Origin: Sabellastarte sp. h YS-2021 | Taxonomy: Eukaryota; Annelida; Polychaeta; Sabellida; Sabellidae | Assembly: GCA_964017235.1 (NCBI GenBank) | Contig: OZ024936.1 | Coordinates: 16,778,496 to 16,842,495, forward strand | Direction: 5' to 3' | DNA length: 64,000 nucleotides | In this document: positions 1 through 64,000 of the stretch, one piece after another | How the letters are laid out: every line of letters begins with the position of its first letter | Position numbering within the stretch: the stretch's first letter is position 1 | Made by a program: the position numbers and the translations under genes | The notes under the pieces: generated by a model | Database searches by the model: none | What the model was told of the DNA's origin: nothing | The model's input: only the letters and a program-made list of their open reading frames with translations

Positions 1-372
1 GGCTGGACGTAACTCCTTCCGCAGATCTATTTTATAACTAACAGTCCAACATTAAAACACTTGGGTGATACAACAGACTCTAAAAACTGCCATATGTGCT
101 AGCATTTTAAGATTTAAAATAATGATAAATTTCACAAAAGCATAGTTGTAGGGAATCAATCAAGGCATATCTTTGCACAATGGCACATATTAGATACTTT
201 TTAGATAGTGCCACTGAGCAAGTACTTAAAACGTGAAATCAAATTACTTAATGGCAGTATAGAAGATATCATACCTTTACAATGGAAAATTGAAAGAGAT
301 CATATGAGTTATATGAAGTTAAAATATTGGTGTTTTCAAATAAGTGTTCTAGTTACCCTTGTTCTGTTCCAG

Positions 373-3300
373 GTGCTGATATCAGTAATGCCAAACAGGC
401 AGATGCTGGTAAAATACTGGCTGACGTGGCCAAACAATACCTGTATGACATGGATGTTGATGATGGGCTGAAATCTCTTGGTTTCACACCAGACCACATC
501 CCTGCCTTGGTGAAAGGCACACTACCTCAGGTGAGTCATTGCAGTGCTAAAATAATTCTGATTATATCTACACTTTTTTATAGCACTTAATATCCCCATA
601 ACGAAAATGGTCTCTAAAGTATGTCGCCACCAAGCTAGTCAGCCAATTTCAGTATCCAGGGACAGAAGAAAGGCCAAACACCACAGAGAATGCCAGTGTA
701 TGATTAAGACTAAGGTGTACATGCCTAGGTGGGCAGATAGGTTTTAAGCTGCTTTCTGAAAGGGGCTAGCTGGGGGGGGGGGGGGGGGGGGCAGCACGAA
801 TCTTATCAAGAAGGGCATTCAACAACAGTGAGAACACCAAAAGCAAAGCTACAGAAAATCATTTTTTTATGGACAGAAGAGCTTTCTCCATCTGATGACA
901 CATATAGACTGGTATGCACATAGATCACATGTTCCAACAGTTGCATAGCAACCACATGTTCAACCTTTTTTAATAAGGAAATGAGGCTGGATACAAGGTA
1001 ATGGTTCTTTAGATCATCAGCTGGAAGAGTAACGTTCTAGATAAGAGGAGTAAATTTATAACCGTCACCAGCAGGTACATCGACAGGGATGTTGAAGCCA
1101 CCACAAATGTTATACGCAGAATTGATGGATGCTGAAATAAGTCAGTGCACTGTGAGAGATATGTTAGTACCTTGGTAAGCTATGTTACACTGACAGAAAG
1201 GTACCCAACACCAAATAATTTACTACACTGACAGCAATGTGCACTTGGCCAAGTTAGTCATGACACTTTCATAAGTTATTAAAATACTGAAAGGTAAACT
1301 TTACAAAATATAAGTTATGGCACTATAATAAGTATTGAAAGGCAAGCTGCAGTATGTTACTCATAACACTGGTGAAATGTACACTGTTTCAAATAAGTTA
1401 TGACACTGATAAAATATACACCACCCCAAATGAGTTGTTGCTCTAATGGAATGTACATCACCCCAAATAAGTTATTACCCTGACGGAATGTTCTCCTACA
1501 GAATCATAACCAACTAGCATACGCTGCTGTTATAAATATCAACTAGCCATGCATACAACTTATCAGGCAAACAGCTGGTCATGTATACGACTGACCATGC
1601 ATATCACTGACCATACTTACACCTGCCGAATCATTCAACTGCCACTGTAGACAACTCCTCGTGCATACAACTGTTCTTGCTGATTTGAAATATAAAAGGT
1701 GATGAGTGGTTCAATTGCGATCAATATAAATACTTAAATACAGGCAAATCTGTACATGTGATCCCTCTCAAATGGTCACCACTTGTCAGTAGTGACCGTA
1801 TTTATCCCCCTAAGAAATTTAGATACACAATATAACCAGAAAAGTGACCACACCTTAGCAGGGACTATAGACCACTAAGCTAATTCACGGGTACACATAA
1901 TAAGATCTAAAGGAACCACATTAGGGATTAAAACCTAATATAGGCAGTAATAATCATATATGGTGAATTGTCGTTTCCACATACAATACTTAATACTTTT
2001 TATTTAAAGAAATTGTGACATTTGAATAAGTGGAGAGGGAAAGCAGGGCTGTAGATAGGTACACTGCGGATGAATGAAAATTAAACTAGCCCAATTTCTC
2101 AAGGGGTATTGACAAAGAGACGTTTACAATACAGTCTGCATAAAACAAGAAAACAAAACAGTCATAAAAACTGCAATAAAGGGGTGTTAAAAATAAGGGA
2201 GAGATTCAACAGAATTAGCAATGGTCAGGTTTTTAATCCAAAATGTTGGGCTCCTGTTGTAAGTATTTTGTTGTAATCATTTTAAACCAATTGACATTAT
2301 CCCTAAAAGACAGTGTTAATATGACTCTCATTTTCTCTATTTTAAGCATGCTGTAAACACGCTTACGTGTTTAAACAATGTCAAAAAGATTGTGGGTCAC
2401 AATACCTAATGAATGAAGACATTCCATGAACGGAAGTAGTTTTGTGTGATGGTTTCATGTAAAGACCAACCCCTTACAAAAAACTATCTTTTTTTGCATT
2501 TCCTTTAATGGTATTTTACGTCCCGTTCAACAGCCAGGGACCTGTCCCAATATGACCCTGGCTGTTGAACGGGACGTAAAATCCCAACTTTGACCTTTAA
2601 TGGTCTTTAGGGGTTTACGGTGGCAGAGTGGTAACACTCTCACCTCCCACATCTGAGATTGGGGTTCGGTTCCCGACCTGACCTTAAGTGGGAAAGTTGG
2701 CAGTTGCTTGCCATTGGTCGGCAGTTTACAGTACATAACCTTGACCAACTGTATGTACTGGTTTACTCTGCCCATAAAACTACCCGTCGTGATATGACCT
2801 GTACAGTGTTGAAAGTGATATAAAACCCTGAATAAAATAAATAAATTTAATGGTCTTCAAAGTTGGGGTTTAACGTCCCCTCCAACAGCCAGGGTCATAT
2901 TGGGACAGGTCCTCAGCATTGCCACTTGTGGGACTCGAACCCACAGAGGTGACAGCCTATGATTAGATGCCAAACTTGCTAACCACTAGGCCACCGAGGA
3001 CCTTTAATGGTCTTCAAGGGCCACGGTGACACAGTGAAACCCTATGTGGGAAAGTTGGTAGTAGCTTACCAATTGGCGACAATTTTCAGTACAGAATCTA
3101 GACACCAACTGTATGTACTGGTTTCCTCTGCCGATAAAACTACCCGTCGTGATATGAACTTTTCAGTGATGAAGGCGACGTTAAAACCCAAATAAATAAA
3201 TATAAGTGTTTTTAGTTAGTGTTTTACATCAATGCCTAGTACCTTATCAGTTGCATTGGGACGGACAGCTTGAGTGGCAGCGGATACCAGTACACACAGT

Positions 3301-3879
3301 TAGCCAAGGTTCTGTACTATAAACTGCCGAGTAAGCACCTACTACATTCCCACATGAGGTCAGCTCGGGATTCAAACTATAATCTCAGACGTTGCAGACG
3401 AGAGTGTGTTACCACTACACAATCATGGCCCCCACTAAATCACATCAGTGTATAAAGTCATTAATAATATATCTTGAGAATGATGGTCTGGTTTAATCAA
3501 TGATTATTGCCATGAGTGATGTATATTGAAAATGACGGTTTAATCAAATTATTATATATTGTAAACAGTGATGTATTTTGAAAGTGATGGTTAAATCAAA
3601 GCAGTTTATATATGTCTTTAATTATGTATTTTGAAAGTGAATGTGTAAGTAAATCAATGCATAATGAAACTAATGATATATTTTGAAAATGAGGATTTTT
3701 GTAAAATGAGCATATTATGTCCTTGGTGATGTATTTAAAGGGATATTTTACCTATTTGTTAGTACACATTTTCTCCTTTTCTTTCTGTGTTGCAGAAAAG
3801 ACTCACCAATCTGGCTCCTCGCCCACAGACAGAGGAGGACTTGGCACGTCTGTTTGAAGAGTCCATGACTGTATATTAA
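373..3879 (+). CDS. ADHFE1: ADHFE1 / hydroxyacid-oxoacid transhydrogenase, upstream tandem copy, last two coding exons
   Basis: The 3' end of a gene whose earlier exons lie left of the window. Penultimate exon 373-530 (158 nt, phase-1 entry, acceptor ...TTCCAG, donor GTGAGT) encodes [18 protein letters not shown]... ending VKGTLPQ; last exon 3796-3879 (acceptor ...TTGCAG) encodes KRLTNLAPRPQTEEDLARLF... and ends MTVY-TAA. Both match the C-terminus of group III iron-dependent alcohol dehydrogenases of the HOT type, which transfer hydride between gamma-hydroxybutyrate and 2-oxoglutarate in mitochondria. The corresponding exons of the downstream copy have the same phase and, for the first, the same length. 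By hand alignment the 158-nt exon differs at 7 of 53 residues and the last exon at about 8 of 27, so the duplication is not recent. ATTAAA at 3925-3930 may serve as poly(A) signal. Nothing visible breaks either exon; whether the full gene is intact cannot be seen here. Confidence 0.9.
555..900 (-). pseudogene. 5'-truncated, decayed LINE remnant in intron of upstream ADHFE1 copy
   Basis: Minus strand shows CSFAFGVLT and FRKQLKTYLPT-like fragments, the same polyprotein C-terminus as at 37395-37690 but with stops, and a matching 3' tail near 560-600. A 20-base G run (772-791) interrupts it. Confidence 0.55.
1170..1495. repeat. Degenerate minisatellite, period about 55-60 bp
   Basis: Repeated phrases such as CACTGACAG-AATGTACAC and CCCAAATAAGTTATTAC recur about every 55-60 bp. 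It lies in the last intron of the upstream ADHFE1 copy. Followed to about 1675 by a looser 18-20 bp repeat around CTGACCATGCATAC. Confidence 0.6.
2514..2581. repeat. Perfect 26-bp inverted repeat with 16-bp spacer, built from SINE-2 3' ends
   Basis: Arms 2514-2539 and 2556-2581 are exact reverse complements (TTTTACGTCCCGTTCAAC... against ...GTTGAACGGGACGTAAAA), spacer 2540-2555. The sequence is the SINE-2 body end in opposite orientations. It could extrude as a cruciform or fold in RNA. Confidence 0.9.
2609..2845 (+). mobile_element. SINE-1 copy, full length
   Basis: tRNA-like head with GGCAGAGTGG and GGTTCGGTTCCC, body, and AAATAAAT tail. Flanked by TTTAATGGTCTT at 2596-2607 and 2846-2857. 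Confidence 0.88.
2861..3002 (-). mobile_element. SINE-2 copy (second tRNA-derived family)
   Basis: On the minus strand: GGTCCTCGGTGGCCTAGTGG (A-box region), GGGTTCGAGTCCC (B box), then a body with CCCAATATGACCCTGGCTGT and a CCCCAACTTTG end. Flanked by TTTAATGGTCTTCAA at 2846-2860 and 3003-3017, a 15-bp duplication. Confidence 0.85.
3016..3202 (+). mobile_element. SINE-1 copy with internal deletion of the tRNA head
   Basis: Starts GGGCCACGGTGACACAGTG, then jumps to TGTGGGAAAGTTGGTAG, losing most of the promoter region; the body and AAATAAAT tail remain. Confidence 0.75.
3210..3432 (-). mobile_element. SINE-1 copy, diverged
   Basis: Reverse orientation; recognisable phrases CCAGTACACACAGTTAGCCA, TAAACTGCCGA and GTGTGTTACCACTACACAAT. 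Older than neighbouring copies. Confidence 0.7.
3468..3735. repeat. Degenerate minisatellite, period about 65 bp
   Basis: GTGATGTATTTTGAAAGTGA and variants (TGATGTATATTGAAAATGAC, ATGATATATTTTGAAAATGA) recur four to five times just before the final exon of the upstream ADHFE1 copy. Confidence 0.62.
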
Positions 3880-4027
3880 ATGTGTACTGACTCCTACACA
3901 CAAAGGGACATGTTTTAACAGTTTATTAAATGTGAGCTGTGTGAAATTTGGTGTTAACTACTCACTCAATACAACTGAGTGTACTGACTGCAACAAACAT
4001 TGCAGTGCAGTGAAGGCCATCAATGGC

Positions 4028-4188
4028 CAAAGGTCAAACTTTTAGGGTTTTTACATCCTGTTCAGCGGCCAAGGTCATATTGGGACAGGACCGCAGCAAG
4101 TGTCAGTTATGGGAGTCGAGCCCACACAGAGGTGACTGCCTGTGATTAGATGCCACACTTGCTAACCCACTTGGTCAGTGAGGAGCTC
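4028..4188 (-). mobile_element. SINE-2 copy
   Basis: Reverse orientation with GTCATATTGGGACAGGACC and GGAGTCGAGCCCACAC; head decayed (CACTTGGTCAGTGAGGAGC). Confidence 0.75.
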
Positions 4189-4427
4189 CCCAAACACATC
4201 AAAGTAAATGCAATCCAAAACAATAACCTCAGATATTTAAACTGGAAAAAAAACTAGTAAACCTTTAGATTTATAGTTGTTCTGGTCATATCGAATGGAC
4301 TTTCTATGCCAGATGCAAGATGTGTTATTTGCCGACTCTAAAAAGATGAGCATTTGTTAAAATAAGAATTGCTTTGCACAGAAAAGATAGTATTGTTTTG
4401 GGTGTATACATTAGACAGTTGTTATAA

Positions 4428-4669
4428 TTTATTTAATTATTTCTTTATTTGGAGTTTTACGTTGCTTTCAACACTGTACAGATCATACCACGATGGGTAG
4501 TTGGAAGGGCAGAGGAAACCAGTACATACAGTTGGCCAAGGTTCTGTACTGTAAACTGCTGACCAACGGGAAGTAACTAGCAGCTTTCCCACTTGAGGTC
4601 ATGCCGGGAAACGAACCCCGGCCTCAGAGGTGGGAGGTGAGAGTGTTACTACTCTGCCACTGTAGCCCC
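4428..4669 (-). mobile_element. SINE-1 copy, full length
   Basis: Reverse orientation from TTTATTTGGAG to CTGCCACTGTAGCCCC. Target-site duplication GACAGTTGKTATAA (one mismatch) at 4414-4427 and 4670-4683. Confidence 0.88.
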
Positions 4670-4702
4670 GACAGTTGGTATAAAGCTCTAACTGTACCAT
4701 AA

Positions 4703-4858
4703 GGTTCTTGATGGCCTAGTTGGTTAGCAGGATTGGCATCTAATTACAGGCTGTCACCTCTGTGTGGGTTTGACACCCACAAGTGACAATGCCGAGGACC
4801 TGTCCCAATATGACCCTGGCTGTTGAATGAGACATAAAACCCCAACTTTGACTTAAAC
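4703..4858 (+). mobile_element. SINE-2 copy
   Basis: TTCTTGATGGCCTAGTTGG head, GGGTTTGACACCC B-box region, GACCTGTCCCAATATGACCC body and CCCCAACTTTGACTT end. Confidence 0.78.
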
Positions 4859-4859
4859 G

Positions 4860-7800
4860 TATCATTAGAATACATTATATTGCCTCATATGATATCATTG
4901 TTGGTACAGTCTTAACTGTGCCTTATCATTTGTCATTTGTGCAGTGAGTCTGAAATGACACTTCCAACGGTGAATACTAATTATTGTCAGTATATTACGT
5001 CAGTAATGATTCCGTCATGCTGATATAGCAGAGGTTATCCCTTTGTTTCCCTTTTGATGTAAATGGGTCTTAAGACTTGAGATTACATTCGGTTTCAACC
5101 ACTTTCATGAATATGGTCAGTAGTCTTTTAATAATAATGATATATCACCTGATGCATACTCCCAATGACAGTAATTAAAGCCTTTTTTATGTATTTTTAT
5201 TTTTTATCTATTGTTTTATTTTTATTATTAAGTTTACATTTAAACACAGATTGTTTTAAATATGTATTTTATATACTCAGTAATTCTGTGCTTGATTTAA
5301 ATGATATTATAAAGACCGGAAATGCGCAGTGAACGGAAACTTGTTGCTGTGCATCGTTGCTGTAGAAATAAACTACATATGCGCGGACTTTATTGGCGAT
5401 TCAATCACAAAAATAACCTCAAATAAAGGACGAGGGCCAAGCAAAAGTAGTTAATTTCTATTATAAAATGATTATTGATGTTTTATCCAATGTTCACTGA
5501 TTTTGTTTGTTTTCAATTTTATTTCTGAGATTATGTTGTGCAACCATGTTCATAGATTGGAACAGCATACATTAGTTTCTCTATTAAGTACTCTCACGAA
5601 ATGCGCAGAGACGCATATTCGTCGACTGTGCAGGTGTCCGTTTTATAATAGCGTATATAATGCGAGGGATATGATATTGTCAAAGTAGTCCAAATGCTGT
5701 AATTCAGCAAAGATATAGTCCCTACAACAACTACATTTATTGACTGAATTAATGGACGTTTTATAATAGCAATAATCGACTTGGTTTGAGTAATGTATCA
5801 GCGAATAAATCACAAATATCTGGCCATAATGGACTCAGCCCTGTTTGGCTTCGTCCATTATTCCGCCCTGAAATGCGTGAATTATTCAGTACTCAAACCT
5901 CGTCCCTTATTGTTACATTAAAACTTGGCAGCTCCAAAGACTAAAAGCAGTTTATTAACTATGGGTCTTACTGGGTTACAATACACTCTTTTGTATAGTT
6001 AATCTTGCTTTGAATCAAAGAAAAATACGTCAAACCCTGTAAAATTGTGTTGTTAACTTCTCTTCGATTTGAACAGTGACCTTCATCTAGGTCAGACTAA
6101 AGTGGATTTTGCTGAGATCATAAAATAGGGATACCATTTCATACTTTCCATGTCATTTTTAAGCAATATTTCCAGTCTTTTAATAAAGGACATATTGTGA
6201 ATAAGTACAAATACCTACACTTCTACATTACAATCAACTTGATATATTTTATATATAAAAAAGTTCATATATAAATGAACAAATCGGCATAAGAATGGAC
6301 ATAGCGTTTTTGCATTTGAAAGAATTCTGTTTAACTACGGAACCTTTAATGATAACACTTGGCTTTATCCAAGTAAGTGAGCCATTGCCAAATTTAGTAT
6401 CAGTTTAAGTCATTGTATTTCTGGGGGCTTTTTAAAATACTGAAGCTAAGTTAAACCATCCCACTTTGACTGGTATAAATACTTGTAGACGGTGTAGAGA
6501 TAAGTACACCAAAGAGAGACCTAGTATAGGAATCTGCTCAACGTATTTTACACACTGATACACCTTGAGACCCTGTTTGACTGATGGCACTTAACCCTCA
6601 CTGAAAAATATGACATTAAATTACATTGTGGCATTGTAAAAGACACATTTTTGCAACCATTATATCACTTGGGACTATTTGAAATACAAACACTAAAGTA
6701 AGCAATGACACTTTTCAAAATAGTACTTGCATTATGGGACTTACAAAATCGAAAACAAAAACACATGAAGAGAATCCGGATCTTTGATATTATTTTTTTC
6801 TATACCTAGATGGTGACTCAAATCAGTTTGGAAAATTTAATGGGACCTAAGTTGGACCAAGAGCCATCTACCAGTAGTATTAGCGTAGTCCTGCTGACAA
6901 ACAAACAGACAAACGGTCATGAATCTAATATATCCTTGTTGGAGGTAATAATTGTAGTAAATTACCCTCAGTTACTTCTGCAAGGCGTCATCATACTTTT
7001 TTAAATTGACCAATGATGTCACTTGTTAGTGTAAATGCACTTATTTGGCACTGAAAATAGTGATGATAAAATGCCACTTTGGCACAATGAAGGAAATAGT
7101 GTCAACTATATGGTGAAAATGACAATTGGGACAGAAAGCCATCACATGTATTTGCTTACTGATACTATCAAGTGAAGTACATTGAAGTAGAGTTGGAGAT
7201 GAACACTTGAACCATAAACTTCAAACTGCTGTGTTAATACTATTGTTGTAATTTTAGTCTAATTACACAGGGATATATCAATAACCGCAAGGTATTTAAT
7301 CTAGACATTAGTATAAACCTAAAATATATACATACATAAAGCTAGTGTGTTCTACTCAATTTTAACTGCCGAATCTTCACGACAGAGATTTCTTAACCTA
7401 TTTCAGATGGGAATGGTTAATTTGTAAATTGATTCTAATCATAGCTAATCATAATATAGCTAGTAATAATGCAATAATGAGATAAGAAGGCTGTATCAAG
7501 ATTTACTGCCCGGAGTAGATCTATATCTAAATTGCTGTGGTTGGAGATCTGGCTATTTTGGCTCAATATGTCTTTAATCAGTACATTGATAGCCATATTA
7601 TATGTAAATATATCATCTGTACACTTATAAAGTTAAACAGATTTTAATGGTTCAGGTTTGATCCATATTACTGATCTCAAGCCGAGTGTAGAAGTGTTGT
7701 AAGTGTCTTATGGCCCCACAGCCTATTATTGTCCACTCTGCTGACACTCAATGCAGTCAGATTTTAGCAAGTCAAGTTCACAGATTTATCCCTGGGTCAC

Positions 7801-8047
7801 AGAAATCACACTTAACTACAAATAACAAACTTATGACACCTTGGAGGTGGGAGTTGAATCTGCAACCCACTTCATCATCATAATGGCTGTGAAACATAGA
7901 AAAGCTGATTATATATTGGTGTGGAAGTTAGTGTAAGGGGTCTAAGCTATTATAGTGTTACTTTTAGCACTGTTGTCCTTAATGTTCCTTACAGCAGCTA
8001 AGCTTATATAAGTATACATTATCAGTGCATTCCACATGCTACTAAAA
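4860..8047. other. Intergenic region between the two ADHFE1 copies
   Basis: About 3.2 kb of AT-rich sequence. Apart from the inverted-repeat element at 5752-5932 and possible decayed fragments, I see no coding exon, RNA gene or clear promoter here. The short open frames match no recognised family. Confidence 0.5.
5752..5932. mobile_element. MITE-like inverted-repeat element
   Basis: GCAATAATCGACTTGGTTTG near 5769 pairs imperfectly with CTCAAACCTCGTCCCTTATTG near 5894-5915. The enclosed sequence has no coding capacity. A related CCTCAAATAAAGGACGAGGG lies at about 5416-5435. Confidence 0.5.
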
Positions 8048-8594
8048 CCTCAGTCACACTACGGGCAGTATAACCTATGGTTATAGGTGTTGGGCAAGAT
8101 GCCCCTGTCCTTTAACTATTGAGCAAGGTTTGTATGTGACCTTGTGACAGAGTGGCAAAATGCCCATTCCCTTGCGCGTTCTATGGAAGTTTTAAAATGT
8201 TTAAAATTTCGGACTCTCCATTTTGGTACCGTGGGCATCTGCAGGCAAATGTAAGTATGTGCATATGAATTTCTTGCTACGGTAACTGAAGGTGTAAGTC
8301 CACAGTGTATATAAGGTAGTGACTCGGTCGTCTTTCAGTGTAACATGGCAACATGAGGCCAGTGGAGGTAAATGGACATTTTGCCACTGTATCACAACTT
8401 TGCATATGAACCTCGCACAGCAGTTGAAGGACAGGGGCATTTTGCCCAATGCCTATACCCATCTGTAATGTGATGTAAAAGACCAAATCTCAGAAGACAT
8501 TACATGGAACATTAAGTCCTTGGATGAGGTTTTTGCCGCCGAGTCAAACCTCTAACTATAGGACGTACCACCTGTAGTCTGACTGGGGCATAAA
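8048..8594 (+). mobile_element. Non-autonomous DNA element (CACACTAC-TIR family) 5' of ADHFE1
   Basis: Left end CAGTCACACTACGGGCAGTA, right end TACCACCTGTAGTCTGACTG in inverted arrangement. Internal phrases TTGAAGGACAGGGGCATTTT and TTTGGTACCGTGGGCAT recur in three other copies. No transposase ORF. The right end is about 225 bp from the ADHFE1 start codon. Confidence 0.7.
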
Positions 8595-8820
8595 AGATAG
8601 GTTTTGAACCCAAGACCATAGACGTGGCAGGCAAGTAATTATATACAAAAGTTATAAATCATTCTGTCATTATAATTCCCCCCCCCCCCTTGTGGCTATG
8701 GGTTTGAGGCCAGGTATTTGCAACAAGCAGAATAGGGTCAATCATGATATTATCTCTAGAAGGGGACCTCACACATCCATACTTTGACCCTGGGCCTGTA
8801 TTCACCAACACCAAGAAAAA

Positions 8821-11800
8821 ATGGCGGGAAGAGAGGGCGTCACTCAGCTTCTCAGAGCAGTCATGTCGGCAGGGTGAGTAATGTCAACTTGTTTTTTATT
8901 TTATTTATTTGGGGTTTTACGTCGCTTTCAAAGCTGTACAGGTCAAATCACGACGGGTAGTTGGAAGGGCAGAGGAAACCAGTACATACAGTTCGTTAGG
9001 GTTCTGTACTGTAAACTGCCGACCAACGGCAAGCAACTACCAGCTTTCCCACTTCAGGCCGTGCCAGGAACCGAACCCCAGCCTAAGAGGTGGGAGGCAT
9101 AATGTCAACTTGTCACTTAAAGAAATTCCTTATATGGTAAATCGTATAGTAACTGGACACCACATGCATAAAATCATAAGCTAAATTAATCTGTGCTTCT
9201 TAAGTAGGAAAATACAATCTGTAGTTGAAATAAGGTGGCCACAATAGGCATAAGACTCGGAATCTGTTCTCGGTATAGTCACCTTCCCCTTTTGAGTCCT
9301 TATCTGAGATGTATGAATCTTGCTGAGAACAATTTGTGGTTGATTACTTTCCTGTTTCATACCATACTGAGGCATGTGCCAACTTATGACATCAAGAAGT
9401 ATTTTGATTCAATTGATAATTTTTTTTAAAACTTAAACTTCAAATGGTTAATTGTGCTTCCTGTATGTACAACAGCCTGATTGTTTGATTAAAATCTTCA
9501 TCGACATAAAATCAAGATATCTGTTGTAACAAGATTTAAAATCACTTCACAGAAAAAAGTGTTATTAATTTAACCATTTATTAATTCAACCAGGTTAGCC
9601 GCAGATTGAACTGGTTGTTTTGTTTATATTGTGCCAAATTAAGACATGTGTCAAAATACACAGAACTGTATGCACCACGGATGTTGTAATACAATTCAAA
9701 ATAAATACAAAACCAAAGGGAACAGACAACTTTTCACAGTTTATATCCATCAAACACACATCTATGTATTACATAAGGCATAAAAACAAATTTTATTGCA
9801 AAATACATTAAATGCAGCAGAATGTGACTTGTACAGTTTGGAGGTTTTCTCTTATAATCTGGTAAATAGGACATATACATAAATTATAAATACCACAAAA
9901 CTGATGATAGATGTAAATAGGAGTTATTGTATGTTTCAGACACAAATGCCCAGCCCATGGACAGTCTCATATAGGTAAGTATTGCAAGTCCTACAACCTG
10001 CCTGGCGGAACACATGGATCAAGAACCAGATATTGCATTAAAATTCACAAAGACAAATCTGGAGTTACAATGTGAATCCAAATTATCTGTAGGGAGTGTA
10101 CTGATCCAGGAACAGACCCATCTCTTGTGCAAATATAACCTATGTGCAATAAATGGTTTTGAGTTATGGAGTGGATATAGTAGCATAATCCCAAAATAAA
10201 GTACAAAATCTCAATCTGCATAAATATCATATGACCACATGAGGGGGTACAGTGACACATTGGTAACATACCCACCTCCCACCTCTGAGGTCTGCGGATA
10301 AAACCCTGGACCCTATGAGGGCAGTTAGTAGTTGCTTACCAATGGTTGGCACTTTACAGTACAGGACCTTGGCCAACTGTATGTACTGGTTTCTTCTGCC
10401 CATAAAACTACCTGTCATGATATGACCTGTACAGTGTTGAAGCTGACATTAAAATCCAAATAAATATATATTTAACACATGAAGCAAGTTACATAAGCCA
10501 TTATAAATCACAGGGGCCGACTTTGTTCTTAGCTAGGTCTGTGACTTAAATGGATTTCACAAAGGGTGACTTAGCTAAGTCCAAGCTTATCAAATAACCA
10601 CAGTGGTTTTCTGTGTCATGTGGCCTTTTGTATTTATTCAAGTATACTATTGATGACATATCCTTCATTTGATACATTTGATCTAATGATAAGTGCTGTT
10701 TGGAAATGGAAAACCTTGTTACCACATATAAACTTCCCAAAGACTACTTTAGTGAGGTGTTCTATATAATTATAATTTATTTACAACCATTTTAAATTTT
10801 GAAGTGGAGGAAAGTTTATGGCAGCCATATTTAAATCCTCTTTACAAAATTTAAGCCCACTACCTATCAGTTTTAAACATAAGTCCACTGACTTAGCAAT
10901 TTCATGGACTAAGCTTCTTTGTGAAATCTGCTAAGTCTAAGACCACAGACTTTCCATTCTGCTGACATATTTTAAGACTAAAGTCTTAAATTTAAGTCTA
11001 AGTCTGGGCTTAAGCCCCTTTGTGAAATCGTAGTGTAGTGTACTTCATTCTTTTAGTAGCAAACCAAGATCTTCACAGTTGGTCACGTGACTTGTCTTCT
11101 GCCAATCAAAGTACCTGCTCCTCAACTCATTAACATTTTTACCTGTCAATTAACTGACAGTACATGTGCACTCTGTACTTTGATAGGGCGTGTGTTCTAT
11201 GGAGGGGCAGCCATTCCACAGAAGAAAGAATATGCTTTTCAGGTAAGTTAGTCTGTACTTACTTTACAAATTTTGTTCTTGTTTTATCTCATTTTATTTT
11301 GCCTGTGCTATTTGGGGTTGTCTGTTGATCTAGTGGAAACACACTTGGCTTCGAACTCTAAGTTAATGATTTTGAGTCTTAGTTTAGCATGGATCAGGGG
11401 TCGATTTCACAAAAGGACTTAGCCCAGACTTAGGCTTAAATTGAAGATTTTTGTCTTAACATGATGCTAAGTCTGTGATCTTAGACTTGGAGGATTTCAC
11501 AGAGCTACTAAGTCTAGGCTTTAGCTAAGTCTACCCAAGAGTGGGCTTAACTTTGTAAACAAAGGCTTAAATATGGCCGCCATATATTTTTCTCACTTCA
11601 AAATTTGAAATGCATGAAAATAAATAATAAATATATAGAACACCTCCCTAAATTATTCTTTGGACATGTCTGTGTGATTATAAGGTTTCCCATTTAAAAA
11701 TACAGCATTTTTTCAAAGATAAAATGAACTAAACAAGGGATATATGTTACACTAAAATATTTTGAGTAGAAATAAAGGGTCACATGACATATAAAACCAC

Positions 11801-14800
11801 TGTGGTTATATGATAAGCTTGGACTTCGCTAAGTCACCCTTTGTGAAATCCATTTAAGTCCAGGACTTAACAAAGACAAAAGACTCAGATTTAAGTCCCG
11901 GACTTAGCCTAAGTCTGAGACCCTTTGTGAAACCGGCCCCAGGAAAGTTGCCAGTATCTTGCAAATTGTTTATAAAACATCCAACGTTTAATATCCTCTG
12001 CTTATTTAATGGCAAGAATGGGCTATCAAGAACCCAACACAAATTTGACTATCTCCATTAATTAGACATAAGGACAAAGGTGCCCCTCCCAGATCAGTGA
12101 CAATAGCACAACTCACCCATTAACCCCTGGCTTGTGAATCTGAACCTCAGCTCAGCCCTTTAGCCAGAAAGTTGGTATGTGACTAACTAGTATGCAGTGC
12201 TTTCATCTGCCATTTTAAACTACTTCAAGTGATACAACCTATAAACTGTGTAAAAAGTGAGATGAAACCCCAAAATACCAAAATATCAAAAACAAATGAA
12301 ATCCGTGACAACAGTTAATCTTCTATTTGCAGATTGCGTGCTCTAACATCAGGTATGGCATGGGAGTCACAAAGGAAGTAGGCATGGTAAGTGACTTTTA
12401 GAGTGGTCTGCTACTAGATGTACGGATCGAAAGCTCTATATGTACACTGTGGGGCCACAGTGGCAGAGTGGTAACACTCTTGCCTCCCACCTCTGAGATC
12501 GGAGTTCTGTTCCCGGCCCAACCTCAAGTGGGAAAGTTGGTAGTTGCTTGCCGTTGGTCGACAGTTTACAGTACAGAACCTTGACCAACTGTGTGTACTG
12601 GTTTTCTCTGACCATAAAACTACCCATCATGATATGACCTGTACAGTGTTGAAAGTGATGTAAAACCCCAAATAAATAAATAAATATATCCAGACTGTAT
12701 ATTTTTTTCAAAAATCAAAGATTGTGTTTTGGGTCCCGTTCAGCATACTCAACAATGGGGTCACATTGGGACTATTATTATTATTAACATAGGAAGAATT
12801 TAAAATATGAAAGAGACAGATTTTAAGGCGTCACACATGACTAGAGTAGATAATGCATAACCAACAATGAACTCACTAGGTACCGAATGTGGGTGACTAG
12901 AAATGGTACCAAGTACAAACAAATGTGAATAACGCATTTACCACTGAGGTGTTACAATACCCAGTATGGGTGACAAATGACACAGTGAGTCAGTACCATG
13001 AGTCAGTGAGACGTCAGTTTAAATTTGATTGGGTCTGCGTAGAATAACAGGACAATTTTCCTGGAAACGTGAGGAATAGGATACCTAAAACTAGTTAAGG
13101 TAGATGCCAATTACCTCAGCGGGACCCTGAAGTGGCCATGCGACCAAAACCCACAAAGACGTGACAGGCTGTGAGATTAGATGCCAAACTTGCTAATCAA
13201 AAAGTCACTGCAAATATCTATATATTTTAACTCAATGTGAAGTATTTCTTATATTATGCACGATGTTATTATTAGGCAGGCATTCCCTAGCTCATTGATG
13301 TTTCTAATGGTCCGTAAAATAGTATTTTTACATAGGCTCTTTCATTATCCGCCCGCTATTTTGGGATTCTTTTAATATATGTTTGGTAAAAGAATGCTTC
13401 TTGTAAGTTTGTCTACAAATAGGTTTGCTCCCACTTAAAATGTTCAAAGTGCCATATCTCCCTTATTATTCGATGGATTTTGATCAAATAAAAAGAAGAA
13501 TAAGCAGCTTGCAAAAATCTTTACATTGGTATGTAGAATGTATAAGTACTTTAAGGTCATTTTAAAATATTTTCAAAAGCAATAAATCGGGAAAAAATAT
13601 TTACTAAAAATAAACATATGATATTATTTATGCTATATTAGATGAACAATAATGACAAATGTAGATATAGTAATAATTGTATTAATGTGATTTTGCACGG
13701 GCATTATAGGTTTTTACAGGCACTTCATGCCTAACAGCCTTTGGGATGTAATGATTCAAGGCGTGCCTGTAAAAATCTATAATGCCCTACAAAGTCACAT
13801 TATTGTACTATTAATGTTCTACAAATCAACATTCTATAGGCTACGTTACACAGTACTTTATAGTTACACTCTGTACTGTACACTTAACATTCTAAACTAT
13901 ACCATACTCTTATACCTATACCCTATGTTATTATCTATCCCGAATCTAATAAGTTATACGTACACTTGCTGCTGCATATTTTACACATCTATACTATACC
14001 TCACACTTAATACTCTGTACCAACCCATACTCTTTACTATACCTTAAACTGAATACTCTATACTTAAACTCTATACTACACACTAGATATTCTTGCGATA
14101 AGCTATTCTGTTAGATATTGAAATATGTTACTCTACAGTACCATATTCTACACTAAATACTCTATACTATACCATACTCTACACATAAGCTCTGTACACT
14201 ATAAACTGAGTACTCTGTATTATGCTTTTTTCTATACTTTTTCAAAATTTATACATAAACAAACTCAACGTTGGGGTTTTACATCCAGTTCAACAGCCAG
14301 GGCCAAGGTCCACAGCATTGCCACTTGTCGGAGGCAAACCCACACAGAGACGACAGCCTGTGGTTAGAGGCCAAACCTGCTAACCAGTATTCTTTAGATC
14401 AACTTGCACATGTGGCAGTCACAATATCACCTCAGCTATTGCACTCAATGTCAAACCTTGATTTTGGCTTTGTTTGCTATTCTCTACACTGAATACTCTA
14501 TATACTTTATGCTGAGTACCCTACACTGAACCCCTCCTTGGGGGCCACGGTGGCAGAGTGGTAACACTCTCGCCTCCCACCTCTGAGGCCGGGGTTCGGT
14601 TCCCGGCATGGCCTCATGTGGGAAAGCTGGTAGTTACTTGCCGTTGATTGGCAGGTTACAGTACAGAACCCTGACGAACTGTATGTACTGGTTTCCTCTA
14701 CCCTTCCAACTACCCATCGTGATATGACCTGTACAGTGTTGAAAGCGACGTAAAACCCCAAATAAATAAATAAATACACTGAACCCTATGTACTATATGC

Positions 14801-17800
14801 AGGACTTTGCTAACCTGGGTGCTGAGAACGTGTGTGTGATGACAGACAAGAACCTCTCCAAACTGCCCGTGATGACCACTGTAGTGGACGCCCTCACCAA
14901 AGCCAGGGTCAACTTCCAGGTGTTTGATGATGTCAGGATTGAACCCACGGATGATAGGTTTGTAGGCAAAATTGTCATTTGTATCTGACTGAATCTCCAC
15001 CTCTAATATATATATATACTTAACAAGATTCAAGCATTGCTTTTAATACATTTGTATTGGTCTTAGGCCAAGGTGGGAAGTATATACATTGAAAAAAGTT
15101 GTTATTGTGCAGAAAGCTACTAACCTTATTATCAAGGTCAATGCCAAGATTAAAATAAACTTTAATTTTAGTCCTCTTGACTGAATTTATTGTACAGAGG
15201 CTATTATATCTGGTGTATGTGTCGCATGTATCCATCTAACTCCATAGTCTCAATGAAACCTGAAGTTGACCCATTATATTTTGCCTGTTATTAATATTAA
15301 CATATATTTCTCCCACCTTTATACCACTTCTACTGCTCTGTGTATGACTGTATCTGTAACTATTAAAAGTTTCTAGTCAAGTACCTACTTAATTCAATTC
15401 TACTTTGATAGACCTCAATGGCCAAGTAGTCAACTAAGGTGAAGGTCAAAGTTGGAGTTGTACTTGCAGTTCAACAACCAATGACTATAAGTGAAACAGT
15501 ATTATAAATGTATTATAAATAGCATTTGTGAATGATTTGGCTTTATGTTATACAGAGAATAAAAGTTGCTATTGGTTACATGTTTATCAGCAGCAATATA
15601 AATGAATGAAACTATTGTCAGTATCAAGGAATCCATTGACTTCTGTAAGAAGCATGACTTCGATGCATATCTAGCTGTGGGTGGAGGTTCTGTCATGGAC
15701 ACCTGTAAGGCTGCCAACCTGTATGCCTCAAAACCTGACTCAGAATTCTTGGACTTCATCAATGCACCCATTGGTAAACAGCTCCCAGTGCTGCATCCAC
15801 TTAAACCTTTGATAGCAGGTAAGAGAAGATATATTGGATACAGTGTACTAATAATAATACTTGAAACATGGACTGAGACAGTTGCTTGTCAATATGGAGT
15901 AAATTTTATTCAAGATTGACAAATGCACTGCTGAACTCTTTATAAACTAGATACAGTCTAGTCAGTTTGCAGAGAATGTTGCTAACTGTAATATTATTGG
16001 ATGTACAACTGGCTTTTCATTCATTGTGGTGTTGGGAACTTAATCACACTGATCATACAGATGTTCTTGTCCGTTTTTAAGCCTGTTCAGAAACCTTTGT
16101 GAGTTGACATTTCTGTCTGGAGTAGTCACGGCCAATCTTTTCAGTAGCAAGTTACATATGAGTTATCTTTATGGTGGTAAAACTACAACTTGGAAATCCA
16201 GATACTGTGTTCTCTCACCAAATATAGCCCAGTTTGTCAGTTCTGAAGGAATTTGAGGGAAAGGCTGTCTGGATAAACAATGAGGGTTGTCTAGTTTGAT
16301 ATTTCAAGAAGTATAAACTAGTATCAATGTGTAGTCACTGAGTTTTCTATCATTTATTTCAAGTATTGTTTTTGTCATTACCAGCAATTATGAGACTATT
16401 TTAAAAACAAAAGCTATTATACCCTTTGTGTTTTAGTTCCTACCACAGCTGGGACAGGAAGTGAAACTACGGGTACTACTGTGTTTGACTACAAACCCCT
16501 GCAGTCCAAAACAGGTATACATAGACTTGCATATTGTCATTGCTGTATCATTTACAAATTATGTTTTTTTAAATTTATTGTACTAACTAGGTATGCTTTA
16601 ATTGCTAAGCTTTCATTTTCCATTCACAGGCATTTCATACCGGCAACTGGTCCCTCTTCTGGGAATCATTGATCCCCTCAATGTCATGACCATGCCCAAC
16701 AGAGTGGCTGTCTACACTGGATTTGATGTGTTCTGGTAAGTCAGTGACTTTATCCCCTTGGAAATATGCACCAAACGTAGTTGTAATCTTAGACCCTTGT
16801 ATAGGTCCCCTCAACTCTCCCTCTCAACATAAAGTAATGTATTACAAGCTGGATATTTTGGATTATAATGCTGTTATGCTTACGGCTGAGAAATAAGTCT
16901 TATAACTGAAAAGACCAATTTTATACACTGACTGTCATAGTTCAAGAAGATAATATGCTATTTCTACAACTCGGACAAGCAAGATAGATCAGGGGACAAG
17001 TTAAAACCTACCTTCTTACAGGATGAGAGGAAGGACCCATTGTTATGGAAATATTAGTCAAGTCATAGCAAGAATTGACCAGCTGACGAGGTTGTGTATC
17101 TAATAAAGATAAGTCGCATGACTAAAAAGACAAGTGTTTATGCTAGTTAAGACCGACAAGATGAATTAAAGTAATCTGGACAAAGATGCTCACTAATAAA
17201 GGATTAAATATATTTAAAATGAGATGGAAGAGAACATTTCTACTCATAATTTTCACAAATGACAGGATTATGCCCATAACTTCATAATCGGGTCGATTGT
17301 TACAGTCCCACCTAATAGTGGAACAGGGGTGTTAATAATGTCTTTCATGTATAGGTTATATCAAGTCAGAAAGTACTAGCCACTTTTACAAAGACACAGC
17401 TTTGTAAAGCATCAGGCCTCAGGAAACAGATGGCTTATTTAATATTGCATAAATGGCATTTCAGTTTCATCTTGTTATAAGCATAGCACATAAGCTAAAA
17501 TTAATGGGACGGTTTGTTATTTTCAGTCATGCCTTGGAATCTTTTACTGCTCTCCCTTACACAGAGAGAGTACCATGTCCTGAAGACCCCAAGATGAGAC
17601 CAGCTTATCAAGGATCTAACCCAATCAGTGATGTGTGGTCAAAACACGCACTGAGAGTGATCAGCAAGTACTTCAGGAGGTATGGTTCTAGGTGTGATCA
17701 CTAAGTACTTGAAGTTGTCTGAACATCAACGTGATGAGATTATCGCTGAAAACCGCAGACCATCAAAATTCAAAATGGTAGGATGAAAGATAGAATCCAA

Positions 17801-20800
17801 AAATCATTAAAAAGTGCGTCCAGGGGTAATACCCTCAAAGTGATGAGACTCAATTACTACTACCTGACTTCCCTGAAACTATCCATTCTGATATTACTCA
17901 TAAAATGTACTTGGAACAAGATTTCATCTAAATAAATCTAATAAGAAACATAAAATATGGTGATACCTTTAAACACCACTTGAACATTTACAAGCAACAT
18001 TTATTTGCTTCTGTCTGTTCCTACTTTTCTGTATTTTACCAAAAGTTAGTCTAAATGCTTCCATGACTGCAAACCAGAGAAGATTTCATGGTTTTGTATG
18101 ACTAAACTATGTCTTTGTATAGAAGTTGCAAAGGATTATTTCTATACTAAAGATAGTTTGATATGTATTATTTATTTTGACAAAGTGTGTTTAACTAAGA
18201 TCTGTGTTTGTATATCCACCAGATCCATACAAAACCCAGACGACTTAGAGGCGCGATCTGAGATGCATCTGGCCAGTGTATTTGCTGGGATTGGGTTTGG
18301 TAATTCTGGAGCACATCTCTGGTGAGAATTTCTGCAAAAAAAATTAATATCCAGCAAAACCAAGCTAAAATAATAGACTCTTTTGCAATCAAAACATTTG
18401 TATTCAAATATTGGGAAATGGAACAGCTATGCATAAGGTAACAGTGAGATAGAATTACTACAATACATAATTCAAGCCACTGGCCTATGTTAATAAAGCA
18501 TACATGTATTATTATATGTCTTTCCCTGTAAATGAGGTATAACAGTATTTAACTGTACATCTACACTGAATGCCAAAGGTCAATGGTCAAAAATTGGGTT
18601 TAATGCATATTGTCATAAGGTGGATTGAAACCTATAACAGCAGAAACAAGAGTCAAGTAAGTACATCAAAATAATTAGTATAGAAGTAGCTTTGGTAATA
18701 TGGGAATTTTTTAAGTGGTTCATCAAGAGCATAAAAGTGTTCTTAAAGTTACTGTACATGCCAATAACCCTGCTTTCATCTGTTCCACATTGTAAATTGA
18801 ACTTACTTCGTCCTATTGCATATTAAACCTTTTATTGAAACATTTCACTCGTTCAGTACAACATGCATTTACTACTTTCTTGCAGTCATGGAATGTCATA
18901 TCCTGTATCTGGTCTTGTAAAAAGTCTTGGCTATGTGTCACGAGATTATGACCAAAACCAACCACTGGCGGTGAGTATTGACAAATTAAAATAGATAAAT
19001 CTCCCAAACAGTTTAACATCAAATGTTTGTACTCCACAACTTTACATATTTTCAGTCTGTGTCAAAATATTTTGAAACTAAAAAGTAGAGAAAGGAATGT
19101 TGTTAATAAAAGTTGTCATATGACCTATAAATTTCCAGTTATTCTATATAATTTTATTATTTGTAATCATTATAAAACACTATGTCTTTTAATATTTCAT
19201 CTAAATAAAGTCATATTGATGTTATATTGCAATAATGAATCAAATGTTTTGTTATTATTAATCACCCCAGCCACATGGCCTCAGTGTGGTCCTCACGGCC
19301 CCTGCAGTGTTCAACTTCACCCACCCAATGTGTCCAGACAGGCATTTAGAAGCTGCAGAATTACTAGGTTAGAATCAGACCAGTTCAATGTTTGCATCCT
19401 TCAGAAATAACGTAAATAGTAGTATTTGTGTTCATTGAAAATGATTTTAATCTGCCATTTCTTAACATAATATTTGTATTCCATGAAGAGAGTTTTTCTG
19501 AAGCAATAAACTATATTTATGGTATTGTTATGTATGGGTATAATATTGTTTCAAACACACTCAAAATGTTCTGTCAAGAAAAGCACTTACAGTAAAACTT
19601 TGTTCATTAAAGCATAATACAATAATTTTGGAATTTTTAAAATCCTTATGGAGTTTTTAATGTGCATATTCATCTGGTTCGAATTAGTAATAATTGATAT
19701 CTTGCTTTAAAATCTTGGGCTATCTAGTTACACTGTTACACACATCTCTCTTCTAAGGAGATACACAAAATAGCATTGTTCCAATCCATTATATTTATAT
19801 CATTGTCCAATCTGGTTTCTTTAGGGACACTTAACATAACTAGCAGGACTTAAAGACTTTAATACTTAAAGAGAAGTTGTATATATATAAAACATCACAT
19901 GGTAATAAAGTATAAAGCATTAAAGGCATTAAATAATAGGTTTTGTGACACTGTTTTCTCTTAGGCGCTGATATCAGTAACGCCAAACAAGCAGATGCTG
20001 GTAAGATTCTGGCGGATGTGATCAAGCAGTACATGTATGACCTGCAAGTAGATGATGGACTCAAAGCTCTAGGCTTTACATCGGAACACATCCCTGCCCT
20101 GGTGAAAGGTACACTGCCTCAAGTAAGTCATTAGAATATTAAAACATGCATGACTCCAAGTAAGTTAGTACATTGCAAAATATAAGCCAAGTTACTTATT
20201 GGACCGGATTTTTATATAGGTTACACGTATATTCCCAAATTCAAGACAAATCTTGTATCGCAACCATTTGATAAGTATCTTGATTCATTCAAAACAATTT
20301 TAATTCTAATTGGACTTTTGTAGCATTTAATCTCTCCTTAATGAAAGGGGACTCAAATACCCAATTAACACTACAGGCGTTATCCCTCATTTCGTGAAAT
20401 GTCCCTGCCCTTCAACTACTGTCCAAGGTTCGTCCAAGGCAAACTTGTGACAAAGAAGCAATGTCCATCACCTTGTGCATTCTACAGAAGTTATAAAATA
20501 TTTTTATAAATTCTGTGAGCATGTGCAGATGAGTGGAAGCATGCACAGATGAATGTCTTGCTCTGGTAACTGAAGGTGTATATAAGGTTGTGACTTGGTC
20601 ATCTTTTGGTGTAACACGACGACATAACGTGAGTGGAGGTAAATGGACATTACGCTACTGTGTCGCAAGATTGCATCTGAACCTTGGGTGGCAGTTGAAG
20701 GACAGGGACGTTTCGCCAAATGTCTAAAACCACAAATTATGCTACCTGTAGTTTGAATGATACACAAAATCTCGGAAGGTATGTGTTGTCTTTGAAGGCA

Positions 20801-21289
20801 GTTCTGCTGCCAAGTAAAAACTTCTAATGGTGGGACGTATTGCCTGTAGTGTGAATCGGGCAAAAGGAACAACAGCACCAAGATGTATCAAGACATCTGT
20901 TGACAGTTGATTTTTCACTCTGTGATACTGTGACATACACTTCTAACCTATCACCTTTTTCATTACTTCACTCCCTGTTTAGACTTTATGCTGGAAAATT
21001 TACAATTGTCTTATTTTGGATGACTCACTATCCACCCAGTGGGTAACTTTATGCTCCTTTTGTTCTCCTTAAAGTTTTAGAAATGGTGCTACACTCATCA
21101 AGCAAATCAATGAAGTGATCCAAAACTTTAAAAAAATGACATTCATGCTTGAGAATGAAATGGAATGTGTTCAAATTATGTTGTTACCTTTCTGTGTTCT
21201 AGCATCGGTTGATCAAATTGGCTCCACGACCCCAAAGCGAAGAAGATTTGGCAGCTCTTTTCGACAAATCTATGACTGTGTTCAGCTGA
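8821..21289 (+). CDS. ADHFE1: ADHFE1 / hydroxyacid-oxoacid transhydrogenase, complete downstream copy, 14 coding exons
   Basis: Coding exons: 8821-8873, 9940-9974, 11187-11242, 12333-12386, 14803-14957, 15622-15818, 16437-16514, 16630-16735, 17527-17679, 18223-18321, 18886-18970, 19271-19367, 19965-20122, 21203-21289. All introns are GT-AG and the joined frame (1413 nt) gives 470 residues, close to the usual family length of about 467. The N-terminus is Arg-containing and acid-poor, fitting a mitochondrial presequence. NAD-binding GGGS is at about residues 139-142. Probable Fe ligands are Asp242 and His246 (GFDVFCHALES), His330 (CHGMSYP) and His359 (PHGLSV), by analogy with the iron-ADH fold. 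The enzyme family catalyses cofactor-independent hydride exchange between gamma-hydroxybutyrate and 2-oxoglutarate. The exon 6 start at 15622 is set by alignment ([11 protein letters not shown]); an ATG at 15602 is preceded by an in-frame stop and is not the exon start. Poly(A) signals follow at 21397-21406 and 21622-21627. Confidence 0.93.
8893..9099 (-). mobile_element. SINE-1 copy inserted at the exon 1 donor of ADHFE1
   Basis: tRNA-derived SINE in reverse orientation, 5'-truncated inside the tRNA-like head. It is bounded by a perfect 14-bp target-site duplication TAATGTCAACTTGT at 8879-8892 and 9100-9113. The left duplication starts at intron position +6 of ADHFE1 intron 1 (donor GTGAGTA at 8874). 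Confidence 0.92.
10240..10470 (+). mobile_element. SINE-1 copy in ADHFE1 intron 2
   Basis: Diverged head (GGTACAGTGACACATTGGTA), intact body and AAATAAATAT tail. Confidence 0.78.
10511..11031 (+). mobile_element. Foldback element FB-1 (CAAAGG family) in ADHFE1 intron 2
   Basis: About 520 bp. Ends resemble CAGGGGYCGATTTCACAAA in inverted orientation and sub-terminal runs of AAGTCT/AGACTT fold back. The middle has AACTTCCCAAAGACTACTTT and GAAGTGGAGGAAAGTTTATG. No coding sequence; non-autonomous. Confidence 0.7.
11395..11942 (-). mobile_element. Foldback element FB-1 in ADHFE1 intron 3, inverted relative to the intron 2 copy
   Basis: Starts CAGGGGTCGATTTCACAAAA and ends TTTGTGAAACCGGCCCCAGG. 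The middle is the reverse complement of the copy at 10511-11031 (CACCTCCCTAAATTATTCTT, CCACTGTGGTTATATGATAA). Confidence 0.75.
12450..12690 (+). mobile_element. SINE-1 copy in ADHFE1 intron 4
   Basis: GGGGCCACAGTGGCAGAGTG head, B-box-like region, body and (AAAT)n tail. No convincing target-site duplication. Confidence 0.85.
13143..13204 (-). mobile_element. SINE-2 fragment in ADHFE1 intron 4
   Basis: ACCAAAACCCACAAAGACG and TGAGATTAGATGCCAAACTT match the reverse head of SINE-2 only. Confidence 0.45.
13830..14533. repeat. Intronic minisatellite of CTCTATACTATAC type
   Basis: Degenerate 13-16 bp units rich in TACTCTATACTATACC run from about 13830 to 14235 and again 14480-14533 and 14775-14800, interrupted by a SINE-2 and a SINE-1. 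It extends almost to ADHFE1 exon 5. Confidence 0.72.
14268..14386 (-). mobile_element. SINE-2 copy, internally deleted, in ADHFE1 intron 4
   Basis: Reverse orientation; GTTGGGGTTTTACATCCAGT to CAAACCTGCTAACCA. Body shortened around the CAGGGCCAAGGTCC segment. It splits an intronic minisatellite. Confidence 0.7.
14534..14774 (+). mobile_element. SINE-1 copy just before ADHFE1 exon 5
   Basis: Full-length copy: A-box-like TGGCAGAGTGGTAACACTC, B-box-like GGTTCGGTTCCC, common body ending AAAACCCC and an (AAAT)n tail. Target-site duplication TACACTGAACCC at 14522-14533 and 14775-14786. The exon 5 acceptor is only 28 bp beyond the SINE end. Confidence 0.93.
20298..20355 (-). mobile_element. LINE 3' tail fragment in last intron of ADHFE1
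   Basis: AATTCTAATTGGACTTTT and the following TTTAATCTC...CCTTAATGAAA match the tails near 555-610 and 37395-37440. No coding remnant is attached; a foldback element begins directly after it. Confidence 0.5.
20367..20864 (+). mobile_element. CACACTAC-TIR element in last intron of ADHFE1
   Basis: AACACTACAGGCGTTATCCC start, GTTGAAGGACAGGGACGTTT internal match, CCTGTAGTGTGAATCGGGCA end. Confidence 0.65.
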
Positions 21290-21396
21290 ACACATTCTGT
21301 ACAGAAGATCCCACATGCTGTTCATACAAATGTGATTAGTAGATTCATGTTATAGTTTTAGCAGCAACTCTGACTATTTCATTTTAGGGATGACAT

Positions 21397-21406
21397 AATA
21401 AATAAA
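21397..21406 (+). promoter_or_regulatory. Overlapping AATAAA poly(A) signals of ADHFE1
   Basis: Two overlapping AATAAA hexamers about 110 bp after the ADHFE1 stop codon. A third AATAAA lies at 21622-21627, so alternative 3' ends are possible. Which one is used cannot be told from sequence. Confidence 0.55.
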
Positions 21407-21639
21407 ATGAACCATATAGTTAAACTTGTGCAGTTAGAACTAGCATTATTCGTACCAACAATGATCATGTTTTGAATTTCCTATGCGTTGAGATTCCGCA
21501 AATCGTTACCAAAAGTATCTTGTATTATTGGCCAAACTAACTGAATGCACCAGGTAGTTCTTGCTTTAGTAGTTATTGTTTGGTCTTGTTGTAATTATTA
21601 TAACTAACATGTGTGAATGATAATAAAATGAATTTTAAT

Positions 21640-23530
21640 TATTGATATTTTTATTCTCTATATGTACAAAAGGCCAAAGGGCAATGATTTTTCCACCTTT
21701 TCACTGAAATAAATTCATTAAAAACATGTTTCCTGTGTTGTTGTCTTCTCACTGAAATATAATTAAAAGCTATTGTGGGCATATGTCTTGATTGGTAGCT
21801 TTTGTTCGCTATATATATATACATATATCTTCGCCAAAAAGGTATTATTTTCATGACCTTTGTTTGTTTGTTAGCAGGCTTATGGAAAGACTACTGGTTG
21901 GATGTTCCTATATATCAGAAGATGGGTCTTGGTCCAACTTAGATCCCTTAAATTTTGAGAGTAGTCTGGATCATCCATCTAAATGCAAAAAGTATTCCGG
22001 AATTTTCCATATATATGCACTGTCTGACTCTTGTTTTCAACATGTAAACAGAAGAAACCAGTGTCAAGAATATTCCCTTTTGTAAAATTATACCGGTATT
22101 TTAAGAATTCACTTCAATCAGGGTTAAGTATATCAACAGAGTTAACTTATTTAGCTTATAACATCTGCAGATATTATTATTTGAAATTGAAAAAAAACAA
22201 GGTCACATTCTTAAAGTCAGCATAATATTCTAAAGTAATCTAGCTAAAGCTCATGTATTTCACTTCATAAAGACATATCCTTGTTTTAAAGTTAACCTAT
22301 ACTTTGGGAATTTACTTAATTAAACTAAGGTTAATTAGATCAACAAAGGCATTTTGCTTGGTTTTTAATATCTGCATATATAAAGAACACAAACTGGTTA
22401 CACATGTTACTAAGAGCACTATGAGGTCTCAAGAAATGTCACTATAGCTGATATATTCATAGCTTGACACCTCTGTAATATGTGTTCATTAACAGTTTTC
22501 CTTTGATTAACTTGCAATCAATAAGTGACAACAAGCTTCAGAAATGGCCTGGAGGTATTATAATTTGCAATCTTAAAATGAGCCTTTCAGTTACATCTTG
22601 AGTCTTTCAGTTACATCTTCTTTTATCTCACAATTAGTGACACAGAAAACATGAAGAAATAGCCCACTATAGTTGTTTCAATTTTGCAAACCATTATGAA
22701 GCAATCCATTTGTGACAGTAATTCTGAAGTTATGATAGTTTTGTTTGTTTTCATTCTACAAATATATGCAATGGTGCTGAAACAGGTGTAGTGTTTTCTA
22801 GTGTGTCCATCAAGTGTCTACATCAGAGACACGTTACTAACATCTCATTAAAGATTCCCTTCATGTATCTGGACCACAGTCTATGCAGCTGAGAAATAGC
22901 AAATGAAAGGAAATCACTCTTGATCGAGTTGATTACCTGAATGTTTATTTTTTACTTCAACGTTTGCTGAAGAATGTTTTCTCTCGTGAGAATGTCCTGT
23001 TTTTATAAAGATAACCTTCCTGTTGAGACTAACATTACCCTGGGAATAAAAAACTCTTAATGTCTACAAACTTCCGAAGGTATGTCTCATTCTTTATATA
23101 AAGCCTGCAATATTAGAGAATATGTTTAGTCTGTTAATTTACAAACCACTAAATAACTTGCTCTTTTGTTTATATTATATATGAAAATATCAATGAAATG
23201 AGTTTTTATAGTAATGAATGTTTAAATTTTAAAATGATAATAATAGGATATCTATAAGATATTCAGTTTTATAGTGACCTATTTTGTATTTGTTTTTAAC
23301 CTATAAACATAAATCAACATTGGAGTATGAGGTACCTCACCCACAGTTAAATGTCTGTCAATCTACTCTTATTCAAAATATGCGGTGCAATAAAACTGAT
23401 GGGTTTACTATAGTTACATTTTACAAGGTACTTGCATTGGATTTTGGTAACTTGTTTGAGACAGTTTAAAAATGGATGAATATGTCAAAATTCCAGTTAT
23501 TTACATTATATTTTCTTTACTTGGGGACAC
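21640..23530. other. Region upstream of the His/Asp/Lys/Tyr protein gene
   Basis: AT-rich, low in repeats. A signal-peptide exon for the downstream gene should lie here or in a larger upstream intron, but I could not identify one. Several short ATG-to-GT possibilities exist (for example 23060-23079) without hydrophobic character or the right phase. Confidence 0.4.
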
Positions 23531-23532
23531 AG

Positions 23533-26500
23533 TTCTTAAACTTTTAACAAGTGGAAGTTTGCTGAGTCAGCAATCTCTGCATTCAAGTTACCATGGATAC
23601 CCTATAACCCATGGCAGTAATTTGCAGGAGTACGGTTATCCTGCCAGCACTCAGGAACTTTTGCTCAGCAAGGCACTATATCCCCAGGCGGATGGATACA
23701 ATGCATACAGCAGGGGTAGTGGAAATGCAGTGGATAGTTACACCAGCTTGTATTCCTCCGCTGACTCAGGAGAAGAGTATTCAGGTAAACTTTTGGAATT
23801 GTGTAAAAGATATGAACTGATGTTAATTATTTTGGCAATTAATCAAACTTGGACTTAACATTGAAATTTATGCTTTATTCTAGACGAATAAGTGTGCATG
23901 AATTAATGAACAGACGAGTTGTCAAGACTGCCCTGGTTACCCATCCAAGAAAGGCACCATAAACATTTCAGTGAAAAAGAGTACTTTTTCATGTTTGAAA
24001 TCAACACTTTGTGAATATCCTTGTGAAACTGGCCTGAAATGTGCCATGTAATGTTTGTAAGGATATCAATCAGATGTTGCCTTGAGAATATCCTAGTACA
24101 AATATAGTGCTTGTCCTAACCTTAATAAGCAAGTTATTAAATCTTTGTCGGTAGCTTCCAAGTATAGTAGCACTTTTGTACATAATTTTCTAAATGATAT
24201 GGTGTTCGAGGTTGCTATTATTACGAGGTAATTTTTATAATAAGGCAATACCAAGTATACCAGCACCCTACACTTGAATGTTGTACCCTGATATTTTTCT
24301 GAGTTAGAATGATAAATGCTTTAAGAACATTCAGGCTTTCTTCTGTGACATATGTAATTTTTGAGTAGCTTAGTTACCCTTACAGAGGAGCAGCAGGCTT
24401 TCCTGAGTACCTTAGAATCTGTGCTGTCACGTGATGAGAGTGCTGCAGCTAAAGTCGGGTCTATGACAGATGCTGCCCGCATGATGTCATATTACCCATA
24501 TTATCAACAACAGCATCTGCCCACCATGTATGGTAAGGTCTTTTTTCTTTCATGTCTGATATATCTAACACCTCTATCAAAAAACAATTTTAGAAATCAC
24601 ATTAGAACAGACAGTTTTAAGGCTTGAACAAATAATCACTCACTAATTTTGATCAAATTTCTACAACAAAGTATAAACTCTGCCAGTGAAGACAGTGAAC
24701 ATGAATCAAAAGGTCAAGGTTGGAGGCTCGCTGCATTTTTAACAGCTTAGGTCATATCTTGACTGTCCCTCTTTGAACACCATATAGTTTTGTTAGCTAG
24801 ATTTGGGTTGTGGGTCAGATTATTTAAGTTCAACTTGTTAATCACTAGGCCAGTACTTCATCTGATCATGTTTGAAAACCATAGCCTCTGACTACAAGCA
24901 TGCGATACAACGCTATACTCTGTCCTTTGCTAATTACAACAAAGTAACCCAAGTCAAACTATGGTGTTTTGTTATACATGACATTACATGCTCAACACCT
25001 TTGTCCTTTGTTGCTGCTTTTGGTGATGCTTACATACCTGCTATAGCAGTATTGCTATTTCCACTTGGACTCTCAGGAATTTCCCTTTCGTTCAACTCTC
25101 TAAGCAATGGTAATCATAAAATCAAGTCTTCAAGTCATATTTTTGTCACATATCTAGTTCATTATAAACAGATCCACTTTGATAATATTAAATTACTAAT
25201 TCATATTAATGTGACCAATGAAGGATACATCGTGCTATTTGATAGGATAAAATAAAATCATCAGTGTAATTAAATTTTGTACTGACTTGATGCCTTTGGA
25301 CGGGTAAAGAGGCTTCAGTTACTAAGCAGTTTACTGCTATGGTATTAATGACATGACTACTGGCTCTGGGCGTATGAACAACTCACAGCAACAATTGGTA
25401 TGCAGTGAATGCCTGTTTTAATATCACTTCTGTTGTTCAAAGGGAAGTGTTTAGCATTAGTTACGAAAATAATAAATAATGTACAATGGGAATTAGGTTC
25501 TTTTTTTAAATTATGGTAATTCTTTTACAAAATTTATGAACTATTTTCTGTTGAGGTCACATGAATCCATATGGATTTTACATGGGCACGAAGCATGCCA
25601 AAGATGAAAAGAAAAGCTATAAGAAGAAGAAAAAGAAGAAGTATCATGATGATAAGTACTATGATGATGATAAATATCATGATGATGATAAATACCATGA
25701 TGATGATAAATATCATGATGATAAATACCATGAAATGGATGAGTACCATGAAGATGACTATCACCATGATGATGATGAATACCATAAGGATGACTACCAC
25801 AAACACGAGTACAAGCCAAAGAAGAAAAAGAAGAAGAAAGCAAAGAAGGTGTATGTACCCATTGTGATCAAAAAGAAGAAGAAAAAGAAAAGTAAGTGAA
25901 AATAGAATAAACACTGTAATGTAAACATTATTTTTAGGCTTTTTACTTGACTTGGTACAATAAAAAACCTACAGTACTAAAGATTATGGAGGAATAAGGA
26001 AATTAAAAAATACACTTTAAGAGTAAATATAAAACATAATTTCATTCAAACATGTATTTATATTTAAGAATATGATTGAGTTAAATTATGATGAAGGCAT
26101 ACTGGTGAAAATTGAAAATGTAACAGTTTTATTTAATTCATTTTAGGCCAACATTCATTGCAAGTATGTGTATGTCTATAAAGCTACAAAGAGAATAATT
26201 TTAAGAATCTTCACATGAAACCACATTTGAACTTTCCAAATTCAGACCACAGCTGAGATGTGAATGTGGGCGGTTACTGTATTACTTCAAGGCTATTGAG
26301 TCAGTACTGAGTCTCAAAATATATCAATAACAGCAACTATTTTCCTTCATTACCAGAATTACCAGAAAAAAATAAAATAAGGCCACTGATACTAGTGGTA
26401 ATTGATTTTGGTTTCAGGGAAGACCATTGCTGTGTACAAGGGCTTCTACATTCCTGGTGGTTCTCAGATCTTTGGTAAATTCAAGAAAAAGAAGGACTGT

Positions 26501-28438
26501 CAGAAGGCCTGTGAGATCACCCCAACTTGTTTTGCTGCAGATTACAATCCTTGGCTGAAGAAGTGCTACATTCACACTAATCTGACAGCCTGTGAGGAAA
26601 TGCGGACTCATCCTAAACTGATCCATTTCAAGAAGATACCCTGTGGTTTGTGAAAAATACATCTCAATGTCATTCAATTGGAATTATATCTTCTATATAT
26701 AACTACATCTCAGACTTAACCATTTAAATATTATACTCTGTGGTTTGTGTAAAATACATCCCTAAACCATCCTTTTCAAGGAATTAGAAATCTGAAATGA
26801 GCAGAAATGCATCACAAACCAGTCTAAGAAGATACCTTGATTATATGTTATATACATTCCCAACTCAGGGAAGTTACCTTGTGATATATGTCAAAATATA
26901 TGAATGAAGGAAAATAGTTGCTGTTATTGATATATTTTGAGACTCAGTACTGAAAGATTTAAAGTACGAAATATATGACATAGTGCTTCTCTATGGTAAT
27001 GACTGTATGAAACCCTACGAGATGTGAATGTATAAGTTCAGTTCTATTTTACTCTGTACATTTATTTCAGACTTGGTGGAGACACCTCGCAGCCTTATCA
27101 CATTGGGGACTAAAATCAATGGAGGGCTGGAACAGAAAGGCATAAAAAACTTGCAGGATTGCATCAAGGTATTATGAAAGGAGGAATTAGTAGTGGATTG
27201 GTTTTTAATTAAAACTTGTTGATTGTGAGAGGGATACCACAGAGAGTTTTGACTTTTCAAAATATAAGATAGCAATGCACTGTATACAGTGGTTGAAAGA
27301 TTGAAAACATACGTATCAAAATTCTTTCAAATGATATCTGGTTTTACTAACAGTTAAGAAACACACATTTTAAGAAAATACCAACAGGACAGGTTTCCTA
27401 GATTCAATATTTATTGTTTTTAAGGTTATTAGTTTAAATCTTTGTCCATCTGTAAGTGGAAAATTTTATGTTTTATAATCACTTCCATAGATCCTTATAC
27501 ACGGAAATGAACATAAGCCAGAACCTATACTTGGGTATAAAGCTCCTTCTGAGCTTATAAAATAATCTTCTTTAAAAAAAGGTAAATTATGTCTGTTGTC
27601 ATTCAGAAATGTGCCACAGCAGGACAAGGTATTGCGCCCACTAACAGTGAGGAAGACTTAGCGCGACAGATTTGTTTCGGCATTGACTATGACTTTGCCA
27701 CCCACAAGTGTTATTTCCACACAGACAGCGATCTCTGTCCCAATGTAGAGATTATACCCACACCCGCCTCCTTGGTGGAGATGCCTTCAGTTATCAACAT
27801 TATACTCTGTAAGTATTTACACACTTAGGCACTTATGTAAATAGTGATTCGAAATGACTATGTTGCTTGAAAGTTAGGAGGACTGAAGAAACTAGTGCAT
27901 ACTGCTGATCACAAGATCAAGGTGCTCAACTATCAGTTTTCACACTTATGGCCAGACCCAGGATTCATACTCCATTCACGGCAGTGGGTGGTGAGTTTGT
28001 TACCAATGCACCACAGTCGGACACCCTCATCAGTCCTCACAATACTCTCTGAAGAATGTCCATTTTAGTAGAATTATTATTACATAAGTGGCTATGATAT
28101 CCAATATAAATAGATCATTATTTACATAGGCGTCTGTGGTACAGCTGCTTCTAGTTACCAAATGCTTGTTTACATAGTGGGAAAAAATCCTTCAGGATAT
28201 ACAAAACTTATATCACAAATGAAGGTGACAATATTATATTACTGTGTGACACAAGTATTATATTGCTCATCTTCAGGAGTCCTGTATTATGTTTTGTTTG
28301 TCCAATAGGGATGTTTTACTTTTTATCCACCATTTTACATGAATAATACATAAGTTGTTTCATTTATGTCATCCAGTAAGTTTTCCTATGACACCACTGT
28401 TTTGTTTTATATTTTTAGGTCCATTTATGACCACATAG
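23533..28438 (+). CDS. Probable secreted protein with His/Asp/Lys/Tyr-rich block and two apple/PAN-like six-cysteine domains (5' end not found)
   Basis: Exons join in frame: about 23533-23784 (left edge uncertain), 24386-24532, 25556-25891, 26418-26645, 27071-27168, 27607-27808, 28419-28438 (ends CPFMTT-stop). The first two encode a Ser/Tyr/Gln-rich region with YPYYQQQ. The third encodes GHMNPYGFYMG, then basic runs of Lys and about ten KYHDDD-like repeats, then more poly-Lys. The fourth carries DCQKAC, PTCFAADYNP, KKCYIHTN and a final C. The next two repeat the same pattern as DCIKKC, QICFGIDYD, HKCYFHTD, with a roughly 15-residue insertion. Spacing C-x3-C ... CFxxDY ... KCYxHT ... C ... C resembles apple/PAN modules, which bind protein or carbohydrate outside cells. 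No signal peptide exon was identified. An ATG at 23472 would extend the first exon (MDEYVKIPVIYIIFSLLG) but its acidic start is atypical. Extracellular matrix, shell or metal-binding roles are inference. At least about 427 residues. Confidence 0.8.
25640..25800. repeat. Coding GAT/AAATATCAT microsatellite
   Basis: GATGATGATAAATATCAT units (15-18 bp) repeat through exon 3 of the His/Asp/Lys/Tyr protein gene and generate its KYHDDD motif. Confidence 0.85.
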
Positions 28439-28775
28439 ACTGGTTTCAGCAGAATTAGTGACCAGTTGTTGAAACTGGCAGATAGACAAGACTGGTGTCT
28501 AATAATGAGGGCCAGTGTACGAGAGTTTATTGTGTCTGAAATTTTCTGTCCTCACCAGTGAACGCAGGACTTGAATTATGAAACATTGAAATAAGCTTTT
28601 TAGTAATATTTGTTACAAATGTTATGTCTCATATGTGTGTTTTTATGAAAGTTCTGTGTCTTTTGTTTTCTTTTTTTTTGTTCAGGATTATTTCAAATCA
28701 AATTAATTTATATAAAAACACATGAAATCTTATAGTACATTACTACACCATGACTCGATAATTCGACAGCATTTG

Positions 28776-28877
28776 GAGATGGGTCGTATTGGGAAAGGCA
28801 CCTCAGCACTGCCACTTGTGGGAGTGACAGCCTATGATTAGATGGCATACCCTCTAAAACATAAGGCCACTTAGGGC
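28776..28877 (-). mobile_element. SINE-2 fragment
   Basis: Reverse orientation; CAGCACTGCCACTTGTGGG and ACAGCCTATGATTAGATGGC are recognisable. Part of the B-box region is deleted. Confidence 0.6.
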
Positions 28878-28879
28878 CT

Positions 28880-29955
28880 TTAAGTGCCAGTAGAAACAAC
28901 CTATGATTCAGAATGGTAATCAAAATGAAACTGATAAAGCATACCTTGCCTATACACTTATGGAACAATCTCGTCTGATATGCATTGGTTTTTATTTTAA
29001 AAGAGTTCATAAAGGTTTATGGATTGTTTGAGGTCTTCAACTTCACAGAGCTCAAGATTAAAATAACAGAACTTCCTTATATCTGGTCAGAGTATGAACA
29101 TGTGTTTTACCATTTTGTTCAGTGTAGTGACGATTCGTGGATGTAATGCCTGGCATCGTAACTTGGCACAAATCATCAACTTGGCAAACAAACCAGAACA
29201 CAGAAAATATTGTATTGACATCATCAGCAACACACGTGTGTTTCTGGGAGAATACAATGCCAAAAAAGGGGTGACAACAAGGGTAGTCTAAGTGGCCACA
29301 GACCAAATGAAATTTGCTTTCGGGATTTCTGTATGTCAAGCTGGGAAGCTGATTTTACGTAGAAATTATATTATCACCCCTTGAAAAATATTGTAAACGA
29401 CTAATTATCCTTTCTCTTCCAAGTGAAGGGTCAAGAGGGTATTGTAATCAGGTCTGTCTGTCGGTCTGCCTGCCTGTCCATTGGCTTAACTTGAAAACTG
29501 TACATTGGATCTTGTTCATATTTTCACAGAAAATGGGGCCAACCAGTAGCTCAAACCTCCTCTGGTCCAGATCCAGACCAGGTCTGCAGAATTTTTATGT
29601 AATCCCTCGTATTAATTGCACACAAAAGGTGACAAAATACAAAAGGCAAGGAAGGCATGTACAATGTCATTAAGTACAAAACAAATAAAGGGAAAAGACA
29701 AGATTCAAACCCACGATTAAAGAAGAGTGAGACTAGTGTGTTGCCCAATGATGCCAAGCTTTTGTGGTTATCACATGATTAATAGACTGTTTTACTTGGC
29801 CGTTTCACAATACAAGTCCTGTATGACAAAGCTCCCACAAAACAACCAGTACTAACTGGCTTCTCCCAAAAATCTCCAAAGTGTGAGACACTGGTGTTAT
29901 CCATGATGCCAAACAATGTGGTACCATATGACCAGCTTTTATATATACACTAATC
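28880..29955. other. Intergenic region, no recognised gene
   Basis: A 65-codon frame at 29094 (+) and a 93-codon frame at 29058-29339 (-) overlap but match nothing I recognise. Downstream, 29440-29600 has a phrase about TCTGGTCCAGATCCAGACC that resembles decayed sequence at 40650-40770. Confidence 0.4.
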
Positions 29956-29970
29956 CTAGCAGAGGTTTGA

Positions 29971-30197
29971 TGTATTCATTTGGGGTTTAAAGTCGCTTTC
30001 AACACTGTACAGGTCATATCACAACAGGTAGTTGGAAGGGCAGAGGAAACCACTACATACAGTTGGTCAAGGTTATGTACTGTATACTGCTGACCATTGG
30101 TAACAAAGTACCAGCTTCCCCACACAGGGTTCGGGGTTTGAACCACCAACCTCAGAGGTGGGAGGCAAGGGTTATTGCTATGTCATCATGGCCCCTG
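29971..30197 (-). mobile_element. SINE-1 copy
   Basis: Reverse orientation; ends at CATCATGGCCCC. Flanked by GCAGAGGTTTGA at 29959-29970 and 30198-30209, a perfect 12-bp duplication. Confidence 0.86.
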
Positions 30198-30930
30198 GCA
30201 GAGGTTTGAACCTACACTACAGATATATGTATGTCATTACATTGTACTATGTCATTCTTTGGTAAGTTTTGTGTGAACATTGAATAAAAAGGTGTATTTT
30301 TTCACATGCTAATATGGCAAACACCATGAATTTGCACAAGTAGGAAGTAAACAATAAATTCAAACTCAATCCAATCAGAATTGCCCATACAAAAGTAAAC
30401 CATTGTGAAGTTAACATTAAATTCTACCTGTAACCAACTGGGATCTCTGATACAGAAACATGATGCTTTGTTAGGTGCAAGCTGATTGGTTCATTGTCAA
30501 TTTACAGTGTCGAAGTTCATGTAGAAATTAAATTTCTCTTCCTTAAAAAGTAACTCCTCTTAAAAGATAGATATTTGTCCCTCTTTATGTAAAATGTATC
30601 TATAACTTGCTCTTGTATCTATGAATAATCATCTTCAAAGAAATCAAGGCTCATTTCCATCATTTAATGTTTACTACGTTCTGCCGAATTCCAATGCCAA
30701 ACAGCATCACCACTATTCTGGAATTCATTGAAGACTATATGAAATGAATTTGATTGAAAGAAAGCTATGTCTCCCATTAGCTGAAACATGTTAAATATTA
30801 ACGACACTTGTCTGACCTGGGGGCATATTCACGGAAGGCATTAGCCAAGTCTAAGGCGCAACCAGTGTATACAAATATACACTATACATAAGCCTGAGAT
30901 TGGACTATAATTTTTTGTAAGTTTACATTA

Positions 30931-31442
30931 ATGCCCCAGTCACACTAGAGGTGGTTACGTCCCTCAGTTAAATGTTTTACTTGGCAGCAGAACTGCCTCC
31001 CAGGATGCTTCATATCTTCCGAGGTTTGGTGTATCCATAATGTATGATGTGCATGGCCACTGATGGGACATACTGTGTGTAACTGTAAATCCGTAAATAA
31101 CAGTAGGATTGCAGTAGGACAAGAGTAGTATAAACGTGTGTCACCGACAGACAACCTCCATTTACCTCCACTTAACTTTGTGTTGCTGTGTTACGCAACA
31201 GCACGACCAAGTCACCACTTTGTATAAACTGCGGACCACACCTTCAGTTACTGTATAAAAAATTCATCTGCACATCCTCACGGTTCCAAATTCATAGGTG
31301 GAAAATTTAAACATTTTAACATTTCCATAGGACATGCAAGAAATGGGATGACGGGCCACTGTGCCACAAATTCACCAATGTACGTCAGGCGATAGTGGAA
31401 GGACAGGGGCATTTTACCCAAACGGTACTACTTCTGGATGTA
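30931..31442 (-). mobile_element. CACACTAC-TIR element
   Basis: ATGCCCCAGTCACACTAGAG start corresponds to the reversed right end of the 8048 copy; GGAAGGACAGGGGCATTTTA lies near 31400. Adjoins a 16-base C run. Confidence 0.65.
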
Positions 31443-31535
31443 CCCCCCCCCCCCCCCCTGTAATGTGATGGCGTATGGGGGAGCTTTCAATGTCCTATGT
31501 ATTAATAGGTACAGTAAATATAACATAACAGGAAA

Positions 31536-31720
31536 ACACGATGGGGAGTTTTAAAGTACAGAGGAAACCAGTACATACTACTTGGGCATGATTCTACACT
31601 GTAAACTGCCGGATATCAGTACTGAACTGCTAACTTTCCTACATAGGGTCCAGGGTTTAAAACCGCAGGCCTCAGAGGTCGCAGGCGGGTGTGTAAATCA
31701 CTAACACCACAGAGGCCCCC
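31536..31720 (-). mobile_element. SINE-1 copy, diverged
   Basis: Reverse orientation; CAGAGGAAACCAGTACATAC, TGTAAACTGCCG and GGCCTCAGAGG remain. 3' end missing or decayed. Confidence 0.65.
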
Positions 31721-31724
31721 TAAA

Positions 31725-32500
31725 CGTTGTGGGCAAACTGTCTAGTATTTATCATCTGGACATATGCAGTTTAGAACTGACACATTGTGCTGAGAATTTG
31801 TGCAGAAAGTTCCATTTACCTTTCGTATAAATCAGAAGTCAAGTAAAAGGAAACAATAATGCTCAGGGCATTTCCCTCAGTGACTTTCCTTTGACTTCCC
31901 TCCTGACAAAGCAACTATCTCCAACCTATTTAATAGCCATTATTTGCACTTAAGCTATGTTTCTTTCTAAATGAAAAATGTCATGACAAGACCATGCAGT
32001 CAGCTCACACAAGACAATGTTTTTACCCAGCCACCCGCTCATCATTTTTCCAGGTCTGTAACTAACACACCTGACACACCACCGTTTTTCATATACTAGT
32101 CTTTTTAAGGCGTTTTTTTTACAGTATGTGTGAAATATTATATTTTTGTGTGTATGTTAATGCTACTTCTGTTTCGACAATTGTCACAGCAAATGTGTTC
32201 ATATCAATGTAATATAAGGTACTTGTATCAAGTAAAGACGAACTTAACTGTTTTTTATATAATTATGATTAATGACACTGCCATTGTAGTATAAATAGGA
32301 TATAATCTTAAGGATGAAATTTTCTAACTTATCTTTGTAACAAGATCTATTTTAAAGACAATAAAGTATTGGAATAAAATATATTTTTACTTATTGCATA
32401 AAATTAGCCACTGCCTATCAACAGCAAAGTAAGAGTCATTTTAGTCAAATATTTACTGGACTCTCATTTCTGTGTTAAAGTTTCAAACCTAACCCACTAT
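31725..32500. other. Intergenic region, nothing identified
   Basis: AT-rich sequence with no repeats or coding signals I can support. Confidence 0.4.
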
Positions 32501-32525
32501 GGAAATGCTGATGTTTTGTCCCAAT

Positions 32526-32570
32526 ATGTACTCAATGGAAAGTACTCAATGGAAAGTACTCAATGGAAAG
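32526..32570. repeat. Short tandem repeat, 14 bp x 3
   Basis: ACTCAATGGAAAGT is repeated three times head to tail with no visible variation. Confidence 0.85.
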
Positions 32571-32920
32571 TTTGAACTGAAGGTCAAACTTTTGACTTTT
32601 ATGCCGTTTGTAGAGGCAGTGGTCATGTTAGGACAGATGTGGCCAGGAGACGGGATTGAACTCATGGGCAGAGATCTGAGAGTAAAGTGATTAGATGACA
32701 CACATGTTAACTACACTAACACAAATACTATTATAACTTAAAAGGTTTGAAACCAGGAATTTTAGATCCTTTTATCCAGTTGAGGTCAAAGAACAGGCAC
32801 CCAGCACAGCCCACCTGTTGCTATGAATCGGACATGAACCCAGGACCACAGTAGTGAAAAGCCCAGTAAATAAATGTCAACCTTGTTAACGAATAGGCCA
32901 CCAGGGAGCCCTCTTGAAAA

Positions 32921-33166
32921 CCCCCTTAGGGGCCAAGATGGCAGAGTGGTAAGACTCTGGCCTCCCACCTCTGAGGCCGGGCTTCGGTTCCCGGCACGGC
33001 CTCAAGTGGGAAAGCTGGTAGTTGCTTGCCGTTGGTCGGCAGTTTACAGTACAGAACCCTAATGAACTGTATGTACTGGTTTCCTCTGCCCTTCCAACTA
33101 CCCGTCGTGATATGACCTGTACAGTGTTGAAAGCGATGTAAAACCCCAAATAAATAAATAAATAAA
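32921..33166 (+). mobile_element. SINE-1 copy, full length
   Basis: GGGGCCAAGATGGCAGAGTG head, CTTCGGTTCCCGGC, body and a five-unit AAAT tail. Flanked by TCTTGAAAA at 32912-32920 and 33167-33175. Confidence 0.9.
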
Positions 33167-33507
33167 TCTTGAAAAAGTATCAGTTTCAAATGGTTATTAA
33201 AACGATGCTATCTCCTGGTACACCTTAGAACAGCTTGCCCATTAAGCCTTACTTGTGCTTGTTTTATGTGTAAATGACTAGGTTTCTATTGATTGAAATC
33301 TTCATTGACAAAAGAGCCACCAATAAATATGCTTTAACTATACAAAGTTAATTCAAGTAAACTTTTGCAAGCTTTTCCCAGTTTTAATGGGTCAAAAGAC
33401 AACTTCATTTCACCCCAGTGCCTAAATATTACCTTAAATCTCGGAAACTGCACTTGAAAATATCTGACTATAATAAATTTGTTTCCGCCACTATTTGAAC
33501 TTCCAGT

Positions 33508-33738
33508 GGCCACAGTGGCAGAGTGGCAACACTCTCACCTCTCACCTCTAAGGCCAGGGTTTGGTTCCCGGCATGGTCTCAAGTGGGAAAGCTGGTAGTT
33601 GCTTGCCATTGGTCAGCAGTTTACAGTACAGAACCCTGATGAACTGTATGTACTGGTTTCCTCTGCCCTTCCACCTAACCGTCGTGATATAACCTGTACA
33701 GTGTTGAAAGCGACATAAAACCCCAAATAAATAAATAA
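33508..33738 (+). mobile_element. SINE-1 copy
   Basis: GGCCACAGTGGCAGAGTGGC head through AAATAAATAA tail; no clear target-site duplication. Confidence 0.85.
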
Positions 33739-33940
33739 TTCAACATCTACATTTTGTGGTCCGAATTTTGGGAAAAATCAAAAGAAATTTTATATTTTTA
33801 GAGGCTGTTTTTTAACCAAACTATTTATTTACGTGGGTTTGGATACAGTTGTCAATGTGGGCAAAGTAAAAATTAGAGCACTTTGATCATATGAATACAC
33901 ACTTTTAATAACAAAATCAGAACTGTGTGAACCCTTCCCA

Positions 33941-34494
33941 GGGGTCGATTTCACAAAGGGACTTAGACTTAGCCAAGTTTTTAGCTAAATCAGGGACTTA
34001 AATCTATGACTTTGGTCTTAACTAAGTCTGGGACTTAAATGGATTTCACGAAGGGTGACTTAGCTAAGTCCAAACTTATCAAATAACCACAGTAGTTTTC
34101 TGTGTCATATGACCTTATATCTTTCATTTGATGCATTTTATATAAGGATAAGTGCTGTTTTGAAATAGAAAACCTTACATTACATAAACTTCCCAAAGAC
34201 TACTTCAGTAAGGTGTTCTGTATAATTATACTTTATTTACAGCCATTTCAAATTTTGAAGTGGAGAAAAGTTTATGGCGGCCATATTTAAGTCCTCTTAA
34301 CAAAAGTTAAGCCCACTACCTCCCAGACTTAAAGTTAAGTCCACTGACTTAGCAATTTCATGGACTTAGCTGCTTTGTGAAATCCACTAACTCTAAGACC
34401 ACAGACTTAACATTCTGTTGACAAAATTTAAGACCAAAGTCTTAAATTTAAGTGTAAATCTGGACTTAAGTCCCTTTGTGAAATCGGCCCCAGG
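33941..34494 (+). mobile_element. Foldback element FB-1, full length
   Basis: Starts CAGGGGTCGATTTCACAAAG, ends CTTTGTGAAATCGGCCCCAG; terminal inverted repeats near perfect. Middle matches the 10511 copy in the same orientation. Confidence 0.8.
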
Positions 34495-34529
34495 GATATG
34501 ACAGGTGTTGGCTTCACACTTTATGTATA

Positions 34530-35062
34530 CCCCTGTCACACTACAGATGGTATCATCTGTGGTAAGCAGCCTTTGTCGAAACGTCCCTGTCCTTGGATCA
34601 CTACCTGACATCCATTTGCAAACTTGCGAGTCAGTGGCAAACCATCCATTACCTCGTGTGTCCCATGGAAGTTTAGAAATGTTTAAAATTTCCGCCTCTG
34701 AATTTGGTACCGTAGGCATGTGCAGGCGATTTCACACATGCGTGTATGAATTTCTCTCTATGGTAACCAACAGTGTGGTCCACAGTGTACGTAAAGTTGT
34801 GATTTGATCATATTTCAGTGCAATGTGGTGCCATAAGGCGAGTGGAGGGACATTGATGTTTTGTCACTGTGACACAAGGTTACACACTAATCTCAAACGG
34901 TAGTTGAAGGACAAGGGCGTTTCACCAAATGCCTATAACTGCAAATTACACGGCCTGTAGTGTGAATAACTCGGACAAAATGGGGTGACCTGGGAGGGAG
35001 TTCCGCTGCTAAGTAACGCTGGTAACCACGGGACATACACCTCTGTAGTGTTGAAGGGGTGG
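34530..35062 (+). mobile_element. CACACTAC-TIR element
   Basis: CCCCTGTCACACTACAGATG start, GAATTTGGTACCGTAGGCAT and AGTTGAAGGACAAGGGCGTT internal, CTCTGTAGTGTTGAAGGGG end. Lies directly after an FB-1 element. Confidence 0.68.
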
Positions 35063-35083
35063 GTTGAGAAATTACTGTCCTAA

Positions 35084-35325
35084 TACCCCTGTCACACTAC
35101 AGGCAGTATTGTCCACGATTATTAATGCTACAAAAACTCTGAAAGTCATGGGGATAAAAAAAACTTGTGAACATTTGAAATCTTAGGCGTGTATTGACAG
35201 ATGAAGCAGGGAAGGGTAGAGCTGCTCAAGTTCACAGACAGAAGTGTATCAATATTTACTGCAATGAGGGTTTTTTAGCAACACGTGTAAAAGTAGGGTA
35301 TACTCCCCATAGTGTGATAGGGGTA
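35084..35325. mobile_element. Short element with 17-bp terminal inverted repeats (TACCCCTGTCACACTAC)
   Basis: TACCCCTGTCACACTAC at 35084 and ATAGTGTGATAGGGGTA at 35309-35325 are inverted repeats around about 210 bp that do not match the longer family members. Probably a deletion derivative. Confidence 0.68.
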
Positions 35326-35906
35326 TAAAAGACAAGTGAGGTAGGGTTTAAAGAGCTTTCACTGAAGCCACTGAGATGTATATAGAAATATGCACTGTTA
35401 AAACAGAAGGGCTCAGATGTGTTTCTGAAAAACGGGTTTCAGCCAGAAAGCAACTCTTTTGTGTAGGGTTAATTGACAGACAAATGACGTCAACAGATCA
35501 GATGACCTGGACATGTGATATGCTTTATAAATAAATGCTTTTCAAAGGGGGGGGGGGGGGGGGGTCGAGAGTGATGTCTCATATTATTTTTATCAGTGTG
35601 TTTGCAACCTATTTTATATGTGTATAGTTATTGTAGAAGTTATCAAAAAAGTTATCACAGATTGGATTAAAGTAAAATAGTGATTAAGTTAGTCACAAAC
35701 CATTAAAACATACCGTTCTGTGACATGATTGGTTCTTTACACAGGAAGTTAAGTTTGATTGAAGAAAACATATAACTGTTTTTATAAGTTTTGTCATATA
35801 TTTTCATTTGTAGTGTCTATACTGAATGGTTTTACGTGGATTTAAATTTTGACATATTTTAAGAAATACAGTATATTTCATCATTCACTTAAGTCAGATT
35901 TAAATC

Positions 35907-38807
35907 ATGGATTCTGAAGGTAAGCAAACTTTATTAATTAAAAAATCTAAATATGATAGACATTCAAAGGGTATGATCTAATATCCAAAGACTTATACTA
36001 AAAAGTATAAAATTGAAAGCAATAATTTTGGATTAGTTAGAATACACAGGGTCAATACATTTTACAGTTTGAATACAAAATAAAGCGGTAATTTAATGAC
36101 TAAAGCAGATATGTACCATAAAAGCTCAAGGCTGTCTGATTTGTGAATTAGACACGTCACTTAATCAGTTTAATTCCAAAAAGTGGGAACCTCAAATTTA
36201 CGTACGGAGAGAATGGTTAATGTGTAAACTGTACATTTGAGTGGCTGATATGCTGGCAATTGCTTAATGGCTATAGTATTTCACTGAAAAACTGACACAT
36301 TAATGGACACTCTCATAGCTTATTGGAAATAAGAGTGTCACACTAGCTGAATTACAGGTTAAATTACCGGGAAGGGGGTGGGGATGGGGGCGTCGGTTTC
36401 ACAAGATGACTTTAACTTAAAGATAATTGTATTTGTGTCTTTATCTTAGATTTAAGCTGGGTTATTACACATAGCTAGGTAAAAGCAGCTAACTCTACCC
36501 TTTGTTTTAGTGTTCAGCTTAAAGTGTAGTCCACTGAGGAATGGGCTTAACTTTTGTAAACAAAGACTTAAATATGGCCACTATACACTTTTCTCCCAGT
36601 TTAAAATTTTAAACGGTTGAAAATAAATTATATGTATATACAGAACACATCCCTACAGTATTATTTGTAAGTTTTTATCTGGAATTGACTCCATTTGTCT
36701 TTGTAGTTACATTACCCATCTTTGGTCCAACAACAAAATCTGTGTAAGTAGACTTGTGCCCTAATCACACTACATATAATAGCTCCTCCAGCCATGTACT
36801 GCCAGAATTCTGTCAAGGTTCACAGTGGCCTAGTGGATAAGTAGGTTTGACATCTAATCACAGGCTGTCACCTCTGTGTGGGTTTGACTCCCACAAGTGA
36901 CAAACCTGAGGACCTGTCCCAATATGACCCTGGCTGTTTGAATGGAACCTTAAAACCCCAACTTTGGCCTTTAGCAAGACTTCTGTCAGTAGAGTTGGCA
37001 TGCTATGGCATTCCTCACTTTCCATATACATCCGCATAGAAGTTTCAAAATTTCCATCCTCTATAGGTGACTGCAAGGTGTCTTATAACTTCTGTAGTTC
37101 CAGCTCTTCCTCTGTCTTTCCTCCGAATTCCATTATATTCTGTCTCTTTCCGTGTCTCCAATAAAGTCGTATGAAAGCTATAATATTTCTATACAGTACC
37201 TTATTCGCAAACTTTTCTGTATGTCAAACTATGATCAATGTCTTCCCAGAGCCCTAGTTGTGTCTACTGTAGCACAAACCATAGGTAGAGGTGTGTATCT
37301 GGGTTTTACAGGAGGTGCAGCATTTAGCCTCTGCTTTTCCTGCCATCTTTAGCTGCCAGAAATGTCTTTGGAATTTCATGTGTATATATCTATAAATTAT
37401 AATTCTAATTGGACTTTTACAGTGTTTAATCTCCCCTATTTCAACTTGGGTATGTCTTGGTATACAGCTAAGTGTTGAGCTGCTTTCTGAAAGAGGATGG
37501 GGGGGAGAGGCACGAATCTCATCAGGAAGAGCATTCCAAATAGTAGGGGCATCAAAAGCAAAACTATAAGCAAACTGCTTGGATAGATTTATGGATAGAG
37601 GGTTGGAACTTTGGAACCACAAGGAAATTGCTAAATATCTTTTAACCCAGCCAATGCTGACCATAAACTGACAGTAGAACACCTCACTCTAAAATGTGGG
37701 ATTATAAAATTTTTATTTCAAAGAGTAACTTTCTAGTAATGCAAGCACAGCTAATTATTAATACTGCATATATTTTCAGTAACTAAAGATGTTATAGCTA
37801 CTGACATGACCCTCTATGCAAACCCTCTCAATGTTCTGCTCGTTCATAATTCACAAGCCAGGGCATCTAAAAAGGAAGCTTTATCTCAGAATGCAGCTGA
37901 CAGCAAGACTACATCATCGGCAAATGGTGAGAGTCCATCAGACAATGCAGACAAAGGTCAAGAGCCGGAGGCAGCAGAGGACCCTGAGGTATACATGTAT
38001 ATAATTAAAATACTGAAGATATTGTTTGGTCACCCAGCTTATGCACATTTCTGTACAAAGTCAGTGGGGTTTCTTTGAATCATTAGTTTTTGCTGAGTCA
38101 GCAAATTTATCTTATTTGGCAAATGTAAAGGAAGTAGGATATCAGGTTATCTTACTAAGATAACTGATATTGTTTATCTGAGTAAAGTGATGTTATTGTT
38201 TACCTTAGTTCAGCAGCCAAACATATCCATTGAACAGTTTAGCATTAACATCATCAATGATTAATGCACACTCATGTGATATTGTTATCTTCATTCATAA
38301 TGTATATTTTTCTAAATGTCATTCAGAAAGTATTTCCCTGTTGTCTCTATAAAATCTTCTATAGGTAGTGATAGTTTGGTTTCAAGTGACCTTACACATG
38401 TAGCTAACACATATTAATAACTGTTAATAAACATTCATGACCTATTTAGGCTGTGATTGCCTCAGACCTGACCAAATATGACAGTCCAATGGCACAACTA
38501 GATGCAACAGCCATTGTAAGAAAACAGGTAAGTGCATTGGAAGAACCAAATAGAAAATTGACCTCTGCACATCTTGCAAATTTTAGCAGTAAGATGCAAA
38601 ACTTTTAAAACCTCTTAATGTCACTTTCTCATAAATGTTTGTTTATGATTGGCGTAACCTGACTTGTAATGATTGTAAAATGGCAGGTGTTATTGTAACA
38701 GAGCATCAAATACATGTTTTATCGATTTGCAGAAAGATGTCAACGATGTATCCAAGGATCTAGACAAACTGGGGCAGTGTGGACAAGCAGAGGAATCAAC
38801 AACATAG
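35907..38807 (+). CDS. Small acidic/hydrophilic protein of unknown function, four coding exons
   Basis: Exons 35907-35919 (MDSE plus one base, donor GTAAGC), 37780-37988, 38450-38527 and 38733-38807 join with correct phases (13+209+78+75 nt) to a 124-residue protein. The first ATG is preceded by an in-frame TAA. The product begins MDSEVTKDVIATDMTLYANP, contains a Ser/Ala/Glu-rich low-complexity stretch (about residues 35-74), then AVIASDLTKYDSPMAQLDAT and a C-terminal KDVNDVSKDLDKLG likely to be helical. No signal peptide or membrane segment is visible, so it is probably cytosolic or nuclear. I do not recognise the family. AATAAA at 38895-38900 follows the stop by 88 bp. A possible extra 37-nt exon at 36707-36743 would introduce a stop if included. 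The splice-phase agreement across four exons is the main support. Confidence 0.72.
36393..36690 (-). mobile_element. Foldback element FB-1, truncated
   Basis: GTCGGTTTCACAAGATGAC start and AATATGGCCACTATACACTT, CACATCCCTACAGTATTATT middle; the second half is missing. Confidence 0.6.
36818..36970 (+). mobile_element. SINE-2 copy in intron of the small protein gene
   Basis: CACAGTGGCCTAGTGGATAA head, GGGTTTGACTCCC B-box region, GACCTGTCCCAATATGACCC body, CCCCAACTTTGGCCTTT end. Confidence 0.78.
37395..37690 (-). pseudogene. 5'-truncated LINE remnant: C-terminal RT region plus 3' tail
   Basis: On the minus strand: SKQFAYSFAFDAPTIWNALP then DEIRASPPHPLSESS, the typical C-terminal segment of jockey/CR1-like polyproteins. 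It is followed by an AGTCCAATTAGAATTATAA 3' tail near 37395-37425. 5' truncation is usual for LINE copies. Confidence 0.72.
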
Positions 38808-38894
38808 TCATAACAATAGAACATTGTATCCACTTGTTTCATAAAAAAATTATCCTGGATATCTCTGACATTGTCGTATATGAAGAGGTATACG

Positions 38895-38900
38895 AATAAA
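38895..38900 (+). promoter_or_regulatory. AATAAA poly(A) signal
   Basis: Canonical hexamer 88 bp after the stop of the four-exon small protein gene. Confidence 0.5.
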
Positions 38901-39291
38901 CAGCTGTTTTTATTGCAAAACCATTTCTTTTCAATTAATTGTGAAGTTATTCCAGGAACAGATATTGTAACAATTTCAATCAATAAATTAAAAATCTTTT
39001 CTGAATCTATACTAAAAAAGATATAGTAAACAAATCAAAATCTTCAAACCACACATCAGTTGTGAGACAATTTGTCACTCAAATTTCATGAGGGCCATGG
39101 TCTGTTACTCTTTCCACTTTCTTTGTTCTTGTTGTTTTCAAAAATCTATTCTAATATTACCTGAATTAGAGATTAATTTATTTTACCAAGAGGTCAGAAA
39201 TAGAGAGATAGAAGCTTAAATCCCTACTTCTGCACCAAGGCATACCCGCCTTAGTATCAATACTCTTTGTTGGTTGATCATTTTTGTGCTG

Positions 39292-39358
39292 TTGCGCCTG
39301 AGACTTCCCTAATAAAAGGTGATTAAGCACTATAAAAGTCCAATTGGAATTAAAATTT
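39292..39358 (+). mobile_element. LINE 3' tail fragment
   Basis: GCACTATAAAAGTCCAATTG plus AATTAAA is the + orientation of the LINE tail seen at 37395-37440. No RT sequence precedes it. Confidence 0.45.
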
Positions 39359-39683
39359 GGGTAATAAGATCTAAATTCATTGACAATTCCTAAGCTTATT
39401 TTTTATTCTCAAATGCTCTTCTTATTCTGAGAATTTTTGTTCTTAAAACCATTTGTTTCTTTGAAGACTCAAACAATAAGTGCAATTCAAAAACTTGTTA
39501 ATTTGCACCAGACTGAACCATTACAGTAAAACTCCTATAAATGTGCCTGTTTAAGCTGAAGCAAACTGATGATAATAATTTTGAAAGTATTCTACAAGTA
39601 TGGAATTTCAGTTCATTATGAATGAGGACCTTGTATTATAGTAACCTTACCTACCAATCTTATAGACGTTGGAGAATCCTCTA

Positions 39684-39967
39684 CAGGGGCGGATCCAGCT
39701 CTTAAGTAAGGTGGGGATTCACATCGAGTAAGGTGGGGGTTCACATTGAGTAAGGTGGGGGTTCACATCAGACATATTATAACTAAGGGCCCCCGGGGAA
39801 AAAAAATTAATTTTTGGTAAAAATATAGTGCATTTCCTGTAAATTTAACACCACTCTCAAGAAATAATTTTGTACTTTGGGTTGAACCCCTTTACATTAT
39901 TTTTCAAGGGGGTTGGTTCCAACCCCCTGAACCCCCCCCCCCCCCTCCTCCCCTGGATCCGCTAGTG
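39684..39967. mobile_element. hAT-like non-autonomous element with internal 22-bp triplication
   Basis: Ends CAGGGGCGGATCCAG and CTGGATCCGCTAGTG are imperfect inverted repeats of a terminus type common in animal hAT elements. A 22-bp unit (TAAGGTGGGGGTTCACAT...) is repeated three times at about 39707-39772. A 14-base C run lies near the right end. No transposase. Confidence 0.65.
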
Positions 39968-40071
39968 CTTTCAATTAAAAATGGTTTCGTTCCAGCTCAA
40001 GCTGTGTTGTTGTCATGAGTTGCAACTTTACCATCTCGTAGAGTGTCACCATTGATGCAGACCTGCATCTT

Positions 40072-40195
40072 GAATGTTAATTAATATCCCAGATTTGTCC
40101 CTACTGGCCTCTGGGATGTTAATTAATAGGCCAAAGTAGTGCTTGCTGGCCTCAAAAATGTTAATTAACAGCCCAGATTAGTCCATACTGGCCCA
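40072..40195. repeat. Tandem repeat, about 55-60 bp x 2-3
   Basis: GATGTTAATTAATA, AATGTTAATTAACA and the linked CCCAGATTxGTCCxTACTGGCC phrase recur three times with small differences. Located before the RT relic at 40205. Confidence 0.68.
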
Positions 40196-40204
40196 AAAGG
40201 ACAT

Positions 40205-40420
40205 AACTACATCTATGGATTCAGGGAAGGCAGTCTGTCTAACATTATTAGATCTTTCTACAGCTTTCGACACAAAACATCACTTAATTTTCCATGATTG
40301 CTAAAAAGACTGGTTTGGTGGTGATGGTTCAGTTTTGACATGGACAAATTCCTACATTACCAATCACAAACAGAAAATTAAACACAGGTTTTCTGTGGCT
40401 TTTCATCTCATTTTTTGGCG
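40205..40420 (+). pseudogene. Non-LTR retrotransposon reverse transcriptase fragment (motif A region)
   Basis: Translation gives LLDLSTAFDT followed, with an in-frame interruption, by DWFGGDGSV, TWTNSYITNHKQKIKH. This matches the motif-A palm segment and the following region of jockey/CR1-like RT. It corresponds to the part immediately after the fragment at 44590-44890. Stops show it is decayed. Confidence 0.7.
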
Positions 40421-40775
40421 TCCCCGAAGCTTTGGTTCTATGTTGGTTTGGTACCAAAATATAAAGACAAGATACTATAATGATACAAAGCATTATGGCA
40501 AACGGTTAACTGTACTGGTAACACAGAAAGGGACCGAATAACACAGTATTTGTAGGAAAGGCACCAGAACAGTTACAGAAATCATAGAACATCTTGCAGT
40601 TATGACTCTTTATGAGAAATGACCTTTATAAATTCTAGAGTAGGTGGAAATTTTGATGTCTGTGCGCATAACTCAAAATAATATACCAGATCTGGGTCAC
40701 ATTTTCACACAAGATCGGGTCTAACCTCAGCCTCCTGAAATACTATCTGGATCTGGATCTCAAATCCAGAATTCT

Positions 40776-40825
40776 TTTGTTGTTGTTGCTGTTGCTGCTG
40801 TTGTTGTTGTAGTGTTGTTGTTTTT
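40776..40825. repeat. TTG/CTG microsatellite
   Basis: Imperfect trinucleotide run (TTGTTGTTGTTGCTGTTGCTG and so on) about 75 bp downstream of the LRR gene stop codon. Confidence 0.75.
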
Positions 40826-40897
40826 AGCACTACCCAAGGGCAAGGGTTCTTGTGTTTTCAGACACTATTTGTTTTCTGTTTATCTCTCTCCCACCTG

Positions 40898-42564
40898 TCA
40901 TGACAAGTCATGTACAACATAGTAAGCTCTCCAGCCGACTCCACCATCTGGTGGCTCTGTGTACATCTGACCTCTCAGCGGGTCAGAGTAATGGCAGTGG
41001 TAAGACCCACTAGACTGCTTGTAGTTGTAAAACACACAGCCAGGGGTGGAAGTGCACGTCAGTTGGCAGTCTGTTATGGATCTCACTTTTGCTAGAACAA
41101 TGGCCATTTCTATGTAATAATGATCACAGGATACAAGGTGTCCAAGGGCTTTCCGCTTGTTGCCTCCGTTGTGGGAATCTAAAATATGCAGACTGTATAT
41201 ATCACGGGAAAATATTACCAGCACATTTAAGTTTATCATTACAGAATACATATCCATGTTATGAGGGATGTTAAAGATTAATGAATTACTGCTAAAAAGT
41301 CACAAAATGTCTTTTCTAAATTATTATTATTAGTAGTAGTAGTACTAGTGGCAGTAGTAGTTGTAGTGGAAAAAAACCTTGTCAAAGTGTATTTTCAGAT
41401 CCCTATTAAATATACATATATGACAAGGCTGAAAGGGGTTTCGGTCTACTAGCGTGAGCTGCAAAGCCATCAGAGACACAAGTAGTGCGATGAGGTAGTC
41501 ACCCTTCCAAGTACTAACATAACCCATTGCTGCTTAACTTCAGCGATGAGACAGGTACTCGTCATGCTACACCACAATTCATGAAAGCTTGGAGACAAAA
41601 AATAAATAAATAAATAAAATAAACTTGAAAATTGTTCCAACTAACCTTCAGACACCCCTATATCATGATATGTCATGACACCAATGCTCTTGCCCTTGAT
41701 TGAAGCAGGTTCCCAACATTCACCCTCTAATTGTCTTGTGATCAGCCAAGCGAGATTCACATCACAGTCTAATGGATTGCCGCCCAGCAATAACTGTGTG
41801 CTGTAGCCTATCACAGGTACAGTGTGGATGCTGTTGTTTATTAGATTAATTTCGTGAAGATTTTCAAATCTCACTAGATGACCTGCGGGAATCATAAAGA
41901 TGTCGTTATTTGAGAGGTCCAGAGCTTCTAGAGTGGATTTGATGGGCCCACAATCAGGAAACACATGAAGCCTATTTCCACTCAGATCCAAGAACTGTAT
42001 GGTTAAAAAGCCTTCAAAATCATCTGATTTAATAGCCTCAATAGAGTTGGATGAAACTTCAAGTCTGGTCAGAGACTTTGGCAGTATTTTTAATGCTGGG
42101 AAGTGTTCTAGTTTGTTGTTTGATACCTTTAATGTTATAAGCGATGTAGATGGCCCGTATACATCAGGAATAGACGTCAGGAAATTGTGCTTTAAGAGAA
42201 CTTTCTTTAGTTTATGTAAAACATCCAGATTGTCTTTTGGTATCTCAGTGAGTAAGTTATTCATCAGATATAATATCTCTAGGGTGCCTTTGACTGAAGA
42301 GACATTTGGAAATACTGTGAGATAGTTGTCGTTCAAACCCAATATCTGTAAGCTTTGCAGCCCTTCCAAGTCTTCTGACGTCACAATTTGCAGACTGTTA
42401 TTACCTAGAAAGAGGCCTGTAGTATCCAAAGGTATCTCACTTCTGTATAGTGACACATTAGTTATTCCCATACTACTCAGAGTAACTTTTTTAAGCAGTG
42501 ATAAGTTTGTGAAGTAACAGATAAGGATGACATATCTTACTACATACATCATTTTCAATCCCAT
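40898..42564 (-). CDS. Leucine-rich-repeat protein with C-terminal apple/PAN-like module, two exons
   Basis: Exon 1 is complement 42564-41646 and exon 2 complement 41178-40898, joined GAAG|GTTAGT ... TTTTAG|AT in frame, giving 1200 nt and 399 residues. The ATG at 42564 is chosen over the in-frame TTG just upstream; a second Met a few codons later is also possible. The N-terminus (MMYVVRYVILICYF) looks like a signal sequence. Roughly eight leucine-rich repeats follow (for example LQSLQILGLNDNYLTVFP, STLEALDLSNNDIFMIP), ending in a partial LRR C-cap (NPLDCDVNLAWLI). Exon 2 encodes DCQLTC, PGCVFYNYKQ and YHCHYSDP, an apple/PAN-like cysteine pattern, then GWRAYYVVHDLS-stop. No transmembrane helix follows, so a secreted recognition or adhesion protein is plausible (inference). 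LRR-PAN combinations are uncommon to my knowledge. The intron holds TAG-type microsatellite sequence. Confidence 0.82.
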
Positions 42565-43190
42565 CAATGTGACTTGGAAATAAAGTTTATCACAAGTTCA
42601 TCTGATATACACAATCATTGTCTTGACAGTGCCAAGGTACAAAGAAGGAGCAAGTGACCTAATTCTGTTCGGTTTATTTGAGTAAACACAAACACATTCA
42701 TTCTCGGCAATCAATAAATTCCAATACCACAATTCAATTTTTGGTGAGAAAAGTAACACCCTCGAGACAATCAGTATCTTTATACCTTTTTCAGTTCACC
42801 ATTGCAGTAATATTTCTTCTGGAAGCCATAAACTGACTAATGCTATTCTTTTTGCTTTTAATTGTCTTTTTTTTGTTCACCATAATAATACTAAATAAAA
42901 GATGACTGTTTGAAATGACATAATTGTATCAATTGATGTAAATGGTTTACTGAATGACATAGTTTTGGAAAAATAATATATTTTAAGTATTTAGTGTGTC
43001 TGCATTGTCCAATTTGCAGGGGTCTTAACACTCATCAATTCCGGCTTGAATAATCCAACATTTGCTAAAATAGGGTTACAATATTGATATTGTAACAAAA
43101 GAATGTATGCCAAGTATTTATTTAGTGGCCGTAGTTCTGTAAACAAATGTGCCAAAATGTACAGCAGTTCCACTCTCACCAGTTTGTCTT

Positions 43191-43326
43191 CTGGGCCTGT
43201 ATTCTCAAAAGTGATAAAGATCGAGTTGAGCCAAAAATCAGCTCAAATTTAGCATAACAAATTGTAAACTTGAGCTGATTTTTGGCTCAAGTTGAGCTTG
43301 ATCCCTTTTGTGAATACGGTCCCAGG
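43191..43326. mobile_element. Short foldback element, about 136 bp
   Basis: CTGGGCCTGTATTCTCAAAA and the reverse complement of CTTTTGTGAATACGGTCCCAG form the ends. Inner arms GAGTTGAGCCAAAAATCAGC and GCTGATTTTTGGCTCAAGTT also pair, so nearly the whole element folds into one hairpin. Confidence 0.75.
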
Positions 43327-43534
43327 TCACCCTGAAATGACTGTTGTTTTATTTGTCGCATGACTTCACTATTCAGTAGCACAGATCAAATCTGTATCAA
43401 AGCAATTATAGATACTGTTTTAAAATACCCCTTCTGTTTTAAATGTGTTTTAAAACCATTGTAAGTTAGTATTTTTCTCTCAGGTTGTGTAGACTAATCT
43501 CTTTGGTATTAAAGGTATGTCTTATCTTAATGGC

Positions 43535-43636
43535 TTAACAGCCAGGAGCATTGCCACTGGTGGGAGTTGATCCCATACCGAGGTGACAGCCTGTGATTGG
43601 ATGCCAAACCTGCTAACCCACTAGGCCACTGACTAC
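43535..43636 (-). mobile_element. SINE-2 fragment
   Basis: Reverse orientation; GAGCATTGCCACTGGTGGGA through GCTAACCCACTAGGCCACTG. Most of the 3' body is missing. Confidence 0.65.
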
Positions 43637-44589
43637 TTATGGTATAACCACTAATTGTGTACATTTTTAATTCAGACAGAACGGCGTGATCTTGTTGAAA
43701 CAGAGGGTAAATTTGTTTGGGGCTTATAGTTACGAACTAATTTCAAGATTCATAGCGGTGGGATCACAAGGTCTATCTAAAGCCTCTATTACATCACTTC
43801 ATATGTGCACGTACATCCAGGTTGCAGAGAAAAATAAGCTACACATGTGATATTATAAAGGATTTATCAAAGTCGTAATGACTCCACAATTAAAAAACTG
43901 GCATGCAAATTATTTTCTGCATGCATGCAGTATGGCTACAAATGCATACATGTCTCAAGGGAAATTTACAAGAGGCTTGGGCACGTGTATTCACTGTGTT
44001 AGCGTTGCAAGTGCTCCACATACACTTGCAGGGTTTGCACGTGCCGTACAATAAACTCACATGTACTTTGCATCTTTTTTTATCCACTGTGGGGCCTGTA
44101 GCTAGTCACAGACTGTTCTTTGGTATTCAAGTAGTGACACCCTTGTTGGGACAATATACTTTGTTTTCACATGCAAATCTCTACTACCCCACTACCAGGC
44201 TACTGTCATATTTTTACAACAATATCTGTAGTACACTTATGTGTGTATACATGTACAATGGGATGTAAGAGAAGCTTATGTTATTGCAGAATTTATCTCT
44301 ATACTTAAGTTCTCCTGCCCATTTTGATCAGAATTCATCATAGCAGTGCCTTGTGCTATCAATTGGATGGGCCTAAGAATGACCCAAGAACGTGGAACTG
44401 GACTATAAAGGAGTGTTTTGTAGTTGGCAACAGATTGATATGTTTGAACGAAGAATACGAACACTGTAGTATCTTTGGACTACTATAGACATGAAGGAAA
44501 TTTTTATTTTCAAGAGGTTGATGGTTGTAATAATGATTATAAAAATAAAATTTATTTAAAAAAATTGATGATAAGCCATTAACAAGGCT

Positions 44590-44890
44590 CTAATCGTATC
44601 ACTCTCTTTGGGCAAAGTTCGTAACTTGTGGAAGCAAGCCAATGTGATACCATTGCATAAAAAGGAATGTGATCATATTTTGGGCAACTATCATCCAGTT
44701 TCCCTTCTCAGCATTTGGGGTAAAATTTTGGAAAGAATAGTCTTCAAACATGTATATAATCAGTTCAGAGATAACTTCCTAATATCTGTGTTGCAGCCTG
44801 GTTTTGTACCAGACTCTTCTACAATTACTCAACTTTTGAACCTTTATAACAAGTTTTGCACTGCCGTGTCTCAGAATAAAGAAATTCGAA
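44590..44890 (+). pseudogene. Non-LTR retrotransposon reverse transcriptase fragment (N-terminal half of RT domain)
   Basis: The + strand reads KQANVIPLHKKECDHILGNY, HPVSLLSIWGKILERIVFKH and LQPGFVPDSSTITQLLNLYN, the order of conserved RT blocks in jockey/CR1-like LINEs. The frame ends abruptly at QNKEIR where satellite begins, just before the block that would carry the catalytic YxD/FD motif. No 5' ORF1 or endonuclease is attached, so this is a dead fragment. Confidence 0.8.
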
Positions 44891-46240
44891 TTTTATGGCG
44901 ACCTCGAGTATGCCAGCCTAATACAAATTCATTCTCTGACATAAACTGAGTTTCCTGTAAAAATTTCAGCCAGTTTGACCAACTTTAAGGGGTGGTTTGG
45001 GCTGATCTGGCATTTTACCTATCCCTCGCCAACTACACTCCCTGAACCTGCACTTTGGGCTACATATGTATTTCTGAAGGAACACACTACTAAAATTCAT
45101 TTCAGGGGTCACTCCTGTATGAATCAATGTGGTTTTCAACCTTAAATCTACCTTAATTGAGAAGATGTCAGCATTTCTTGATACAGCCATCTGAGGCTGT
45201 ATTTTCGCTTTCCTGGATCACATATAACATATACGACACCACTGGAATGCCAGATGTAATCCTAAAACCTATGAAGTCAGATTTAGTATGTGAAAAGTGA
45301 GTTTTTGTCCGAATTTTAGACTTATAGACCAACATTTGGTACTGGTTTGGACTGATTTACATCTAATTTTGGCTATATTTAGAACAATATTTAGGTGAAA
45401 TATTTCATGATTAGACATGTAATGCTCCAAATGTGTCTAAAATATCCTCATTAATTATTAGAATATGAATGAATTTAAATTTGGGCTTCAGATTAGCAAT
45501 ATTATGATATATTTGACATCTTCCACCTGAGGGGTGACATGGGGCCCTCCCACACCCCGAAAATTGAAATTTTTAATGTGGCCCTCGAGTATGCCAGCCT
45601 AATAGAAATTCATTGTCTGACATAAACTGAGTTTCCTGTAAAAATTTCAGCCAGATTGACCAACTTTAAGGGGTTGTTTGGGCTGATCTGGCATTTTACC
45701 TATCCCTCATCAACTACACTCCCTGAACCTGCACTTTGGGCTACACATGTATTTCTGAAAGAACACACTACTAAACTTCATTTCAGGGGTCACTCCTGTA
45801 TGAATCAATGTGGTTTTCAACCTTGAATCTACCTTAATTGAGAATATATCAGCATTTCCTAATACAGTCATCTGAGGCTGTATTTTCGCTTTCCTGGATC
45901 ACATATGACACCCCTGGTATACCAGATGTAATCCTAAAACCTATGCAGTCAGATTTAGTAGGTGGTAAGCGATTTTAGGCCAAATTTTAGACTTATAGAC
46001 CAATATTTGGTACTGGTTTGGGCTGATTTACATCTATTTTTGGCTATATTTAGAACAATATTTTGGTGAAATAATTTATGGTCAGACATGTAATGTTCCA
46101 AATGCTCCTAAAATATCCTCATTAATTATTAGAATATGAATGAAATTAAATTTGGGCTTCAGATTAGCAATATTATGATATATTTGACATCTTCCACCTG
46201 AGGGGTGACATGGGGCCTTCCCACACCCCGAAAATTGAAA
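44890..46240. repeat. Diverged left-edge satellite units
   Basis: The first two units, about 676 bp apart, carry many private differences: ACTCCTGTATGAATCAATGTGG is kept, but AAGATGTCAGCATTTCTTG and CCCTCATCAAC replace the interior versions. Divergence at an array margin is expected where unequal exchange homogenises less. Confidence 0.8.
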
Positions 46241-46909
46241 TTTTTAATGTGGCCCTCGAGTATGCCAGCCTAATACAAATTCATTCTCTGACATAAACTG
46301 AGTTTCCTGTAAAAATTTCAGCCAGATTGACTAACTTTAAGGGGTGGTTTGGGCTGATCTGGCATTTTACCTATCCCTCGCCAACTACACTCCCTGAACC
46401 TGCACTTCGGGCTACATATGTATTTCTGAAGGAACACACTACTAAAATTCATTTCAGGGGTCACTCCTGTATGAATCAATGTGGTTTTCAACCTTGAATC
46501 TACCTTAATTGAGAATATATCAGCATTTCCTGATACAGCCATCTGAGGCTGTATTTTCGCTTTCCTGGATCACATATGACACCCCTGGTATACCAGATGT
46601 AATCCTAAAACCTATGCAGTCAGATTTAGTAGGTGGCAAGTGATTTTTAGGCCAAATTTTAGACTTATAGACCAATATTTGGTACTGGTTTGGGCTGATT
46701 TACATCTATTTTTGGCTATATTTAGAACAATATTTTGGTGAAATAATTTCTGGTCAGACATGTAATGTTCCAAATGCGCCTAAAATATCTTCATTAATTA
46801 TTAGAATATGAATGAAATTAAATTTGGTCTTCAGATTAGCAATATTATGATATATTTGACATCTTCCACCTGAGGGGTGACATGGGGCCCTCCCACACCC
46901 CGAAAATTG

Positions 46910-49900
46910 GAATTTTTTAATGTGGCCCTCGAGTATGCCAGCCTAATACAAATTCATTCTCTGACATAAACTGAGTTTCCTGTAAAAATTTCAGCCAGAT
47001 TGACCAACTTTAAGGGGTGGTTTGGGCTGATCTGGCATTTTACCTATCCCTCGCCAACTACACTCCCTGAACCTGCACTTTGGGCTACATATGTATTTCT
47101 GAAGGAACACACTACTAAAATTCATTTCAGGGGTCACTCCTGTATGAATCAATGTGGTTTTCAACCTTGAATCTACCTTAATTGAGAATATATCAGCATT
47201 TCCTGATACAGCCATCTGAGGCTGTATTTTCGCTTTCCTGGTTCACATATGACACAAATGACACCCCTGGAATACCAGATGTAATCCTAAAACCTATGCA
47301 GTCAGATTTAGTAGGAGGCAAGTGATTTTTAGGCCAAATTTTAGACTTATAGACCAACATTTGGTACTGGTTTGGGCTGATTTACATCTATTTTTGGCTA
47401 TATTTAGAACAATATTTTGGTGAAATAATTTCTGGTCAGACATGTAATGTTCCAAATGCGCCTAAAATATCCTCATTAATTATTAGAATATGAATGAAAT
47501 TAAATTTGGGCTTCAGATTATCAATATTATGATACATTTGACATCTTCCACCTGAGGGGTGACATGGGGCCCTCCCACACCCCGAAAATTGAAATTTTTA
47601 ATGTGGCCCTCGAGTATGCCAGCCTAATACAAATTCATTCTCTGACATAAACTGAGTTTCCTGTAAAAATTTCAGCCAGATTGACCAACTTTAAGGGGTG
47701 GTTTGGGCTGATCTGGCATTTTACCTATCCCTCGCCAACTACACTCCCTGAACCTGCACTTTGGGCTACATATGTATTTCTGAAGGAACACACTACTAAA
47801 ATTCATTTCAGGGGTCACTCCTGTATGAATCAATGTGGTTTTCAACCTTGAATCTACCTTAATTGAGAATATATCAACATTTCCTGATACAGCCATCTGA
47901 GGCTGTATTTTCGCTTTCCTGGATCACATATGACACATATGACACCCCTGGTATACCAGATGTAATCCTAAAACCTATGCAGTCAGATTTAGTAGGTGGG
48001 AAGTGATTTTTAAGCCAAATTTTAGACTTATAGACCAATATTTGGTACTGCGTTGGGCTGATTTATATCTATTTTTGGCTATATTTAGAACAATATTTTG
48101 GTGAAATAATTTCTGGTCAGACATGAAATGTTCCAAATGCGCCTAAAATATCCTCATTGATTATTAGAATATGAATGAAATTAAATTTGGGCTTCAGATT
48201 AGCAATATTATGATATATTTGATATCTTCCACCTGAGGGGTGACATGGGGCCCTCCCACACCCCGAAAATTGAAATTTTTAATGTGGCCCTCGAGTATGC
48301 CAGCCTAATACAAATTCATTCTCTGACATAAACTGAGTTTCCTGTAAAAATTTCAGCCAGATTGACCAACTTTAAGGGGTGGTTTTGGCTGATCTGGCAT
48401 TTTACCTATCCCTCGCCAACTACACTCCCTGAACCTGCACTTTGGGCTACATATGTATTTCTGAAGGAACACACTACTAAAATTCATTTCAGGGGTCACT
48501 CCTGTATGAATCAATGTGGTTTTCAACCTTGAATCTACCTTAATTGAGAATATATCAGCATTTCCTGATACAGCCATCTGAGGCTGTATTTTCGCTTTCC
48601 TGGATCACATATGACACATATGACACCCCTGGTATACCAGATGTAATCCTAAAACCTATGCAGTCAGATTTAGTAGGTGGCAAGTGATTTTTAAGCCAAA
48701 TTTTAGACTTATAGACCAATATTTGGTACTGGTTTGGGCTGATTTACATCTATTTTTGGCTATATTTAGAACAATATTTTGGTGAAATAATTTCTGGTCA
48801 GACATGTAATGTTCCAAATGCGCCTAAAATATCTTCATTAATTATTAGAATATGAATGAAATTAAATTTGGTCTTCAGATTAGCAATATTATGATATATT
48901 TGACATCTTCCACCTGAGGGGTGACATGGGGCCCTCCCACACCCCGAAAATTGGAATTTTTTAATGTGGCCCTCGAGTATGCCAGCCTAATACAAATTCA
49001 TTCTCTGACATAAACTGAGTTTCCTGTAAAAATTTCAGCCAGATTGACCAACTTTAAGGGGTGGTTTGGGCTGATCTGGCATTTTACCTATCCCTCGCCA
49101 ACTACACTCCCTGAACTTGCACTTTGGGCTACATATGTATTTCTGAAGGAACACACTACTAAAATTCATTTCAGGGGTCACTCCTGTATGAATCAATGTG
49201 GTTTTCAACCTTGAATCTACCTTAATTGAGAATATATCAGCATTTCCTGATACAGCCATCTGAGGCTGTATTTTCGCTTTCCTGGTTCACATATGACACA
49301 AATGACACCCCTGGAATACCAGATGTAATCCTAAAACCTATGCAGTCAGATTTAGTAGGTGGCAAGTGATTTTTAGGCCAAATTTTAGACTTATAGACCA
49401 ACATTTGGTACTGGTTTGGGCTGATTTACATCTATTTTTGGCTATATTTAGAACAATATTTTGGTGAAATAATTTCTGGTCAGACATGTAATGTTCCAAA
49501 TGCACCTAAAATATCCTCATTAATTATTAGAATATGAATGAAATTAAATTTGGGCTTCAGATTATCAATATTATGATACATTTGACATCTTCCACCTGAG
49601 GGGTGACATGGGGCCCTCCCACACCCCGAAAATTGAAATTTTTAATGTGGCCCTCGAGTATGCCAGCCTAATACAAATTCATTCTCTGATATAAACTGAG
49701 TTTCCTGTAAAAATTTCAGCCAGATTGACCAACTTTAAGGGGTGGTTTGGGCTGATCTGGCATTTTACCTATCCCTCGCCAACTACACTCCCTGAACCTG
49801 CACTTTGGGCTACATATGTATTTCTGAAGGAACACACTACTAAAATTCATTTCAGGGGTCACTCCTGTATGAATCAATGTGGTTTTCAACCTTGAATCTA

Positions 49901-50998
49901 CCTTAATTGAGAATATATCAACATTTCCTGATACAGCCATCTGAGGCTGTATTTTCGCTTTCCTGGATCACATATGACACATATGACACCCCTGGTATAC
50001 CAGATGTAATCCTAAAACCTATGCAGTCAGATTTAGTAGGTGGCAAGTGATTTTTAAGCCAAATTTTAGACTTATAGACCAATATTTGGTACTGCGTTGG
50101 GCTGATTTATATCTATTTTTGGCTATATTTAGAACAATATTTTGGTGAAATAATTTCTGGTCAGACATGAAATGTTCCAAATGCGCCTAAAATATCCTCA
50201 TTGATTATTAGAATATGAATGAAATTAAATTTGGGCTTCAGATTAGCAATATTATGATATATTTGATATCTTCCACCTGAGGGGTGACATGGGGCCCTCC
50301 CACACCCCGAAAATTGAAATTTTTAATGTGGCCCTCGAGTATGCCAGCCTAATACAAATTCATTCTCTGACATAAACTGAGTTTCCTGTAAAAATTTCAG
50401 CCAGATTGACCAACTTTAAGGGGTGGTTTTGGCTGATCTGGCATTTTACCTATCCCTCGCCAACTACACTCCCTGAACCTGCACTTTGGGCTACATATGT
50501 ATTTCTGAAGGAACACACTACTAAAATTCATTTCAGGGGTCACTCCTGTATGAATCAATGTGGTTTTCAACCTTGAATCTACCTTAATTGAGAATATATC
50601 AGCATTTCCTGATACAGCCATCTGAGGCTGTATTTTCGCTTTCCTGGATCACATATGACACATATGACACCCCTGGTATACCAGATGTAATCCTAAAACC
50701 TATGCAGTCAGATTTAGTAGGTGGCAAGTGATTTTTAAGCCAAATTTTAGACTTATAGACCAATATTTGGTACTGGTTTGGGCTGATTTATATCTATTTT
50801 TGGCTATATTTAGAACAATATTTTGGTGAAATAATTTCTGGTCAGACATGTAATGTTCCAAATGCGCCTAAAATATCTTCATTAATTATTAGAATATGAA
50901 TGAAATTAAATTTGGTCTTCAGATTAGCAATATTATGATATATTTGACATCTTCCACCTGAGGGGTGACATGGGGCCCTCCCACACCCCGAAAATTGG
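46910..50998. repeat. Higher-order repeat 1: 2044-bp trimer (A2-A1-A1) in two copies
   Basis: A2-type junctions (TTGGAATTTTTT) occur at 46910, 48954 and 50998, exactly 2044 bp apart each time. Private variants recur at the same place in both copies, such as TACTGCGTTGGGC near 48048 and 50092, and the CTTGCAC variant at the third unit. This shows block duplication rather than monomer-by-monomer drift. Confidence 0.9.
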
Positions 50999-53900
50999 AA
51001 TTTTTTAATGTGGCCCTCGAGTATGCCAGCCTAATACAAATTCATTCTCTGACATAAACTGAGTTTCCTGTAAAAATTTCAGCCAGATTGACCAACTTTA
51101 AGGGGTGGTTTGGGCTGATCTGGCATTTTACCTATCCCTCGCCAACTACACTCCCTGAACTTGCACTTTGGGCTACATATGTATTTCTGAAGGAACACAC
51201 TACTAAAATTCATTTCAGGGGTCACTCCTGTATGAATCAATGTGGTTTTCAACCTTGAATCTACTTTAATTGAGAATATATCAGCATTTCCTGATACAGC
51301 CATCTGAGGCTGTATTTTCTCTTTCCTGGTTCACATATGACACAAATGACACCCCTGGTATACCAGATGTAATCCTAAAACCTATGCAGTCAGATTTAGT
51401 AGGTGGCAAGTGATTTTTAGGCCAAATTTTAGACTTATAGACCAACATTTGGCACTGGTTTGGGCTGATTTACATATATTTTTGGCTATATTTAGAACAA
51501 TATTTTGGTGAAATAATTTCTGGTCAGACATGTAATGTTCCAAATGCGCCTAAAATATCCTCATTAATTATTAGAATATGAATGAAATTAAATTTGGGCT
51601 TCAGAGTAGCAATATTATGATATATTTGACATCTTCCCCCTGTGGGGTGACATGGGCAGCCACACACCCCGAAAATTGAATTTTTTAATGCGGGCCTCGA
51701 TTATGCCAGCCTAATACAAATTCATTCTCTGACATAAACTGAGTTTCCTGTAAAAATTTCAGCCAGATTGACCAACTTTAAGGGGTGGTTTTGGCTGATC
51801 TGGCATTTTACCTATCCCTCGCCAACTACACTCCCTGAACCTGCACTTTGGGCTACATATGTATTTCTGAAGGAACACACTACTAAAATTCATTTCAGGG
51901 GACACTCCTGTATGAATCAATGTGGTTTTCAACCTTGAATCTACTTTAATTGAGAATATATCAGCATTTCCTGATACAGCCATCTGAGGCTGTATTTTCG
52001 CTTTCCTGGTTCACATATGACACAAATGACACCCCTGGTATACCAGATGTAATCCTAAAACCTATGCAGTCAGATTTAGTAGGTGGCAAGTGATTTTTAG
52101 GCCAAATTTTAGACTTATGGACCAACATTTGGCACTGGTTTGGGCTGATTTACATCTATTTTTGGCTATATTTAGAACAATATTTTGGTGAAATAATTTC
52201 TGGTCAGACATGTAATGTTCCAAATGCGCCTAAAATATCCTCATTAATTATTAGAATATGAATGAAATTAAATTTGGGCTTCAGAGTAGCAATATTATGA
52301 TATATTTGACATCTTCCCCCTGTGGGGTGACATGGGCAGCCACACACCCCGAAAATTGAATTTTTTAATGCGGGCCTCGATTATGCCAGCCTAATACAAA
52401 TTCATTCTCTGACATAAACTGAGTTTCCTGTAAAAATTTCAGCCAGATTGACCAACTTTAAGGGGTGGTTTTGGCTGATCTGGCATTTTACCTATCCCTC
52501 GCCAACTACACTCCCTGAACCTGCACTTTGGGCTACATATGTATATCTGAAGGAACACACTACTAAAATTCATTTCAGGGGTCACTCCTGTATGAATCAA
52601 TGTGGTTTTCAACCTTGAATCTACCTTAATTGAGAATATATCAGCATTTCCTGATACAGCCATCTGAGGCTGTATTTTCGCTTTCCTGGATCACATATGC
52701 CACATATGACACCCCTGGTATACCAGATGTAATCCTAAAACCTATGCAGTCAGATTTAGTAGGTGGCAAGTGATTTTTAGGCAAAATTTTAGACTTATAG
52801 ACCAATATTTGGTACTGGTTTGGGCTGATTTACATCTATTTTTGGCTATATTTAGAACAATATTTTGGTGAAATAATTTCTGGTCAGACATGTAATGTTC
52901 CAAATGCGCCTAAAATATCCTCATTAATTATTAGAATATGAATGAAATTAAATTTGGGCTTCAGAGTAGCAATATTATGATATATTTGACATCTTCCACC
53001 TGTGGGGTAACATGGTCAGCCACACACCAAGAAAATTGAAATTTTTAATGCGGGCCTCGAGTATGCCAGCCTAATACAAATTCATTCTCTGACATAAACT
53101 GAGTTTCCTGTAAAAATTTCAGCCAGATTGACCAACTTTAAGGGGTGGTTTTGGCTGATCTGGCATTTTAGCTATCCCTCGCCAACTACACTCCCTGAAC
53201 CTGCACTTTGGGCTACATATGTATTTCTGAAGGAACACACTACTAAAATTCATTTCAGGGGTCACTCCTGTATGAATCAATGTGGTTTTCAACCTTGAAT
53301 CTCCCTTAATTGAGAATATATCAACATTTCCTGATACAGCCATCTGAGGCTGTATTTTCGCTTTCCTGGATCACATATGACACATATGACACCCCTGGTA
53401 TACCAGATGTAATCCTAAAACCTATGCAGTCAGATTTAGTAGGTGGCAAGTGATTTTTAAGCCAAATTTTAGACTTATAGACCAATATTTGGTACTGGTT
53501 TGGGCTGATTTACATCTATTTTTGGCTATATTTAGAACAATATTTTGGTGAAATAATTTTTGGTCAGACATGTAATGTTCCAAATGCGCCTAAAATATCT
53601 TCATTAATTATTAGAATATGAATGAAATTAAATTTGGTCTTCAGATTAGCAATATTATGATATATTTGACATCTTCCACCTGAGGGGTGACATGGGGCCC
53701 TCCCACACCCCGAAAATTGGAATTTTTTAATGTGGCCCTCGAGTATGCCAGCCTAATACAAATTCATTCTCTGACATAAACTGAGTTTCCTGTAAAAATT
53801 TCAGCCAGATTGACCAACTTTAAGGGGTGGTTTGGGCTGATCTGGCATTTTACCTATCCCTCGCCAACTACACTCCCTGAACTTGCACTTTGGGCTACAT

Positions 53901-56442
53901 ATGTATTTCTGAAGGAACACACTACTAAAATTCATTTCAGGGGTCACTCCTGTATGAATCAATGTGGTTTTCAACCTTGAATCTACTTTAATTGAGAATA
54001 TATCAGCATTTCCTGATACAGCCATCTGAGGCTGTATTTTCGCTTTCCTGGTTCACATATGACACAAATGACACCCCTGGTATACCAGATGTAATCCTAA
54101 AACCTATGCAGTCAGATTTAGTAGGTGGCAAGTGATTTTTAGGCCAAATTTTAGACTTATAGACCAACATTTGGCACTGGTTTGGGCTGATTTACATATA
54201 TTTTTGGCTATATTTAGAACAATATTTTGGTGAAATAATTTCTGGTCAGACATGTAATGTTCCAAATGCGCCTAAAATATCCTCATTAATTATTAGAATA
54301 TGAATGAAATTAAATTTGGGCTTCAGAGTAGCAATATTATGATATATTTGACATCTTCCCCCTGTGGGGTGACATGGGCAGCCACACACCCCGAAAATTG
54401 AATTTTTTAATGCGGGCCTCGATTATGCCAGCCTAATACAAATTCATTCTCTGACATAAACTGAGTTTCCTGTAAAAATTTCAGCCAGATTGACCAACTT
54501 TAAGGGGTGGTTTTGGCTGATCTGGCATTTTACCTATCCCTCGCCAACTACACTCCCTGAACCTGCACTTTGGGCTACATATGTATTTCTGAAGGAACAC
54601 ACTACTAAAATTCATTTCAGGGGTCACTCCTGTATGAATCAATGTGGTTTTCAACCTTGAATCTACTTTAATTGAGAATATATCAGCATTTCCTGATACA
54701 GCCATCTGAGGCTGTATTTTCGCTTTCCTGGTTCACATATGACACAAATGACACCCCTGGTATACCAGATGTAATCCTAAAACCTATGCAGTCAGATTTA
54801 GTAGGTGGCAAGTGATTTTTAGGCCAAATTTTAGACTTATGGACCAACATTTGGCACTGGTTTGGGCTGATTTACATCTATTTTTGGCTATATTTAGAAC
54901 AATATTTTGGTGAAATAATTTCTGGTCAGACATGTAATGTTCCAAATGCGCCTAAAATATCCTCATTAATTATTAGAATATGAATGAAATTAAATTTGGG
55001 CTTCAGAGTAGCAATATTATGATATATTTGACATCTTCCCCCTGTGGGGTGACATGGGCAGCCACACACCCCGAAAATTGAATTTTTTAATGCGGGCCTC
55101 GATTATGCCAGCCTAATACAAATTCATTCTCTGACATAAACTGAGTTTCCTGTAAAAATTTCAGCCAGATTGACCAACTTTAAGGGGTGGTTTTGGCTGA
55201 TCTGGCATTTTACCTATCCCTCGCCAACTACACTCCCTGAACCTGCACTTTGGGCTACATATGTATATCTGAAGGAACACACTACTAAAATTCATTTCAG
55301 GGGTCACTCCTGTATGAATCAATGTGGTTTTCAACCTTGAATCTACCTTAATTGAGAATATATCAGCATTTCCTGATACAGCCATCTGAGGCTGTATTTT
55401 CGCTTTCCTGGATCACATATGACACATATGACACCCCTGGTATACCAGATGTAATCCTAAAACCTATGCAGTCAGATTTAGTAGGTGGCAAGTGATTTTT
55501 AGGCCAAATTTTAGACTTATAGACCAATATTTGGTACTGGTTTGGGCTGATTTACATCTATTTTTGGCTATATTTAGAACAATATTTTGGTGAAATAATT
55601 TCTGGTCAGACATGTAATGTTCCAAATGCGCCTAAAATATCCTCATTAATTATTAGAATATGAATGAAATTAAATTTGGGCTTCAGAGTAGCAATATTAT
55701 GATATATTTGACATCTTCCACCTGTGGGGTAACATGGTCAGCCACACACCAAGAAAATTGAAATTTTTAATGCGGGCCTCGAGTATGCCAGCCTAATACA
55801 AATTCATTCTCTGACATAAACTGAGTTTCCTGTAAAAATTTCAGCCAGATTGACCAACTTTAAGGGGTGGTTTTGGCTGATCTGGCATTTTACCTATCCC
55901 TCGCCAACTACACTCCCTGAACCTGCACTTTGGGCTACATATGTATTTCTGAAGGAACACACTACTAAAATTCATTTCAGGGGTCACTCCTGTATGAATC
56001 AATGTGGTTTTCAACCTTGAATCTCCCTTAATTGAGAATATATCAACATTTCCTGATACAGCCATCTGAGGCTGTATTTTCGCTTTCCTGGATCACATAT
56101 GACACATATGACACCCCTGGTATACCAGATGTAATCCTAAAACCTATGCAGTCAGATTTAGTAGGTGGCAAGTGATTTTTAAGCCAAATTTTAGACTTAT
56201 AGACCAATATTTGGTACTGGTTTGGGCTGATTTACATCTATTTTTGGCTATATTTAGAACAATATTTTGGTGAAATAATTTTTGGTCAGACATGTAATGT
56301 TCCAAATGCGCCTAAAATATCTTCATTAATTATTAGAATATGAATGAAATTAAATTTGGTCTTCAGATTAGCAATATTATGATATATTTGACATCTTCCA
56401 CCTGAGGGGTGACATGGGGCCCTCCCACACCCCGAAAATTGG
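50998..56442. repeat. Higher-order repeat 2: 2722-bp tetramer (A2-B-B-C) in two copies
   Basis: A2 junctions at 50998, 53720 and 56442 are exactly 2722 bp apart. Within each block the junction order is B, B, C. Shared private variants include TATATCTGAAGG near 52542 and 55262, the phrase GGACCAACATTTGGCAC near 52120 and 54841, and AATCTCCCTTAA near 53300 and 56022. Confidence 0.9.
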
Positions 56443-58488
56443 AATTTTTTAATGTGGCCCTCGAGTATGCCAGCCTAATACAAATTCATTCTCTGACATA
56501 AACTGAGTTTCCTGTAAAAATTTCAGCCAGATTGACCAACTTTAAGGGGTGGTTTTGGCTGATCTGGCATTTTACCTATCCCTCGCCAACTACACTCCCT
56601 GAACTTGCACTTTGGGCTACATATGTATTTCTGAAGGAACACACTACTAAAATTCATTTCAGGGGTCACTCCTGTATGAATCAATGTGGTTTTCAACCTT
56701 GAATCTCCCTTAATTGAGAATATATCAACATTTCCTGATACAGCCATCTGAGGCTGTATTTTCGCTTTCCTGGATCACATATGACACATATGACACCCCT
56801 GGTATACCAGATGTAATCCTAAAACCTATGCAGTCAGATTTAGTAGGTGGCAAGTGATTTTTAAGCCAAATTTTAGACTTATAGACCAATATTTGGTACT
56901 GGTTTGGGCTGATTTACATCTATTTTTGGCTATATTTAGAACAATATTTTGGTGAAATAATTTTTGGTCAGACATGTAATGTTCCAAATGCGCCTAAAAT
57001 ATCTTCATTAATTATTAGAATATGAATGAAATTAAATTTGGTCTTCAGATTAGCAATATTATGATATATTTGACATCTTCCACCTGAGGGGTGACATGGG
57101 GCCCTCCCACACCCCGAAAATTGGAATTTTTTAATGTGGCCCTCGAGTATGCCAGCCTAATACAAATTCATTCTCTGACATAAACTGAGTTTCCTGTAAA
57201 AATTTCAGCCAGATTGACCAACTTTAAGGGGTGGTTTTGGCTGATCTGGCATTTTACCTATCCCTCGCCAACTACACTCCCTGAACTTGCACTTTGGGCT
57301 ACATATGTATTTCTGAAGGAACACACTACTAAAATTCATTTCAGGGGTCACTCCTGTATGAATCAATGTGGTTTTCAACCTTGAATCTCCCTTAATTGAG
57401 AATATATCAACATTTCCTGATACAGCCATCTGAGGCTGTATTTTCGCTTTCCTGGATCACATATGACACATATGACACCCCTGGTATACCAGATGTAATC
57501 CTAAAACCTATGCAGTCAGATTTAGTAGGTGGCAAGTGATTTTTAAGCCAAATTTTAGACTTATAGACCAATATTTGGTACTGGTTTGGGCTGATTTACA
57601 TCTATTTTTGGCTATATTTAGAACAATATTTTGGTGAAATAATTTTTGGTCAGACATGTAATGTTCCAAATGCGCCTAAAATATCTTCATTAATTATTAG
57701 AATATGAATGAAATTAAATTTGGTCTTCAGATTAGCAATATTATGATATATTTGACATCTTCCACCTGAGGGGTGACATGGGGCCCTCCCACACCCCGAA
57801 AATTGGAATTTTTTAATGTGGCCCTCGAGTATGCCAGCCTAATACAAATTCATTCTCTGACATAAACTGAGTTTCCTGTAAAAATTTCAGCCAGATTGAC
57901 CAACTTTAAGGGGTGGTTTTGGCTGATCTGGCATTTTACCTATCCCTCGCCAACTACACTCCCTGAACTTGCACTTTGGGCTACATATGTATTTCTGAAG
58001 GAACACACTACTAAAATTCATTTCAGGGGTCACTCCTGTATGAATCAATGTGGTTTTCAACCTTGAATCTCCCTTAATTGAGAATATATCAACATTTCCT
58101 GATACAGCCATCTGAGGCTGTATTTTCGCTTTCCTGGATCACATATGACACATATGACACCCCTGGTATACCAGATGTAATCCTAAAACCTATGCAGTCA
58201 GATTTAGTAGGTGGCAAGTGATTTTTAAGCCAAATTTTAGACTTATAGACCAATATTTGGTACTGGTTTGGGCTGATTTACATCTATTTTTGGCTATATT
58301 TAGAACAATATTTTGGTGAAATAATTTCTGGTCAGACATGTAATGTTCCAAATGCGCCTAAAATATCTTCATTAATTATTAGAATATGAATGAAATTAAA
58401 TTTGGTCTTCAGATTAGCAATATTATGATATATTTGACATCTTCCACCTGAGGGGTGACATGGGGCCCTCCCACACCCCGAAAATTGG
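56442..58488. repeat. Run of near-identical 682-bp monomers (A2 type) in three copies
   Basis: A2 junctions at 56442, 57124, 57806 and 58488 are each 682 bp apart. All three units combine AATCTCCCTTAA, GAACTTGCAC and GGTTTTGGCTGATC, a combination seen nowhere else in the array, so they arose by recent single-unit amplification of a recombinant monomer. Confidence 0.88.
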
Positions 58489-61400
58489 AATTTTTTAATG
58501 TGGCCCTCGAGTATGCCAGCCTAATACAAATTCATTCTCTGACATAAACTGAGTTTCCTGTAAAAATTTCAGCCAGATTGACCAACTTTAAGGGGTGGTT
58601 TGGGCTGATCTGGCATTTTACCTATCCCTCGCCAACTACACTCCCTGAACTTGCACTTTGGGCTACATATGTATTTCTGAAGGAACACACTACTAAAATT
58701 CATTTCAGGGGTCACTCCTGTATGAATCAATGTGGTTTTCAACCTTGAAACTACTTTAATTGAGAATATATCAGCATTTCCTGATACAGCCATCTGAGGC
58801 TGTATTTTCGCTTTCCTGGTTCACATATGACACAAATGACACCCCTGGTATACCAGATGTAATCCTAAAACCTATGCAGTCAGATTTAGTAGGTGGCAAG
58901 TGATTTTTAGGCCAAATTTTAGACTTATAGACCAACATTTGGCACTGGTTTGGGCTGATTTCCATATATTTTTGGCTATATTTAGAACAATATTTTGGTG
59001 AAATAATTTCTGGTCAGACATGTAATGTTCCAAATGCGCCTAAAATATCCTCATTAATTATTAGAATATGAATGAAATTAAATTTGGGCTTCAGAGTAGC
59101 AATATTATGATATATTTGACATCTTCCCCCTGTGGGGTGACATGGGCAGCCACACACCCCGAAAATTGAATTTTTTAATGCGGGCCTCGATTATGCCAGC
59201 CTAATACAAATTCATTCTCTGACATAAACTGAGTTTCCTGTAAAAATTTCAGCCAGATTGACCAACTTTAAGGGGTGGTTTTGGCTGATCTGGCATTTTA
59301 CCTATCCCTCGCCAACTACACTCCCTGAACCTGCACTTTGGGCTACATATGTATTTCTGAAGGAACACACTACTAAAATTCATTTCAGGGGTCACTCCTG
59401 TATGAATCAATGTGGTTTTCAACCTTGAATCTACTTTAATTGAGAATATATCAGCATTTCCTGATACAGCCATCTGAGGCTGTATTTTCGCTTTCCTGGT
59501 TCACATATGACACAAATGACACCCCTGGTATACCAGATGTAATCCTAAAACCTATGCAGTCAGATTTAGTAGGTGGCAAGTGATTTTTAGGCCGAATTTT
59601 AGACTTATGGACCAACATTTGGCACTGGTTTGGGCTGATTTACATCTATTTTTGGCTATATTTAGAACAATATTTTGGTGAAATAATTTCTGGTCAGACA
59701 TGTAATGTTCCAAATGCGCCTAAAATATCCTCATTAATTATTAGAATATGAATGAAATTAAATTTGGGCTTCAGAGTAGCAATATTATGATATATTTGAC
59801 ATCTTCCCCCTGTGGGGTGACATGGGCAGCCACACACCCCGAAAATTGAATTTTTTAATGCGGGCCTCGATTATGCCAGCCTAATACAAATTCATTCTCT
59901 GACATAAACTGAGTTTCCTGTAAAAATTTCAGCCAGATTGACCAACTTTAAGGGGTGGTTTTGGCTGATCTGGCATTTTACCTATCCCTCGCCAACTACA
60001 CTCCCTGAACCTGCACTTTGGGCTACATATGTATATCTGAAGGAACACACTACTAAAATTCATTTCAGGGGTCACTCCTGTATGAATCAATGTGGTTTTC
60101 AACCTTGAATCTACCTTAATTGAGAATATATCAGCATTTCCTGATACAGCCATCTGAGGCTGTATTTTCGCTTTCCTGGATCACATATGCCACATATGAC
60201 ACCCCTGGTATACCAGATGTAATCCTAAAACCTATGCAGTCAGATTTAGTAGGTGGCAAGTGATTTTTAGGCCAAATTTTAGACTTATAGACCAATATTT
60301 GGTACTGGTTTGGGCTGATTTACATCTATTTTTGGCTATATTTAGAACAGTATTTTGGTGAAATAATTTCTGGTCAGACATGTAATGTTCCAAATGCGCC
60401 TAAAATATCCTCATTAATTATTAGAATATGAATGAAATTAAATTTGGGCTTCAGAGTAGCAATATTATGATATATTTGACATCTTCCACCTGTGGGGTAA
60501 CATGGTCAGCCACACACCAAGAAAATTGAAATTTTTAATGCGGGCCTCGAGTATGCCAGCCTAATACAAATTCATTCTCTGACATAAACTGAGTTTCCTG
60601 TAAAAATTTCAGCCAGATTGACCAACTTTAAGGGGTGGTTTTGGCTGATCTGGCATTTTACCTATCCCTCGCCAACTACACTCCCTGAACCTGCACTTTG
60701 GGCTACATATGTATTTCTGAAGGAACACACTACTAAAATTCATTTCAGGGGTCACTCCTGTATGAATCAATGTGGTTTTCAACCTTGAATCTACTTTAAT
60801 TGAGAATATATCAGCATTTCCTGATACAGCCATCTGAGGCTGTATTTTCGCTTTCCTGGTTCACATATGACACAAATGACACCCCTGGTATACCAGATGT
60901 AATCCTAAAACCTATGCAGTCAGATTTAGTAGGTGGCAAGTGATTTTTAGGCCAAATTTTAGACTTATAGACCAACATTTGGCACTGGTTTGGGCTGATT
61001 TACATCTATTTTTGGCTATATTTAGAAAAATATTTTGGTGAAATAATTTCTGGTCAGACATGTAATGTTCCAAATGCGCCTAAAATATCCTCATTAATTA
61101 TTAGAATATGAATGAAATTAAATTTGGGCTTCAGAGTAGCAATATTATGATATATTTGACATCTTCCACCTGTGGGGTGACATGGGCAGCCACACACCCC
61201 GAAAATTGAATTTTTTAATGCGGGCCTCGATTATGCCAGCCTAATACAAATTCATTCTCTGACATAAACTGAGTTTCCTGTAAAAATTTCAGCCAGATTG
61301 ACCAACTTTAAGGGGTGGTTTGGGCTGATCTGGCATTTTACCTATCCCTCGCCAACTACACTCCCTGAACCTGCACTTCGGGCTACATATGTATTTCTGA

Positions 61401-64000
61401 AGGAACACACTACTAAAATTCATTTCAGGGGTCACTCCTGTATGAATCAATGTGGTTTTCAACCTTGAATCTACCTTAATTGAGAATATATCAGCATTTT
61501 CTGATACAGCCATCTGAGGCTGTATTTTCGCTTTCCTGGATCACATATGACACCCCTGGTATACCAGATGTAATCCTAAAACCTATGCAGTCAGATTTAG
61601 TAGGTGGCAAGTGATTTTTAGGCCAAATTTTAGACTTATAGACCAACATTTTGTACTGGTTTGGGCTGATTTACATCTATTTTTGGCTATATTTAGAACA
61701 ATATTTTAGTGAAATAATTTCTGGTCAGACATGTAATGTTCCAAATGCGCCTAAAATATCCTCATTAATTATTAGAATATGAATGAAATTAAATTTGGGC
61801 TTCAGATTAGCAATATTATGATATATTTGACATCTTCCACCTGAGGGGTGACATGGGGCCCTCCCACACCCCGAAAATTGAAATTTTTAATGTGGCCCTC
61901 GAGTATGCCAGCCTAATACAAATTCATTCTCTGACAAAAACTGAGTTTCCTGTAAAAATTTCAGCCAGATTGACCAACTTTAAGGGGTGGTTTGGGCTGA
62001 TCTGGCATTTTACCTATCCCTCGCCAAATACACTCCCTGAACCTGCACTTTGGGCTACATATGTATTTCTGAAGGAACACACTACTAAAATTCATTTCAG
62101 GGGTCACTCCTGTATGAATCAATGTGGTTTTCAACGTTGAATCTACCTTAATTGAGAATATATCAGCATTTCCTGATACAGCCATCTGAGGCTTTAATTT
62201 CGCTTTCCTGGATCACATATGACACATATGACACCCCTGGTATACCAGATGTAATCCTAAAACCTATGCAGTCAGATTTAGTAGGTGGCAAGTGATTTTT
62301 AGGCCAAATTTTAGACTTATAGACCAACATTTGGCACTGGTTTGGGCTGATTTACATCTATTTTTGGCTATATTTAGAACAATATTTTGGTGAAATAATT
62401 TCTGGTCAGACATGTAATGTTCCAAATGCGCCTAAAATATCCTCATTAATTATTAGAATATGAATGAAATTAAATTTGGGCTTCAGAGTAGCAATATTAT
62501 GATATATTTGACATCTTCCCCCTGTGGGGTGACATGGGCAGCCACACACCCCGAAAATTGAATTTTTTAATGCGGGCCTCGATTATGCCAGCCTAATACA
62601 AATTCATTCTCTGACATAAACTGAGTTTCCTGTAAAAATTTCAGCCAGATTGACCAACTTTAAGGGGTGGTTTTGGCTGATCTGGCATTTTACCTATCCC
62701 TCGCCAACTACACTCCCTGAACCTGCACTTTGGGCTACATATGTATTTCTGAAGGAACACACTACTAAAATTCATTTCAGGGGTCACTCCTGTATGAATC
62801 AATGTGGTTTTCAACCTTGAATCTACTTTAATTGAGAATATATCAGCATTTCCTGATACAGCCATCTGAGGCTGTATTTTCGCTTTCCTGGTTCACATAT
62901 GACACAAATGACACCCCTGGTATACCAGATGTAATCCTAAAACCTATGCAGTCAGATTTAGTAGGTGGCAAGTGATTTTTAGGCCAAATTTTAGACTTAT
63001 GGACCAACATTTGGCACTGGTTTGGGCTGATTTACATCTATTTTTGGCTATATTTAGAACAATATTTTGGTGAAATAATTTCTGGTCAGACATGTAATGT
63101 TCCAAATGCGCCTAAAATATCCTCATTAATTATTAGAATATGAATGAAATTAAATTTGGGCTTCAGAGTAGCAATATTATGATACATTTGACATCTTCCC
63201 CCTGTGGGGTGACATGGGCAGCCACACACCCCGAAAATTGAATTTTTTAATGCGGGCCTCGATTATGCCAGCCTAATACAAATTCATTCTCTGACATAAA
63301 CTGAGTTTCCTGTAAAAATTTGAGCCAGATTGACCAACTTTAAGGGGTGGTTTTGGCTGATCTGGCATTTTACCTATCCCTCGCCAACTACACTCCCTGA
63401 ACCTGCACTTTGGGCTACATATGTATTTCTGAAGGAACACACTACTAAAATTCATTTCAGGGGTCACTCCTGTATGAATCAATGTGGTTTTCAACCTTGA
63501 ATCTACCTTAATTGAGAATATATCAGCATTTCCTGATACAGCCATCTGAGGCTGTATTTTCGCTTTCCTGGATCACATATGACACATATGACACCCCTGG
63601 TATACCAGATGTAATCCTAAAACCTATGCAGTCAGATTTAGTAGGTGGCAAGTGATTTTTAGGCCAAATTTTAGACTTATAGACCAATATTTGGTACTGG
63701 TTTGGGCTGATTTACATCTATTTTTGGCTATATTTAGAACAATATTTTGGTGAAATAATTTCTGGTCAGACATGTAATGTTCCAAATGCGCCTAAAATAT
63801 CCTCATTAATTATTAGAATATGAATGAAATTAAATTTGGGCTTCAGAGTAGCAATATTATGATATATTTGACATCTTCCACCTGTGGGGTAACATGGTCA
63901 GCCACACACCAAGAAAATTGAAATTTTTAATGCGGGCCTCGAGTATGCCAGCCTAATACAAATTCATTCTCTGACATAAACTGAGTTTCCTGTAAAAATT

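What the first reader, a model, noticed from the sequence alone, without database searches (positions are those of the whole stretch)
44890..64000. Satellite array with nested higher-order repeats of different multiplicity
Junction types read, left to right: A2-A1-A1 twice (exact 2044-bp period), A2-B-B-C twice (exact 2722-bp period), A2 three times (682 bp), then A2-B-B-C once more followed by B, A1, B, B, C. Trimer, tetramer and monomer regimes side by side, sharing the same A2 starter, capture several rounds of unequal exchange in one stretch. Alpha-satellite-like higher-order structure is well described in primates but much less so in invertebrates.
Basis: partly seen in the sequence, partly recalled or inferred. 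Interest (0 to 1): 0.75.

Follow-up and report, generated by a model that had tools for sequence, protein, structure and literature searches.

The report
Bivalve satellite DNA with nested repeats
A 680-base DNA unit repeated about 137 times in a row in what is probably a clam- or mussel-like animal shows three- and four-unit super-repeats made by ordinary repeat-exchange, a clear but not unprecedented example of how satellite DNA evolves.

Summary
The periods are exact in length, not in sequence (6 and 7 differences). The window shows only the left fifth of an array of about 101 kb, in which 137 monomers start; lag-4 similarity dominates it. The three-fold monomer is an A2/C chimera, as out-of-register exchange would give. 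A SINE-like insertion was copied into four monomers.

A 40-base piece of the unit occurs about 11,600 times in the genome. The arrays sampled fall into four sequence types among five arrays, lie on both strands, and in the capped listings occur on few large contigs, three places on this one. LRR-like ORFs lie 2.2-2.3 kb from each array end. This argues against a universal centromere satellite. COX1 suggests a mollusc, probably a bivalve. Best reading: ordinary satellite turnover by unequal exchange or conversion. HORs, also beside simple arrays, are known in beetles and nematodes. New member of a known kind.

The parts
44575..44896 (+). LINE reverse-transcriptase fragment cut off by the array; its similarity to another LINE copy ends at about 44,896, overlapping the first satellite bases at 44,882 (short imperfect shared stretch)
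   Evidence: RVT_1 E 1.5e-4, below the family cut-off; 65 matching stretches of this flank in the genome, itself included, 40 of 98 candidates scored; a LINE copy on C7 aligns to 44,865-44,896 here, and blastn of its next 1 kb finds no continuation in the 58 kb right of the array
44883..45250 (+). partial first monomer (monomer positions 311-679)
   Evidence: blastn 95.1%
45251..46593 (+). two edge monomers, A1 class, with no close relative in the array
   Evidence: nearest relatives 35 and 20 differences away (median of the array 1); class
46594..48637 (+). trimer HOR copy 1 (A2-A1-A1), 2,044 bp
48638..50681 (+). trimer HOR copy 2, 2,044 bp; differs from copy 1 by 2, 3, 1
50682..53403 (+). 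tetramer HOR copy 1 (A2-B-B-C), 2,722 bp
53404..56125 (+). tetramer HOR copy 2; differs from copy 1 by 3, 1, 1, 2
56126..58171 (+). three identical 682-bp monomers, each a chimera: left part as the A2 monomer at 53,404, right part as the C monomer at 55,446
   Evidence: 0 differences among them; best single parent 6 differences, best two-parent mosaic 1
58172..60893 (+). tetramer HOR copy 3 (A2-B-B-C); its C monomer at 60,214 has a B-type right end
   Evidence: 2, 1, 2, 6 differences from copy 2; best single parent 6, two-parent mosaic 1
60894..64000 (+). irregular stretch B, A1, B, B, C (last monomer cut by the window end); the array continues to C14:16,924,281

Best explanation
This is the left edge of an interstitial satellite array of 680-bp monomers in the genome of what is probably a bivalve mollusc. 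SHOWN: monomers are organised in local higher-order units of mostly three or four monomers; near-identical relatives lie mostly three or four monomers apart; some monomers are two-parent chimeras; a SINE-like insertion is present in four monomers at one place of the unit; this array has its own sequence type. INFERRED: repeated out-of-register exchange between sister chromatids (unequal crossing over), or conversion or break-induced copying along the array, duplicates blocks of 1-4 monomers. Each round fixes a different block length locally, so trimer, tetramer and monomer stretches sit side by side, while edge copies escape and diverge. The array most likely has no dedicated cellular function at this site.
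For: Lag-4 monomer distance 14.4 against 19.4 in shuffles (0 of 5,000), block runs at lags 2, 3, 4; nearest relative at a median of 4 monomers against 21.5 in shuffles, at 3 or 4 monomers for 73 of 136; 13 consecutive lag-4 pairs with 6 differences in total; A2/C chimera in three identical copies and a C/B chimera at 60,214; SINE-like insertion with 16-bp target duplication in 4 monomers at the right end; the two left edge monomers have no close relative; a 33-base type found 134 times in the genome, 127 of them in this array and 0 in the sampled stretches of four other arrays; array consensuses 91.9-99.1% alike; the sampled part of the C2 array has its strongest period at lag 3, p=0.001.
Against: No reads were available, so collapse or false duplication in the assembly is untested; three identical 682-bp monomers are where an assembler could err. 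Edge divergence is seen only on the left: the last monomer's high value is inflated by the insertion and the inverted piece that it contains, and by distance to consensus the second monomer (24) is no worse than one in mid-array (24). Two of the five arrays sampled (C20, C613) are 99.1% alike, so homogenisation is not wholly array by array. C20 (9 monomers) and C14:1.2 Mb (10) show no significant period. Exchange, conversion and break-induced replication cannot be told apart from one haplotype. Function at this site was not tested.
Confidence: 0.82

Rival explanations
1. The array is a functional centromere or part of a universal (peri)centromeric satellite with HORs, working like alpha satellite.
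For: HOR organisation; about 11,600 copies of a 40-mer, roughly 0.44% of the genome (my arithmetic); marks spanning 1.43 Mb on C18 (with inside it) could be a centromere-sized block there.
Against: Three separate places on C14, on both strands; LRR-like ORFs 2.3 and 2.2 kb from the two array ends; exact-copy listings begin at C2 and pass from C2 to C14, with nothing on C1 and C3-C13 if the capped list is in contig order, as it appears (a one-base variant copy does lie on C6); no CENP-B-box-like match in the window.
Confidence: 0.07
2. The block order is partly an assembly artefact.
For: Near-identical repeats are hard to assemble; three monomers are identical; no reads could be checked.
Against: Blocks are told apart by many shared variants; multi-monomer blocks recur along 101 kb with coherent variants; both flanks are non-satellite sequence on one 99.7-Mb contig.
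Confidence: 0.06
3. The tandem unit is the inside of a mobile element (Helitron/Helentron-like, as in oysters) that carried the arrays to many sites.
For: In oysters euchromatic satellite repeats are closely linked with Helitron-type elements (PMC12692304; PMC8268682; passages of both); arrays here lie on both strands at scattered sites.
Against: An array of 101 kb; the one array read across both ends shows no element ends that I recognised: left edge at a LINE fragment, right edge an inverted 208-bp piece of the monomer; no Rfam match and no Pfam match above cut-off in four short ORFs of the unit; three array ends lie at different monomer positions: 311, 201, 279.
Confidence: 0.05

Closest known systems
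Alpha satellite HORs of primates (PMC5615363, passages read)
   Same: Head-to-tail multi-monomer units; copies of a unit more alike than the monomers in it; monomeric stretches beside HORs.
   Different: 680-bp instead of about 170-bp monomers, monomers within a unit already about 96-99% alike against 70-90% there, small and irregular units, interstitial site, no CENP-B-box-like match in the window. No sequence comparison with alpha satellite was run.
Root-knot nematode satellites with simple and HOR arrays (PMC3694981, passages read)
   Same: Simple and HOR arrays of one family coexist, with shuffling of monomers between them.
   Different: There HORs include neighbouring monomers as little as 32% alike, and a CENP-B-box-like motif is reported; neither is seen here.
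Bivalve satellites: oyster satellitome (PMC8268682), scallop Ac4p1 of about 726 bp (PMC5874043); passages of both read
   Same: Probably the same class of animals; scattered over the genome; long monomers are known (CgiSat04 2,077 bp, Ac4p1 about 726 bp).
   Different: In the oyster the longest arrays of the satellites in the passage seen had 9 to 48 monomers, and many are tied to mobile elements; here one array has 137 monomers with HORs. HOR formation is discussed for the scallop satellite but not shown in the passages seen.

Membership tests
Satellite DNA | Long head-to-tail non-coding arrays, abundant in the genome | tested here: met
   137 monomer starts in 101 kb; 11,598 copies of a 40-mer at 2 or fewer mismatches, reversed control 0; ORFs of a two-monomer stretch at most 83 aa, listed from 60 aa, no Pfam match above cut-off in four of them
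Higher-order repeat (HOR) array | Multi-monomer units whose corresponding monomers are more alike than neighbouring monomers | tested here: met
   Counterparts in the paired trimers and tetramers 1-3 differences, neighbours 12-28 except the two B monomers (6-8); the third tetramer copy is less regular (up to 8); permutation tests
Alpha satellite | About 170-bp monomer | tested here: not met
   680-bp monomer
Alpha satellite | CENP-B box in part of the monomers | tested here: not met
   0 matches in the window (about 19 of the 101 kb of the array) for two forms of the box, recalled from memory, with up to 3 and 1 mismatches; 0.16 and 1.48 expected by chance
Centromeric satellite | Present at each chromosome's centromere, CenH3-bound | tested here: inconclusive
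   Scattered; three places on C14; capped listings show few large contigs; CenH3 not testable
Helitron/Helentron-borne repeat | Array inside element ends | tested here: inconclusive
   No such ends recognised by eye at the one array read across both ends; no motif search was run; other arrays were not read across both ends

The most novel reading that the evidence does not exclude
HORs form freely in interstitial, gene-flanked satellite arrays that are probably not centromeric, at multiplicities that differ between arrays of one family in one genome. Higher-order structure would then be a by-product of local exchange rather than a sign of centromere function, and this array, with a datable Ngaro-like insert, a copied SINE-like marker and an A2/C chimera, would be a readable record of the steps.
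Probability: 0.5. Interest if true: 0.4.

Novelty: new member of a known kind. Interest (0 to 1): 0.3.

Why it matters
It is a clean assembled case in a little-studied group in which block duplications, chimeras and inserted markers can be put in order. It helps to separate HOR formation from centromere function. The principle (unequal exchange makes and remakes HORs) is textbook.

Tried and rejected
Half-monomer origin (680 = 2 x 340): a 46-bp stretch is alike at 34 of 46 places between the halves; its local score exceeds all 300 shuffles (32 against at most 29), and 2 of 300 shuffles reach the global score, but 2 of 33 other rotations of the second half score higher: inconclusive, not claimed. 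Conserved protein-binding box: the longest stretch without differences between five array consensuses is 55 bp (positions 427-481), p=0.075, and two of the five arrays were found with a pattern inside it: not claimed. Ribozyme or RNA family: none in Rfam for about four monomers at E up to 1 or for the window at gathering scores; one monomer folds better than 20 shuffles on both strands (z -1.9 and -3.8): not pursued. Simple insertion of the array into the LINE: the LINE's next 1 kb is not found on the other side within 58 kb: not supported. HOR in other arrays: significant only in C2 (lag 3, p=0.001; 32 monomers), not in C20 (lag 3, p=0.13; 9), C14:1.2 Mb (10) or C613 (11); all are short samples. 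Species: not identified; mitochondrial COX1 read with code 5 points to a mollusc, and 'bivalve' is my inference from recalled features of such sequences. Rows dropped: 1 of 137 monomers (the one holding the Ngaro-like insert); incomplete or over-long monomers (190 kept). One search was meant as a rare-variant search, but the ambiguity letter I chose included the common base, so it became a count of this array's own type. In print: one search for satellite DNA + 680 bp + bivalve gave 0 papers; that does not show it is unpublished.

Full report
Where it is. The window lies at C14:16,778,496-16,842,495 of a 1.786-Gb genome in 647 contigs. A COX1 gene on contig C647 reads openly with the invertebrate mitochondrial code; I take the animal to be a mollusc, probably a bivalve (inference; the species was not identified).

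The observation. The array starts at about 44,883 and fills the rest of the window with + strand monomers of 671-682 bp. Whole-monomer distances confirm the blocks: the trimer 46,594-48,637 recurs at 48,638-50,681 with 2, 3 and 1 differences; the tetramer 50,682-53,403 recurs at 53,404-56,125 with 3, 1, 1 and 2, and at 58,172-60,893 less exactly (2, 1, 2, 6 from the second copy); three monomers at 56,126-58,171 are identical. Random order of the 27 complete monomers gives both runs together in 0 of 20,000 shuffles; the weaker test on mean lag distance in the window alone does not reach significance (p 0.059 and 0.087).

The whole array. I fetched 140 kb to the right. The array runs to 145,786 in extended window coordinates, about 101 kb, with 137 monomers that start at position 1. 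Of these, 136 were compared; the one split by an insert was dropped. Lag 4 is the strongest period (mean 14.4 against 19.4 differences in shuffles, 0 of 5,000). A core from about 97 to 108.6 kb repeats a four-monomer unit with 6 differences over 13 successive comparisons. One lag-2 run, further lag-3 runs and a lag-4 run occur further right. The nearest relative of a monomer lies a median of 4 monomers away, against 21.5 in shuffles.

How it was made. The identical triplet at 56,126-58,171 fits one parent with 6 differences but a two-parent mosaic (left A2, right C) with 1; the C monomer at 60,214 likewise carries a B-type right end (6 against 1). These are products expected of out-of-register exchange or conversion. 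Near the right end a 100-bp piece with a tRNA-like stretch (by eye), flanked by a 16-bp duplication of the satellite, is present in four monomers; one insertion, then copied with the array, is the simplest account. The two left edge monomers have no close relative in the array (35 and 20 differences to the nearest, against a median of 1), as theory predicts for edges (recalled). By distance to consensus only the first stands out (48); the second (24) is matched by one in mid-array. The last monomer's value of 45 is inflated by the insertion and by the inverted end piece, so the right edge is no evidence.

Surroundings. The left edge cuts a LINE reverse-transcriptase fragment; similarity to another LINE copy ends within about 15 bases of the first satellite bases. 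The right edge is a 208-bp inverted piece of the monomer. LRR-type ORFs on the minus strand lie 2.3 kb left (Pfam LRR) and 2.2 kb right of the array and are 45% identical, so the array sits between two paralogous gene-like ORFs. Their expression is untested.

Elsewhere in the genome. A 40-mer of the unit occurs 11,598 times at up to 2 mismatches (0 for the reversed control), about 7.9 Mb or 0.44% of the genome by my arithmetic; a 38-mer from another part occurs exactly 9,942 times. Searches and rare-variant patterns show places at C2:103.9-104.0, C6:138.5 (one copy), C14:1.2, 8.7-9.1 and 16.8-16.9, C18:63.9-65.3, C20:16.0-16.2 and 20.8 Mb, and on C344, C506, C517, C551, C613. These are samples: listings stop at 100, and continuity between marks was not checked. 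Exact-copy listings begin at C2 and, pass from there to C14, which suggests no exact copies on C1 and C3-C13 if the list is in contig order. Five array consensuses are 91.9-99.1% alike; C20 and C613 are nearly one type, so four types among five arrays. A 33-base type of this array occurs 134 times in the genome: 127 in this array, none in the sampled stretches of the four others, and at least 5 at C14:9.0 Mb. The sampled part of the C2 array has its strongest period at lag 3 (p=0.001); C20, C14:1.2 Mb and C613 show no significant period, and C613 is nearly uniform (32, 9, 10 and 11 monomers).

Compared with what is known. HORs in beetles (usually dimeric) and complex HORs in insects are reviewed in PMC5615363 (passages); nematode satellites with simple and HOR arrays in PMC3694981 (passages); HOR formation is discussed for a scallop satellite in PMC5874043 (passages); oyster satellites are scattered and often tied to Helitron-like elements (PMC8268682; PMC12692304; passages); a golden-mussel satellite paper, PMC12818792, does not mention HORs by the terms I looked for. 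This array works like other HOR satellites and meets their definition. It is not alpha satellite (unit length; no CENP-B-box-like match in the window), and a centromere role is unlikely here but not excluded for larger blocks such as that on C18. Verdict: true, well-preserved, ordinary in kind.

Noticed in passing
C14:16,864,226-16,871,068 (extended window 85,731-92,573; L011 1,926-8,768): A 6.8-kb tyrosine-recombinase retrotransposon inside the array: ORFs with reverse-transcriptase and phage-integrase-type domains (RNase H-like match below cut-off) and split direct repeats (A 202 bp, B 508 bp, both 100% identical), the layout given for Ngaro-like elements in PMC9210276 (passages). Identical repeats suggest a recent insertion (inference).
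   Followed up: partly
extended window 138,531; 141,369; 143,488; 144,965 (monomer starts): Four monomers share a 100-bp SINE-like insertion with a tRNA-like stretch (by eye) and a 16-bp target duplication, copied along with the array.
   Followed up: partly
41,641-42,597 (-) and extended window 148,029-148,979 (-): Paralogous leucine-rich-repeat ORFs (45% identical) on both sides of the array; a PAN-domain ORF at 40,898-41,299 (-).
   Followed up: partly
extended window 193,573-198,099 (-): Long ORFs that look like a non-LTR retrotransposon, named by eye from the ORF list; a LINE reverse-transcriptase frame matches within it at 28% identity.
   Followed up: no
2,617-2,846; 4,430-4,669; 12,450-12,687; 14,541-14,776; 32,929-33,167; 33,508-33,735: A dispersed repeat of about 230 bp; these six copies are 87-92% like one copy in the right flank, and weaker copies are present in both flanks.
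   Followed up: no
C613:63,001-71,000 (L055): A nearly uniform array of the same satellite (mean 0.7 differences per monomer pair among 11), a monomeric contrast to the HOR array.
   Followed up: partly
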